A stretch of 42,196 nucleotides of DNA from Rhodospirillaceae bacterium (GTDB lineage Bacteria; Pseudomonadota; Alphaproteobacteria; Thalassobaculales; Thalassobaculaceae). Below are positions 1-42,196 of this stretch, one piece after another (position 1 is the stretch's first letter; every line of letters starts with the position of its first letter). Position numbers and translations under genes: made by a program. The stretch is from contig PANE01000029.1 in the NCBI GenBank assembly GCA_002708305.1, positions 48,307 through 90,502 of the forward strand, in the 5' to 3' direction. Under the pieces are notes generated by a model, which had not been told where the DNA came from, did no database searches, and saw only the letters and a list, made by a program, of their open reading frames with translations.

Positions 1-59
1 TAATCTTATCAGTTTTTGTTTCAACCATATCCACAAGAAAGTTTTCAATAGGTTTATTA

Positions 60-1022
60 ATGTCACAACAATTAGAGCTCGACCCTAATCAGTATTTAAA
101 ATTTAAAGACCAGTTTAAAACGGCTACTGGAGAAGCCCGCGCTAAAGTGAGTTTTAGAAACTTTGATACTCTTTGGTTCAATACGGGAACATTGTGTAAT
201 TTATCATGCAAAAATTGTTACATAGAATCCACTCCGCTGAATGATAACCTCGTCTATATAACAGTCCAAGAAGTGGTGAATTATCTCGATGAATTACGAG
301 ACTTACAAACAGAGGACCCGCAAATAGCATTCACTGGTGGGGAGCCTTTCATGAACCCGGATTTTCTTGAAATTTTAGAGGAATGCTTGTCGCGTCATCT
401 CCGTGTATTAGTTTTAACTAACGCAATGAAGCCTATGCAACATAAAAAATTGGATCTTTTAAGACTTAAGGATCGCCATTCAGATGAGGAGCTAGTGCTT
501 AGAGTTTCTATAGACCATTATGAACCTACTATTCACGAATCAGAGAGGGGCGCAAACTCTTGGTCTCCAATGATCGATGGTATTAATTGGCTGCGCGATA
601 ATAATTTTATGATAAAAGTTGCTGGACGAAGATTAGTTCATGAAAGTCTTGAGGAATCCAAAATTGGTTATGGCCGTTTGTTTAATAATCTTGGCTTGAT
701 ACTAGATCCGAATGATGCAGATGATTTGGTGATTTTTCCTGAAATGAATTTACTATTAGATGTTCCCGAAATAACCGAACAATGTTGGGATATCCTTTCT
801 GTATCACCCAACTCGCAAATGTGTGCAAATTCACGCATGATTGTTAAGCGGAAGGGTGCACCTAATCCAACAGTAGTGTCTTGTACCTTGCTGCCTTATG
901 ACTCAAAATTTGAATTGGGTGCGTCATTGAGGGGATCTTTGGGAGAAACTTACCTTAACCATCCACATTGTGCCCAATTCTGCGTTCTTGGGGGTGCATC
1001 TTGCAGTAATGGTAGCAAATAA
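60..1022 (+). CDS. Radical SAM protein with extra C-terminal cysteines
   Basis: The protein has 320 residues. It carries the radical SAM motif CxxxCxxC (C46, C50, C53), which should bind a [4Fe-4S] cluster that cleaves S-adenosylmethionine, and a GGEP motif near 93-96 that contacts SAM. Five further cysteines cluster in the C-terminal part (C255, C275, C304, C308, C315), which looks like a SPASM/Twitch-type auxiliary cluster region. Enzymes of that group often modify peptides or small cofactors. I see no adjacent small peptide gene and no partner gene, so the substrate is unknown. The ATG at 60 follows a weak AGG. The next gene is convergent and ends 15 bases away, so this gene is probably transcribed alone or with genes left of the window. 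The family call is firm; the reaction is not known. Confidence 0.88.
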   Translation: MSQQLELDPNQYLKFKDQFKTATGEARAKVSFRNFDTLWFNTGTLCNLSCKNCYIESTPLNDNLVYITVQEVVNYLDELRDLQTEDPQIAFTGGEPFMNPDFLEILEECLSRHLRVLVLTNAMKPMQHKKLDLLRLKDRHSDEELVLRVSIDHYEPTIHESERGANSWSPMIDGINWLRDNNFMIKVAGRRLVHESLEESKIGYGRLFNNLGLILDPNDADDLVIFPEMNLLLDVPEITEQCWDILSVSPNSQMCANSRMIVKRKGAPNPTVVSCTLLPYDSKFELGASLRGSLGETYLNHPHCAQFCVLGGASCSNGSK

Positions 1023-1036
1023 TAGCAGTCGCAATT

Positions 1037-1879
1037 TCACTTGATCTTGTTCGAAGGACGTGGATCTGGCCAAATCATGTCTCCATGTCTTATAGGCAAC
1101 GACCAGTGATGGCTTTCTGTTCCATTTATGGTCAGATGGATTTGCTTATCTATAGTAATTTTAGTCCAGGCACCGCAGGGCTCCCCATTTGAAAAAAAAC
1201 TTTCAATTATTGATGGGAGTGTAATGTGGTGAACACCGTGAAGTGTAGCGAGCCGAGGCCAATGTACATGCCCTCCGATTGTCATTTTGACGTTTGGATC
1301 TTTTTCAATTATTTTTAAGACGTTTTGAGCATAAGGAAGTGATGCTGCCCAAGGATTATTTCCAAACCAGAAATTTCCGCTTAAATCTCCCACGAATTGT
1401 GGCACGTGGCAGAATATTATTGTGGGCTTATCATTCTCTCTTAAATTTTTTTGTAACCACTTCAAAGAGGCTTGGTCGTCAACAAAACCTGATGATGGTG
1501 AATATTTTGCGTTAGGGCACCAAAAAACTAAGTGCCATCCATTTAGATCTGAGGAACGGCTTTGTAGAACTGATTCCAGAAGGTTCTCATTCTCTTCGAT
1601 CGAGAGAAAGTGAATATCGTGGTTTCCAATTAAATGCTCCCGTTGGCACTGAAGCATTTTGAATTGTTCCGCAACAGCTCTCAGCAGCTTCAAGTCTGTT
1701 AGATGATCAATGTCATTTATTCTGTCTCCTAAGTCGATCACTAGATCTGGTTTGTAGTTATTTGCAGATGTTATAAAATTATCTAAAAGAAGTTGTGCCT
1801 GATCACTTCGCTTAGTTCCAAAAGGAGCGCCGTGATGAATATCTGTCACTAAAAACAGTTCTAGTATTTCTTTTGACAT
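1037..1879 (-). CDS. Calcineurin-like metallophosphoesterase
   Basis: This 280-residue protein shows the ordered metal-binding blocks of the calcineurin-like superfamily: DIHH near residue 13, GDR at 51-53, GNHD at 85-88, a CHVP block near 157 and GGHVHW near 200. These residues normally hold a dinuclear metal centre that hydrolyses phosphomono- or phosphodiesters. The layout resembles the CpdA/Icc and purple-acid-phosphatase-like soluble enzymes. No signal peptide is visible, so a cytoplasmic location is likely. The ATG at 1879 follows AAGGTG at good spacing. It converges with the radical SAM gene and lies just downstream of folB on the same strand, separated by 61 bases. The substrate cannot be read from sequence. 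Confidence 0.85.
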   Translation of the reverse strand: MSKEILELFLVTDIHHGAPFGTKRSDQAQLLLDNFITSANNYKPDLVIDLGDRINDIDHLTDLKLLRAVAEQFKMLQCQREHLIGNHDIHFLSIEENENLLESVLQSRSSDLNGWHLVFWCPNAKYSPSSGFVDDQASLKWLQKNLRENDKPTIIFCHVPQFVGDLSGNFWFGNNPWAASLPYAQNVLKIIEKDPNVKMTIGGHVHWPRLATLHGVHHITLPSIIESFFSNGEPCGAWTKITIDKQIHLTINGTESHHWSLPIRHGDMIWPDPRPSNKIK

Positions 1880-1940
1880 TCGACAGCACCTTATTGACTA
1901 TACAATAATGATTTACACTCAACCATAACTTACGGTGAAA

Positions 1941-2303
1941 TCAAGCGTTATATTCCATTTCAACACCGACCCCCTTACAATCAGGGTAGACATCTGGTTT
2001 TTTTGTTCGAACTATAACTTTCTTAACACCAGGTTGGTTTTTTATTATATCTAATATCGATCGACACAGGGTCTCTTGAAGATTGAATCTTCGTGCGGTA
2101 GTTAATTTTGAAATTTCTATCCTCAAAAAGTCATAATCGAGAACGTTGCTAATAGCGTCATCGTTCCCAATATTTTCTTCTAAAATTACTACTTCGATAT
2201 TAATAAGTATACGTTGAGGGCCTTTTTTTTCGAAGTCGTGAATGCCAATATTAACATTAACCTCGTAGTCCTCCAGGAAAAGCTTGGTATTTATCCGCCC
2301 CAT
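1941..2303 (-). CDS. folB: Dihydroneopterin aldolase
   Basis: This enzyme converts 7,8-dihydroneopterin to 6-hydroxymethyl-7,8-dihydropterin and glycolaldehyde in folate synthesis. The 120-residue product has the family blocks: the N-terminal GIHDFEKKGPQ segment with the conserved Glu, a central VLDYDFL block, NLQETL and the lysine-containing VRTKKPDV segment near the C terminus. An upstream in-frame ATG at 2351 would overlap the neighbouring SDR gene. I prefer the ATG at 2303 because AAAGG sits at normal spacing before it and the protein then starts like its relatives. It lies 25 bases downstream of the pteridine-reductase-like gene, so the two are probably cotranscribed and both handle pterins. 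Confidence 0.88.
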   Translation of the reverse strand: MGRINTKLFLEDYEVNVNIGIHDFEKKGPQRILINIEVVILEENIGNDDAISNVLDYDFLRIEISKLTTARRFNLQETLCRSILDIIKNQPGVKKVIVRTKKPDVYPDCKGVGVEMEYNA

Positions 2304-2328
2304 TTGTCCACTGCCTTTTCTTTGTGTG

Positions 2329-3093
2329 CTAATTGATGAAAGCAACATCACGTTCTAACTTTTGGAGATGTTGGCCGCCATCTATAGTAATTATATGTCC
2401 ATTGATCGCGTCACTTTCAAGAATAAACAAAATAGCCCGTATGATATCGCTAACTGTTGAAACTTGTCCAATAGGGCTCATTTCCTGGCCCTTTTTGAAA
2501 TTTTCTTCCCCCTGATTACCGCTCTCTAGTGTGATGCCTGGAGCAATACCATTTACCCTTACTTTTGGAGCCAACGCCATTGCAAGCGCCGATGTAGCGC
2601 CTTGTAGTGCTATTTTACTTATTGTATACGATAAATAATCAGGATTTATGGCATGTATTTTATTGTCTAAAATATTAATGATGCACCCTTCTCGATCATT
2701 GCTTAATGAACAAGAAAAAACTTTGCTTAAAAGGATTGGGCTTCTCACGTTGATTGAAAAGTGTTCATCCAAGCTTTCCTCGGTGACAGTTTTGATCGAG
2801 TCATACTCAAATAATGAGGCATTATTGACCATAGCGACTAGAGGCACGGGGCCTTGCACTGCTTGTTTTATTACTTTCTCTGCTGCCCCAACAAGAGACA
2901 AATCCTCAACGATAACCATTCCATCACCATAGTTTTTACGAATATCATTAAGCACCAATGCAGCTTCATCGGATGATTTGTGGCAGTGAATATAAACAAA
3001 CCACCCATCTGCCGCGAGAGCCTTGGCAATAGCTGCTCCTATCCGGCGTCCTCCACCTGTAATTAGTATCCCTAGCTTATCTTGTTTTGTCAT
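2329..3093 (-). CDS. folM: SDR pteridine reductase (FolM/PTR1-like)
   Basis: This is a short-chain dehydrogenase of about 254 residues. The N-terminal cofactor loop reads TGGGRRIG (12-19), the RR form typical of pteridine reductases that use NADPH. The catalytic set is D143, Y156 and K160. In most SDRs the residue 13 before the Tyr is Ser, but in PTR1 and FolM-type enzymes it is Asp, so this is strong subfamily evidence. PTR1/FolM reduce dihydropterins such as dihydrobiopterin or dihydromonapterin and have weak dihydrofolate reductase activity. The neighbour folB supports a pterin role. An ATG at 3108 is also in frame, but the ATG at 3093 has a GGGGG sequence upstream at suitable spacing. Confidence 0.82.
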   Translation of the reverse strand: MTKQDKLGILITGGGRRIGAAIAKALAADGWFVYIHCHKSSDEAALVLNDIRKNYGDGMVIVEDLSLVGAAEKVIKQAVQGPVPLVAMVNNASLFEYDSIKTVTEESLDEHFSINVRSPILLSKVFSCSLSNDREGCIINILDNKIHAINPDYLSYTISKIALQGATSALAMALAPKVRVNGIAPGITLESGNQGEENFKKGQEMSPIGQVSTVSDIIRAILFILESDAINGHIITIDGGQHLQKLERDVAFIN

Positions 3094-3108
3094 CCAAAAC
3101 GCCCCCAT

Positions 3109-3643
3109 CAGTATACGTTTTATCTAATATTCAGCAAATTTCTCTTAAGATCAAAGGAAGATTATTAACCGTCGCATTCGTATGTAAAGTTTCTATTTGG
3201 AGTGGGGTATGTTAGATAAACTCTTACACTGAAATAGTTGTTGTTACGCTAATGATATTTAATTTTTATAAGAAGCAACTTAGATGCCAGAATATCCTGA
3301 CCTTTTGGGATTTATCATGGAGAAATTGTTCAAACTATGCACAGAAATGCAAACTTTAAAGTTAAATCTACTAACATCCTTCAGTAGAAGTTTGGAAAAA
3401 ATTAATAAAATATAAGTAACCTTAAATACAATTAAAACAATAGGTTAAAATGTTTGCCTATATTTTGAGCATTTAGTAAATAGTTTAGGAACTCTGCCAC
3501 TATAACGCGCCTTGGTGACTGTTACACACAACTTTGTCCACAGGGTCAGTGGATTACTGCTAATGTTCGTTAAATTTAACTAATTGACGTGGGCGGAACA
3601 CTATACAAATGTTAGGTTATCGAGGGTGATAAAATGATCTTTA
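3109..3643. other. AT-rich intergenic region between divergent folM and uvrC
   Basis: About 535 bases lie between the divergently read folM-like gene and uvrC, and no credible protein or RNA gene is visible in them. The stretch must hold the promoters for both directions, but I could not find a convincing -35/-10 pair for uvrC. TTGACG at about 3582 is followed by TATACA only 12 bases later, which is too short. One DnaA-box-like nonamer (one mismatch to TTATCCACA) lies at 3534-3542. A single box does not make an origin. Confidence 0.5.
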
Positions 3644-5599
3644 ATGGTAAAAAAAGTGTCCAGTTCAGATAATTCACAAATAAGAAATATTGATAGAGGG
3701 ATAGGGGTTATTCGTTCTCAGATGAAGAGCCTTTCGTCGAAACCAGGCGTTTATCGCATGATGGCGTCAGATGGGGTTGTTCTTTACGTTGGAAAAGCGA
3801 ATAACTTGAAAAAACGTGTTATTAGCTACACTACCCCTACTAAAATATCACATAGAATAACACGCATGGTGAGCGAGACACATTCTATGGAAATAGTCAC
3901 CACACATACTGAAGTGGAAGCATTACTTCTTGAAAGTAATTTGATTAAACGCTTAAAGCCAAAATATAACGTCTTATTAAGGGATGATAAATCTTTTCCC
4001 CACATTTTCATTTCTGATGATGAAAAGTGGCCACTGTTAAATAAACACAGAGGAGCACAGTCAAGGGGCGGTAATTATTTTGGTCCTTTTGCATCTGCTG
4101 GAGCTGTTAATAGGTCTATCACCGCTCTTCAGCGTGCTTTTTTAATCCGTAATTGTTCGGATAATATTTTTAGGAATAGAAAGCGACCATGCCTGCAGTA
4201 TCAGATTAAAAGATGTGCTGCTCCGTGTGTGAATTTTATTTCTGAGTTTGAATATGGCGAACTTGTTAATCAAGCAAAAGACTTTTTGTCTGGAAATAGT
4301 ATTTTAGTTCAAAAGACCCTGGCGGAGCGGATGCAAACTGCTAGCGATGCGTTAGAGTTTGAAACAGCGGCTATTTATCGCAACCGCATTCACGCTCTTA
4401 GCCAAATTCAATCCCATCAGGATATAAATATTCAAGGTATAGTAGATGCAGATATATTTGCCCTCTATTTAGAAAAAGGTGTTAGTTGTATCCAAGTTTT
4501 TTTTTACAGAAGCGGTAGTAATTATGGTAATCGAGCCTATTTTCCGGCCCACGATAAATTACATCAGCCGGAAGAAATTTTATCTGCTTTTCTTGGTCAA
4601 TTTTATGACAATAAAATTCCTCCAAAAGAGATACTCTTAAGTCATCACTTAAATGAAGAGCCTTTATTATCTGAGGCCTTATCAATCAGAGCAAAACACA
4701 AAGTTAACATCATAAAACCTTCGAGGGGCTCAAAGAAAAAGTTAATTAATCACGCTCTTACCAACGCCCGAGAGGCCTTGGCCAGGAAACAAGCAGAGAC
4801 GTCTACTAATGAAAAAATGTTGTATGCCGTTGCTGAGCTTTTCGGATTAGACGGAGTTCTTGAGAGGGTGGAGGTTTATGACAATAGTCATATCCAAGGG
4901 ACACATTCAGTTGGTGCGATGATAGTTGCTGGTAAGGACGGATTTTTAAAAAATTCGTACCGGAAATTTAATATTAAGAATATTCGTTCTAGGGCGTCTG
5001 ACATCAATATTCTCAGCGAGAAATCTTTGTTGTTGGCGAGTGAAACTACTATGATTAGTCCTGGCGATGATTATGCAATGATGCGCCAAGTCTTGCAGCG
5101 GCGTTTTTCAGGGTCATTAATTCAAGAGACTGCCTCTAAGACAATGATTTTACCTGACTTAGTTATTGTTGATGGTGGACCAGGCCAACTTTCCAGTGCA
5201 TTGGAGATACTAAAGAGTACGGGATTAGATAATGTTCCAGTCGTTGCTATTTCAAAAGGGCCTGATCGAAATGCTGGTCGAGAACGATTTCACCAGCAAG
5301 GAAAAGCACCGTTATTCCTTAAAGAGAACGATCCTGTTTTGTATTATTTACAACGATTGCGAGATGAAGCTCATCGCTTTGCTATTGAAACTCATAGAGT
5401 ACGCCGCTCAAAAACTATTTTGCGTTCGCAATTAGATGATATCCCCTCTGTCGGCGCGCAACGAAAACGATTATTGCTACACCATTTCGGTTCAACGAAA
5501 GCTGTGTCCCGAGCGGGGTTGAGGGACCTAGAGCTTATTGAAGGTATTAGTAAAAGCCTTGCTAAGCAAATTTATGATTATTTTCACGAAGACAATTAA
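3644..5599 (+). CDS. uvrC: UvrABC system endonuclease subunit UvrC
   Basis: UvrC makes the two incisions around bulky DNA lesions in nucleotide excision repair. The 651-residue protein has all expected parts in order: a GIY-YIG nuclease domain (about 33-110, with PGVYRMM and LYVGKA), a UVR domain that binds UvrB (about 215-250), the RNase H-like 5'-incision nuclease with VEVYDNSHIQG near 410 and VDGGPGQL near 500, and a C-terminal helix-hairpin-helix pair (about 595-645). The length is normal. The chosen ATG at 3644 has no good ribosome site. A GAGGGTG sits properly before an out-of-frame ATG at 3634, and an in-frame ATG at 3722 is another option. The pgsA gene follows, as in many alphaproteobacteria. 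Confidence 0.96.
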   Translation: MVKKVSSSDNSQIRNIDRGIGVIRSQMKSLSSKPGVYRMMASDGVVLYVGKANNLKKRVISYTTPTKISHRITRMVSETHSMEIVTTHTEVEALLLESNLIKRLKPKYNVLLRDDKSFPHIFISDDEKWPLLNKHRGAQSRGGNYFGPFASAGAVNRSITALQRAFLIRNCSDNIFRNRKRPCLQYQIKRCAAPCVNFISEFEYGELVNQAKDFLSGNSILVQKTLAERMQTASDALEFETAAIYRNRIHALSQIQSHQDINIQGIVDADIFALYLEKGVSCIQVFFYRSGSNYGNRAYFPAHDKLHQPEEILSAFLGQFYDNKIPPKEILLSHHLNEEPLLSEALSIRAKHKVNIIKPSRGSKKKLINHALTNAREALARKQAETSTNEKMLYAVAELFGLDGVLERVEVYDNSHIQGTHSVGAMIVAGKDGFLKNSYRKFNIKNIRSRASDINILSEKSLLLASETTMISPGDDYAMMRQVLQRRFSGSLIQETASKTMILPDLVIVDGGPGQLSSALEILKSTGLDNVPVVAISKGPDRNAGRERFHQQGKAPLFLKENDPVLYYLQRLRDEAHRFAIETHRVRRSKTILRSQLDDIPSVGAQRKRLLLHHFGSTKAVSRAGLRDLELIEGISKSLAKQIYDYFHEDN

Positions 5600-5676
5600 A
5601 TATATTGGTTGTGAAATAACCAAGGTCGTAATAGTTATTTCTATAAACCATGCTTTTACGGCCAGGGGTGGTACAA

Positions 5677-6252
5677 ATGAAAAGTTTGCCAAATATTTTG
5701 ACAATGTCAAGAATAGCTGTGATCCCAGTTTTGGTAGTACTTATCTGGATTGGAACAGATAAACTAAGATGGTTCGCCCTCGGTGTTTATACTTTTGCGT
5801 GTATTACAGATTATTTTGATGGTTACCTAGCAAGGTCACTAAACCATCATTCCGCAATGGGGCGTCTATTTGACCCTATTGCGGATAAATTACTAGTAGG
5901 CGCCTGCCTTCTGGTACTTTGCTCGTTCGATTACATAATTGGGCTGAGCGTATTACCCGCTTTAATTATACTGTTACGAGAGATCTTAGTTTCAGGACTT
6001 CGTGAATACTTGGCCGAGATAAGAGTAGGCCTCCCTGTTAGCCGTTTGGCGAAATGGAAGACTGGGCTGCAGATGTTTTCTTTAGGATTTCTGATAGTTG
6101 GCAATGCTGCTCCTCCTGAAATACCTTCGGTGGTAATAGGAGAGGTTTGTCTTTGGTTAGCAGCATTACTAACTCTATGGACAGGGTATGATTATTTGAG
6201 ATCCGGCTTATTGCATGCTAGTGCTAACGACCTGGATGGGGCCAACGATTAG
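5677..6252 (+). CDS. pgsA: CDP-diacylglycerol-glycerol-3-phosphate 3-phosphatidyltransferase
   Basis: PgsA makes phosphatidylglycerol phosphate, the committed step to phosphatidylglycerol and cardiolipin, in the inner membrane. The 191-residue product has the complete CDP-alcohol phosphatidyltransferase signature: D45, D48-G49, A52-R53, G62, D66 and D70 at the standard spacing. Several hydrophobic segments follow, consistent with a polytopic membrane enzyme of normal length. An in-frame ATG at 5650 exists, but the ATG at 5677 is preceded by GGGGTGG at suitable spacing, and the product then begins like other family members. It lies 77 bases after uvrC and just before mobB. Confidence 0.93.
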   Translation: MKSLPNILTMSRIAVIPVLVVLIWIGTDKLRWFALGVYTFACITDYFDGYLARSLNHHSAMGRLFDPIADKLLVGACLLVLCSFDYIIGLSVLPALIILLREILVSGLREYLAEIRVGLPVSRLAKWKTGLQMFSLGFLIVGNAAPPEIPSVVIGEVCLWLAALLTLWTGYDYLRSGLLHASANDLDGAND

Positions 6253-6292
6253 GAAGGGGATAAAGGTCCCCGAAAATATATGGATTTTTTGT

Positions 6293-6790
6293 ATGGAAGT
6301 TTTTGGTTTAGCTGGATGGAGTGGCAGCGGTAAAACAACTTTGGTGAAACAGTTAATCCCGCTTTTGGTCTCTAAGGGTATCTCTGTCTCTACTTTGAAA
6401 CATGCGCATCATTCCTTTGATATTGACAAGCCTGGAAAAGACTCCTTTGAGCACAGATTAGCAGGCGCTAACGAGGTATTAATATCATCCGCAAAACGGT
6501 GGGCGATAATACATGAGAACAGGGAGCTCGGGGAAGCTAATCTAAAGAGTCTTTTAGCTAAATTTTCGTCAGTAGATTTAGTGTTAGTGGAAGGATTTAA
6601 AAATGAAAGTCATAAAAAACTGGAAGTTTACAGGGAGAAAAATGGTAAGCCGCTTTTGCAACAGAACGATCCTAATATTTGCGGAATAGCGAGCGATATT
6701 CAACTTAATAATCCTGAGGTTCCAGTATTTGACATAAATGATATCGAATCAATTTCCCATTTTATAATCCGTCAATCTGGATTAATATAA
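6293..6790 (+). CDS. mobB: Molybdopterin-guanine dinucleotide biosynthesis protein B
   Basis: MobB is a GTP-binding helper for MobA in attaching GMP to the molybdenum cofactor. The 165-residue product begins with a P-loop, GWSGSGKTT at residues 8-16, followed by the MobB-type segments LKHAHHSFDIDKPGKDS and LVLVEGFKNESHKKLEVYR. The open frame reaches back to 6215, overlapping the pgsA end. The ATG at 6293 is preferred because the P-loop protein then starts where relatives start. A GGA lies about ten bases upstream, so the ribosome site is only moderate. The gene sits 40 bases after pgsA and 21 before moeA, so it belongs to the molybdenum-cofactor run. Confidence 0.9.
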   Translation: MEVFGLAGWSGSGKTTLVKQLIPLLVSKGISVSTLKHAHHSFDIDKPGKDSFEHRLAGANEVLISSAKRWAIIHENRELGEANLKSLLAKFSSVDLVLVEGFKNESHKKLEVYREKNGKPLLQQNDPNICGIASDIQLNNPEVPVFDINDIESISHFIIRQSGLI

Positions 6791-6811
6791 ATCTAATGAT
6801 AAGATAACAAT

Positions 6812-8083
6812 ATGGCTCAACTTACCGACGACTGTTTTGCATTTGGTGGAAATTTAACCAAGGTTGATGAGGCTCTGTCGCAACTACAAAGCATTCTGAC
6901 ACCTATTGTAAATTCGGAAAAGGTATCCTTAGAACGAGCTCTAAATAGAATTTTGGCAGAAAATGTCGTGGCGTCAAAAAATGTACCTGCTGATAACAAC
7001 TCGGCAGTTGATGGGTTTTCGATCTATTTTGATGACGTTGAACTTGGAACTGAAACTAGATTGCCAGTTTCCGGACGGGCAATAGCAGGCATACCCTTAG
7101 ATCGCCCCCAGAATAGAGGCGAGGCAATTCAAATCTTAACTGGTGCAGTAATGCCAAATGGTCCAGATAATATGAGACCCGACACAGTTGTCATGAAAGA
7201 AGATTGTGCGATCGATAATGGAATTGTGTCTTTTCCTGCTGGTATTTTGCGCGGTTCGAATTGTCGTTTAATGGGAGAAGATGTAAAATTAGGCCAACCA
7301 ATTCTGAAAGAAGGTTGTTGGTTACGACCACAAGAGATTGGGTTGGCCGCGTCAATTGGTCGCAGTCAACTGTTGGTAATGCGTCAATTGAAGGTGGCTA
7401 TCTTTTCGACAGGAAACGAAGTCCTAGAACCCGGTAGCCAATTGTTTCCAGGAGCGATATATGACTCAAATCGTTTTACGCTGATGCATCAGCTAAAAAG
7501 TGCAGGTTGTCGTGTGAAGGATCTTGGTATTCTGTTGGATGATCCAAATATACTTAGCAATGCTCTATCTTCGGCAGCTGATGATTATGACTTAATTATA
7601 ACTTCGGGTGGGGTTTCTACAGGTGACGAAGACCATGTTCGTAAAGTTGTCGAGAAAGAGGGATCGCTTTATTTTTGGAGGTTAGCAATAAAACCGGGTC
7701 GCCCAGTAGCATTAGGCCAGTTAAAAGATACACCCTTTATTGGGCTTCCAGGGAACCCAGTGGCTGCTATGATTACGTTCATGCAAATTGCCCGACCAAT
7801 CATTCTTAAACTTGCAGGAGCTAATGATCCTGTTCGTAAATCATTTTTGGTGCAATCAGGGTTTGATTATAAGAAAAAGCTAGATCGAAGGGAGTATGTC
7901 CGTGTTCAGATAAAAACAGATGAGTCTGGTAAATTAGTAGCCGAAAAATATGAAAGAGATGGGGCAGGGATCCTGTCGTCCATGGTTTTTGCGGACGGTT
8001 TGGTGGAACTTTCTGAAGACATTTTATGTATTGAAAAGGGGGATATTGTTAATTATCTCCCATTTAGCGAGCTAGGCCTATGA
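6812..8083 (+). CDS. moeA: Molybdopterin molybdotransferase
   Basis: MoeA inserts molybdate into adenylylated molybdopterin, completing the basic molybdenum cofactor. The 423-residue length matches the family. Visible blocks include NNSAVDGF near 65, FSTGNEV near 197, the TSGGVSTGDEDHV active-site segment near 265, KPGRPVALG near 294 and GLPGNPVAA near 311. The ATG at 6812 has only a weak ribosome site. Its end overlaps moaD by four bases (ATGA), which points to translational coupling. Molybdoenzymes that would need this cofactor are not present in the window. Confidence 0.95.
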   Translation: MAQLTDDCFAFGGNLTKVDEALSQLQSILTPIVNSEKVSLERALNRILAENVVASKNVPADNNSAVDGFSIYFDDVELGTETRLPVSGRAIAGIPLDRPQNRGEAIQILTGAVMPNGPDNMRPDTVVMKEDCAIDNGIVSFPAGILRGSNCRLMGEDVKLGQPILKEGCWLRPQEIGLAASIGRSQLLVMRQLKVAIFSTGNEVLEPGSQLFPGAIYDSNRFTLMHQLKSAGCRVKDLGILLDDPNILSNALSSAADDYDLIITSGGVSTGDEDHVRKVVEKEGSLYFWRLAIKPGRPVALGQLKDTPFIGLPGNPVAAMITFMQIARPIILKLAGANDPVRKSFLVQSGFDYKKKLDRREYVRVQIKTDESGKLVAEKYERDGAGILSSMVFADGLVELSEDILCIEKGDIVNYLPFSELGL

Positions 8084-8331
8084 AACTATTATATTTTGCG
8101 TGGATTCGAGTTAAAATGGGAACTTCGAATGAGAGTGTTGACCCACCCTCAACTGTTGAAAATGTTCAAAACCTCATTGATTGGATAGTGCGACGTAATT
8201 CTGTTTCAAGTGAAACATTTTCTGATCTGACAACTATTAGAGTCGCTGTTAACCAGGAATACGTAGGCCTTGACCATCCCATTAAACCTGGTGATGAAGT
8301 AGCTTTCTTTCCTCCTGTAACGGGTGGATAG
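8080..8331 (+). CDS. moaD: Molybdopterin synthase small subunit
   Basis: MoaD is the ubiquitin-like sulfur carrier of molybdopterin synthase. It becomes a C-terminal thiocarboxylate and donates sulfur to precursor Z. The 83-residue product ends in FFPPVTGG, the diagnostic double-glycine tail at residues 82-83, and starts with the short MKLLYFAWIR strand typical of MoaD. Its ATG overlaps the moeA stop, and moaE begins three bases after its stop, so the three genes should be made together. Length and tail leave little doubt. Confidence 0.94.
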   Translation: MKLLYFAWIRVKMGTSNESVDPPSTVENVQNLIDWIVRRNSVSSETFSDLTTIRVAVNQEYVGLDHPIKPGDEVAFFPPVTGG

Positions 8332-8334
8332 ACA

Positions 8335-8784
8335 ATGATCAGAGTGCAATTAGAAGATTTTGACCTGGGCCTAGAACTCAGTAAACTATCTAATGGAAAT
8401 CATCAGATAGGTGGGATGGTAAGCTTTGTGGGCTTGGTTCGAGATATGGCAGCTGGGGATTCTATTTCTGCTATGACCTTAGAGCACTATCCTGGGATGA
8501 CAGAAAAGCAACTCACAGAAATTGACCAAACGGCCAATGAACGTTGGGAATTGAATGCAAGTCTTATAATACACAGATATGGACGTCTCGAACCAGGAGA
8601 TAATATAGTCCTTGTCGCTTGTGCTTCCCCTCACAGAGAGAGTGCGTTTGATGCGTGCCACTTTCTAATAGATTGGTTAAAAACTAAAGCCCCTTTTTGG
8701 AAGTTAGAGGAGACTAGAGATGGAGGGCATTGGGTTGAAGCACAGACCAAGGACGATGTCGCAATGGCTCGGTGGATGAAGTAA
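8335..8784 (+). CDS. moaE: Molybdopterin synthase large subunit
   Basis: MoaE is the catalytic subunit that uses MoaD thiocarboxylate to convert precursor Z to molybdopterin. The 149-residue protein has the family blocks GGMVSFVGLVRD, LEHYPGMTEKQL, HRYGRLEPGDNIVLV, the SPHRESAF segment and the lysine-rich KTKAPFWKLE segment that carries catalytic lysines. GGTGGA before the ATG can serve as ribosome site and overlaps the end of moaD. It closes the plus-strand run and converges on fmt with only 16 bases between. No clear terminator hairpin is visible there. Confidence 0.95.
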   Translation: MIRVQLEDFDLGLELSKLSNGNHQIGGMVSFVGLVRDMAAGDSISAMTLEHYPGMTEKQLTEIDQTANERWELNASLIIHRYGRLEPGDNIVLVACASPHRESAFDACHFLIDWLKTKAPFWKLEETRDGGHWVEAQTKDDVAMARWMK

Positions 8785-8800
8785 AATATTTGTATATTGT

Positions 8801-9745
8801 TTATAGTAAAGTCGATCCAATTTGTATTGGATTTCCTCGTATAAAATCTGATACACCCATAGCGCTTTTCCCTGGTTGTTGGATCGCAGTTATTTTTAAA
8901 ACTCCAATCCCGCACGCTACAGAGAAATCGCCAGTAAGAATTTTTCCTGGATCCTGAGTATGCTGCAGAGTGTTCAACACCGATGCTTCATGAATTTTGA
9001 TTCTTTCGCCGTTCATTAGACACCAAGCACCTGGCCATGGATTAAGTGCTCTGACTATGCGTTCTAGTTCTTCCGCAGACTTTGACCAAACGAGGTGACC
9101 ATCTTCTTTTGATAATTTTTTCGCATACACGGCATTGCGGTCGTTTTGATAGGTAGGTTCGATCTTTCCATCTGCAAAGTCGATCAGGGTAGGGCTAATT
9201 AACTTGGCTCCGATGGATGCTAATGAGTCATGCAAAGAAGCGCCTGTAGTATCATCGTCTAGGATTATTGTTTCAGATTTTAAGATTGGGCCTGTATCCA
9301 GCCCTTTCTCCATTAACATTATACAAACCCCGCTCTCACCATCGCCGGCCATGATTGCACGTTGGATAGGGGCAGCACCTCGCCAACGCGGAAGAATCGA
9401 GGCGTGTATATTGAGGCAACCGAGTTTTGGAATTTGTAAAATTTTTTGTGGTAAAATAAGTCCATACGCTGCTACTACTAATGCGTCTAAATCTAGGGCT
9501 AATAGCATTTCTTCTGACTCTTGAGTTTTTAGCGATCCAGGAGTTCGCACCAAAATACCGTGCTCTTCTGCAAAATTATGCACAGGCGTCTTCTGTAAAT
9601 TCTTTCCTCTGCCCCCAGGCCTTGGTGGTTGAGTATAAACGACGCAAATATTATGATTTGCATTGATCAACGATGCTAGGGCGGGCACTGAGAAATCAGG
9701 TGATCCCATATAGCCTAATCGAAGTTGGGATGGTTTATTATTCAT
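8801..9745 (-). CDS. fmt: Methionyl-tRNA formyltransferase
   Basis: Fmt formylates the initiator methionyl-tRNA with 10-formyl-tetrahydrofolate. The 314-residue product has the GSPDFSVPAL N-terminal motif, the GRGKNLQKTPV loop, the catalytic block NIHASILPRWRGAAPIQ and the DTGPIL segment, then a C-terminal OB-like domain. Two starts are possible. A TTG at 9769 directly follows the def stop and has AAAGAA upstream. The ATG at 9745 gives the usual family N terminus, but AAAAGGA touches it very closely. I favour 9745 on family length without certainty. It is downstream of def in the classic def-fmt operon. Confidence 0.94.
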   Translation of the reverse strand: MNNKPSQLRLGYMGSPDFSVPALASLINANHNICVVYTQPPRPGGRGKNLQKTPVHNFAEEHGILVRTPGSLKTQESEEMLLALDLDALVVAAYGLILPQKILQIPKLGCLNIHASILPRWRGAAPIQRAIMAGDGESGVCIMLMEKGLDTGPILKSETIILDDDTTGASLHDSLASIGAKLISPTLIDFADGKIEPTYQNDRNAVYAKKLSKEDGHLVWSKSAEELERIVRALNPWPGAWCLMNGERIKIHEASVLNTLQHTQDPGKILTGDFSVACGIGVLKITAIQQPGKSAMGVSDFIRGNPIQIGSTLL

Positions 9746-9772
9746 TCCTTTTAATTTTCTTTTTTCCAAGGC

Positions 9773-10282
9773 TCAACGTTCTTTCTTCGCCTTTACCATC
9801 TTTTTTAAGATCATGTTCCGTTTAAGTGATGAAAGGTGGTCAACAAAAAGAATGCCATTTATATGGTCAATCTCATGCTGGATACAAACTGCTAAAAGAC
9901 CATCTGTATCAATTATTTGTTGGCAGCCATTTTCATCTATATACTTTACTCTAGCGGTTGCTGGTCGGCTGACATCTGCGTAATGACCGGGAAGTGATAA
10001 GCAGCCCTCTTCATTTGTAAGTTCGTCCATCGAAGATTTTATTAGTTCAGGGTTGACCATTTGATAAGGAGCGGCGGGTTCATTGGTCCGGGCACAGTCA
10101 ACCACTATGATCCTCTTTGTTATACCAACTTGAGGGGCAGCGAGGCCTACACCAGGTGCAGCGTACATCGTGTCGAGCATATCCTTCATAAGCTGTTTTT
10201 CCTCCTCGCCAATAAATGTGACATGGGCACATTTGGTCTTTAAAATTGGATCGGGGGCCCAAACAATAGGCAATGTGGTCAT
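9773..10282 (-). CDS. def: Peptide deformylase
   Basis: Peptide deformylase removes the N-formyl group from new proteins. The 169-residue protein shows the three family motifs in order: GVGLAAPQVG near residue 44, EGCLSLPG near 93 with the metal-binding cysteine, and HEIDHINGILFVDHL near 136 with the two metal-binding histidines and the catalytic glutamate. Length is normal. It is the first gene of the def-fmt operon and is divergent from rmuC, with 147 bases between. The ribosome site before the ATG at 10282 is weak. Confidence 0.96.
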   Translation of the reverse strand: MTTLPIVWAPDPILKTKCAHVTFIGEEEKQLMKDMLDTMYAAPGVGLAAPQVGITKRIIVVDCARTNEPAAPYQMVNPELIKSSMDELTNEEGCLSLPGHYADVSRPATARVKYIDENGCQQIIDTDGLLAVCIQHEIDHINGILFVDHLSSLKRNMILKKMVKAKKER

Positions 10283-10429
10283 CGTTTTTTACCAATCAAA
10301 AGCAAGGTATTCTCCGTAAGGGATGATTTTGAATTCGTCAAGGTTCTGGCAACTGTGGCGTACTGGACGATTAACGAAACACAATATATTGTATCTGCTC
10401 CTATAACTCTTCGATATGGAGTTGCGATC

Positions 10430-11629
10430 ATGGATCCACTTCTATTCACTGTTTGTGCTTTATTACTTTTATCTGGTGGTTTTATCATTTACCTCACGGT
10501 TAGCCAACGTGGGGGACCGAATAAAGTAATAGAAGAGTTGGCAAACAATAGCCGAAATACAAATGAAACTGCGGCAAAATTAGTTGAATCACAGTCAGAG
10601 TTAACTGGTCGCCTTGCCCAAATTTCAGAAAGCCAAGTTGCGCACCAATCGAAAATTACAGAATTAATGCAAGCACAAGAAAAAGAAGTTACAAAAAAAG
10701 TTGAGGAACGTTTAACCGAAATGATGAAGCATTTTGGAGATGGGATGGAAAAATCTCGCCTCACCCAGCAAACTACCATGGGTGAGCTCAAAGAGCGTTT
10801 GGTACTCATTGATGCAGCGCAGAAAAATATCGAGGAATTATCAAGCCAAGTTGTCAGTCTCCAGGATATTTTATCAAACAAACAGGCCCGTGGCGCTTTT
10901 GGTGAAATACAGCTGGCTGATCTTGTTAGATCTATTATGCCTCCAAGTGCCTATTCTTTTCAGGCAACTATTGGCGGCAATAAGCGGGTAGATTGTTTGC
11001 TGACATTGCCAAATCCACCGGGTGCTATAGCCATAGACGCAAAATTCCCGTTGGAAAGTTATCGTGCTGTGGTAAATGCTAAGGACGAAAATGATCGTAT
11101 AGTAGCGCGTAAAACTCTAGCTGGTGACGTCTTAAAACATGTCCGCGATATCTCTGAGAAGTATATTGTTCCCGGCGAAACCGCGGAGTCCGCGCTCATG
11201 TTCTTGCCATCAGAAGCAGTCTATGCGGAATTGCATGCCAATTTAGCTGATGTTATAGAGAAATCTTGGAGAGCTAAAGTCTGGATAGTTTCTCCCACTA
11301 CACTAATGGCAACACTTAATACCATACGCGCAGTTTTAAAGGATGCTCAAATGCGAGAGCAAGCCCATGTAATTCAAAGAGAAGTTTCGCTGATGTTAAC
11401 AGATGTTGAACGTCTTGATTCTCGTGTTGGAAAACTGGAAACGCATTTTAGGCAGGCAGAGGATGATATTAGACAGATCAGAGTATCGGCAGATAAGCTT
11501 ACGAAACGCGGCGGGAGAATTGAAGAAATAGAAGTTGGAGACAAAAAATTGGAAGAACAAGAGACAGTCGATTCAGTGAGTGAAACAGGTCAACCGGTAA
11601 TAGATATTCGAACTGCAGTAAAAACTTAG
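10430..11629 (+). CDS. rmuC: RmuC-family DNA recombination protein
   Basis: RmuC proteins limit inversions and other rearrangements at repeats; their exact enzymatic activity is unclear. The 399-residue product has an N-terminal hydrophobic segment (about 3-24) that probably anchors it in the membrane, a long polar coiled-coil-like stretch (about 28-130), and the conserved nuclease-like RmuC core with GAFGEIQL near 158, IAIDAKFPLESY near 201, FLPSEAVYAEL near 258 and WIVSPTTLMATLNT near 284. The ATG at 10430 follows GGAG with nine-base spacing, so the longer open frame from 10355 is not needed. def lies divergently upstream, as often seen in alphaproteobacteria. Confidence 0.93.
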   Translation: MDPLLFTVCALLLLSGGFIIYLTVSQRGGPNKVIEELANNSRNTNETAAKLVESQSELTGRLAQISESQVAHQSKITELMQAQEKEVTKKVEERLTEMMKHFGDGMEKSRLTQQTTMGELKERLVLIDAAQKNIEELSSQVVSLQDILSNKQARGAFGEIQLADLVRSIMPPSAYSFQATIGGNKRVDCLLTLPNPPGAIAIDAKFPLESYRAVVNAKDENDRIVARKTLAGDVLKHVRDISEKYIVPGETAESALMFLPSEAVYAELHANLADVIEKSWRAKVWIVSPTTLMATLNTIRAVLKDAQMREQAHVIQREVSLMLTDVERLDSRVGKLETHFRQAEDDIRQIRVSADKLTKRGGRIEEIEVGDKKLEEQETVDSVSETGQPVIDIRTAVKT

Positions 11630-11808
11630 TTATCAGAGCTAATGCAATTTCTCTTTTATCATAAGACAATATATCTTGTTTTGTATGAGAAAACTCAAAG
11701 TTTCATCATATCTCTGGAGTTATTAAGTAATTTATCAATTAATGATAATCACAAATATTCCTGATTGGATCTCTGCTAGTTTAAGATGATTGTTCAACAA
11801 TTTTACTC

Positions 11809-13128
11809 TCAGTTAAATAACCCACCCGTTCGATGCTCAGCATAAAGTATTCGACCACCTAATATGACGGCCTCAGTTATGAATGCGGCGATTAAAGCTA
11901 AAACTCCGACGACAGCTCCATTCGCGTTTGAAAGTGAAAGAGCTATAGCGCCGATTAGGCAGACTGCAAATAATCGCGCGGTTGACGCAACTGCAATGGC
12001 TGTAGTTTTTCGGCTAGCAAGTAGCTGTCCCCTTGCATAAGCGGCTGCTGTCATGCTTACTGCTAAGATAGGCGTTAATAAGAGAGCCGGCGCGATATAG
12101 TTCATCATAGAAGGCGGTAAACCCATAATGTCGTCCAATGCATAATCGCGTATTATGTCATTTTGCAATGCGCACATTACTAGGCTGAATATGACTGCTA
12201 GGTGTATGGCAAATTTTCCAATTATGATTGCATCAGCACTGTTACGGGTTAGTGTTTGAACTGCTTGTGTTAAATTTCTTAATGGTCCAAGAAGAACTCG
12301 TATCATTGCGTCTAAAACACCAAAGGCGGCGATGGCAAGTTCGGGGTGCACCAAGCGCCCTAAGAAAAAGCTCGCTGTAAATGCAACACCGCTTTCTGCC
12401 GTTTGCATCAGTATTACGGGCCACCCAAAACGCCACAACTCCTTATATTTTGGCACTGGTTCGCTATTGATTGGTAAGCTTAGGTAATATTTGTAAGCTG
12501 CAATTACAGCGTATAAGCTTTCAATTGCGATACATGCTGTTAATGCCAACATGCCGACAAGAGCACCACTGGTGTTGCCTTGTAATATTGTCAAAATACC
12601 AAATAGACCAATCAGACGAATTACTGTTCCTAATGTGACGAGTGTGGTACGCCGGTTAAGCATTAACAAAGCGTAAGCGAGGGAGCGAAAAAATACACAT
12701 GGGACTATGAGGGTTGAGACGAGTACACATATTTGCGCCTCCTTAGCCACAGTTTCGCTAGTGCCAAAAGTTGAGACAAAAAAAGTAATCCCAAACGGTG
12801 TCAACGCGATTAGAGCCCAAAACCAGCCTACGAGGAGAAATGTTTGTGTGCTAAAAATAAACAAACGGAGTACAGAAGCTCTGTCACGGATGTAAGAAAT
12901 TGCCACAAACTGACAAGCCCATACCGGACTACCCAAAGTGGCATGCAAATAAAATGCAATACTATAAGCAGCCAGAATAGGCTCTGGATCTGGCATTCGT
13001 GCAAGAAAAGCGGAGATAATAGCATGAGATAGCATATGTAATTCAGCCATAAATATTAATGGCGTAAAGAACCGATATGACTCCCCAATTGTAACTGTTG
13101 GGTGACTATCGACAGCCTTATTTCTCAA
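11809..13128 (-). CDS. ANKH/MATE-like polytopic membrane protein (MOP superfamily)
   Basis: This is a 439-residue, very hydrophobic protein with about twelve predicted membrane segments and two similar halves, as in MATE and other MOP-superfamily transporters. The N-terminal part has an LARMPDPEPILAAY segment followed by a membrane helix containing SPVWACQF. From memory this pattern resembles bacterial relatives of the ANKH (progressive ankylosis) pyrophosphate/citrate exporter. The substrate is unknown. The only usable start before the first membrane segment is TTG at 13128, which has AAAGGT eight to nine bases upstream. The gene converges with rmuC across 179 bases without an obvious terminator and diverges from the MmgE/PrpD operon. 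The transporter call is sound; the ANKH subfamily is tentative. Confidence 0.65.
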   Translation of the reverse strand: MRNKAVDSHPTVTIGESYRFFTPLIFMAELHMLSHAIISAFLARMPDPEPILAAYSIAFYLHATLGSPVWACQFVAISYIRDRASVLRLFIFSTQTFLLVGWFWALIALTPFGITFFVSTFGTSETVAKEAQICVLVSTLIVPCVFFRSLAYALLMLNRRTTLVTLGTVIRLIGLFGILTILQGNTSGALVGMLALTACIAIESLYAVIAAYKYYLSLPINSEPVPKYKELWRFGWPVILMQTAESGVAFTASFFLGRLVHPELAIAAFGVLDAMIRVLLGPLRNLTQAVQTLTRNSADAIIIGKFAIHLAVIFSLVMCALQNDIIRDYALDDIMGLPPSMMNYIAPALLLTPILAVSMTAAAYARGQLLASRKTTAIAVASTARLFAVCLIGAIALSLSNANGAVVGVLALIAAFITEAVILGGRILYAEHRTGGLFN

Positions 13129-13451
13129 TTTTTATACCTTTGGATCTAGTCATAACAAAGACGCCGTATAATGAATAAAAATAGAACTTTATTTAGTCGC
13201 GATTGATATTAGCGCTTCAGATCGGCTTGAATTATGTCTGAAGAATTTACAACCAATACTGTAGCAGGATATTGATGAGACTCTAAAAGTAAACCAGTGA
13301 CTACAGTACCTCCAAGAATCTTGATCATAGTCACGATTAATGATTAGGTCTTTAAATATAGTGTAAATGAAAAACTTCTGTTAATTGACCTTGGCGTATC
13401 AACATCTTAAATTATGTATAAGGTTGGTTGACTTTCGTGGGAGGGTGGTTG
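13129..13451. promoter_or_regulatory. Divergent intergenic region with candidate promoter for the MmgE/PrpD operon
   Basis: This roughly 320-base stretch separates the ANKH-like gene from the MmgE/PrpD operon and holds no gene. A candidate sigma70-type promoter on the plus strand reads TTGACC at 13385-13390, a 17-base spacer, and TAAATT at 13408-13413. Transcription would start near 13420, and the ATG follows at 13452 with GGGAGGG as ribosome site. The -35 matches consensus at five of six bases and the -10 at four. No operator was recognised. Confidence 0.38.
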
Positions 13452-14858
13452 ATGTCTGAAACTAAACAACTTGCAGAATTTGTAGCGAATTTATCCTATG
13501 ATGATTTGCCCGGTGAGGTAGTGGAAAGAATAAAATTTCTAATTATGGATACTGTTGGTATCTCTATTCGTGCGATGCATGATTCTGAATCGACACCTAG
13601 TCTTTTGGCTGCTAGTTACGCTATGGGATATCTTGGTGGCCAAAGTAGAGTGATTGGTACTCCCAATAAATATACACCTGCTGGTGCCGCTATGATTAAT
13701 GGGACATTGGCACATAGTTTAGACTTTGATGATACGCACGCAGCTGGATCAATCCATGCTAGCGCCCCAATAATACCTGCTGCTTTGGCTGCGGCTGAGA
13801 TGGTGGGCGCTGATGGAAAAAAAGTAATCACCGCTATAGCCGCAGGATATGAAGTTCAAATACGGCTTAGTTTATCCCTTAACCCCTCAGACCACTATCA
13901 ACGTGGTTACCATCCATCAGCGACATGTGGGACATTTGGAGCTGCCGCTGCCGCTGGGTTTATTTTTGGTTTAAGCGCCAAGCATATTGCTAGCGCTTTT
14001 GGTATTGCTGAATGTCAAACTTCTGGATCGATGAGATTTTTAGCGGATGGGGCATGGACAAAAAGATTCCAGGTTGGCTATTCAGGCCATAATGGTTTGG
14101 TCGCTGCGACTCTAGCTAAAGAGGGCTTTGTGGGTCCAATGGGTTCTATTGAGGGTAAAGATGGTTTCCTTCAATCTTATGCTCCAAACCCAGATATAGC
14201 GCGGGCAGCAGCAGATCTTGGTCGTGTTTGGGAGACTATGAATATAGCAGTCAAACCCTACCCATCGTGCAGATACAGTCACTCTGCTATGGGAGCCATA
14301 GCCTCAATGCGGACTGAACATAGAATCGCATTTGAGGAGGTTGAAAAAGTTGAGGTAGGATTGCCTCATACGGGATGGCGGATAATAGGCGAGCCAGATG
14401 AGAGTAAAAGGAGGCCAACTGGGGCTGTTGATGGACAGTTTTCAATGCCGTTTTGTGGTGCAGTAGTTTTGCGTGAAGGTACCATGGGGTGGGACGACTA
14501 TTCTAAACACCTTAATGACAATGAAACGTTGGCACTCGCGGCAAAATTTAGCACGGTGACTGATGCTTGGGCCGAATCCGAATATCCAAATAATATGGCC
14601 GGTATTGTTAGAATAAAGACATCTAGAGGTACTTTTGAAGATCGCGTAACCATCCCAAAAGGAGAGCCTGACAATTTTATGACTGATACTGAGGCACGTG
14701 CTAAATTTGACGATTTGGTGGGGCCATATTTAAGCGAAAATCAACGGAACAGGCTAGTAAAAGAGCTTTCGACTATTGATATTGCTGCTTCAGTAGGGCT
14801 GATGTTAGATTTGACCTGTTCAGACGACCAAGCATTTCGTATGGCAGGAGAGGATTGA
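13452..14858 (+). CDS. MmgE/PrpD family protein
   Basis: This family includes 2-methylcitrate dehydratase, cis-aconitate decarboxylase and other enzymes acting on small tricarboxylates or dicarboxylates in the cytoplasm. The 468-residue product has the family landmarks: the N-terminal LAEFVANLSYDDLP segment, LAHSLDFDDTHAAGSIHASAPIIPAALA near 90-115, and KPYPSCRYSHSAMGAI near 275. GGGAGGG precedes the ATG at 13452 at good spacing; the open frame extends to a GTG at 13428 without need. It is followed after nine bases by a MaoC-type hydratase and then an acyl-CoA dehydrogenase. It therefore looks like part of a carboxylic-acid degradation operon, but the substrate cannot be assigned. Confidence 0.85.
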   Translation: MSETKQLAEFVANLSYDDLPGEVVERIKFLIMDTVGISIRAMHDSESTPSLLAASYAMGYLGGQSRVIGTPNKYTPAGAAMINGTLAHSLDFDDTHAAGSIHASAPIIPAALAAAEMVGADGKKVITAIAAGYEVQIRLSLSLNPSDHYQRGYHPSATCGTFGAAAAAGFIFGLSAKHIASAFGIAECQTSGSMRFLADGAWTKRFQVGYSGHNGLVAATLAKEGFVGPMGSIEGKDGFLQSYAPNPDIARAAADLGRVWETMNIAVKPYPSCRYSHSAMGAIASMRTEHRIAFEEVEKVEVGLPHTGWRIIGEPDESKRRPTGAVDGQFSMPFCGAVVLREGTMGWDDYSKHLNDNETLALAAKFSTVTDAWAESEYPNNMAGIVRIKTSRGTFEDRVTIPKGEPDNFMTDTEARAKFDDLVGPYLSENQRNRLVKELSTIDIAASVGLMLDLTCSDDQAFRMAGED

Positions 14859-14867
14859 GGATAAAAG

Positions 14868-15386
14868 ATGGTGTATGGAAGTGCTTTTGTTTCTGATAAA
14901 ACGGGTAAAAGGCGTTACAGAGAAGATATAGGTCGTAATTTTGAGGATTTTGTTAAAGGTGATATCTATGAGCATCGGCCTGGTCGGACTATAAGTGAGG
15001 CAGATAACACTTGGTTCACTCTGCTAACCATGAATACACATCCACTTCATTTTGATAAAGAATACGTAAAAGATAGCGAATTTGGGCAGATTTTAGTAAA
15101 TTCTTGTCTTACGCTGTCGATCGTTGCTGGTATGAGCGTGAGCGATGTTAGTCAGAAGGCTATTGCAAACTTGGGTTGGACAGATATCAAGTTGCCAGCA
15201 CCTGTATTTATCGGAGATACAATTTATGCTGAGTCAGAGGTGCTCGATAAGAGGGAGTCTAACTCTAGGCCAACGCAAGGTATAGTTTCTATCCGAACGA
15301 GGGGAACCAAGGCTGACGGTAAGGTGTTTATGACGTTTGATCGGTCAATTTTAGTCGCAAAACAAGGGCACGGTATAGACAAATAA
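14868..15386 (+). CDS. MaoC-like (R)-hydratase/dehydratase
   Basis: The 172-residue protein is a single hot-dog-fold MaoC-type enoyl-CoA hydratase. The hydratase signature ISEADNTWFTLLTMNTHPLHFD near 45-66 contains the Asp/Asn and His expected at the active site, and PVFIGDTIYAESEV near 110-125 is the second conserved block. Relatives beside acyl-CoA dehydrogenases and CoA-transferases act on branched or dicarboxylic C4-C5 acyl-CoAs such as mesaconyl-CoA. GAGGAT gives a good ribosome site before the ATG at 14868. Nine bases separate it from the MmgE/PrpD gene and 47 from the dehydrogenase start, so one operon is likely. Confidence 0.85.
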   Translation: MVYGSAFVSDKTGKRRYREDIGRNFEDFVKGDIYEHRPGRTISEADNTWFTLLTMNTHPLHFDKEYVKDSEFGQILVNSCLTLSIVAGMSVSDVSQKAIANLGWTDIKLPAPVFIGDTIYAESEVLDKRESNSRPTQGIVSIRTRGTKADGKVFMTFDRSILVAKQGHGIDK

Positions 15387-15433
15387 AGGTTGGCTAATTT
15401 AACAAAATTTTTTGATTGAGAGAAATAAAGAAA

Positions 15434-16609
15434 ATGGCATTAGCGGAAGATTTTACTATAGAGGAAAAAGAAGAACAGGAGCGAATGGTTCTTGAAAGTG
15501 TAGACAGATTTCTTGAGCGAGATGTAGAACCTTTTGCCCATGAATTAGAGGCTGACGATACATATCCTCAGGAAATTGTTGAGAAAATGATTGATATGGG
15601 ACTTTTTGGGGCAACTATAGGTACTGAATATGGCGGTCTCGGCTTGTCAGTCTCAACATATGCAAAAATCGTAGAGCGCGTGTCAACAGTGTGGATGTCT
15701 GTTTCAGGAATTTTTAATTCTCATCTTATAATGGCTGCCGCAGTTGAACGCTCGGGAACCGAGGAGCAGAAAGCAAAATGGTTGCCAAGATTTGCATCTG
15801 GAGAATTGCGAGGCGGGATAGCGTTGACTGAGCCAGATGCAGGCACGGATTTGCAGGGGATTCGGACAAGAGCTGATAAATCAGGTAATGGTTATGCGCT
15901 AAACGGAGCTAAGACCTGGATTAGTAACGCGGTAGAGGGCGGAGTCTTAGCTATTCTCGCTAAAACAAATCCTGAAGCAGAACCAAGGCATAAAGGAATG
16001 AGCCTTTTTCTTGTTGAGAAAAGTTCGGAGTTTAAGGTAGATAAACGAATGAAAAAGCTTGGTTACAAGGGGATCGATTCGGGCGAGTTCGTTATGGAAG
16101 ACTTGTTTGTCCCAGGCGAAAATTTGATAGGGGGCACAGAAGGCCGTGGCCTCCAGCAAATATTAGGTGGGTTGGAACTTGGCAGAATAAATGTAGCTGC
16201 CCGTGGTGTTGGGATAGCCAAGGCTTGTTTATTAAAATCAGTTGAGTATTCTCAGCTCCGAAAAACCTTTGGAAAACCAATTTCTGAGCACCAATCTATA
16301 CAAATAAAATTAGCTGATATGGCGACCCAAGTGGAATCTGCTCGACTGCTTACGGAACAGGCTGCACTTGCGTATGATATGGGCGAACGTTGTGATATGG
16401 AGGCGGGAATGGCTAAGTTAGTGGCGAGCGAAGCAGCTCTTTCTAATAGTCTTGAAGCTATGCGGATTCACGGCGCCTATGGCTATTCAAAGGAATTTGA
16501 TATTGAGCGTTATTATCGGGATGCTCCATTATTAGCCATTGGGGAAGGTACTAACGAGTTACAGAAACTTATCATAGCAAAGCAATTACTGGCGCGTTAT
16601 CCAGTTTAA
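15434..16609 (+). CDS. Acyl-CoA dehydrogenase
   Basis: This FAD enzyme introduces an alpha-beta double bond into an acyl-CoA and passes electrons to ETF. The 391-residue product has GGIALTEPDAGTDLQG near 128, a WISNA block near 164, the C-terminal Arg-rich FAD/dimer segment QLRKTFGKPISEHQSIQ near 277, and AIGEGTNELQK near 372, where the glutamate occupies the catalytic-base position of medium-chain relatives. All key residues are present. A TTG at 15416 is in frame, but the ATG at 15434 with AAAGAAA/GAGAG upstream is a more natural start. It is the third gene of the MmgE/PrpD-MaoC operon and would act just before the hydratase. Confidence 0.92.
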   Translation: MALAEDFTIEEKEEQERMVLESVDRFLERDVEPFAHELEADDTYPQEIVEKMIDMGLFGATIGTEYGGLGLSVSTYAKIVERVSTVWMSVSGIFNSHLIMAAAVERSGTEEQKAKWLPRFASGELRGGIALTEPDAGTDLQGIRTRADKSGNGYALNGAKTWISNAVEGGVLAILAKTNPEAEPRHKGMSLFLVEKSSEFKVDKRMKKLGYKGIDSGEFVMEDLFVPGENLIGGTEGRGLQQILGGLELGRINVAARGVGIAKACLLKSVEYSQLRKTFGKPISEHQSIQIKLADMATQVESARLLTEQAALAYDMGERCDMEAGMAKLVASEAALSNSLEAMRIHGAYGYSKEFDIERYYRDAPLLAIGEGTNELQKLIIAKQLLARYPV

Positions 16610-16701
16610 ATTTAGTTTTCATGATGGGCACTGTTATCTATGACAGATCAATACTTGTAAAATTAAGCGGTTTAATCAAAAAATTTGATAAAGAGCCAAG
16701 G

Positions 16702-17712
16702 CTATATGAGGTAGTCGGATATTTGAACCTCTTTTCCTATATTCGCATAATCTCCATCAGCACGTCTCCGCCTAAAATCTCCCCAATGAATATCATTATA
16801 AAGGTTTTTACCGTCATTATTGGTTAGAGGAGATACAACTGTTTCATAAGATGGATTAAAGAAGAAAGGTATCGAATAGCGGTCAGCTTGTTCCATGGCC
16901 ACAACTCTATGTATTGCTGCTTTATATTGTCCGTTTGACCATACTTGAACCATATCTCCTATATTGATAACGAGTGCATCTTTGATGGGTTCGATGGGTA
17001 ACCAAGAATCATCTTTAAAAACCTGTAAGCCTCCAATATCATCCTGACAAAGAATGGTGACTGCTCCCGAGTCTGTGTGATGATGCACGCCGAGGCCAGC
17101 ATCTTCTCGTTCCTCGTTTTCGAGATCAGACAGTGGGTCTTCTACAGGATAATAATTTAGGCGAAGAAAACTGGTGTGATTAGGACGGAAGCACCCGTCT
17201 AAGTGATTCTTATCTAATCCTAAACTTACACAAATAGCAGCCATTATTTTCAATGATAATATTTCGCATGTTTCAAAATGATCTTGCATCGTTCTTTGAA
17301 AAATGGGATGGGATTCTGGCCACGGTGTTACACCCAAAAAAGGATCTAACGGATCTAACACTGAAGGGTCGTTAGCTGGGCCAATATCAAAAATCTCTTT
17401 TTTATCTCTCTTAGTTTTAGTTAATTCGTGGTCAAAATAACCCCAAGGATTCTCGCTTGTACGATTTAAGGAGCGCTTTTGACCTTTAGGTAATGAAAAA
17501 AAGTTTTGAGTACTACTCCAGAGTTCTTTGATATTTTTCTCACTAATCCCATGATTAACGACTTGAAAAAATCCCCATTCCCTGCAAGCGTTTCCTATTT
17601 CTTTAGCCAGAAGTTCTGTCGTTTCCGTTTTTCTGAAATCTATAACAGGAATAGATTTACCAGATTGGATGGGGTCACAAACTTCAGAAAAGTCTGGATT
17701 AAGGGGCTTCAT
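16702..17712 (-). CDS. 2-oxoglutarate/Fe(II)-dependent oxygenase (isopenicillin-N-synthase-like)
   Basis: The 336-residue protein has the N-terminal DIOX_N-like part (PVIDFRKTETTELLAKEI; GFFQVVNHGIS near 53) and a C-terminal 2OG-Fe(II) core. The iron triad is the HTD segment near 209-211 plus the distal His in YKAAIHRVV, and the RYS motif in DRYSIPFFFNP binds 2-oxoglutarate. Family members hydroxylate, desaturate or cyclise small molecules. An in-frame GTG/ATG upstream at 17772 exists, but the ATG at 17712 begins a typical N terminus; its ribosome site is weak. It is divergent from hyuA, 131 bases away, and converges with the acyl-CoA dehydrogenase. A link to the hyuAB substrate is possible. 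Confidence 0.87.
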   Translation of the reverse strand: MKPLNPDFSEVCDPIQSGKSIPVIDFRKTETTELLAKEIGNACREWGFFQVVNHGISEKNIKELWSSTQNFFSLPKGQKRSLNRTSENPWGYFDHELTKTKRDKKEIFDIGPANDPSVLDPLDPFLGVTPWPESHPIFQRTMQDHFETCEILSLKIMAAICVSLGLDKNHLDGCFRPNHTSFLRLNYYPVEDPLSDLENEEREDAGLGVHHHTDSGAVTILCQDDIGGLQVFKDDSWLPIEPIKDALVINIGDMVQVWSNGQYKAAIHRVVAMEQADRYSIPFFFNPSYETVVSPLTNNDGKNLYNDIHWGDFRRRRADGDYANIGKEVQISDYLI

Positions 17713-17843
17713 TTTTATCACAACAATTACACCATAGTATTTTAAAATGATGGATCTTACGTGTATTGTCATATAGCTAATGATTGAATAAAAGCGAATT
17801 TTATATTCATCTTCAAGTTTTTTATTTTTATCTGGATTTTGTA

Positions 17844-19898
17844 ATGACAGTTCATATTGGTGTTGATGTTGGCGGGACGTTTACGGATTTTGCTGTAAGC
17901 CTTCCGGAAAAAAATATACAACTTTTGTATAAATTGCCCTCTACACCAGAGCGGCCAGACGAGGCTATCATAGAAGGCCTTGAGTATTTTTTAACAAACC
18001 ACAAGTTAGATCCAAAAGAAATTGTTCGTTTTGGACACGGCACAACAGTTGGGACTAATGCCTTAATTCAGAGGCGAGTTGGGAAAGTTGCCATGGTGAC
18101 TAGCCGAGGGTTTAGAGACCTGCTGGAAATTGGACGGCAGACGCGTCCTAAAGTCTACGATATGCATCAAGACTTCCCCAAACCGCTTGTCCCACGATGG
18201 TTACGATATGAGGTGTCGGAAAGAATGAGGGCTGATGGTATTGTTCATGTCCCTTTGGATGAGCAAGAGCTGAAGGAGATAGCCTCCACTCTTAAGGCGG
18301 CTAATATTGATTGTGTTGCTGTTTGTTTTCTCCATTCACATGCATTTCCGGAGCATGAGGAGAGAGCAGCGGAAATACTCAGGAAAAACATGCCGGATGA
18401 GGTTTCTATAATGACCTCATCGATGGTCTATCCAGAATTTAGGGAATACGAGCGCTTTTCGACTACGGTCTTGAATGCGGCTCTTTTAACCGTGATGAAT
18501 GCATATCTCGACAGACTTACAAAAGGTGTGGCAGAAAAAGGAGTTGCAGCAGAACCGACCATAAGCCAAAGTGGCGGTGGACTGATGTCCGCAACTTATT
18601 CTCGTCGATATCCCATTCGATCAGCTTTATCTGGTCCTGCTGCGGGTGTCCTTGGTGCTGCTTATCGTGCCAAGGCAACAAATGAGGCAAATGTAATTAC
18701 CCTAGATATTGGTGGTACTAGTGCTGATGTTTCTCTTCTAGCTAATGGCGAACCATCGGTCGTTCATAGCCGTCGTTTAGCAGGATTCCCACTACGGTTA
18801 CCCGCTCTAGATGTTAATGCCGTGGGAGCTGGTGGCGGTTCTATTGCATGGATCGACAGAGACGGTTTATTAAAGGTCGGTCCCGACAGTGCGGGTGCAG
18901 TTCCTGGGCCTGCTTGTTACGGTAACGGAGGCTTATTGGCTACTGTAACAGATGCAAATGTAGTGTTGGGGCGTCTACCTGACGATTCATTGTTAGACGG
19001 TCGTATGACTATTCGTCGCGACCTTGCTGAAGAAGCGATAGACAATTTGGCAGAAAAATTAAGCATGAGTAGAGAAGCTACAGCATTAGGTGTTGTGCAG
19101 GTTGCTTCCGCTGTGATTGTGAAAGCCATTCGGGCTATCTCAGTCGAACGAGGACATGACCCGTCAAAATTTTCTCTTTTTGCTTTCGGCGGTGCGGGGC
19201 CGTTACATGCGGTAGACGTAGCAAAAGACCTTGGAATAAGAAAAGTTTTTATACCTCCAAATCCAGGTATACTATGCGCGGAAGGTTTACTTGGTTCTGA
19301 CTTAGTGGCCGATCTAATCCAACCTTCGCTTGCTCCTTTCGATAATAATATTTATCAAAGTCTCAATTTAGCAAAATCCACTCTGGACAAAAGGGCTAGA
19401 GATTGGTTTGAGACCGAGTCCGTAGAGGTAGAGAGCCAGGGCCAAGGCTGGTCTGCCGATTTGAGGTATAAAGGACAGAATTTTGAACTGGCTATCGCCT
19501 TTGATAACGATCAATTTGATCAAGCTTCGGCGTCGGACCTTAGAAAGGCTTTCGATCAAGCACATGAGGCTGCATATGGATATAGTCAATCCGATGAGCT
19601 GGTTGAGCTCGTAGGGATGAGAGTGAAATTAACCGGTGTTTTGTCTAAACCGCCATTACCCAAAATTAAATCAGGCCCATGCCTAAATTCAATTGGTTCC
19701 CGCAAGGTTTTATTTGGAAAAGATATATGGTGTGAAACACCTATTTACCGCAGAGATGCGATACCTAAAGAGCAGGGTTTTGAAGGACCAGCCATAATTG
19801 AGCAGATGGATAGTATGCTACTAATTTTCCCTGGCGATAGAGCGAAAATCGATGAATGGGGTAATCTTATCATTGTCCTTAGTCAGATGGAGGATTGA
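17844..19898 (+). CDS. hyuA: Hydantoinase/oxoprolinase A subunit
   Basis: HyuA-type subunits bind ATP and, with HyuB, open cyclic amides such as hydantoins, N-methylhydantoin or 5-oxoproline, or act in acetone-carboxylase-like reactions. The 684-residue product starts with the ASKHA-type phosphate loop DVGGTFTDF at 8-16, has GHGTTVGTNALIQR near 73, the second nucleotide segment LDIGGTSADVSL near 288, and SVERGHDPSKFSLFAFGGAGPLHA near 433. The open frame reaches back to 17784, but the ATG at 17844 gives the standard N terminus right before the phosphate loop. The ribosome site is weak (GGA). The hyuB start sits on its stop, so the two are coupled. Confidence 0.9.
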   Translation: MTVHIGVDVGGTFTDFAVSLPEKNIQLLYKLPSTPERPDEAIIEGLEYFLTNHKLDPKEIVRFGHGTTVGTNALIQRRVGKVAMVTSRGFRDLLEIGRQTRPKVYDMHQDFPKPLVPRWLRYEVSERMRADGIVHVPLDEQELKEIASTLKAANIDCVAVCFLHSHAFPEHEERAAEILRKNMPDEVSIMTSSMVYPEFREYERFSTTVLNAALLTVMNAYLDRLTKGVAEKGVAAEPTISQSGGGLMSATYSRRYPIRSALSGPAAGVLGAAYRAKATNEANVITLDIGGTSADVSLLANGEPSVVHSRRLAGFPLRLPALDVNAVGAGGGSIAWIDRDGLLKVGPDSAGAVPGPACYGNGGLLATVTDANVVLGRLPDDSLLDGRMTIRRDLAEEAIDNLAEKLSMSREATALGVVQVASAVIVKAIRAISVERGHDPSKFSLFAFGGAGPLHAVDVAKDLGIRKVFIPPNPGILCAEGLLGSDLVADLIQPSLAPFDNNIYQSLNLAKSTLDKRARDWFETESVEVESQGQGWSADLRYKGQNFELAIAFDNDQFDQASASDLRKAFDQAHEAAYGYSQSDELVELVGMRVKLTGVLSKPPLPKIKSGPCLNSIGSRKVLFGKDIWCETPIYRRDAIPKEQGFEGPAIIEQMDSMLLIFPGDRAKIDEWGNLIIVLSQMED

Positions 19899-19900
19899 TG

Positions 19901-21571
19901 ATGACTAAACTAACCCCAATAGAAGTAGAATTACTAAGGAATGGCCTGACTAGCATTTGTGATGAGATGTTTCTAGCAATAATGAAGAGTGCATACTCGA
20001 CTAATATAAAAGAGAGACACGACCACAGTGCTGCAATATTTGACCCAGAAGGTCGAGTAGTTGTGCAAGGCGAAAGTTTACCGCTTCATTTGGCGTCTAT
20101 GTTAGGGTTAGTTGAGGTTGTACTTGATCGTTATGGAATAGAAGAAATAAAACCTGGCGATATGTTTTTGTCCAATGACCCATTTGTTGGGAAAGGATCG
20201 CACCTTCCAGATGTTGCCATTTTGGCGCCAGTTTTTAGAGATGGGGAAGTGGTGCTTTTTGTTTCAAATATAGCGCACCATTCTGATATTGGTGGAATGG
20301 CGCCCGGTTCTATGGCTGGTGGGATGACTGAAATTTACCAGGAAGGGTTGAGAATTCCACCTATAAGGATCGTCCAAGACGACAAAATACTCCAAGACAT
20401 ATTTGATTTAGTCTTATTAAACGTAAGGGTGCCAAGTGAACGTCGTGGTGATTATATGGCACAAATAGCAGCAAATCGACTTGGAAATAGAAGACTCACA
20501 GAATTATTTAAAAAATGGTCCAAAGAGCAGATGAAACTTGGTTGTTCAGCAATTATTGATGCCGTAACTCGCCGTATGCGGAGTAGTATTGCTGAACTTC
20601 CAGATGGTAACTATGGGTTTGAAGATATTCTAGATGATGATGGTATGGGAACTGAGAACATTCCCGTCGTTGTGAATATAGTCAAACAAGGCGAAGAAAT
20701 CTGGTTAGATTTTAGTGGATCTGGTCCTCAAGTAAAAGGGAATATGAACAACAGCTTTGCAGGATTGCAAGCAAGTGTTCTTTTTGCGCTAAAGGTGCTC
20801 GTTGATCCCGATGGGCCAACTAACCATGGTATGTTAGAACCGGTACACATAAAAGCGCCTGAGTCCAGTGTGGTTAACGCATCATTTCCAGCGGCCACGG
20901 CGGCCCGAGCGCAGACCTGCCAACGTATCATCGATGTTATTCTTGGGGCGTTAGCAGAAGCGGTCCCAGACAGAGTTATTGCCGCTTGCAACGGAGCTAA
21001 TGGTGTTGCCACCTTTTCTGGAACTGGTCCTGATGGAAAATACTACCTTTACATGGAAACAATCGGTGGTGGCGCTGGCGGCAGGTCTTATAAAGACGGC
21101 TCTGACGGGATACAGGTACATGTTACAAATACATCAAATTTACCTGTAGAAGCTTTGGAAAATGAGTATCCGCTGTTGGTCGATCGGTACGAGCTGATTG
21201 AAGATTCGGGAGGAGCAGGTAAATGGCGTGGTGGATTAGGTTTAAGGCGAGTTTATCGTGGTATAGACCATACTCTCACCTTTTCTGGACAAGGAGAGAG
21301 AGCGGTTACACCTCCTTGGGGACTATTTGGTGGAGAAAGCGGTGGCACCGCAGCGATCTCTCTCCTTTCCGATAATGGTAAGCGAGAAGCGTTAGCGATT
21401 AAGCCTGCCTCTCTAGAAGTCGAACCAGGTGTTGCTGTTTGCATTGAGACAGCAGGTGCGGGTGGATATGGGCTCGCAGCAGAACGTGATATTAAAAACT
21501 TAGAAGATGACTTCAAGTCTAATAAGTTTTCAAAGGAATTTATGCATAAATTTTATAGTTACGAAATTTAA
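19901..21571 (+). CDS. hyuB: Hydantoinase/oxoprolinase B subunit
   Basis: HyuB is the catalytic partner of HyuA in ATP-driven opening of cyclic amides or related reactions. The product of about 556 residues has the family blocks TPIEVELLRNGLTSICDEM at the start, KERHDHSAAIFD near 38, FLSNDPFVGKGSHLPDV near 90, and the C-terminal SGGAGKWRGGLGLRRVY near 430 and GLFGGESGG near 470. Possible starts lie in the run TTGATGATG at 19895-19903. GGAGG at 19889-19893 best spaces to the ATG at 19901. The hyuA stop overlaps this run. Substrate cannot be deduced; N-methylhydantoinase and 5-oxoprolinase are the main options. Confidence 0.9.
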   Translation: MTKLTPIEVELLRNGLTSICDEMFLAIMKSAYSTNIKERHDHSAAIFDPEGRVVVQGESLPLHLASMLGLVEVVLDRYGIEEIKPGDMFLSNDPFVGKGSHLPDVAILAPVFRDGEVVLFVSNIAHHSDIGGMAPGSMAGGMTEIYQEGLRIPPIRIVQDDKILQDIFDLVLLNVRVPSERRGDYMAQIAANRLGNRRLTELFKKWSKEQMKLGCSAIIDAVTRRMRSSIAELPDGNYGFEDILDDDGMGTENIPVVVNIVKQGEEIWLDFSGSGPQVKGNMNNSFAGLQASVLFALKVLVDPDGPTNHGMLEPVHIKAPESSVVNASFPAATAARAQTCQRIIDVILGALAEAVPDRVIAACNGANGVATFSGTGPDGKYYLYMETIGGGAGGRSYKDGSDGIQVHVTNTSNLPVEALENEYPLLVDRYELIEDSGGAGKWRGGLGLRRVYRGIDHTLTFSGQGERAVTPPWGLFGGESGGTAAISLLSDNGKREALAIKPASLEVEPGVAVCIETAGAGGYGLAAERDIKNLEDDFKSNKFSKEFMHKFYSYEI

Positions 21572-21599
21572 AAAAGGTAATTAGTTGGTTATAACGTTA

Positions 21600-22358
21600 T
21601 CACATGCTTGTCGCTCCACCATCTATAACGAGCTCCCCTCCGGTCATATAGGATGACTCATCTGATGCTAAGAATATAACCCCAGCAACAATTTCATCGA
21701 CAAGTCCAAGGCGGCCCATGGGAACTCGCGTTAAGCGCTCGGCTAAGGCCTTAGGGTCAGACATCGCAGCATGAACCATTTCGGTGTCGATTGGCCCAGG
21801 AAAGACAGCATTGCTGCGAATATTATCTTTTGCATGTTGCGCTGCAGTAACTTTACTAAAAATACGGACCGCACCTTTACTGGCTGCATATGCGGGTTCT
21901 TGTGTCGTTGATTGTCCAAAGCCGGCCACTGAGCAGATATTGACTATAGAGCCGCCACCATTATTTCTCATCGCGGGGATAGCATGCTTTGTTCCTAGAA
22001 ATACCCCTCTGGAATTAACGGCCTGAACTCTATCCCACTCTTCCAACGTGCGCTCTTCTATTGGTACACGATTAATCACAATTCCTGCGTTATTTATTAG
22101 AATATCCAGTTTTCCATATTCTGATATGGCCATTTCGACGGCCGCCTTCCAATCTTCTTCAATAGTCACGTCAAGATGTAAGTATTTGGCGTTATTTGAA
22201 TGGATATTAATCTTTTTAACTAGTGCGTTTCCAAGTTCGTCAAGAATATCTCCAACAACCACTTTTGCACCCTCAGAAACGAAAGCACGGGCCTCTGCTG
22301 CACCCTGGCTTTTTGCTCCACCACTAATTAATGCAACTTTTCCATCTAGCCTACCCAT
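21600..22358 (-). CDS. SDR family NAD(P)-dependent oxidoreductase
   Basis: This is a classical short-chain dehydrogenase of 252 residues. It has a Rossmann cofactor motif of the form SGGAKSQG (11-18, where the usual pattern is TGxxxGxG), DVT near 64, the NNAG motif near 89, catalytic Ser near 142, the YxxxK pair (YAASK near 158-162) and the PGPIDTEM segment near 188. It ends ELVIDGGATSM, a normal SDR C terminus. The ATG at 22358 follows GGGAGAG at good spacing. It converges with hyuB across 28 bases and diverges from the Gfo/Idh gene. The substrate is unknown; members of this branch oxidise secondary alcohols, sugars or steroids. Confidence 0.9.
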   Translation of the reverse strand: MGRLDGKVALISGGAKSQGAAEARAFVSEGAKVVVGDILDELGNALVKKINIHSNNAKYLHLDVTIEEDWKAAVEMAISEYGKLDILINNAGIVINRVPIEERTLEEWDRVQAVNSRGVFLGTKHAIPAMRNNGGGSIVNICSVAGFGQSTTQEPAYAASKGAVRIFSKVTAAQHAKDNIRSNAVFPGPIDTEMVHAAMSDPKALAERLTRVPMGRLGLVDEIVAGVIFLASDESSYMTGGELVIDGGATSM

Positions 22359-22500
22359 GAATACTCTCCCAATAATTAGTGGTTATTACAACTTTGCAGA
22401 CAGTATTAGATAGAATAAACTGAATACCGTCTATTGCCCAAATTAGTAATCGGACTTTTAGGCAACAGAAAATTATGTGGCTGGAATAACGTTGAGCTCA

Positions 22501-22529
22501 TTGGATTAAAAATCCGGTGCATTTATAAA
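22501..22529 (+). promoter_or_regulatory. Candidate promoter for the Gfo/Idh gene pair
   Basis: TTGGAT at 22501-22506, a 17-base spacer, and TATAAA at 22524-22529 form a possible sigma70 promoter ending 23 bases before the ATG at 22553. The -10 is strong (five of six); the -35 keeps only the TTG. The start would lie very close to the ribosome site, so the leader would be short. Confidence 0.3.
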
Positions 22530-22552
22530 ATAAATTTAGGTATAGGGTTGGT

Positions 22553-23608
22553 ATGAGTTATAATTTTGGGATCATTGGACTTGGGATAATAGCAAGATTT
22601 CATGCGGAAGCCATTAAGGCAATTCACGGTGCATGCCTGGTGGCAGTTTTCTCTGAAAATGAGAATAAAGCAGCTGAGTTTGCGGAAGAATTTGGCGGTA
22701 TCCCATATACGGATTTTTCAAAATTCCTTAAGCATAAAGATTTGGATGTAGTCAGTATTTGTACACCTAGTGGCGCCCATTTAGAACCTTGTTTGGCTTC
22801 TGCGGAGGCAGGAAAACATGTGGTTTGTGAGAAACCGTTAGAAGTTTCGACAGATCGGATAGATGAAATGATCCGAAGCTGTGATAAGGCTGGGGTTATG
22901 TTGTCGGGAATTTTTCCAAGACGATTTAATCCATCTACCAAAGAATTAAAAAAAGCAATTATGCAAAATCGTTTTGGCACAATAACAATGGCTGACGCTT
23001 ATATAAAATGGTGGCGTAATCAGGATTATTACGATAGCGCGCTTTGGCGAGGAACTTGGAAATTAGATGGTGGCGGTGCACTAATGAACCAGTCTATACA
23101 TACTATCGATTTGTTATTGTATTTAATGGGGCCAGTCAAAAGTGTCCGAGCCGAAACTCGTAACCTTGCTCATAAGAATATAGAAGTAGAGGATACAGGA
23201 ATAGCGATGCTACAGTTTGAATCTGGTGCCTTGGGGATCATTCAAGGCGCTACAAGCAGTTGGTCGCAAGCCGGGCATCCTGCCGAAATTCAGGTCACTG
23301 GCACGAAGGGTTCAGTTTTTATGACGGATGACCGTTTCCGAGTTTGGGAATTTAGAGATCAGATCGCGTCTGATGAAGTAATTAGAAAAACTTATGCTGT
23401 GAAGGAAAAGTATGGTGGTGCTGGAGCAGCTGACCCTTCAACAATTGACTTTCAATGGCATGCACGGAACTACGAGGATATAATTTTTGCATTGGGTAAC
23501 AATACTATTCCAAGCATTAATGGGGCAGAGGCGAGGCGTGCTGTGGCTTTAATATCTGCTATATATGAATCCGCAGCGGCGAACGGAAAAAAAATTGAGG
23601 TTGTTTAA
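22553..23608 (+). CDS. Gfo/Idh/MocA family oxidoreductase
   Basis: Gfo/Idh/MocA enzymes oxidise or reduce sugars, inositols and related compounds with tightly or loosely bound NAD(P). The 351-residue product has an N-terminal Rossmann fold with GIIGLGIIARFHAEAI at 6-21, the conserved CEKPLE motif at 92-97 with the lysine used for substrate and cofactor contacts, and the C-terminal alpha/beta domain with LDGGGALMNQSIHTIDLLLYLMG near 175. That block contains the catalytic-type His. The ribosome site is AGGGTTGG just before the ATG. The next gene, a TIM-barrel isomerase, starts three bases after its stop; this pairing is typical of polyol or sugar-acid degradation. Confidence 0.9.
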   Translation: MSYNFGIIGLGIIARFHAEAIKAIHGACLVAVFSENENKAAEFAEEFGGIPYTDFSKFLKHKDLDVVSICTPSGAHLEPCLASAEAGKHVVCEKPLEVSTDRIDEMIRSCDKAGVMLSGIFPRRFNPSTKELKKAIMQNRFGTITMADAYIKWWRNQDYYDSALWRGTWKLDGGGALMNQSIHTIDLLLYLMGPVKSVRAETRNLAHKNIEVEDTGIAMLQFESGALGIIQGATSSWSQAGHPAEIQVTGTKGSVFMTDDRFRVWEFRDQIASDEVIRKTYAVKEKYGGAGAADPSTIDFQWHARNYEDIIFALGNNTIPSINGAEARRAVALISAIYESAAANGKKIEVV

Positions 23609-23611
23609 GCT

Positions 23612-24493
23612 ATGTATTTAACTGGATTTGCTGATGAGGTATCCCAGGATCTTGACAAACAAATAGCAGTCACTAAAGAACTTGGGTGGAATGCGATCGA
23701 AGCGAGGAGTGTATGGAGTACCAATATTCATGATATTGGTGAGATGGAGTTTGATCGTATTTGCCAATCATTAGATGAGTCACGGATTCGAATTAATTGT
23801 TTTGGCTCGACAATTGCTAACTGGAGTAAGCATATTAACGATCCTTTTAGCGACACATTAGCAGAAGTTGAGAGGGCTATACCGCGAATGCAAGTACTGA
23901 ATACGAAACTAATTCGTATTATGAGTTACGCTCGATGTCCTGGTGAAGAGCAGCATAAGGAAGAAAGGTTTAAACGTTTACGAGAAATTTGTTCGAGATT
24001 TATTGATGCTGGTATTACTCCAGTACATGAAAATTGTATGAATTTTGGGGGCATGAGTTGGCATCATAGCCTTCAATTGATAGATAATGTTCCTGGCCTT
24101 AAACTAGTATTTGATACTGGAAATCCGATTATATCCCAAGATTATTCTAAACCGACGGGTGAAGCGCAAGACCCGGTTGAGTTTTTCAAAAATATTAGAG
24201 AACATGTTGCGTATGTACATATTAAAGACGCTCGAATGGAAAAAAGTGGCGAAACATTTTTGTATCCAGGAGATGGGGATGCGTGCATACCTCAAATTCT
24301 TCAAATGTTATTTGCTAGTAATTATCAAGGGGGGATATCAATTGAGCCCCATATGGCCTCAGTTTTTCATGATCCTAATGCGGATAGCGTCCCAGTAGAA
24401 GAGAGTTACAAAATTTACCTGGAGTATGGGAGAAGGCTGATGTCTTTACTGAATGGTATAGGTTATACACCCTCTCTGTATGATGAAGCCTAG
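23612..24493 (+). CDS. TIM-barrel sugar phosphate isomerase/epimerase family protein
   Basis: The 293-residue protein belongs to the xylose-isomerase-like TIM-barrel family (AP_endonuc_2 fold). Its members isomerise, epimerise or dehydrate sugars and inositol derivatives with a divalent metal. Visible metal-site segments include PVHENCMNFGG near 136, LVFDTGNPI near 164, the YVHIKDAR block near 196 and ISIEPHMAS near 240, which together supply Glu/Asp/His ligands. GAGG in the end of the upstream gene can serve as ribosome site. It is coupled to the Gfo/Idh gene, three bases apart. The two probably act in sequence on one polyol or sugar acid; inositol catabolism is a possibility only. Confidence 0.87.
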   Translation: MYLTGFADEVSQDLDKQIAVTKELGWNAIEARSVWSTNIHDIGEMEFDRICQSLDESRIRINCFGSTIANWSKHINDPFSDTLAEVERAIPRMQVLNTKLIRIMSYARCPGEEQHKEERFKRLREICSRFIDAGITPVHENCMNFGGMSWHHSLQLIDNVPGLKLVFDTGNPIISQDYSKPTGEAQDPVEFFKNIREHVAYVHIKDARMEKSGETFLYPGDGDACIPQILQMLFASNYQGGISIEPHMASVFHDPNADSVPVEESYKIYLEYGRRLMSLLNGIGYTPSLYDEA

Positions 24494-24650
24494 AAAAGTA
24501 TCCAAGCAGATAGATAATTTTGAGAAATGGTTATTGGGTTATTTAGTAACCTTGTGCACATCGATGTAATGATGTGTTTAATTAAATATGCATGTATAGA
24601 AAAGTAGATTTTTGGGACTAAACATCTCAATCAGTACAAGGAGTTCTTAG

Positions 24651-26459
24651 GTGATTGCAGATACTGGTGTTACTTTGGCAGAAAAAAAACTAACAGTAGA
24701 TTTAGCCTATAAGTGGGCACAAAAATTTAATTTAGCAATACAACAAGAAAATGTTGACGAGCTCGGTCTTCTATTCATGGATGAGTGCCATTGGCGTGAT
24801 CTTCTTGCTTTGACGTGGAGAATTGAAACTTTTAGCGGTCATCAGTTAGTACAAGAGAACATTTTAACTGCTGCGAAGTCACAGGGGATGAAAAATTTTC
24901 AAATCGATGAACGTCGCAGTCGTCCAAAACTAGTTGAAAGAGCGGGGCAGGAGTGTATAGAGGCGTTTGGTCATTTCGAAACTAATGTAGGTAAAGGTGT
25001 ATCTGTTTTCCGTTTATCCAGAGACGGAAAACTAGCTTGGACATTCATGTCTGCCTTAGAAGAATTATTTGATTCAAAACCAGATGTGTCTGATGACATA
25101 CCAGACGTAGGAACTGACCTTGCTGCTCCAAATTGGTTAGATTTACGACGAGCAACTCAGGAATTTTCAGATCGGGACCCAGAGGTTTTAATTGTGGGTG
25201 GTGGGTATGCTGGTTGTACATCCGCTGCAGAACTGGGTAGGCTTGGAATAGAGGCATTAGTTGTTGATACAGAAAAACGGGTTGGGGATAATTGGCGGCT
25301 ACGTTATCACAGTCTAAAACTACATAATCGCACCCCAATTAATCATTTTCCACACATGCCATTTCCAGAGACGTTTCCTGGATATATTCCAAAGGATAAA
25401 TTAGCTAACTGGATTGAGTCTTATGTTGATGCGATGGAAATAAATTTTTGGACCAATACTAGGTTTGAGAGTGCTGAATATGATTTTGACTCACAAACTT
25501 GGTTTGCCCAATTAACACTGAAAGGCGGTGTTAAACGAACGTTAAAGCCAAAGCATATTATTATGGCGACGAGCGTAAGTGGCACACCAAATGTGCCAAT
25601 GCTGCCAACTCTGGACAAATTTTCTGGTACGGTTATTCATTCTAGCCAATTCAAAAATGGTGAGGACTGGAATGGAAAGGAAGTAATAGTTTTTGGAACT
25701 GGTACTAGTGCTCATGATATCTGTCAAAACCTATATGCTAACCAAGCCAAAGTTACTATGGTTCAGAGAAGCCCAACTATGGTTGTAAATGTAGACCCAA
25801 GTGCGCAACTTTATGATGGATTGTATCTAAAGCCGGATGGAAAAACAAAATCGGCAGGCTCGCTGGTAGAATTAGATCAGATTAATTCTTCGTTTCCTAT
25901 GGCAGTGACAAAGCGCGCTCATCAGATTATCACTCGTAGAGTGAAGGAAATAGATGCACCGTTATTAAATGGTCTTGAAGCTGCAGGCTTTAAATTAGAG
26001 TTTGGTGAAGATGATACTGGGTGGCCACTAAAATACCGGCAACGAGGAGGCGGATATTATTTTAACGCAGGTTGTTCAGATTTAATAGCTGCCGGGAAAA
26101 TAGATCTTATTCAATTTGACGATATTAAAAATTTTACGAATGATGGACTTGTCAAAATAAATGGTGAGAGCTTAACCGCAAAACTGATAGTATTAGCTAC
26201 CGGCTATAAAGGACAAGATTACCTTACAAAGGAGCTTTTTGGCGCAAAGGTGGCAGAGAGAACTGGAAAGGTTTGGGGCGTAAACCCAAAAACACAGGAA
26301 CTTAACAACATGTGGACCGTAACCGGACAACCAGGGCTATGGTATACAGCTGGATCACTTTCTCAATGTCGTATTTACTCAAAATATTTGGCGATGCAAA
26401 TTAAAGCAGTTCAAATGGGACAGGCACTTAATCGACCATTCAAAAATAATATTGGATAA
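24651..26459 (+). CDS. Flavin-containing monooxygenase with N-terminal NTF2-like domain
   Basis: The 602-residue protein is a two-part fusion. Residues 1-140 look like an NTF2/SnoaL-type cone fold. From about 178 on it is a class B flavoprotein monooxygenase: FAD motif VGGGYAG at 182-188, the FMO fingerprint FSGTVIHSSQF near 323 (FxGxxxHxxxF), the NADPH motif FGTGTSAHD near 343, and the late LATGYKG block near 518. Such enzymes oxygenate soft nucleophiles (N, S) or carry out Baeyer-Villiger reactions. The start is GTG at 24651, well placed after AAGGAG. The upstream 157 bases hold no gene. The gene converges with the DapA-family gene. The substrate is unknown. Confidence 0.9.
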   Translation: MIADTGVTLAEKKLTVDLAYKWAQKFNLAIQQENVDELGLLFMDECHWRDLLALTWRIETFSGHQLVQENILTAAKSQGMKNFQIDERRSRPKLVERAGQECIEAFGHFETNVGKGVSVFRLSRDGKLAWTFMSALEELFDSKPDVSDDIPDVGTDLAAPNWLDLRRATQEFSDRDPEVLIVGGGYAGCTSAAELGRLGIEALVVDTEKRVGDNWRLRYHSLKLHNRTPINHFPHMPFPETFPGYIPKDKLANWIESYVDAMEINFWTNTRFESAEYDFDSQTWFAQLTLKGGVKRTLKPKHIIMATSVSGTPNVPMLPTLDKFSGTVIHSSQFKNGEDWNGKEVIVFGTGTSAHDICQNLYANQAKVTMVQRSPTMVVNVDPSAQLYDGLYLKPDGKTKSAGSLVELDQINSSFPMAVTKRAHQIITRRVKEIDAPLLNGLEAAGFKLEFGEDDTGWPLKYRQRGGGYYFNAGCSDLIAAGKIDLIQFDDIKNFTNDGLVKINGESLTAKLIVLATGYKGQDYLTKELFGAKVAERTGKVWGVNPKTQELNNMWTVTGQPGLWYTAGSLSQCRIYSKYLAMQIKAVQMGQALNRPFKNNIG

Positions 26460-26516
26460 ACAATCTTATTTCTGGATCTCGAATTTGATCCTAAATGCTA
26501 ATAGATCGTACTTTCC

Positions 26517-27398
26517 TCAAATTAGATTCAAGTTCTTTAGAGCATTTCGCACGGTTTCCTTTTGCTCTTCGGTTGCAGGAGATGTGGGTTTTCGAGCATG
26601 TCCTGTTTCTAATCCTTGAAGTTGCTGGGCATACTTACAAAGTGAGGGCATATTATCCACACCAATGGCGTCCCAAAGAGGCATCAGGCGTTCGTGTAGA
26701 TCGCGGGCAGTTTCCCAGTCTTTATCTATGACGGCATTCCATAATTTGACTGAAGGCCCTGGAGCGGCAGTGAGTATTGCTGCAATGGCGCCAGGAGCAC
26801 CAAGTTGATAGGACGAGAGTAATAAGGCATCTACAGCGCTAAAAATAAGATTTTTTGGTTTGGCTCTTCGTATTAAGTCAGCAAATAATTTCATGTCGCC
26901 CGCACTCTGTTTTACTCCAAGCACACCAGGCACTTCGTCCATAATTCTCAAAAGTAAATCAGGAGAAAGATAACACCACGGGACAACATTGTAGATGAGT
27001 ATAGGGACATTACATTCATCATATATTTCTCTAAAATGCTGAATCATTGCGTCGTCGTCAGGCCGAAAAAGATAAGATGGGGGTGTAATTTGAAGAGCTG
27101 CTACTCCCAAACTCTTTACACTTTTTCCGCGTGCCGCGACTTCTGAAGTTGAGTTAGCTATGATTCCGGCTACTAAAGGTATTCTTCCATTTAGAGCTTC
27201 TGCAGTTGTTTGCATAAGGTTATAATATTCGTCTCTATTTAATACGTGACCTTCCCCGGTACTCCCGCCAGCTGCTAGTCCGTGAACACCATTTTTAATT
27301 AACCATTCGACCTGTGGAGCAACTAATTCAAGTTGAAGTTCTCCATCCGCTGAAAAAGGTGTTGTAAATGGTGAAATTATACCCCGCAAAACGCCCAT
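26517..27398 (-). CDS. DapA/DHDPS family aldolase or synthase
   Basis: This 293-residue TIM-barrel enzyme has the residues of the dihydrodipicolinate synthase/N-acetylneuraminate lyase family: the GGSTGEG carboxylate-binding loop at 44-50, Tyr136 in IYNVVP, and the Schiff-base Lys163 in GVKQSAGD. These match E. coli DapA Tyr133 and Lys161. Nothing places it in lysine synthesis; family members here often cleave or dehydrate 2-keto acids such as keto-deoxy sugar acids or hydroxyproline-derived compounds. The ATG at 27398 follows a GAGA. It is divergent from the FAD/Fe-S dehydrogenase, so it may share regulation with that operon. Confidence 0.88.
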   Translation of the reverse strand: MGVLRGIISPFTTPFSADGELQLELVAPQVEWLIKNGVHGLAAGGSTGEGHVLNRDEYYNLMQTTAEALNGRIPLVAGIIANSTSEVAARGKSVKSLGVAALQITPPSYLFRPDDDAMIQHFREIYDECNVPILIYNVVPWCYLSPDLLLRIMDEVPGVLGVKQSAGDMKLFADLIRRAKPKNLIFSAVDALLLSSYQLGAPGAIAAILTAAPGPSVKLWNAVIDKDWETARDLHERLMPLWDAIGVDNMPSLCKYAQQLQGLETGHARKPTSPATEEQKETVRNALKNLNLI

Positions 27399-27553
27399 AA
27401 TGATCTCATTTTTACTATGTGATATCGGAATTCCTAATCATATTGAGTAATTGTATTGATAAATACAAGTTTATAATGAGGGTAGAAATTTTAATGAAAA
27501 TTGAACCTTTTTCCGCATCAACTAGAGACGTATCCTGTTTTTCCTGATAAACC

Positions 27554-27620
27554 AACAATTGTTATTGATCTTAAAATTGCGATCAAGAATTGGAAAGTAA
27601 TATTTAGATAAACATCTAAA
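27554..27620. promoter_or_regulatory. Cluster of three palindromes between dapA-like gene and dehydrogenase operon
   Basis: Three inverted repeats lie within 67 bases. AACAATTGTT is a perfect 10-base palindrome at 27554-27563. TTGATC and GATCAA (27565-27570 and 27581-27586) are spaced by ten bases. TTTAGAT-AAAC-ATCTAAA is a perfect 7-4-7 repeat at 27603-27620. The last ends 36 bases before the preferred ATG of the dehydrogenase gene. They could be operators for a dimeric regulator, or the last one a small mRNA hairpin. The rest of 27399-27653 shows no gene. Confidence 0.4.
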
Positions 27621-27656
27621 TAAATGTATCAGAGTAATTTAAACGGGTTCATTTTT

Positions 27657-30557
27657 ATGGCGTCTGCCAAAAGTTCTTTTAATAATTCCGATTTGTTTTC
27701 CCGTCTTTCAAAAAATATCGAAGGAGATGTTCTATTTGATCCTTTCAATCGCGGCAGATATTCTACGGATGCCTCAATTTATCAAGTTGACCCGATTGGA
27801 GTGGTGTTACCAAAAACTGAGCAAGATCTCGTTCGAGCTGTTGAAATTTCTGCGGATGCCAATACACCAATATTAGCCAGGGGTGGAGGAACAAGTCAGT
27901 GTGGGCAGACTGTTAATGAGGCAGTGGTAATCGATTGTTCCCGATACTTAAATAAAATCATCGAGTTTAAGGAAAAAGAAAGATCAATTACGGTGCAGCC
28001 GGGTTTAGTTTTAGACCACTTAAACGCATTCTTGAAACCTTATGGCTTGTTTTTTCCAGTTGATATTTCAACCGGATCTCGAGCTACTATTGGTGGTATG
28101 ACTGCAAATAACTCATGTGGCGCTAGATCTATACATTATGGGATTATGGTTGATAACGTTCGATCTATAGATGCTTTTTTACCCATGGGTGGACACTTCA
28201 AGTTTTCAGATACCCCGAACAACATTGATGAATTAGAAGAAAGACGGGGCTATAAGCAAATAGTAAAACAAGTGAGAGAGATTGCAGAACGCGAAAAAAA
28301 CGAACTGGATAAGAGATTCCCAAAGTTAAAGCGACGCGTTGGAGGTTATAATCTCGACACCGTAGATCCTATTGGTCACAACATGGCGAAAATGTTGGTT
28401 GGATCAGAAGGAACACTTGCTACGTTTAAGAGTATTGAATTACAGCTCCATGACATACCAAAGCACAGAGTTATGGGCGTCTGCCATTTTCCAAACTTTT
28501 ATGCAGCTATGGATGCCACACAGCATATCGTAAAGCTCAATCCCGTCGCTGTTGAGCTAATTGATCGAACAATGATTGATTTAGCCAAGGATATACCAAT
28601 TTTTCGCCCTGTGGTTGAAAGCTTCGTTAAAGGAGAACCCGGGGCTCTTCTATTAGTTGAGTTTGCAAGTGAGCAATTTGAATGTTTACCCCGGAAATTG
28701 AAAGAGTTAGATCAATTAATGGGGGAGCTAGGATACCAAGATGCCATAGTAGAAGCATTGGATCCAAGTTTTCAGGCTCGGATCACGGAGGTTAGACAGC
28801 AGGGTCTAAATATAATGATGTCTATGAAGAGTGCTGGAAAACCGGTTTCTTTTATAGAAGACTGTGCCGTTCCGCTGGAGGATTTAGCCGAATATACAGA
28901 CAGATTAACCCAAGTTTTCGCTAAACACGGAACTAGTGGAACCTGGTATGCGCATGCTTCCGTTGGATGTTTGCATGTTCGGCCGATACTCAATATGAAA
29001 CAATCTACCGATGTGAAAAAGATGAGAGCAATTGCCGAAGAAGCATTTGAGATGGTTCGGGAATATAAAGGATCGCATTCGGGGGAACACGGGGACGGAA
29101 TTGTTCGCTCAGAATTTCATAGAGATATGTTTGGCAATCGACTGGTGGATGCTTTTGGTGAAATTAAAAATATTTTTGACCCAAAGGGATTATTGAATCC
29201 TGGTCGGATCGTCAAACCGCCAAAAATGGATGACCGATCTTTATTTCGTTATACTCCGGATTATAAACCAATGGACATAGAACCAATTCTTGATTGGTCT
29301 GATAGTAATGGTTTTCTAGGTGCTGTGGAAATGTGTAATAATAACGGTGCATGCCGTAAAATCGCTGGCGGTGTTATGTGTCCCAGCTACCGTGTCACAA
29401 AAGAAGAGCAGCATTTAACCAGAGGTCGAGCAAATACTCTGCGGTTAGCCTTATCGGGGCAGTTAGGGGAGGACGCATTTTCGAGCAATGAGATGGCGGA
29501 AACGATGGATCTTTGCGTGTCGTGTAAGGGGTGTCGAAGAGAGTGTCCAACAGGGGTTGATATGGCACGAATGAAGGTTGAGGTTAAACATGCCCTAGCA
29601 AAAAAAAATGGTTTATCATTTAGAGATCGCTTAGTGGGCTTTTTGCCTAGATATGCTGAAGTAGCTTCCCGCTTTCATTTTTTGAGTAACTTGAGAGATA
29701 ACATCCCTTTTGCGCCGTGGCTTTCAGAAAAAATCTTAGGGTTTTCAGCAAAACGAGCGCTGCCAATCTGGGATGCTAACCCTTTCAGAGGATCTGAAGC
29801 GTCAATAGAGCCGATGCAGAAAAATGTTGTTCTTTTAGCGGATACTTTCAATACCTACTTTGAGCCTGACAACTTAAGGGCAGCACTGAGAATACTTGAG
29901 GCAGGTAATTACCATGTTCATATCTTAGAACCAGAAAATTACAGTGGGAATCGACTGTGCTGTGGACGTACGTATTTGTCAGCAGGTTTGGTGGAGGAGG
30001 CGAAAAAAGCTTCCTCCGCAATGATTGCAGCTTATAAACCATATGTCGATAAGGGAATAAAGATAGTTGGTTTGGAACCGTCCTGTTTGCATACTTTGAG
30101 AGACGAATTCCTTGCAATGAATCCAGGTTCAGATGCAGAAAAGTTGGCAGATAGTGCATTGATGCTGGAAGAGTTCTTAGTTCAAGAGCAAGAAAAAGGA
30201 AGTTTAGAAATAGATTTTTCGCCGATGAATAGAAAAGCGCTTATTCATGGGCACTGTCACCAAAAAGCCTTTGGGGGGATGGGCGCTGTTCAATCGGCTT
30301 TAGGTTTAATACCGGAACTTAAGGTAGAATTAATTGACTCAAGTTGTTGTGGTATGGCGGGCTCCTTTGGTTATGAGGTGAACCATTATGATGTATCGAT
30401 GGCTATGGCCGAATTAGACTTACTCCCAGCAATTAGGGATACTGATTACCAAACCTTGATTGTTGCAGATGGGACTAGTTGTCGACATCAAATTAAAGAT
30501 GGCGTTGGCAGGGAAGCGAAGCATGTTGCCAGAATACTGGAGATGGCCCTTGGGTAA
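27657..30557 (+). CDS. Fused FAD-binding and Fe-S 2-hydroxyacid dehydrogenase (GlcD-GlcF/YdiJ type)
   Basis: The 966-residue protein joins an FAD-linked oxidase to an iron-sulfur electron-transfer module, as in YdiJ and fused glycolate oxidases. The N-terminal PCMH-type FAD domain has LARGGGTSQCGQ near 75 and GGMTANNSCGARSIHYG near 145; the FAD C-terminal domain includes HSGEHGDGIVRSEFH near 471. The Fe-S part has CNNNGAC near 559 with MCPSY, CVSCKGCRRECPTG near 618, and two CCG-domain cysteine pairs (RLCCGRTY near 765, SSCCGMAGSFGYE near 896). Substrates in the family are D-lactate, glycolate and D-2-hydroxyglutarate. An in-frame ATG at 27624 exists; 27657 is preferred. The PhyH-like gene overlaps or follows directly. 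Confidence 0.92.
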   Translation: MASAKSSFNNSDLFSRLSKNIEGDVLFDPFNRGRYSTDASIYQVDPIGVVLPKTEQDLVRAVEISADANTPILARGGGTSQCGQTVNEAVVIDCSRYLNKIIEFKEKERSITVQPGLVLDHLNAFLKPYGLFFPVDISTGSRATIGGMTANNSCGARSIHYGIMVDNVRSIDAFLPMGGHFKFSDTPNNIDELEERRGYKQIVKQVREIAEREKNELDKRFPKLKRRVGGYNLDTVDPIGHNMAKMLVGSEGTLATFKSIELQLHDIPKHRVMGVCHFPNFYAAMDATQHIVKLNPVAVELIDRTMIDLAKDIPIFRPVVESFVKGEPGALLLVEFASEQFECLPRKLKELDQLMGELGYQDAIVEALDPSFQARITEVRQQGLNIMMSMKSAGKPVSFIEDCAVPLEDLAEYTDRLTQVFAKHGTSGTWYAHASVGCLHVRPILNMKQSTDVKKMRAIAEEAFEMVREYKGSHSGEHGDGIVRSEFHRDMFGNRLVDAFGEIKNIFDPKGLLNPGRIVKPPKMDDRSLFRYTPDYKPMDIEPILDWSDSNGFLGAVEMCNNNGACRKIAGGVMCPSYRVTKEEQHLTRGRANTLRLALSGQLGEDAFSSNEMAETMDLCVSCKGCRRECPTGVDMARMKVEVKHALAKKNGLSFRDRLVGFLPRYAEVASRFHFLSNLRDNIPFAPWLSEKILGFSAKRALPIWDANPFRGSEASIEPMQKNVVLLADTFNTYFEPDNLRAALRILEAGNYHVHILEPENYSGNRLCCGRTYLSAGLVEEAKKASSAMIAAYKPYVDKGIKIVGLEPSCLHTLRDEFLAMNPGSDAEKLADSALMLEEFLVQEQEKGSLEIDFSPMNRKALIHGHCHQKAFGGMGAVQSALGLIPELKVELIDSSCCGMAGSFGYEVNHYDVSMAMAELDLLPAIRDTDYQTLIVADGTSCRHQIKDGVGREAKHVARILEMALG

Positions 30558-31461
30558 AAAAGAAGCAGTGATCGATGGTTCTGTTGTTCCAGAATATATA
30601 TTAGGCGAGTTGAATCGTACTTCGTTCCAAGAGAGCAGTGGCGACGCCCTTCGTTTAAGACTTGAAAAGGATGGTTATATTTTTTTTCCAGAATTGATGG
30701 ATATAAAGGAGATCCAAGAAGCGCGGAATGAGATCTTTAAGCGGCTGTTCGAAGTAGATGAACTAGAAGAGCCTTATTATGAGGGTAGGTTTTCTTATCG
30801 GTCTCGAAGAGATGAATTGTACAATGATAGGGGAGCATTCTGGGAAACGGTAAGTAATGGAAAATTATTACGAAATGTTTCCAATGGACCTGTTTTAAAG
30901 AGAGTGACATCTCAAATTTTTGGAACTCCCACGGTTGGATTTGATTACTTGTTTTTGCGGGCAGTGCCTCAGGGTAGGTTTACGCATCTGCATTGTGATT
31001 CTGGTTTTTTTACTCGTGGTACTAATGAAGTATTGACGTGTTGGATTGCTTTCACAGAAATTCCTCTGGATAATGGGCCGTTATTTATTGTTGAAGGTTC
31101 GCACAAATTTATTGATATACATAAAAGTTTCAAAGACTTCGACGTTGTTTTAAATAAAGAACAAAAGGCATCAATAGATGAACATCCAGCATCATTTGCA
31201 AGTAAAAGGAATGCTAAGTTATTGACGACAACGTTTACTCCAGGAGATGTTTTAATATTTGGCATGGATACGTTGCATGGCGCTTTTGAGAACTACGCTG
31301 CAGATAATCGCATTCGATTGACTTGTGATATTAGATATCAACCTCGCAATAAACCCAAGGACCCTCGGTATTTTGGTGTTAACCCGGGTGGAACAACAGG
31401 AGCCGGATATGGAGAGCTCAATGGAGCGAGACCTCTCATAGAAGATTGGCATATCCGATAA
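30523..31461 (+). CDS. Phytanoyl-CoA dioxygenase (PhyH) family protein
   Basis: PhyH-family enzymes are Fe(II)/2-oxoglutarate oxygenases that hydroxylate acyl-CoAs, ectoine, phosphonates and other small molecules. The protein of about 312 residues has the HxD pair in HLHCDSGFF near 152-156, the distal histidine in DTLHGAFENY near 252, and an arginine in the following IRLTCDIRYQP strand for 2-oxoglutarate. The start is uncertain. ATGs at 30499 and 30523 lie inside the end of the dehydrogenase gene, and a GTG at 30568 lies just beyond it. All choices imply tight coupling with that gene. The aminotransferase follows after 29 bases. Its substrate is likely related to the acid handled by those two enzymes. 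Confidence 0.85.
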   Translation: MLPEYWRWPLGKKEAVIDGSVVPEYILGELNRTSFQESSGDALRLRLEKDGYIFFPELMDIKEIQEARNEIFKRLFEVDELEEPYYEGRFSYRSRRDELYNDRGAFWETVSNGKLLRNVSNGPVLKRVTSQIFGTPTVGFDYLFLRAVPQGRFTHLHCDSGFFTRGTNEVLTCWIAFTEIPLDNGPLFIVEGSHKFIDIHKSFKDFDVVLNKEQKASIDEHPASFASKRNAKLLTTTFTPGDVLIFGMDTLHGAFENYAADNRIRLTCDIRYQPRNKPKDPRYFGVNPGGTTGAGYGELNGARPLIEDWHIR

Positions 31462-31490
31462 ATCATTAAAGAAGCGCATAGGAGTGATCA

Positions 31491-32660
31491 ATGAGCCATA
31501 AAGCCGGACCGCATTTTTTACAAATTCCTGGACCAAGTAATGTCCCGGGTCGAATTCTAAGAGCGATCGAACGTCCAACGATTGATCACAGAGGTCCCAC
31601 ATTTCAGGTTTTGGCGTGCGAAGTCCTTGAGAAGATAAAACCTATATTTAAGACTGTTGAACCTGTGGTTATATTCCCCTCTTCTGGGACTGGGGCATGG
31701 GAGGCAGCCCTTGTAAATACGCTTTCCCCCGGTGATAAAGTGTTGATGTATGAAACGGGTCAATTTGCTAATCTTTGGGTGGAGCTAGCAACCCGTATTG
31801 GCTTGGAAACAGAAGTAATCAGTGGAGATTGGCGATTTGGTGTTGACAGCAATGTAATAGAGGAACGGTTAAGAAATGATGCAGGCCATAAAATCAAGGC
31901 GGTTTGTATTGTTCATAATGAGACATCCACAGGTGTGACATCAAAAATAAAGCCCGTTCGAGATGCGATTGATAAGGCAAAGCATCCGGCACTTTTCATG
32001 GTTGATACTATATCGGGATTGTGTTCTGCGGATTATCGACATGATGAATGGGGGGTTGACGTAACAATTTCAGGATCTCAAAAAGGTTTAATGCTGCCGC
32101 CAGGCCTTGGTTTTAATGCAGTTAGTAAAAAAGCAGTGGAGGCATCAAAAAGTTCCAAATTAATAAGATCATATTGGGACTGGGGTAGTCAGCTAGCAAA
32201 CAATCCGTCAGGTAACTTTCCATATACGCCTGCCACTAATCTACTTTATGGCCTCGTGGAAGCCTGTGATATGTTGATGGACGAAGGATTAGATAATGTT
32301 TTCTCTCGCCATGAACGTCATGCAGAGGCAGCACGGCGTGCGGTCAAAGCTTGGGGGCTGGAGATACAATGTGCAGAGCCAACTGAATATAGTCCAGTAC
32401 TCACAGGCGTTATAATGCCAGAGGGGCACGATGCCGATGCATTAAGAGCAATCATTCTCGATAAATTTAATATGTCGTTGGGTTCAGGATTAGGGAAAAT
32501 TAAAGGAAAAGTTTTTCGAATAGGGCATTTAGGTGATTTTAATGATCTAATGCTGATGGGTACGCTTTCTGGAGTTGAAATGGGCTTAACCGTGGCAGGT
32601 GTGCCTCACAAAAGCGGTGGAGTTCAGGCTGCTATGGAATTCTTGACTGGAAATGCATAA
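31491..32660 (+). CDS. Class V aminotransferase, serine-glyoxylate type
   Basis: This PLP enzyme matches the serine-glyoxylate/alanine-glyoxylate aminotransferase group. The 389 residues include the N-terminal IPGPSNVPGRIL block at 12-23, PTIDHRGPTF near 29, SSGTGAWEAAL near 64 for the PLP phosphate, VDTISGL near 171 with the aspartate that pairs with the PLP nitrogen, and the Schiff-base Lys198 in ISGSQKGLMLPPG. The PYTPATNLLYGL segment near 245 is typical of the serine-glyoxylate branch. AGGAGTG precedes the ATG at 31491 at good spacing. It would convert glyoxylate or a related 2-oxo acid to the amino acid and ends the FAD/Fe-S-PhyH operon. Confidence 0.88.
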   Translation: MSHKAGPHFLQIPGPSNVPGRILRAIERPTIDHRGPTFQVLACEVLEKIKPIFKTVEPVVIFPSSGTGAWEAALVNTLSPGDKVLMYETGQFANLWVELATRIGLETEVISGDWRFGVDSNVIEERLRNDAGHKIKAVCIVHNETSTGVTSKIKPVRDAIDKAKHPALFMVDTISGLCSADYRHDEWGVDVTISGSQKGLMLPPGLGFNAVSKKAVEASKSSKLIRSYWDWGSQLANNPSGNFPYTPATNLLYGLVEACDMLMDEGLDNVFSRHERHAEAARRAVKAWGLEIQCAEPTEYSPVLTGVIMPEGHDADALRAIILDKFNMSLGSGLGKIKGKVFRIGHLGDFNDLMLMGTLSGVEMGLTVAGVPHKSGGVQAAMEFLTGNA

Positions 32661-32685
32661 AAAGGTTTGGAGAATAACAGCACTT

Positions 32686-32808
32686 ATGCAAATTAAAAGA
32701 GACGTAAAACAAAAAAATAGCTATAGAGAAAAACAATCAATTTTTTTTTCATATTGTCTTGGAAAATTGAAAGTTTTCTGGCAAAAATATATATTGGTTT
32801 GTTACTAG
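32686..32808 (+). CDS. Possible 40-codon small ORF, doubtful
   Basis: An open frame of 40 codons starts at an ATG with GGAG about 12 bases upstream and ends in TAG at 32806. The predicted peptide is basic at its start and rich in aromatic residues at its end. It matches nothing I recognise. A good promoter candidate for the ABC ATPase gene (32767-32795) lies inside its 3' part, which argues that this is untranslated leader or spacer. It is listed because it is the only small frame with a plausible ribosome site in this gap. Confidence 0.15.
   Translation: MQIKRDVKQKNSYREKQSIFFSYCLGKLKVFWQKYILVCY
32767..32795 (+). promoter_or_regulatory. Sigma70-type promoter candidate for ABC transporter ATPase
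   Basis: TTGAAA at 32767-32772, a 17-base spacer and TATATT at 32790-32795 give five of six matches at both boxes. Transcription would begin near 32802, leaving a leader of about 46 bases to the ATG at 32848. This is the clearest promoter in the window and suggests that the ATPase gene is transcribed independently of the aminotransferase operon. Confidence 0.55.
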
Positions 32809-32847
32809 TTAACTTAAAGACGGTTTGTGTTGTGGAGGCATGATCTT

Positions 32848-34719
32848 ATGGATGAAAAACGGCTGATCGAGGTTGATGACCTCCGAGTTCATTTCCCATT
32901 GGAAGATGAAACAGTAAAAGCTGTGGATGGCGTTTCCTGGCACATTGATAAAGGGGAGACCCTAGCAGTTGTCGGCGAGTCTGGATCTGGTAAATCGGTT
33001 ACCGCAATGTCTCTAATGCGTCTGACCGACTATGCTGGTGGCAAAATTATGTCAGGAACGGTTAATTTCCGCCGGAAGAACGAAAATATTATTGATTTAG
33101 CTAGTTCACCACAGGATGTGATGCGGGATATTCGTGGAAACGATATCTCGATGATTTTCCAAGAGCCGATGACGTCATTGAACCCAGTTTTTACAGTTGG
33201 AATGCAAATAGCTGAAGCGATTGTACTTCATCAAGGAAAAACAGAGCAAGAGGCTCTCGAAATGTCTTTAGAGATGCTCAAACTTGTTAGGATTCCTGAA
33301 CCAGAAAAACAATTAACACAATATCCGCATCAACTATCTGGCGGGATGCGGCAACGTGTGATGATTGCAATGGCTCTGAGTTGCAGGCCATCGTTATTAA
33401 TCGCCGATGAACCAACTACTGCGTTAGATGTAACGATACAGGCTCAAATTCTAGATCTAATCAAAATGCTTCAACGGGACATCGGTATGTCTGTGATGTT
33501 TATTACACATGATATGGGAGTTGTAGCTGAGGTGGCAGACCGCGTGGTTGTAATGCTCCGCGGTGAAAAAGTTGAAGAAGGCCCAGCACTCGAGGTTTTC
33601 CATAATCCCCAACATCCATATACCAAGGCTTTATTATCAGCAGTTCCAAAGCTTGGGAGTATGACAGGTAGAGTGATGCCTGCAAAATTTGCTAATGTTG
33701 ATGTGAGCCGAGCTGAGGGTGATGAAGTCAAAGAATCTCAGGGTGGACCAGAACTACTAGATGTTAAAGACACCGTTCGTCGTGATGCGCCACCTATCCT
33801 TGAAGTCAAAGGCCTGACAACACGTTTTGATATTCGAAAAGGAATATTTGGCAGTGCAACTGGCCGAATTCATGCGGTAGAAGGGGTTGATTTTTCTCTC
33901 CAGCCAGGAGAAACACTCGCGCTTGTTGGAGAATCAGGGTGTGGTAAGTCTACAACTGGTAGAAGTATCATCCGACTTACACAACCTACTCGTGGGAGTG
34001 TAATTTTCGAGGGTCAGGAATTAACTGGACTTAGTGGGAAAGACATGAGGCCTTACCGTCGACAAATGCAAATGATCTTTCAAGATCCATTTGCTTCTTT
34101 GAATCCCCGCATGACCGTCGGTGATGCAATTGCAGAGCCGATTGAAGTCCACGGGATAGCTAAGGGAAATGACGCGCAAGATCGTGTTGCAGAGCTTCTA
34201 CGTCGTGTTGGGCTTGAACCAGAGCATGCTGCCAGATATCCTCATGAGTTCTCTGGTGGCCAGCGTCAGCGTTTATGTATTGCTCGTGCTTTAGGTTTAG
34301 AGCCAAAACTTATAATAGCAGACGAGGCTGTTTCTGCGCTGGACGTTTCTATTCAAGCTCAAGTAGTGAACTTGATGATGGAGTTGCAGGAAGAGTTTGG
34401 GTTATCTTATCTGTTTATCAGTCACGATATGGCTGTTGTTGAGAGAGTAAGCCACCGTGTTGCGGTAATGTATTTAGGGGAAATAGTAGAATTAGGCTTG
34501 AGAGGACAGGTTTTTGAAAATCCTCAGCATCCATATACGAAAAAGCTAATGGCGGCGGTACCTGTTGCAGACCCAAAACTTAGAAAAACCGAATTAAATT
34601 TAATGACGGATGAAATACCAAGTCCATTAAAGCCTGTTGGTTACGAACCGCCAGAGATAGATTTAATAGCCATTGATGAGGGTCATTTTGTAAAACCATT
34701 TGAAGGAATGCCCAAATAA
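32848..34719 (+). CDS. Double ATPase of a peptide/opine-type ABC importer (DppD-DppF fusion)
   Basis: The 623-residue protein contains two complete ABC ATPase modules in one chain, as in GsiA. Module one has Walker A GESGSGKS at 43-50, signature LSGGMRQR near 164 and Walker [11 protein letters not shown] near 182. Module two has GESGCGKST near 360, FSGGQRQRL near 467 and [10 protein letters not shown] near 489. Both carry the C-terminal NPQHPYTK segment typical of the oligopeptide/dipeptide branch. GGAGG lies ten bases before the ATG at 32848. It should energise the two permeases encoded on the other strand at 36.3-38.2 kb. The substrate may be a peptide, opine or other small molecule. Confidence 0.93.
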
Positions 34720-35357
34720 TTTTCTTTAAATATGTTAAATATTTTTTAGGACTATTATCGGTTGTGGTTTTTGCGCAACCAGGTTTAGCTGAGCGGCCAT
34801 GGGCAACCCCAGCTCAGGTGGAAGGTCCATACTATCCTCGCTCTAAACCTGCCGAGAAGGATTGGAATTTAATACAAACTGCGCGCGAGAAAAATGAAAT
34901 CGCTGGCGGTATTCCTCTGCAGCTGGAAGGTCAAATCTTTGATAGTAACGGCTTACATTTAAATAATGCAGAAATAGAAATCTGGCAGTCAGATTATCAA
35001 GGGTTCTATAAACATCCCAAGGCTCCCGGGAACAAGAAATTTGATCCACGATTCCAGGGGTTTGGTAGGGTGGTGACCAACCTAACTGGTAATTACCGAT
35101 TTTTGACGATTGTGCCGGTTGTTGAGAAAAAGCGGCCTCCCCATATTCATGTGAAAATCTTTTATAGAGGTCAAGAAACTTTAACGACACAGTTGTATTT
35201 AAAAGACCACCCCGAAAATAACAGCGATGGTCTGTTATCTTTAATGCTTTATCCAGGACAACAAAAACTATTAATAGATTTAACAGATGCGATATTAGAG
35301 AATGGAGTTAATGGGAAAAAAGCTAGGTTTGACTTTGTCGTCACAACAAAATTCTAA
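34719..35357 (+). CDS. Exported intradiol-dioxygenase-like protein, unusual start
   Basis: This resembles secreted protocatechuate 3,4-dioxygenase-like proteins. TPAQVEGPYYP near the mature N terminus, the beta-sandwich core, an equatorial-type Tyr in QGFYKHP and the two histidines of RPPHIH (codons 35142-35150) are visible. The axial-type tyrosine expected about six residues before the first of these histidines appears as Glu (codon 35124-35126). The first ordinary start, GTG at 34764, falls inside a hydrophobic segment. Reading upstream in frame from 34719 gives FFKYVKYFLGLLSVVFAQPGLA, a good signal peptide, with ATT (34719) or ATA (34716) as the only start-like codons and AAGGA at 34703-34707. 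The ATPase stop overlaps this site, so coupled translation is likely. Confidence 0.72.
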   Translation: MFFKYVKYFLGLLSVVVFAQPGLAERPWATPAQVEGPYYPRSKPAEKDWNLIQTAREKNEIAGGIPLQLEGQIFDSNGLHLNNAEIEIWQSDYQGFYKHPKAPGNKKFDPRFQGFGRVVTNLTGNYRFLTIVPVVEKKRPPHIHVKIFYRGQETLTTQLYLKDHPENNSDGLLSLMLYPGQQKLLIDLTDAILENGVNGKKARFDFVVTTKF

Positions 35358-36238
35358 TTAGACTCGTTTAGCCATTTTTTCTTATCAAAAGCAACGTGAT
35401 CACCAAAAAAGTCTATGCGGTTCTTAACATCGATTAAATCTTTTGGGTGGTAGGTGGTTGATCCGACCATCAATCTTACAATATTTTTCTGGGTTTCTAG
35501 CCATTTTTCTGCCGGCTGGAGCGTACTTTGCCGCACTGTTATGTCAAAAATATAATAGTGATGCGGAATAATTATTGCGGCATTTAGGCGATCTATTATT
35601 TCTTTTGCATGCGGAAAGCTGATCACATGTTGTGAATCGTCGATCGGCAGTAGCACAATATCTACCTTCCCAATGGCATCCCAAACTTCCTCAGGAGGGT
35701 TATGCCTATTATCGCCCCAAGCAAGAATTCGTAACCCTCCAGTTTCAATTAAAAGGAGGCAGTGATCCCAGGAACGTGGGTTGTTAGGCGGCGTGATATC
35801 AATATTATCAAATTCTTTTATTATCCTCTTAAAATCATAAACGGCAGCGGAAGAGTCTGTTGCATGTTTGTCCGCTATCCCCGTTATTTTTATGTCTCCA
35901 AAGTTATATGTCCCAATAAGCCGGTCCAATAGGACATGGGCATCTAACAAGTGCAAAGCATCATGGTCAAAATGGGCATGGCTCGATACTCCTATATCGA
36001 CTTTTGTTATTGGAAAGTCGTTAAAGTACCAATCCCACTTTCTCGTCGGATGGTTCCGCCATGGGTCAATCATCAGAGTAATACCAGCTGGGGATGTTAT
36101 CTGAAAAGCTGAGCTCCCATAGTAATCAAGGTTAACTGAGCCGGGGCCGCCATTCATGGAGGTCCGCTGCAACTCCATCATTCGATTATGATTAGAGGCC
36201 ATTCTCCAACCGGATAACCCAGCGTCTATATTCCCCAT
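35354..36238 (-). CDS. MBL-fold metal-dependent hydrolase
   Basis: The product of about 294 residues is a metallo-beta-lactamase-fold protein. The zinc motif HxHxDH is H87-A-H89-F-D91-H92, preceded by MIDPWRNHP near 56 and followed by LLPIDDSQHVISFPHA near 210 and IIPHHY near 232. It is closer to the UlaG/NAPE-PLD-like group (lactonases and phosphodiesterases) than to beta-lactamases. The open frame begins at a TTG at 36283, but the ATG at 36238 follows AGGAAAG at good spacing. It is the last gene of the minus-strand binding protein-permease unit, and its stop overlaps the stop of the converging dioxygenase-like gene. It may process the imported compound. Confidence 0.82.
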   Translation of the reverse strand: MGNIDAGLSGWRMASNHNRMMELQRTSMNGGPGSVNLDYYGSSAFQITSPAGITLMIDPWRNHPTRKWDWYFNDFPITKVDIGVSSHAHFDHDALHLLDAHVLLDRLIGTYNFGDIKITGIADKHATDSSAAVYDFKRIIKEFDNIDITPPNNPRSWDHCLLLIETGGLRILAWGDNRHNPPEEVWDAIGKVDIVLLPIDDSQHVISFPHAKEIIDRLNAAIIIPHHYYIFDITVRQSTLQPAEKWLETQKNIVRLMVGSTTYHPKDLIDVKNRIDFFGDHVAFDKKKWLNESN

Positions 36239-36254
36239 AAGCACTTTCCTATAT

Positions 36255-36281
36255 GAAGCCTGAGCATTTAATTCAGGCTTC
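36255..36281 (-). terminator. Stem-loop between dppC-like gene and MBL hydrolase gene
   Basis: GAAGCCTGA at 36255-36263 pairs perfectly with TCAGGCTTC at 36273-36281 around a nine-base loop. It lies between the permease stop at 36328 and the hydrolase ATG at 36238. No T-run follows in the minus-strand direction, so it is more likely a processing or partial attenuation hairpin than a full terminator. Confidence 0.45.
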
Positions 36282-36327
36282 AATAATAGATGTTCTTTTT
36301 ATTAAACTAACTGAACGAGTTAGCAGA

Positions 36328-37245
36328 TTAAGTTTGAGATCTTAGTTTAGGATCCATAACATCGCGAACAGCATCACCAAATAAATTGAAGCCAAATACA
36401 GCTAAAGTAATAGCTACACCCGGCCAGATTGGTACCCATGGCGCGCTCTCAGCATATTCTTCTGCACCACCTTGAAGCATTAGGCCCCACGCTGCAGTTG
36501 GTTCTTGCACGCCCATGCCTAGATAAGAAAGAGACGCCTCCGTAAGAATCGCTTGGCCGACAAAAGCGGTTAGCATTATCAAGAATGGAGCCATCACGTT
36601 TGGAACCATATGACGGAGAATAATTCGCGAGTGACTATATCCAACTGAGCGTGCAGCATCGATATATGGAAGTTCACGGAGTGCTAGGGCACTCGATCTA
36701 ACCACACGAGCACACCGCGGTATAAATGGTATCGTGATGGCTATAATGACATTTTCTAATCCAGTACCGAAAATAGAGACTATTGCAAGCGCCATAATCA
36801 CTAATGGAAATGCCATGAATATATCCATTATCCGCTGGAATATTAAATCTACATAGCCACCAAAATAAGCGCTTCCAACACCCAATACGAGACCAATGAA
36901 AGCCCCCACAAAAGAAGCAGTAAAGCCCACTAAAAGTGCTGTTCGGGCGCCATATATCATACGCGATAACTGGTCTCGGCCAAAGGAATCTGTTCCAAAA
37001 TGGAATGTCTGGCCAGTAGTTGCGTCGACAGTACCGGGAGGTGACAACATGTATTCGAAGTTTTCCATCTCTGGATCATATGGTGCTACCTGGTCGGCAA
37101 AGAGTGCTCCAAAAGCCATTATTATGATTACAATAAAACCAGCAGATCCCAGGGGCTGCTTACGCAGCATTCTTAAGATGCCGTCTAAAATAGTTTTCTT
37201 TTTTGGAAGAATAAACTCTTCGCTTGGTATTTCTGAAGTTGCCAT
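36328..37245 (-). CDS. Peptide/opine-type ABC transporter permease (DppC-like)
   Basis: This 305-residue inner-membrane permease is of the BPD_transp_1 type. It begins with a cytoplasmic stretch and one membrane segment (about 33-52), then a periplasmic part with FHFGTDSFGRDQLSRMIYGAR near 81, which is the classic DppC/OppC block. A core of about five helices follows, and the ATPase-coupling EAA loop reads DAARSVGYSHSRIILRHMVPN near 196. AAGGGGC precedes the ATG at 37245, overlapping the end of the dppB-like gene, so the permeases are translated together. It pairs with the DppB-like subunit and the double ATPase. Confidence 0.94.
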   Translation of the reverse strand: MATSEIPSEEFILPKKKTILDGILRMLRKQPLGSAGFIVIIIMAFGALFADQVAPYDPEMENFEYMLSPPGTVDATTGQTFHFGTDSFGRDQLSRMIYGARTALLVGFTASFVGAFIGLVLGVGSAYFGGYVDLIFQRIMDIFMAFPLVIMALAIVSIFGTGLENVIIAITIPFIPRCARVVRSSALALRELPYIDAARSVGYSHSRIILRHMVPNVMAPFLIMLTAFVGQAILTEASLSYLGMGVQEPTAAWGLMLQGGAEEYAESAPWVPIWPGVAITLAVFGFNLFGDAVRDVMDPKLRSQT

Positions 37246-37257
37246 TAGCTTTGCCCC

Positions 37258-38229
37258 TTAAGAGTAACGAATGCGAGGGTCAAGCCACGCGTACATTAAA
37301 TCGACTATAAAATTGACCATTACAAAAATAAACACAACCAACATAACTAGGGACTGCGTTAGGGTGTAGTCAGCTTGGGTAACAGATTCAACAAAAAGTT
37401 TTCCAACACCATTTAGGTTGAAGACTTGCTCCGTAACAACCAGGCCACCCATGAGAAAAGCAAACTCGATGCCTATAACAGTGACGACAGGTAGCATTGC
37501 ATTCTTCAAAGCGTGTTTATTAATAATCACTTTCTCGATTAAGCCTTTAGCCCGAGCGGTTCTAACATAATCTTCTTTTAAGACATCAAGCATAGCTGAC
37601 CGTGTCATTCGGGTAGCTACAGAAGAGTATCTATAACCGGTTGCTAACGCTGGCCAGATAAGCTGGGATAGGTTATGCATGGGATCTACCCATATTGGTT
37701 TGTAAAATATTGGCGGCATCCACGGGACTCCGCTCCATGCTTGTGTTCCTATCAACAAACCAAGAATTATCACTATACCTAGCCAGAATGATGGCATTGC
37801 TATACCCGCAATACTAACCGTGCGAACAATATAATCCACCCATGTGTTTTGTTTTGCTGCAGAAATAACGCCTAACGGGACTGCGATAATTACAGAAACA
37901 AATGTAGCCATAATTGCAATCTGTAGTGACAATGGAAAACGAATGGCTATTTCGTGGGTCACGTCCTGTTGGGTCCACATGGATTTACCAAGGTCAAATG
38001 TTATAAATCCTGAAATATAATCGTAAAACTGTTTGATTTTTGGATCGGAAATACCCAGAAGCTCCTGGCACTGTTTAATCTGCTCAGGATCGGCATATCC
38101 ACCTTCACCGCCAAATTTAAGCATACAAACATCGCCAGGGATTAATCTGAGCAATAAGAATACTACAACTGCAGCACCAAAAAGGGTTGGGAATAACATA
38201 AGCATTCGCTTGACTATATAGGTATACAT
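37258..38229 (-). CDS. Peptide/opine-type ABC transporter permease (DppB-like)
   Basis: This 323-residue permease has the DppB/OppB N terminus MYTYIVKRMLMLFPTLFG, LLRLIPGD near 26, six membrane segments and the coupling EAA loop DYVRTARAKGLIEKVIINKHAL near 214. The GLVVTEQVFNLNGVGKLF block near 262 is typical of this subunit. AAGGTCG lies six bases before the ATG at 38229. It sits between the binding-protein gene and the DppC-like gene, all on the minus strand. A strong hairpin separates it from the binding-protein gene and may lower its expression relative to it. Confidence 0.95.
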   Translation of the reverse strand: MYTYIVKRMLMLFPTLFGAAVVVFLLLRLIPGDVCMLKFGGEGGYADPEQIKQCQELLGISDPKIKQFYDYISGFITFDLGKSMWTQQDVTHEIAIRFPLSLQIAIMATFVSVIIAVPLGVISAAKQNTWVDYIVRTVSIAGIAMPSFWLGIVIILGLLIGTQAWSGVPWMPPIFYKPIWVDPMHNLSQLIWPALATGYRYSSVATRMTRSAMLDVLKEDYVRTARAKGLIEKVIINKHALKNAMLPVVTVIGIEFAFLMGGLVVTEQVFNLNGVGKLFVESVTQADYTLTQSLVMLVVFIFVMVNFIVDLMYAWLDPRIRYS

Positions 38230-38265
38230 TTAGCGACCTTGGAATTAGAAATTATACGAAAGATA

Positions 38266-38295
38266 AGGTCACCTCGAAAAATCCCGAGGTGACCT
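38266..38295 (-). terminator. Strong intercistronic hairpin between dppA- and dppB-like genes
   Basis: AGGTCACCTCG (38266-38276) and CGAGGTGACCT (38285-38295) form an 11-base-pair perfect stem with an eight-base loop. On the plus strand it is followed by a seven-T run, but the genes here are read on the minus strand, where the following bases are TTATCTTTC. It therefore likely protects the upstream binding-protein mRNA from decay and partly attenuates readthrough, giving excess binding protein over permease. Confidence 0.65.
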
Positions 38296-38314
38296 ATTTT
38301 TTTGTAAGTCAGAG

Positions 38315-39961
38315 TTACTCTACACCCTGCCTTTTCTTTTCTGCTGAATCAATCCAGATATTATCAAGCGACTGATTTAGATAGTGACTTGGTGCAATCT
38401 TCCAGCCTTTAACATAAGACCGGTGTGGGTTGATTTTATACCACCAGAGAGTAACTACCTGGGAAGACAAGTCGTTTAAAACGCGTTTTTCATAAGCGCG
38501 TAATAGCGGTGTTTGCTCTGCAGTAGTACCCGCTTTTAGGAGTTCACTGTATAATGACTCCAGTTTGGCATCCTCAAAATTGGCATAGTTATTACCAGCT
38601 GATGGTAGAAACTTTGATACATCAGCAATTGGGTTAACGATGGACTGGCAGTTAAAGTCAACTGACACATCGAAATCGCCTTTTTTACGCAGTGATGCAT
38701 AAAATGGAGTAGTTGGTTTAACAACTTGGTCAACCTTCATACCCGCTTTTTTCCACTGTCCAAGCAACCACGTACCAACAATTTTGTATGGTTGATCAAC
38801 GCCTCTATTCAAGAAAGTGAACTTAAGGCCTGATTGTCCGGCCTCCTTCAGTAATTTCTTGGCCTGAGCTCTTGATGCCGCTACATCGTCCGAATAACCG
38901 GCTATGTTAGCTTTGAGTTCTGACATTGGTGTTGCTAAAGGATGCTGAGGGAAAACAATTCCACCAGGTGTTTTAACAATAGCGATATTGGATAAGTATT
39001 TTGACCCAGACTGGCGGTCAACCGCTAATGTCAACGCTCTTCGAACCTTTGGATCATCGAATGGTTTAACTTCATGGTTAGGTGATGCTAACAATACGCA
39101 GTTCCAGTCACTTTCCTGCACTTTAATTTTATCCCCAAGCGCTTTTACAAGATCATCTCTTGCTTTTGGCGGAAAACCACGAAATTCAATATCGGCACGA
39201 CCACCACGAATGGCTTGCAACCTTACCGACATTTTTGGTGCGGCAAGAGCTGTATATGTATCCAAGTATGGACGGCCTTTATGATGATAGTTTGGGTTCT
39301 TTTTCCCATGTACATGGCTTCCTTGAACGTGTTCAACAAAGCTGAAAGCTCCAGTACCATTTATGTTTTTTTGATGCCATGTGTATCCATTTGCATCCAA
39401 GTCTTTCTTGGAGTAAATGAAATTAAACGGCATTGCCACTGCTGGAATAAATGTTCCACTTGGATGCTTCAATTTAAATACAAGTGTTTCTGCGTCTGGT
39501 GTTGTTATTGACTCAACCATCTTAAAGTAAGCTTTACGATTGGAAGCTATACCTTTTGGTGGGTTAACAACTTTATCAAAACTCGCTTTGATGTCTGCTG
39601 ATGTTAGTGGTGTTCCATCATGGAATTTAACGCCAGTACGAATTTTGAACGTGAATTTCGTTCCACCTTCGGTACCAGCTGGAACCGAACCAACACATAG
39701 ATCACAAACAAAGTCTGTTGGTGATGCCGGGTTGTCAGGGTTTTCTCTAATCAAAAGACTGTAAAATGGACGAATTGGATGGATCATTCCGAATGTTGAC
39801 TCAATATGTCCATCATAAGATGGGATTTTTGAACCAACAACGATATTTAAGTTTCCACCATATTCTGGTGATGCATGCGATGCTGCCTTGGCTGAAATGG
39901 CGCCAAACGAAAATGTTGCCCCCAATACAGCGACCGCAAGCTTTGGTGCGATACCCTTCAT
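38315..39961 (-). CDS. ABC transporter substrate-binding protein, family 5 (DppA-like)
   Basis: The 548-residue periplasmic protein captures the ligand for the importer. A signal peptide is clear: MKGIAPK, a hydrophobic core, and AKA-A near residue 26 as cleavage site. The family 5 (SBP_bac_5) signature FKIRTGVKFHDGTPLTSADIKASFDKV lies near 105-131, and VRRALTLAVDRQ appears near 303. AAGGAGAG stands just before the ATG at 39961. It is the first gene of the minus-strand unit. Ligands for the family include dipeptides, nickel, glutathione and opines; nothing here decides among them. The length is normal. Confidence 0.94.
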   Translation of the reverse strand: MKGIAPKLAVAVLGATFSFGAISAKAASHASPEYGGNLNIVVGSKIPSYDGHIESTFGMIHPIRPFYSLLIRENPDNPASPTDFVCDLCVGSVPAGTEGGTKFTFKIRTGVKFHDGTPLTSADIKASFDKVVNPPKGIASNRKAYFKMVESITTPDAETLVFKLKHPSGTFIPAVAMPFNFIYSKKDLDANGYTWHQKNINGTGAFSFVEHVQGSHVHGKKNPNYHHKGRPYLDTYTALAAPKMSVRLQAIRGGRADIEFRGFPPKARDDLVKALGDKIKVQESDWNCVLLASPNHEVKPFDDPKVRRALTLAVDRQSGSKYLSNIAIVKTPGGIVFPQHPLATPMSELKANIAGYSDDVAASRAQAKKLLKEAGQSGLKFTFLNRGVDQPYKIVGTWLLGQWKKAGMKVDQVVKPTTPFYASLRKKGDFDVSVDFNCQSIVNPIADVSKFLPSAGNNYANFEDAKLESLYSELLKAGTTAEQTPLLRAYEKRVLNDLSSQVVTLWWYKINPHRSYVKGWKIAPSHYLNQSLDNIWIDSAEKKRQGVE

Positions 39962-40015
39962 TTATTCTCTCCTTCCCAGAGATGAGACGGGATTACCTCA
40001 ATCCCTATAAAACCA

Positions 40016-40043
40016 AAAGTATGAGATTAACCAGCGCTTTCAA
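40016..40043 (-). promoter_or_regulatory. Possible promoter for the dppA-like operon
   Basis: On the minus strand, TTGAAA (40038-40043) and TACTTT (40016-40021) are separated by 16 bases. The -35 matches at five of six bases and the -10 only at three. The start would be about 45 bases upstream of the ATG at 39961, leaving the small GGGATT hairpin in the leader. Confidence 0.3.
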
Positions 40044-40190
40044 ATAGAAAGGGACGACTAATAAGCAAAAAAAACCAAAACGATTTTTGTTTTGATCTAA
40101 ACTCCCTGTGCGAATTGGTTCCGGACACTTTAATTTTCGGTCCCGTTACAACACACCTCATTATGCGGTAAAGTATTTTTTTCTGAGCCT

Positions 40191-40280
40191 TTGGTCAAGC
40201 AAACACTTTAAAAAAAGAGGTTGCTCTTATCTTTTGACCAATCTGTTTTATAATCAGTTATCTACGAGTATAATTGGTCA
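40191..40280 (+). promoter_or_regulatory. Candidate promoter and operator half-sites for the HAD-MmgE unit
   Basis: A perfect -10 box TATAAT lies at 40249-40254, giving a start near 40261. The inverted pair TTGGTCAA (40191-40198) and TTGACCAA (40234-40241) flanks the -35 area, and another TTGGTCA lies at 40274-40280, just after the start. No good -35 is present. This would fit an activator-dependent or repressed promoter, perhaps of a GntR-type regulator, whose sites often contain TTGGT and ACCAA. Confidence 0.35.
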
Positions 40281-40321
40281 CATTTATTTAATGAACAATA
40301 CTAGTGTAAAAGAGAAAAATA

Positions 40322-41035
40322 ATGGATGTTAATAATATAAAAGCCCTTGTATTTGATGTTTTTGGTACAGTTGTTGATTGGCGAACCAGTATAGCTTCAG
40401 AGGCTAAACAATGTTTGTCTAAAAAAGGGTATGAATTGGATTGGGTGTTATTTGCTGACAGTTGGCGAGCGAAGTATCAACCAGCTATGGAGAGAGTTCG
40501 AACTGGTGGTCGCGGTTTTGTTCGTCTTGATATTCTTCATATGGAAAACCTAATTGAAGTTTTAAAAGATTTTGATATCAAAAGTGTGACAGAAACGGAA
40601 CTGAACTATCTAAACCGGGCCTGGCACAGACTACTTCCTTGGTCGGATTCTGTGCCTGGTTTATTGCGATTGAAAAAGAAGTTTATAATAGGAACAATGT
40701 CGAACGGTAACGTTGCGTTGATGGTGAATATGGCAAAAAATGGAGGCCTCCCATGGGATGTCATATTGGGAGCGGAGCCAGCACAAGCATATAAGCCAGA
40801 ACCAAAAACCTATTTAACGGGTGTTGATTGGCTTAATTTAAAGCCTTCTGAAGTTCTGATGTGTGCGGCCCATAACGCTGATCTAGTAGCTGCTGGTGCT
40901 CAAGGCCTAAAGACAGCCTTTATTGCCCGGCCAACAGAATATGGTCCAAATCAAAAACACGATTTTGAGGCGGAGCACGATTTCGATTATATATCGGAAA
41001 ACATGCTTGACCTGGCAGATAAACTCGGTTGTTAA
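40322..41035 (+). CDS. HAD hydrolase, type II haloacid dehalogenase-like
   Basis: The 237-residue protein has the HAD motifs of the L-2-haloacid dehalogenase group: FDVFGTVVDWR with nucleophile Asp12, the SNGN block near 123, the lysine of AYKPEPKTY near 155 and AAHNADLVAAG near 181. In this group the nucleophile attacks the alpha carbon of a 2-haloacid, or the enzyme acts as a phosphatase. The residue two after the nucleophile is Phe, not Asp, which favours dehalogenase-like over phosphatase chemistry. The ATG at 40322 follows AAAGAGA. The second MmgE/PrpD gene begins 11 bases after the stop, so the two form one unit. Confidence 0.86.
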   Translation: MDVNNIKALVFDVFGTVVDWRTSIASEAKQCLSKKGYELDWVLFADSWRAKYQPAMERVRTGGRGFVRLDILHMENLIEVLKDFDIKSVTETELNYLNRAWHRLLPWSDSVPGLLRLKKKFIIGTMSNGNVALMVNMAKNGGLPWDVILGAEPAQAYKPEPKTYLTGVDWLNLKPSEVLMCAAHNADLVAAGAQGLKTAFIARPTEYGPNQKHDFEAEHDFDYISENMLDLADKLGC

Positions 41036-41045
41036 GGATAGTCCT

Positions 41046-42196
41046 ATGAGCGTGGTTACTAAATATGCAGAATTTGCAGTTGCCTGCAAGACAAGTGACT
41101 TATCTGCCGATGTATTCCATCATGCCAAAAGAGTATTAATTGATTGGTTTGCATGTACTTTACCTGGCGGTTTGGAAGAACCTGCAACCCTAATAATAAA
41201 AGCTTTGACGGAAGATATTGGGCGGGGCAACTCTAGTCTATTGCCGGGAGGTGAACAGACAACAACGAGAACAGCGGCACTAATCAACGGTACAGCCGCT
41301 CATATAATTGAATTTGATGATATTTATAGAGATGGATTATTTCATCCTGGGGCCCCCATAATCGCCTCTGCATTAGCGACAGCAGAAAAAACGTGGGCGA
41401 GCGGTGAGGAATTACTAAGGGCTATAATTGCTGGCTATGAAGTAGCAAATCGCATCGCGGAAGCAGTAAATCCACATCATTATGAATGGTGGCATACAAC
41501 CGCTACAGTAGGTTTTTTTGGCTCTGCGACCTCAGCCGCTATGCTTTTAGGGTTGGATCTTGAAAAAACAGCTCATGCATTGGCTACGGCGGGAACGATG
41601 GCTGCGGGACTTCAGCAGGCCTTTAGAGCGGATGCCATGAGTAAACCAATACACTCTGGACGGGCTGCAGAAGGGGGAGTTCTGGCCGCCTTAATGGCAA
41701 AAAACTGTGTGACTGGTGCGCTTGACATACTTGAAGGTGAACGAGGCTTTGGGAAGGCAATGAGTGCGAACGTTAACTGGAGACAATCTATCCAAACGCT
41801 TGGTTCTGACTATACTATAACGCGCATGACCCAGAAAAATCATGCGGCGTGTGGGCATGTTCATGCGATTATTGATGCTATCATTCATATTAAAAATGTT
41901 AATAGAGTTGATTGTGCTAACGTTAAGAATATCCGGATTGGGTCATACCAAAAGGCTTATGAGATTTGCCATAATACAAACCCTAAAACACCCTATGAGG
42001 CTAAATTTAGTGCGGAATATTGTACTGCGATAGCGATCCAGAGAGGGTGTGCTTTACGGGCTAATGATTTTGTACAAGAAAACTTAAAGGACCCTTCCGT
42101 TCAACGTGTCATGAAACTTGTGAATCTGGAGATAGACGAGCAGTGCCAGAGTGTTTTTCCTAAAGTAAGGTCGGCAAACGTTGAACTAGAAACAAT
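41046..42196 (+). CDS. MmgE/PrpD family protein, cut by the window end
   Basis: An open frame begins with ATG at 41046 and runs without a stop to the last base, giving about 383 residues of a protein normally near 450-470. The reading shows the family landmarks: MSVVTKYAEFAV at the start, ALINGTAAHIIEFDDIYRDGLFHPGAPIIASALA near 82-115, ATVGFFGSATSAAML near 155, and KNHAACGHVHAIIDAI near 265, the equivalent of the conserved lysine/cysteine segment. It follows the HAD gene by 10 bases, so it is probably cotranscribed. It is a different protein from the MmgE/PrpD member at 13.5 kb and is likely to act on another carboxylic acid. Confidence 0.87.
   Translation, partial: MSVVTKYAEFAVACKTSDLSADVFHHAKRVLIDWFACTLPGGLEEPATLIIKALTEDIGRGNSSLLPGGEQTTTRTAALINGTAAHIIEFDDIYRDGLFHPGAPIIASALATAEKTWASGEELLRAIIAGYEVANRIAEAVNPHHYEWWHTTATVGFFGSATSAAMLLGLDLEKTAHALATAGTMAAGLQQAFRADAMSKPIHSGRAAEGGVLAALMAKNCVTGALDILEGERGFGKAMSANVNWRQSIQTLGSDYTITRMTQKNHAACGHVHAIIDAIIHIKNVNRVDCANVKNIRIGSYQKAYEICHNTNPKTPYEAKFSAEYCTAIAIQRGCALRANDFVQENLKDPSVQRVMKLVNLEIDEQCQSVFPKVRSANVELET

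Follow-up and report, generated by a model that had tools for sequence, protein, structure and literature searches.

Three consecutive open reading frames on the forward strand, at positions 27657-32660 of the window (the whole stretch of 42,196 nucleotides analysed here, from a Rhodospirillaceae bacterium), encode a dehydrogenase (FADdh), a PhyH-family oxygenase and an aminotransferase (AT5). The question raised by this locus is whether the three enzymes act in sequence, and from which acid such a route would lead to an amino acid.

Gene layout

The families and positions of the three tightly packed genes, as given in a preliminary description of this DNA, were confirmed by the open reading frames and by Pfam:

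27657..30557, + strand: FADdh, fused FAD-linked and 4Fe-4S/CCG 2-hydroxy-acid dehydrogenase (966 aa; Pfam)
about 30550..31461, + strand: PhyH-family Fe(II)/2-oxoglutarate oxygenase (303 aa from TTG 30550; Pfam)
31491..32660, + strand: AT5, class V aminotransferase of the serine/aspartate-glyoxylate group (389 aa; Pfam, NCBIfam, structure match)

Their open frames and their conservation (60-90% identity across several genomes) show that these are not chance ORFs. A second possible ATG of FADdh lies at 27624, and the start of PhyH, whose mechanically called frame begins at 30460, was taken to be the TTG at 30550, which overlaps the FADdh stop. This TTG was also found in two congeneric genomes and, together with the overlap, in two genomes of another genus. 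PhyH and AT5 are separated by 29 nt, and an AGGAG motif precedes the ATG of AT5. A scan for promoters and terminators gave fewer matches than in shuffled sequences and is not informative.

Affiliation of the dehydrogenase and the aminotransferase

FADdh comprises the Pfam domains FAD_binding_4, FAD-oxidase_C, Fer4_8 and (weakly) CCG, and its nearest solved structures are of the LDHD, LctD and GlcD types. Its FAD_binding_4 and FAD-oxidase_C domains, together with the HxxxxxxH ... EH residues (H433, H440, E477 and H478, invariant in orthologues and aligning with LDHD), place it in the GlcD/LDHD superfamily. The best NCBIfam match is YdiJ, a D-2-hydroxyglutarate dehydrogenase that is likewise an FAD and Fe-S fusion of about 1000 aa; the score (513.8 bits) lies below the equivalog cut-off of 1350. 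The YdiJ enzymes of E. coli and Pantoea are strictly specific for D-2-hydroxyglutarate (PMC9504171). A GlcD-type FAD module and a GlcF-type Fe-S module are also shared with the glycolate oxidase GlcDEF; however, while the latter consists of separate GlcD, GlcE and GlcF subunits, FADdh is one polypeptide without GlcE. The best hit of the GlcE model in the window's genome reached 83 bits (cut-off 284), and GlcE was not found in three genomes of the window's genus. Among the genomes carrying the FADdh-AT5 pair, 11 of 15 have a GlcE-like gene (>230 bits), which weakens the plain glycolate/glyoxylate salvage suggested earlier. The same count speaks against FADdh as a plain GlcDEF substitute, a role that it may still have in the window's genus.

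Glyoxylate is a substrate of the relatives of AT5, which itself scores 76.4 bits with Aminotran_5 (Pfam cut-off 21.5). Its best solved match is the serine-glyoxylate aminotransferase 6pk1. BhcA, of the beta-hydroxyaspartate cycle, heads its list of NCBIfam models, yet AT5 (447.6 bits) falls below the equivalog cut-off of 650, whereas a true BhcA used as positive control reached 729 bits; identity with BhcA was hence rejected, and so were PucG, PhnW and pyridoxamine-pyruvate aminotransferase, for which the scores were far weaker. As for the rest of this cycle, the window's genome (92% complete) encodes a BhcC-like protein at 49%, and BhcD was not found in it. The FADdh-AT5 pair of Tateyamaria is located about 4 kb from bhcABCD, and in Aminobacter and Defluviimonas AT5 occurs near urate or ureide genes.

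Conservation of the pair and of the trio

Two genera of the family carry the trio (G002, G003 and, in part, G001; G010, G019 and G026), so the lack of conservation in related genomes, on which the preliminary description would have fallen, was not observed. Its constancy did not hold throughout: in the sister genomes G028 and G005 PhyH is missing and FADdh directly adjoins AT5. A trio common to the whole phylum was rejected, as one trio was seen outside the family, in G122 (another family), where FADdh and PhyH became adjacent a second, separate time (the chance expectation of this adjacency in 19 loci being about 0.03).

The linkage of FADdh and AT5 is strong. FADdh lies within 1.5 kb in 22 of 30 alphaproteobacterial AT5 loci (the other 8 have none at this distance, although in L106 it is found slightly beyond), and on plasmids AT5 lies within 2.4 kb in 19 of 19 records of the close FADdh clade. 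The pair is present in many alphaproteobacteria, as well as in Burkholderiaceae, Halomonas and an actinomycete; it is often accompanied by a GntR regulator in the wider clusters and, in streamlined alphaproteobacterial genomes of 1.2 Mb, by a TRAP importer, an enoyl-CoA hydratase and a CoA-transferase. Targeted open-access searches retrieved no literature on it. The conserved unit is the FADdh-AT5 pair, rather than the trio, and PhyH is a late insertion that was recruited repeatedly.

The inserted oxygenase

Membership of the oxygenase in PF05721 (66.1 bits, Pfam gathering cut-off 22) is clear, and its HxD...H iron triad and 2OG-binding Arg (H148, D150, H243 and R256) are invariant in 20 relatives. 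The predicted structure (pLDDT 92) has as its top fold match PtlH, a small-molecule hydroxylase that is also the nearest solved structure. No match to the CsiD family was obtained, PF05721 alone being matched in Pfam. Phytanoyl-CoA 2-hydroxylase proper hydroxylates acyl-CoA at C2, the known substrate of PhyH being a CoA thioester and not a free acid. Relatives at E up to 1e-15 were found in 15 of 385 genomes of the class and in 5 of 398 of the phylum (own genome counted), and those on plasmids reach at most 31% identity, hence no plasmid trio exists among them.

We consider it unlikely that the substrate of PhyH is an unrelated one and that the enzyme has only its transcription in common with FADdh-AT5. 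Such independence would agree with its dispensability in the sister genomes, with the 8 PhyH-type matches in the window's genome and with its faster divergence (within-family identities of 60-72% for PhyH, 73-86% for FADdh and 81-90% for AT5); however, the start-stop overlap is maintained in two genera, and the same dehydrogenase was joined by PhyH again in G122.

A larger syntenic block

The trio is part of a larger conserved block, absent from the preliminary description, that extends to about 41035. Its further members, and the gene divergent from FADdh, are:

26517..27398, - strand: DHDPS-family aldolase/lyase, divergent from FADdh (PF00701; adjacent in g1 genomes; membership in the system uncertain)
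32854..34719, + strand: fused ABC ATPase of a Dpp/Gsi-type importer (profile matches; syntenic in g1, g7 and G028)
34764..35357, + strand: intradiol-dioxygenase-like protein, possibly exported (PF00775; syntenic in g1 and g7)
35354..36283, - strand: metallo-beta-lactamase-fold hydrolase, start uncertain (PF13483; syntenic in g1 and G010)
36328..37245, - strand: importer permease, OppC/DppC type (sequence reading; syntenic)
37258..38229, - strand: importer permease, OppB/DppB type (sequence reading; syntenic)
38315..39961, - strand: importer substrate-binding protein, GsiB/NikA/OppA superfamily (syntenic in g1; in G010 and G028 at 59-70% identity)
40322..41035, + strand: type II haloacid dehalogenase, HAD-II (TIGR01428; kept in g1, G010 and G028)

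Hydroxylation by PhyH alpha to a carboxyl, the chemistry named in the preliminary description, is not the sole reading, because its relatives elsewhere adjoin aldolases. Within 1.5 kb of the PhyH relatives, HpaI- or DHDPS-family genes occur in 8 of 19 loci, spread over four clades, against 0.33 expected (a rough probability, as loci inside one clade are not independent). With such pyruvate-type aldolase neighbours far above chance, PhyH could run another hydroxylation chemistry. Together with FADdh it might yield a 4-hydroxy-2-oxo (or beta-hydroxy) group, which the DHDPS-family protein would split, e.g. to pyruvate and glyoxylate, the latter being aminated by AT5. We hold this to be distinctly improbable: although a DHDPS-family gene and FADdh are arranged divergently in the window's genus, G010 and G122 carry the trio with no such gene nearby, and the DHDPS-family protein of the window most resembles common DapA-type enzymes and reaches none of the specific cut-offs. 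A fuller, undescribed catabolic version, in which PhyH would C4-hydroxylate an imported 2-hydroxy or 2-oxo acid, FADdh form the 4-hydroxy-2-oxo acid, the aldolase release pyruvate and glyoxylate, and AT5 make glycine, appears very unlikely; it would correspond, in bacteria and with an oxygenation at the start, to the last steps of hydroxyproline degradation in mammals.

HAD-II may offer another source of substrate. It passes the TIGR01428 equivalog cut-off (151.8 against 125.4 bits), its closest solved structures are the type II L-2-haloacid dehalogenases 3umg and 3umc, and it may in principle produce 2-hydroxy acids. It is syntenic with FADdh-AT5 and the importer even in G028, a genome without PhyH. 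Glycolate formed from fluoroacetate is the product of its relatives (PMC12184663). Hence one might picture a route in which HAD-II hydrolyses 2-haloacids, FADdh oxidises the product and AT5 aminates it, with PhyH as a side enzyme (e.g., haloacetate to glycolate, glyoxylate and glycine, or an L-2-haloacid to a D-2-hydroxy acid, another 2-oxo acid and another amino acid). The three GlcE-less genomes of the window's genus would suit it, but we judge it improbable, considering that a Dpp/Gsi-type importer would be an odd haloacetate carrier, that the type II HAD family also includes epoxide hydrolases such as cis-epoxysuccinate hydrolase (8wmt), that no HAD-II was seen at FADdh-AT5 loci outside the family, and that the PhyH-FADdh overlap is left unexplained.

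A proposed module with possible entry steps

The reading that we favour, tentatively and with a probability of roughly 0.4, is that FADdh and AT5 form a module which turns a 2-hydroxy acid into a 2-oxo acid and this into an amino acid, with PhyH and/or HAD-II as suppliers. Gene content, linkage, the start-stop overlap, the intact catalytic residues and the late, repeated recruitment of PhyH are observed, whereas the direction of flow, the substrates and the feeding role of PhyH are inferred. FADdh would oxidise a 2-hydroxy acid, probably one that is achiral or of the D form, and its electrons would travel via FAD and the Fe-S clusters, probably into the respiratory chain. AT5 would then transaminate the 2-oxo acid so formed, glyoxylate to glycine being the likeliest last step. 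The strong linkage of the pair fits the earlier proposal of a dehydrogenase-to-aminotransferase step. In this family, the module is linked to the Dpp/Gsi-type importer and to enzymes able to make 2-hydroxy acids, either hydrolytically (HAD-II) or, in some genera, by C-H hydroxylation with 2-oxoglutarate (PhyH). PhyH, inserted between the pair in this lineage, perhaps supplies the module with an extra entry substrate. The catalytic residues of PhyH and FADdh are intact, in keeping with the preliminary description; its conversion of an unactivated acid to an amino acid is restricted by the absence of PhyH from G028 and G005 to, at most, a lineage-specific extension. This absence also counts against the module as we picture it, as do the 8 AT5 loci lacking a nearby FADdh and the association of PhyH relatives elsewhere with aldolases, not with FADdh-AT5.

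A comparable logic underlies the CsiD-LhgO glutarate pathway, encoded by adjacent genes, in which an oxygenase hydroxylates beside the carboxyl and a quinone-linked flavoprotein then takes the 2-hydroxy acid to the 2-oxo acid (PMC6265302, PMC5974017). Here, by contrast, the enzymes belong to other families (PhyH PF05721, the FAD/Fe-S fusion), a class V aminotransferase is present and the importer is different; by analogy, the locus is a known logic in a new variant.

With its substrate named, a gene pair that is common would become annotated, and it may emerge how bacteria in the environment regain glycine, or some other amino acid, from 2-hydroxy acids. In the inserted oxygenase we have a natural case of a module possibly acquiring a new entry substrate.

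Gene layout and enzyme identities

The preliminary description had placed a 2-hydroxy-acid dehydrogenase, a PhyH-type oxygenase and an aminotransferase side by side in the window, and both their location and their domain assignments were confirmed, the latter by domain search:

27657-30557, +, fused FAD/Fe-S 2-hydroxy-acid dehydrogenase (FADdh), first of three consecutive genes
about 30550-31461, +, Fe(II)/2-oxoglutarate oxygenase (PhyH, PF05721), likely start TTG at 30550
31491-32660, +, class V aminotransferase (AT5), third of three consecutive genes

The likely PhyH start overlaps the FADdh stop (TAA, 30555-30557), and since two congeneric genomes have this TTG too and two genomes of another genus of the family (g7) show overlapping starts as well, FADdh and PhyH are probably translationally coupled; a 29-nt gap, with AGGAG ahead of AT5, follows PhyH. 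The trio proteins are 60-90% identical across genera, therefore the frames are not chance.

FADdh fuses GlcD-like and GlcF-like parts in one protein (nearest solved structures: mitochondrial D-lactate dehydrogenase LDHD, LctD/GlcD type); its H433, H440, E477 and H478 are invariant among orthologues and align with LDHD, while the YdiJ model scored 514 bits, far under the 1350 cut-off. The PhyH iron triad (H148-x-D150/H243) and R256 are kept in 20/20 aligned relatives, and its predicted structure (pLDDT 92) most resembles that of the small-molecule hydroxylase PtlH. AT5 is a member of the serine/aspartate-glyoxylate group (top solved match 6pk1). As a candidate BhcA it fell below the cut-off, above which the true BhcA of a Tateyamaria plasmid (control) scored.

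Distribution within the family

The trio is conserved in related genomes, recurring in the window's genus, g1 (G002, G003; part in G001), and in g7 (G010, G019, G026). On sufficiently long contigs of both genera it is followed by the same set of genes: a fused ABC ATPase, an intradiol-dioxygenase-like and a metallo-beta-lactamase-fold protein, two permeases, a substrate-binding protein and a type II haloacid dehalogenase (HAD-II). PhyH is absent from the sister genomes G028 and G005, where FADdh adjoins AT5; G028 retains importer genes and the dehalogenase. As G005, then G028, branch outside g1+g7 in the AT5 tree, PhyH was most simply gained after their split. In genome G011 (L032, 8040-9219), PhyH lies between the last 34 FADdh residues and the first 41 AT5 residues, with unrelated genes beyond, a rearrangement or misassembly.

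Several neighbouring genes were also recorded. The intradiol-dioxygenase-like gene (34764-35357) has no other aromatic-ring genes alongside, and may act outside the cytoplasm, since the N-terminus of its G010 orthologue is twin-arginine-like. Two g7 loci (L033, 5805-6890; L035, 3820-4905) carry an extra opposite-strand gene between AT5 and the ABC gene, by sequence 2OG-Fe(II) oxygenase-like with an additional N-terminal region. Upstream, a catabolic-looking run (17784-26459: hydantoinase/oxoprolinase-like pair, SDR, Gfo-type dehydrogenase, xylose-isomerase-like barrel, FMO-like oxidase with N-terminal extension) is kept in G003, and none was seen beside the G010 trio. Elsewhere in the window's own genome, a stretch of ~16 kb (contig C11:46137-62400; L054, L055) brings together a PhyH-like gene, a D-2-hydroxyglutarate-dehydrogenase-like gene and a second aminotransferase resembling AT5 (45% identity).

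The wider FADdh-AT5 unit

Outside the family, it is the FADdh-AT5 pair that is conserved as a unit. FADdh lies <=1.5 kb from AT5 at 22/30 AT5 loci in the class sample; among plasmid records, 19 FADdh relatives stand at 52.7-56.2% identity (all others <=38%), and 19/19 of these records carry an AT5 of the 63-68% clade, 0.1-2.4 kb away by the listed positions. Recurring neighbours are GntR regulators, TRAP importers, enoyl-CoA hydratase and family III CoA-transferase. The pair stands with a TRAP importer and the CoA-transferase at L132 (G133, a 1.2 Mb genome), L088 and L138, and additionally with enoyl-CoA hydratase at the first two; we found no name for this recurrent cluster.

A second trio occurs in G122, from another family (AT5 - enoyl-CoA hydratase - FADdh - PhyH; FADdh frame broken in this draft). 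Starred branches of the PhyH tree part its PhyH from the family's, so PhyH joined FADdh-AT5 at least twice. About 0.03 FADdh-PhyH adjacencies would be expected by chance in 19 loci outside the family, and an HpaI- or DHDPS-family aldolase lies <=1.5 kb from the PhyH relative at 8/19 (0.33 expected; four clades), these probabilities being rough because loci inside one clade have a common history. The window's genus has a DHDPS-family gene (26517-27398, -) divergent from FADdh. At L136 (9044-11034) and L151 (5417-7398), the gene for a PhyH relative and a gene of threonine-aldolase type (PF01212) overlap, with a DAO-type flavoprotein and a divergently oriented HpaI aldolase close by, which looks like an oxygenase-aldolase operon.

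Candidate substrates and pathway

In Tateyamaria bhcABCD lies ~4 kb from the pair, and in Aminobacter and Defluviimonas urate or ureide genes lie near AT5; by association only, this points to glyoxylate, of which purine breakdown is one known source (PMC11323563), as AT5 substrate. The window's genus seems to be without GlcE, which was not found in three of its genomes, all incomplete, so FADdh could serve glycolate there; most other pair-carrying genomes encode a GlcE-like protein as well, and glycolate is thus not a safe general answer.

HAD-II has 3umg, a defluorination control (PMC12184663), as its closest solved relative, and its relatives convert fluoroacetate to glycolate (PMC12184663). 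In CsiD-LhgO, a 2OG oxygenase hydroxylates glutarate and a quinone-linked flavoprotein then oxidises the 2-hydroxy acid (PMC6265302); the logic is alike, although neither PhyH nor FADdh belongs to those families.

For what is a lineage-specific extension of the broader and apparently unassigned two-gene module, the route of hydroxylation, oxidation and transamination proposed in the preliminary description is admissible as one reading. The analysis shows gene anatomy, linkage, residues and phylogeny; substrates and step order we infer, in the favoured reading, as follows: FADdh would convert a 2-hydroxy acid, imported or derived, to a 2-oxo acid, which AT5 would aminate, and HAD-II and, in part of the family, also PhyH may supply the 2-hydroxy acids.
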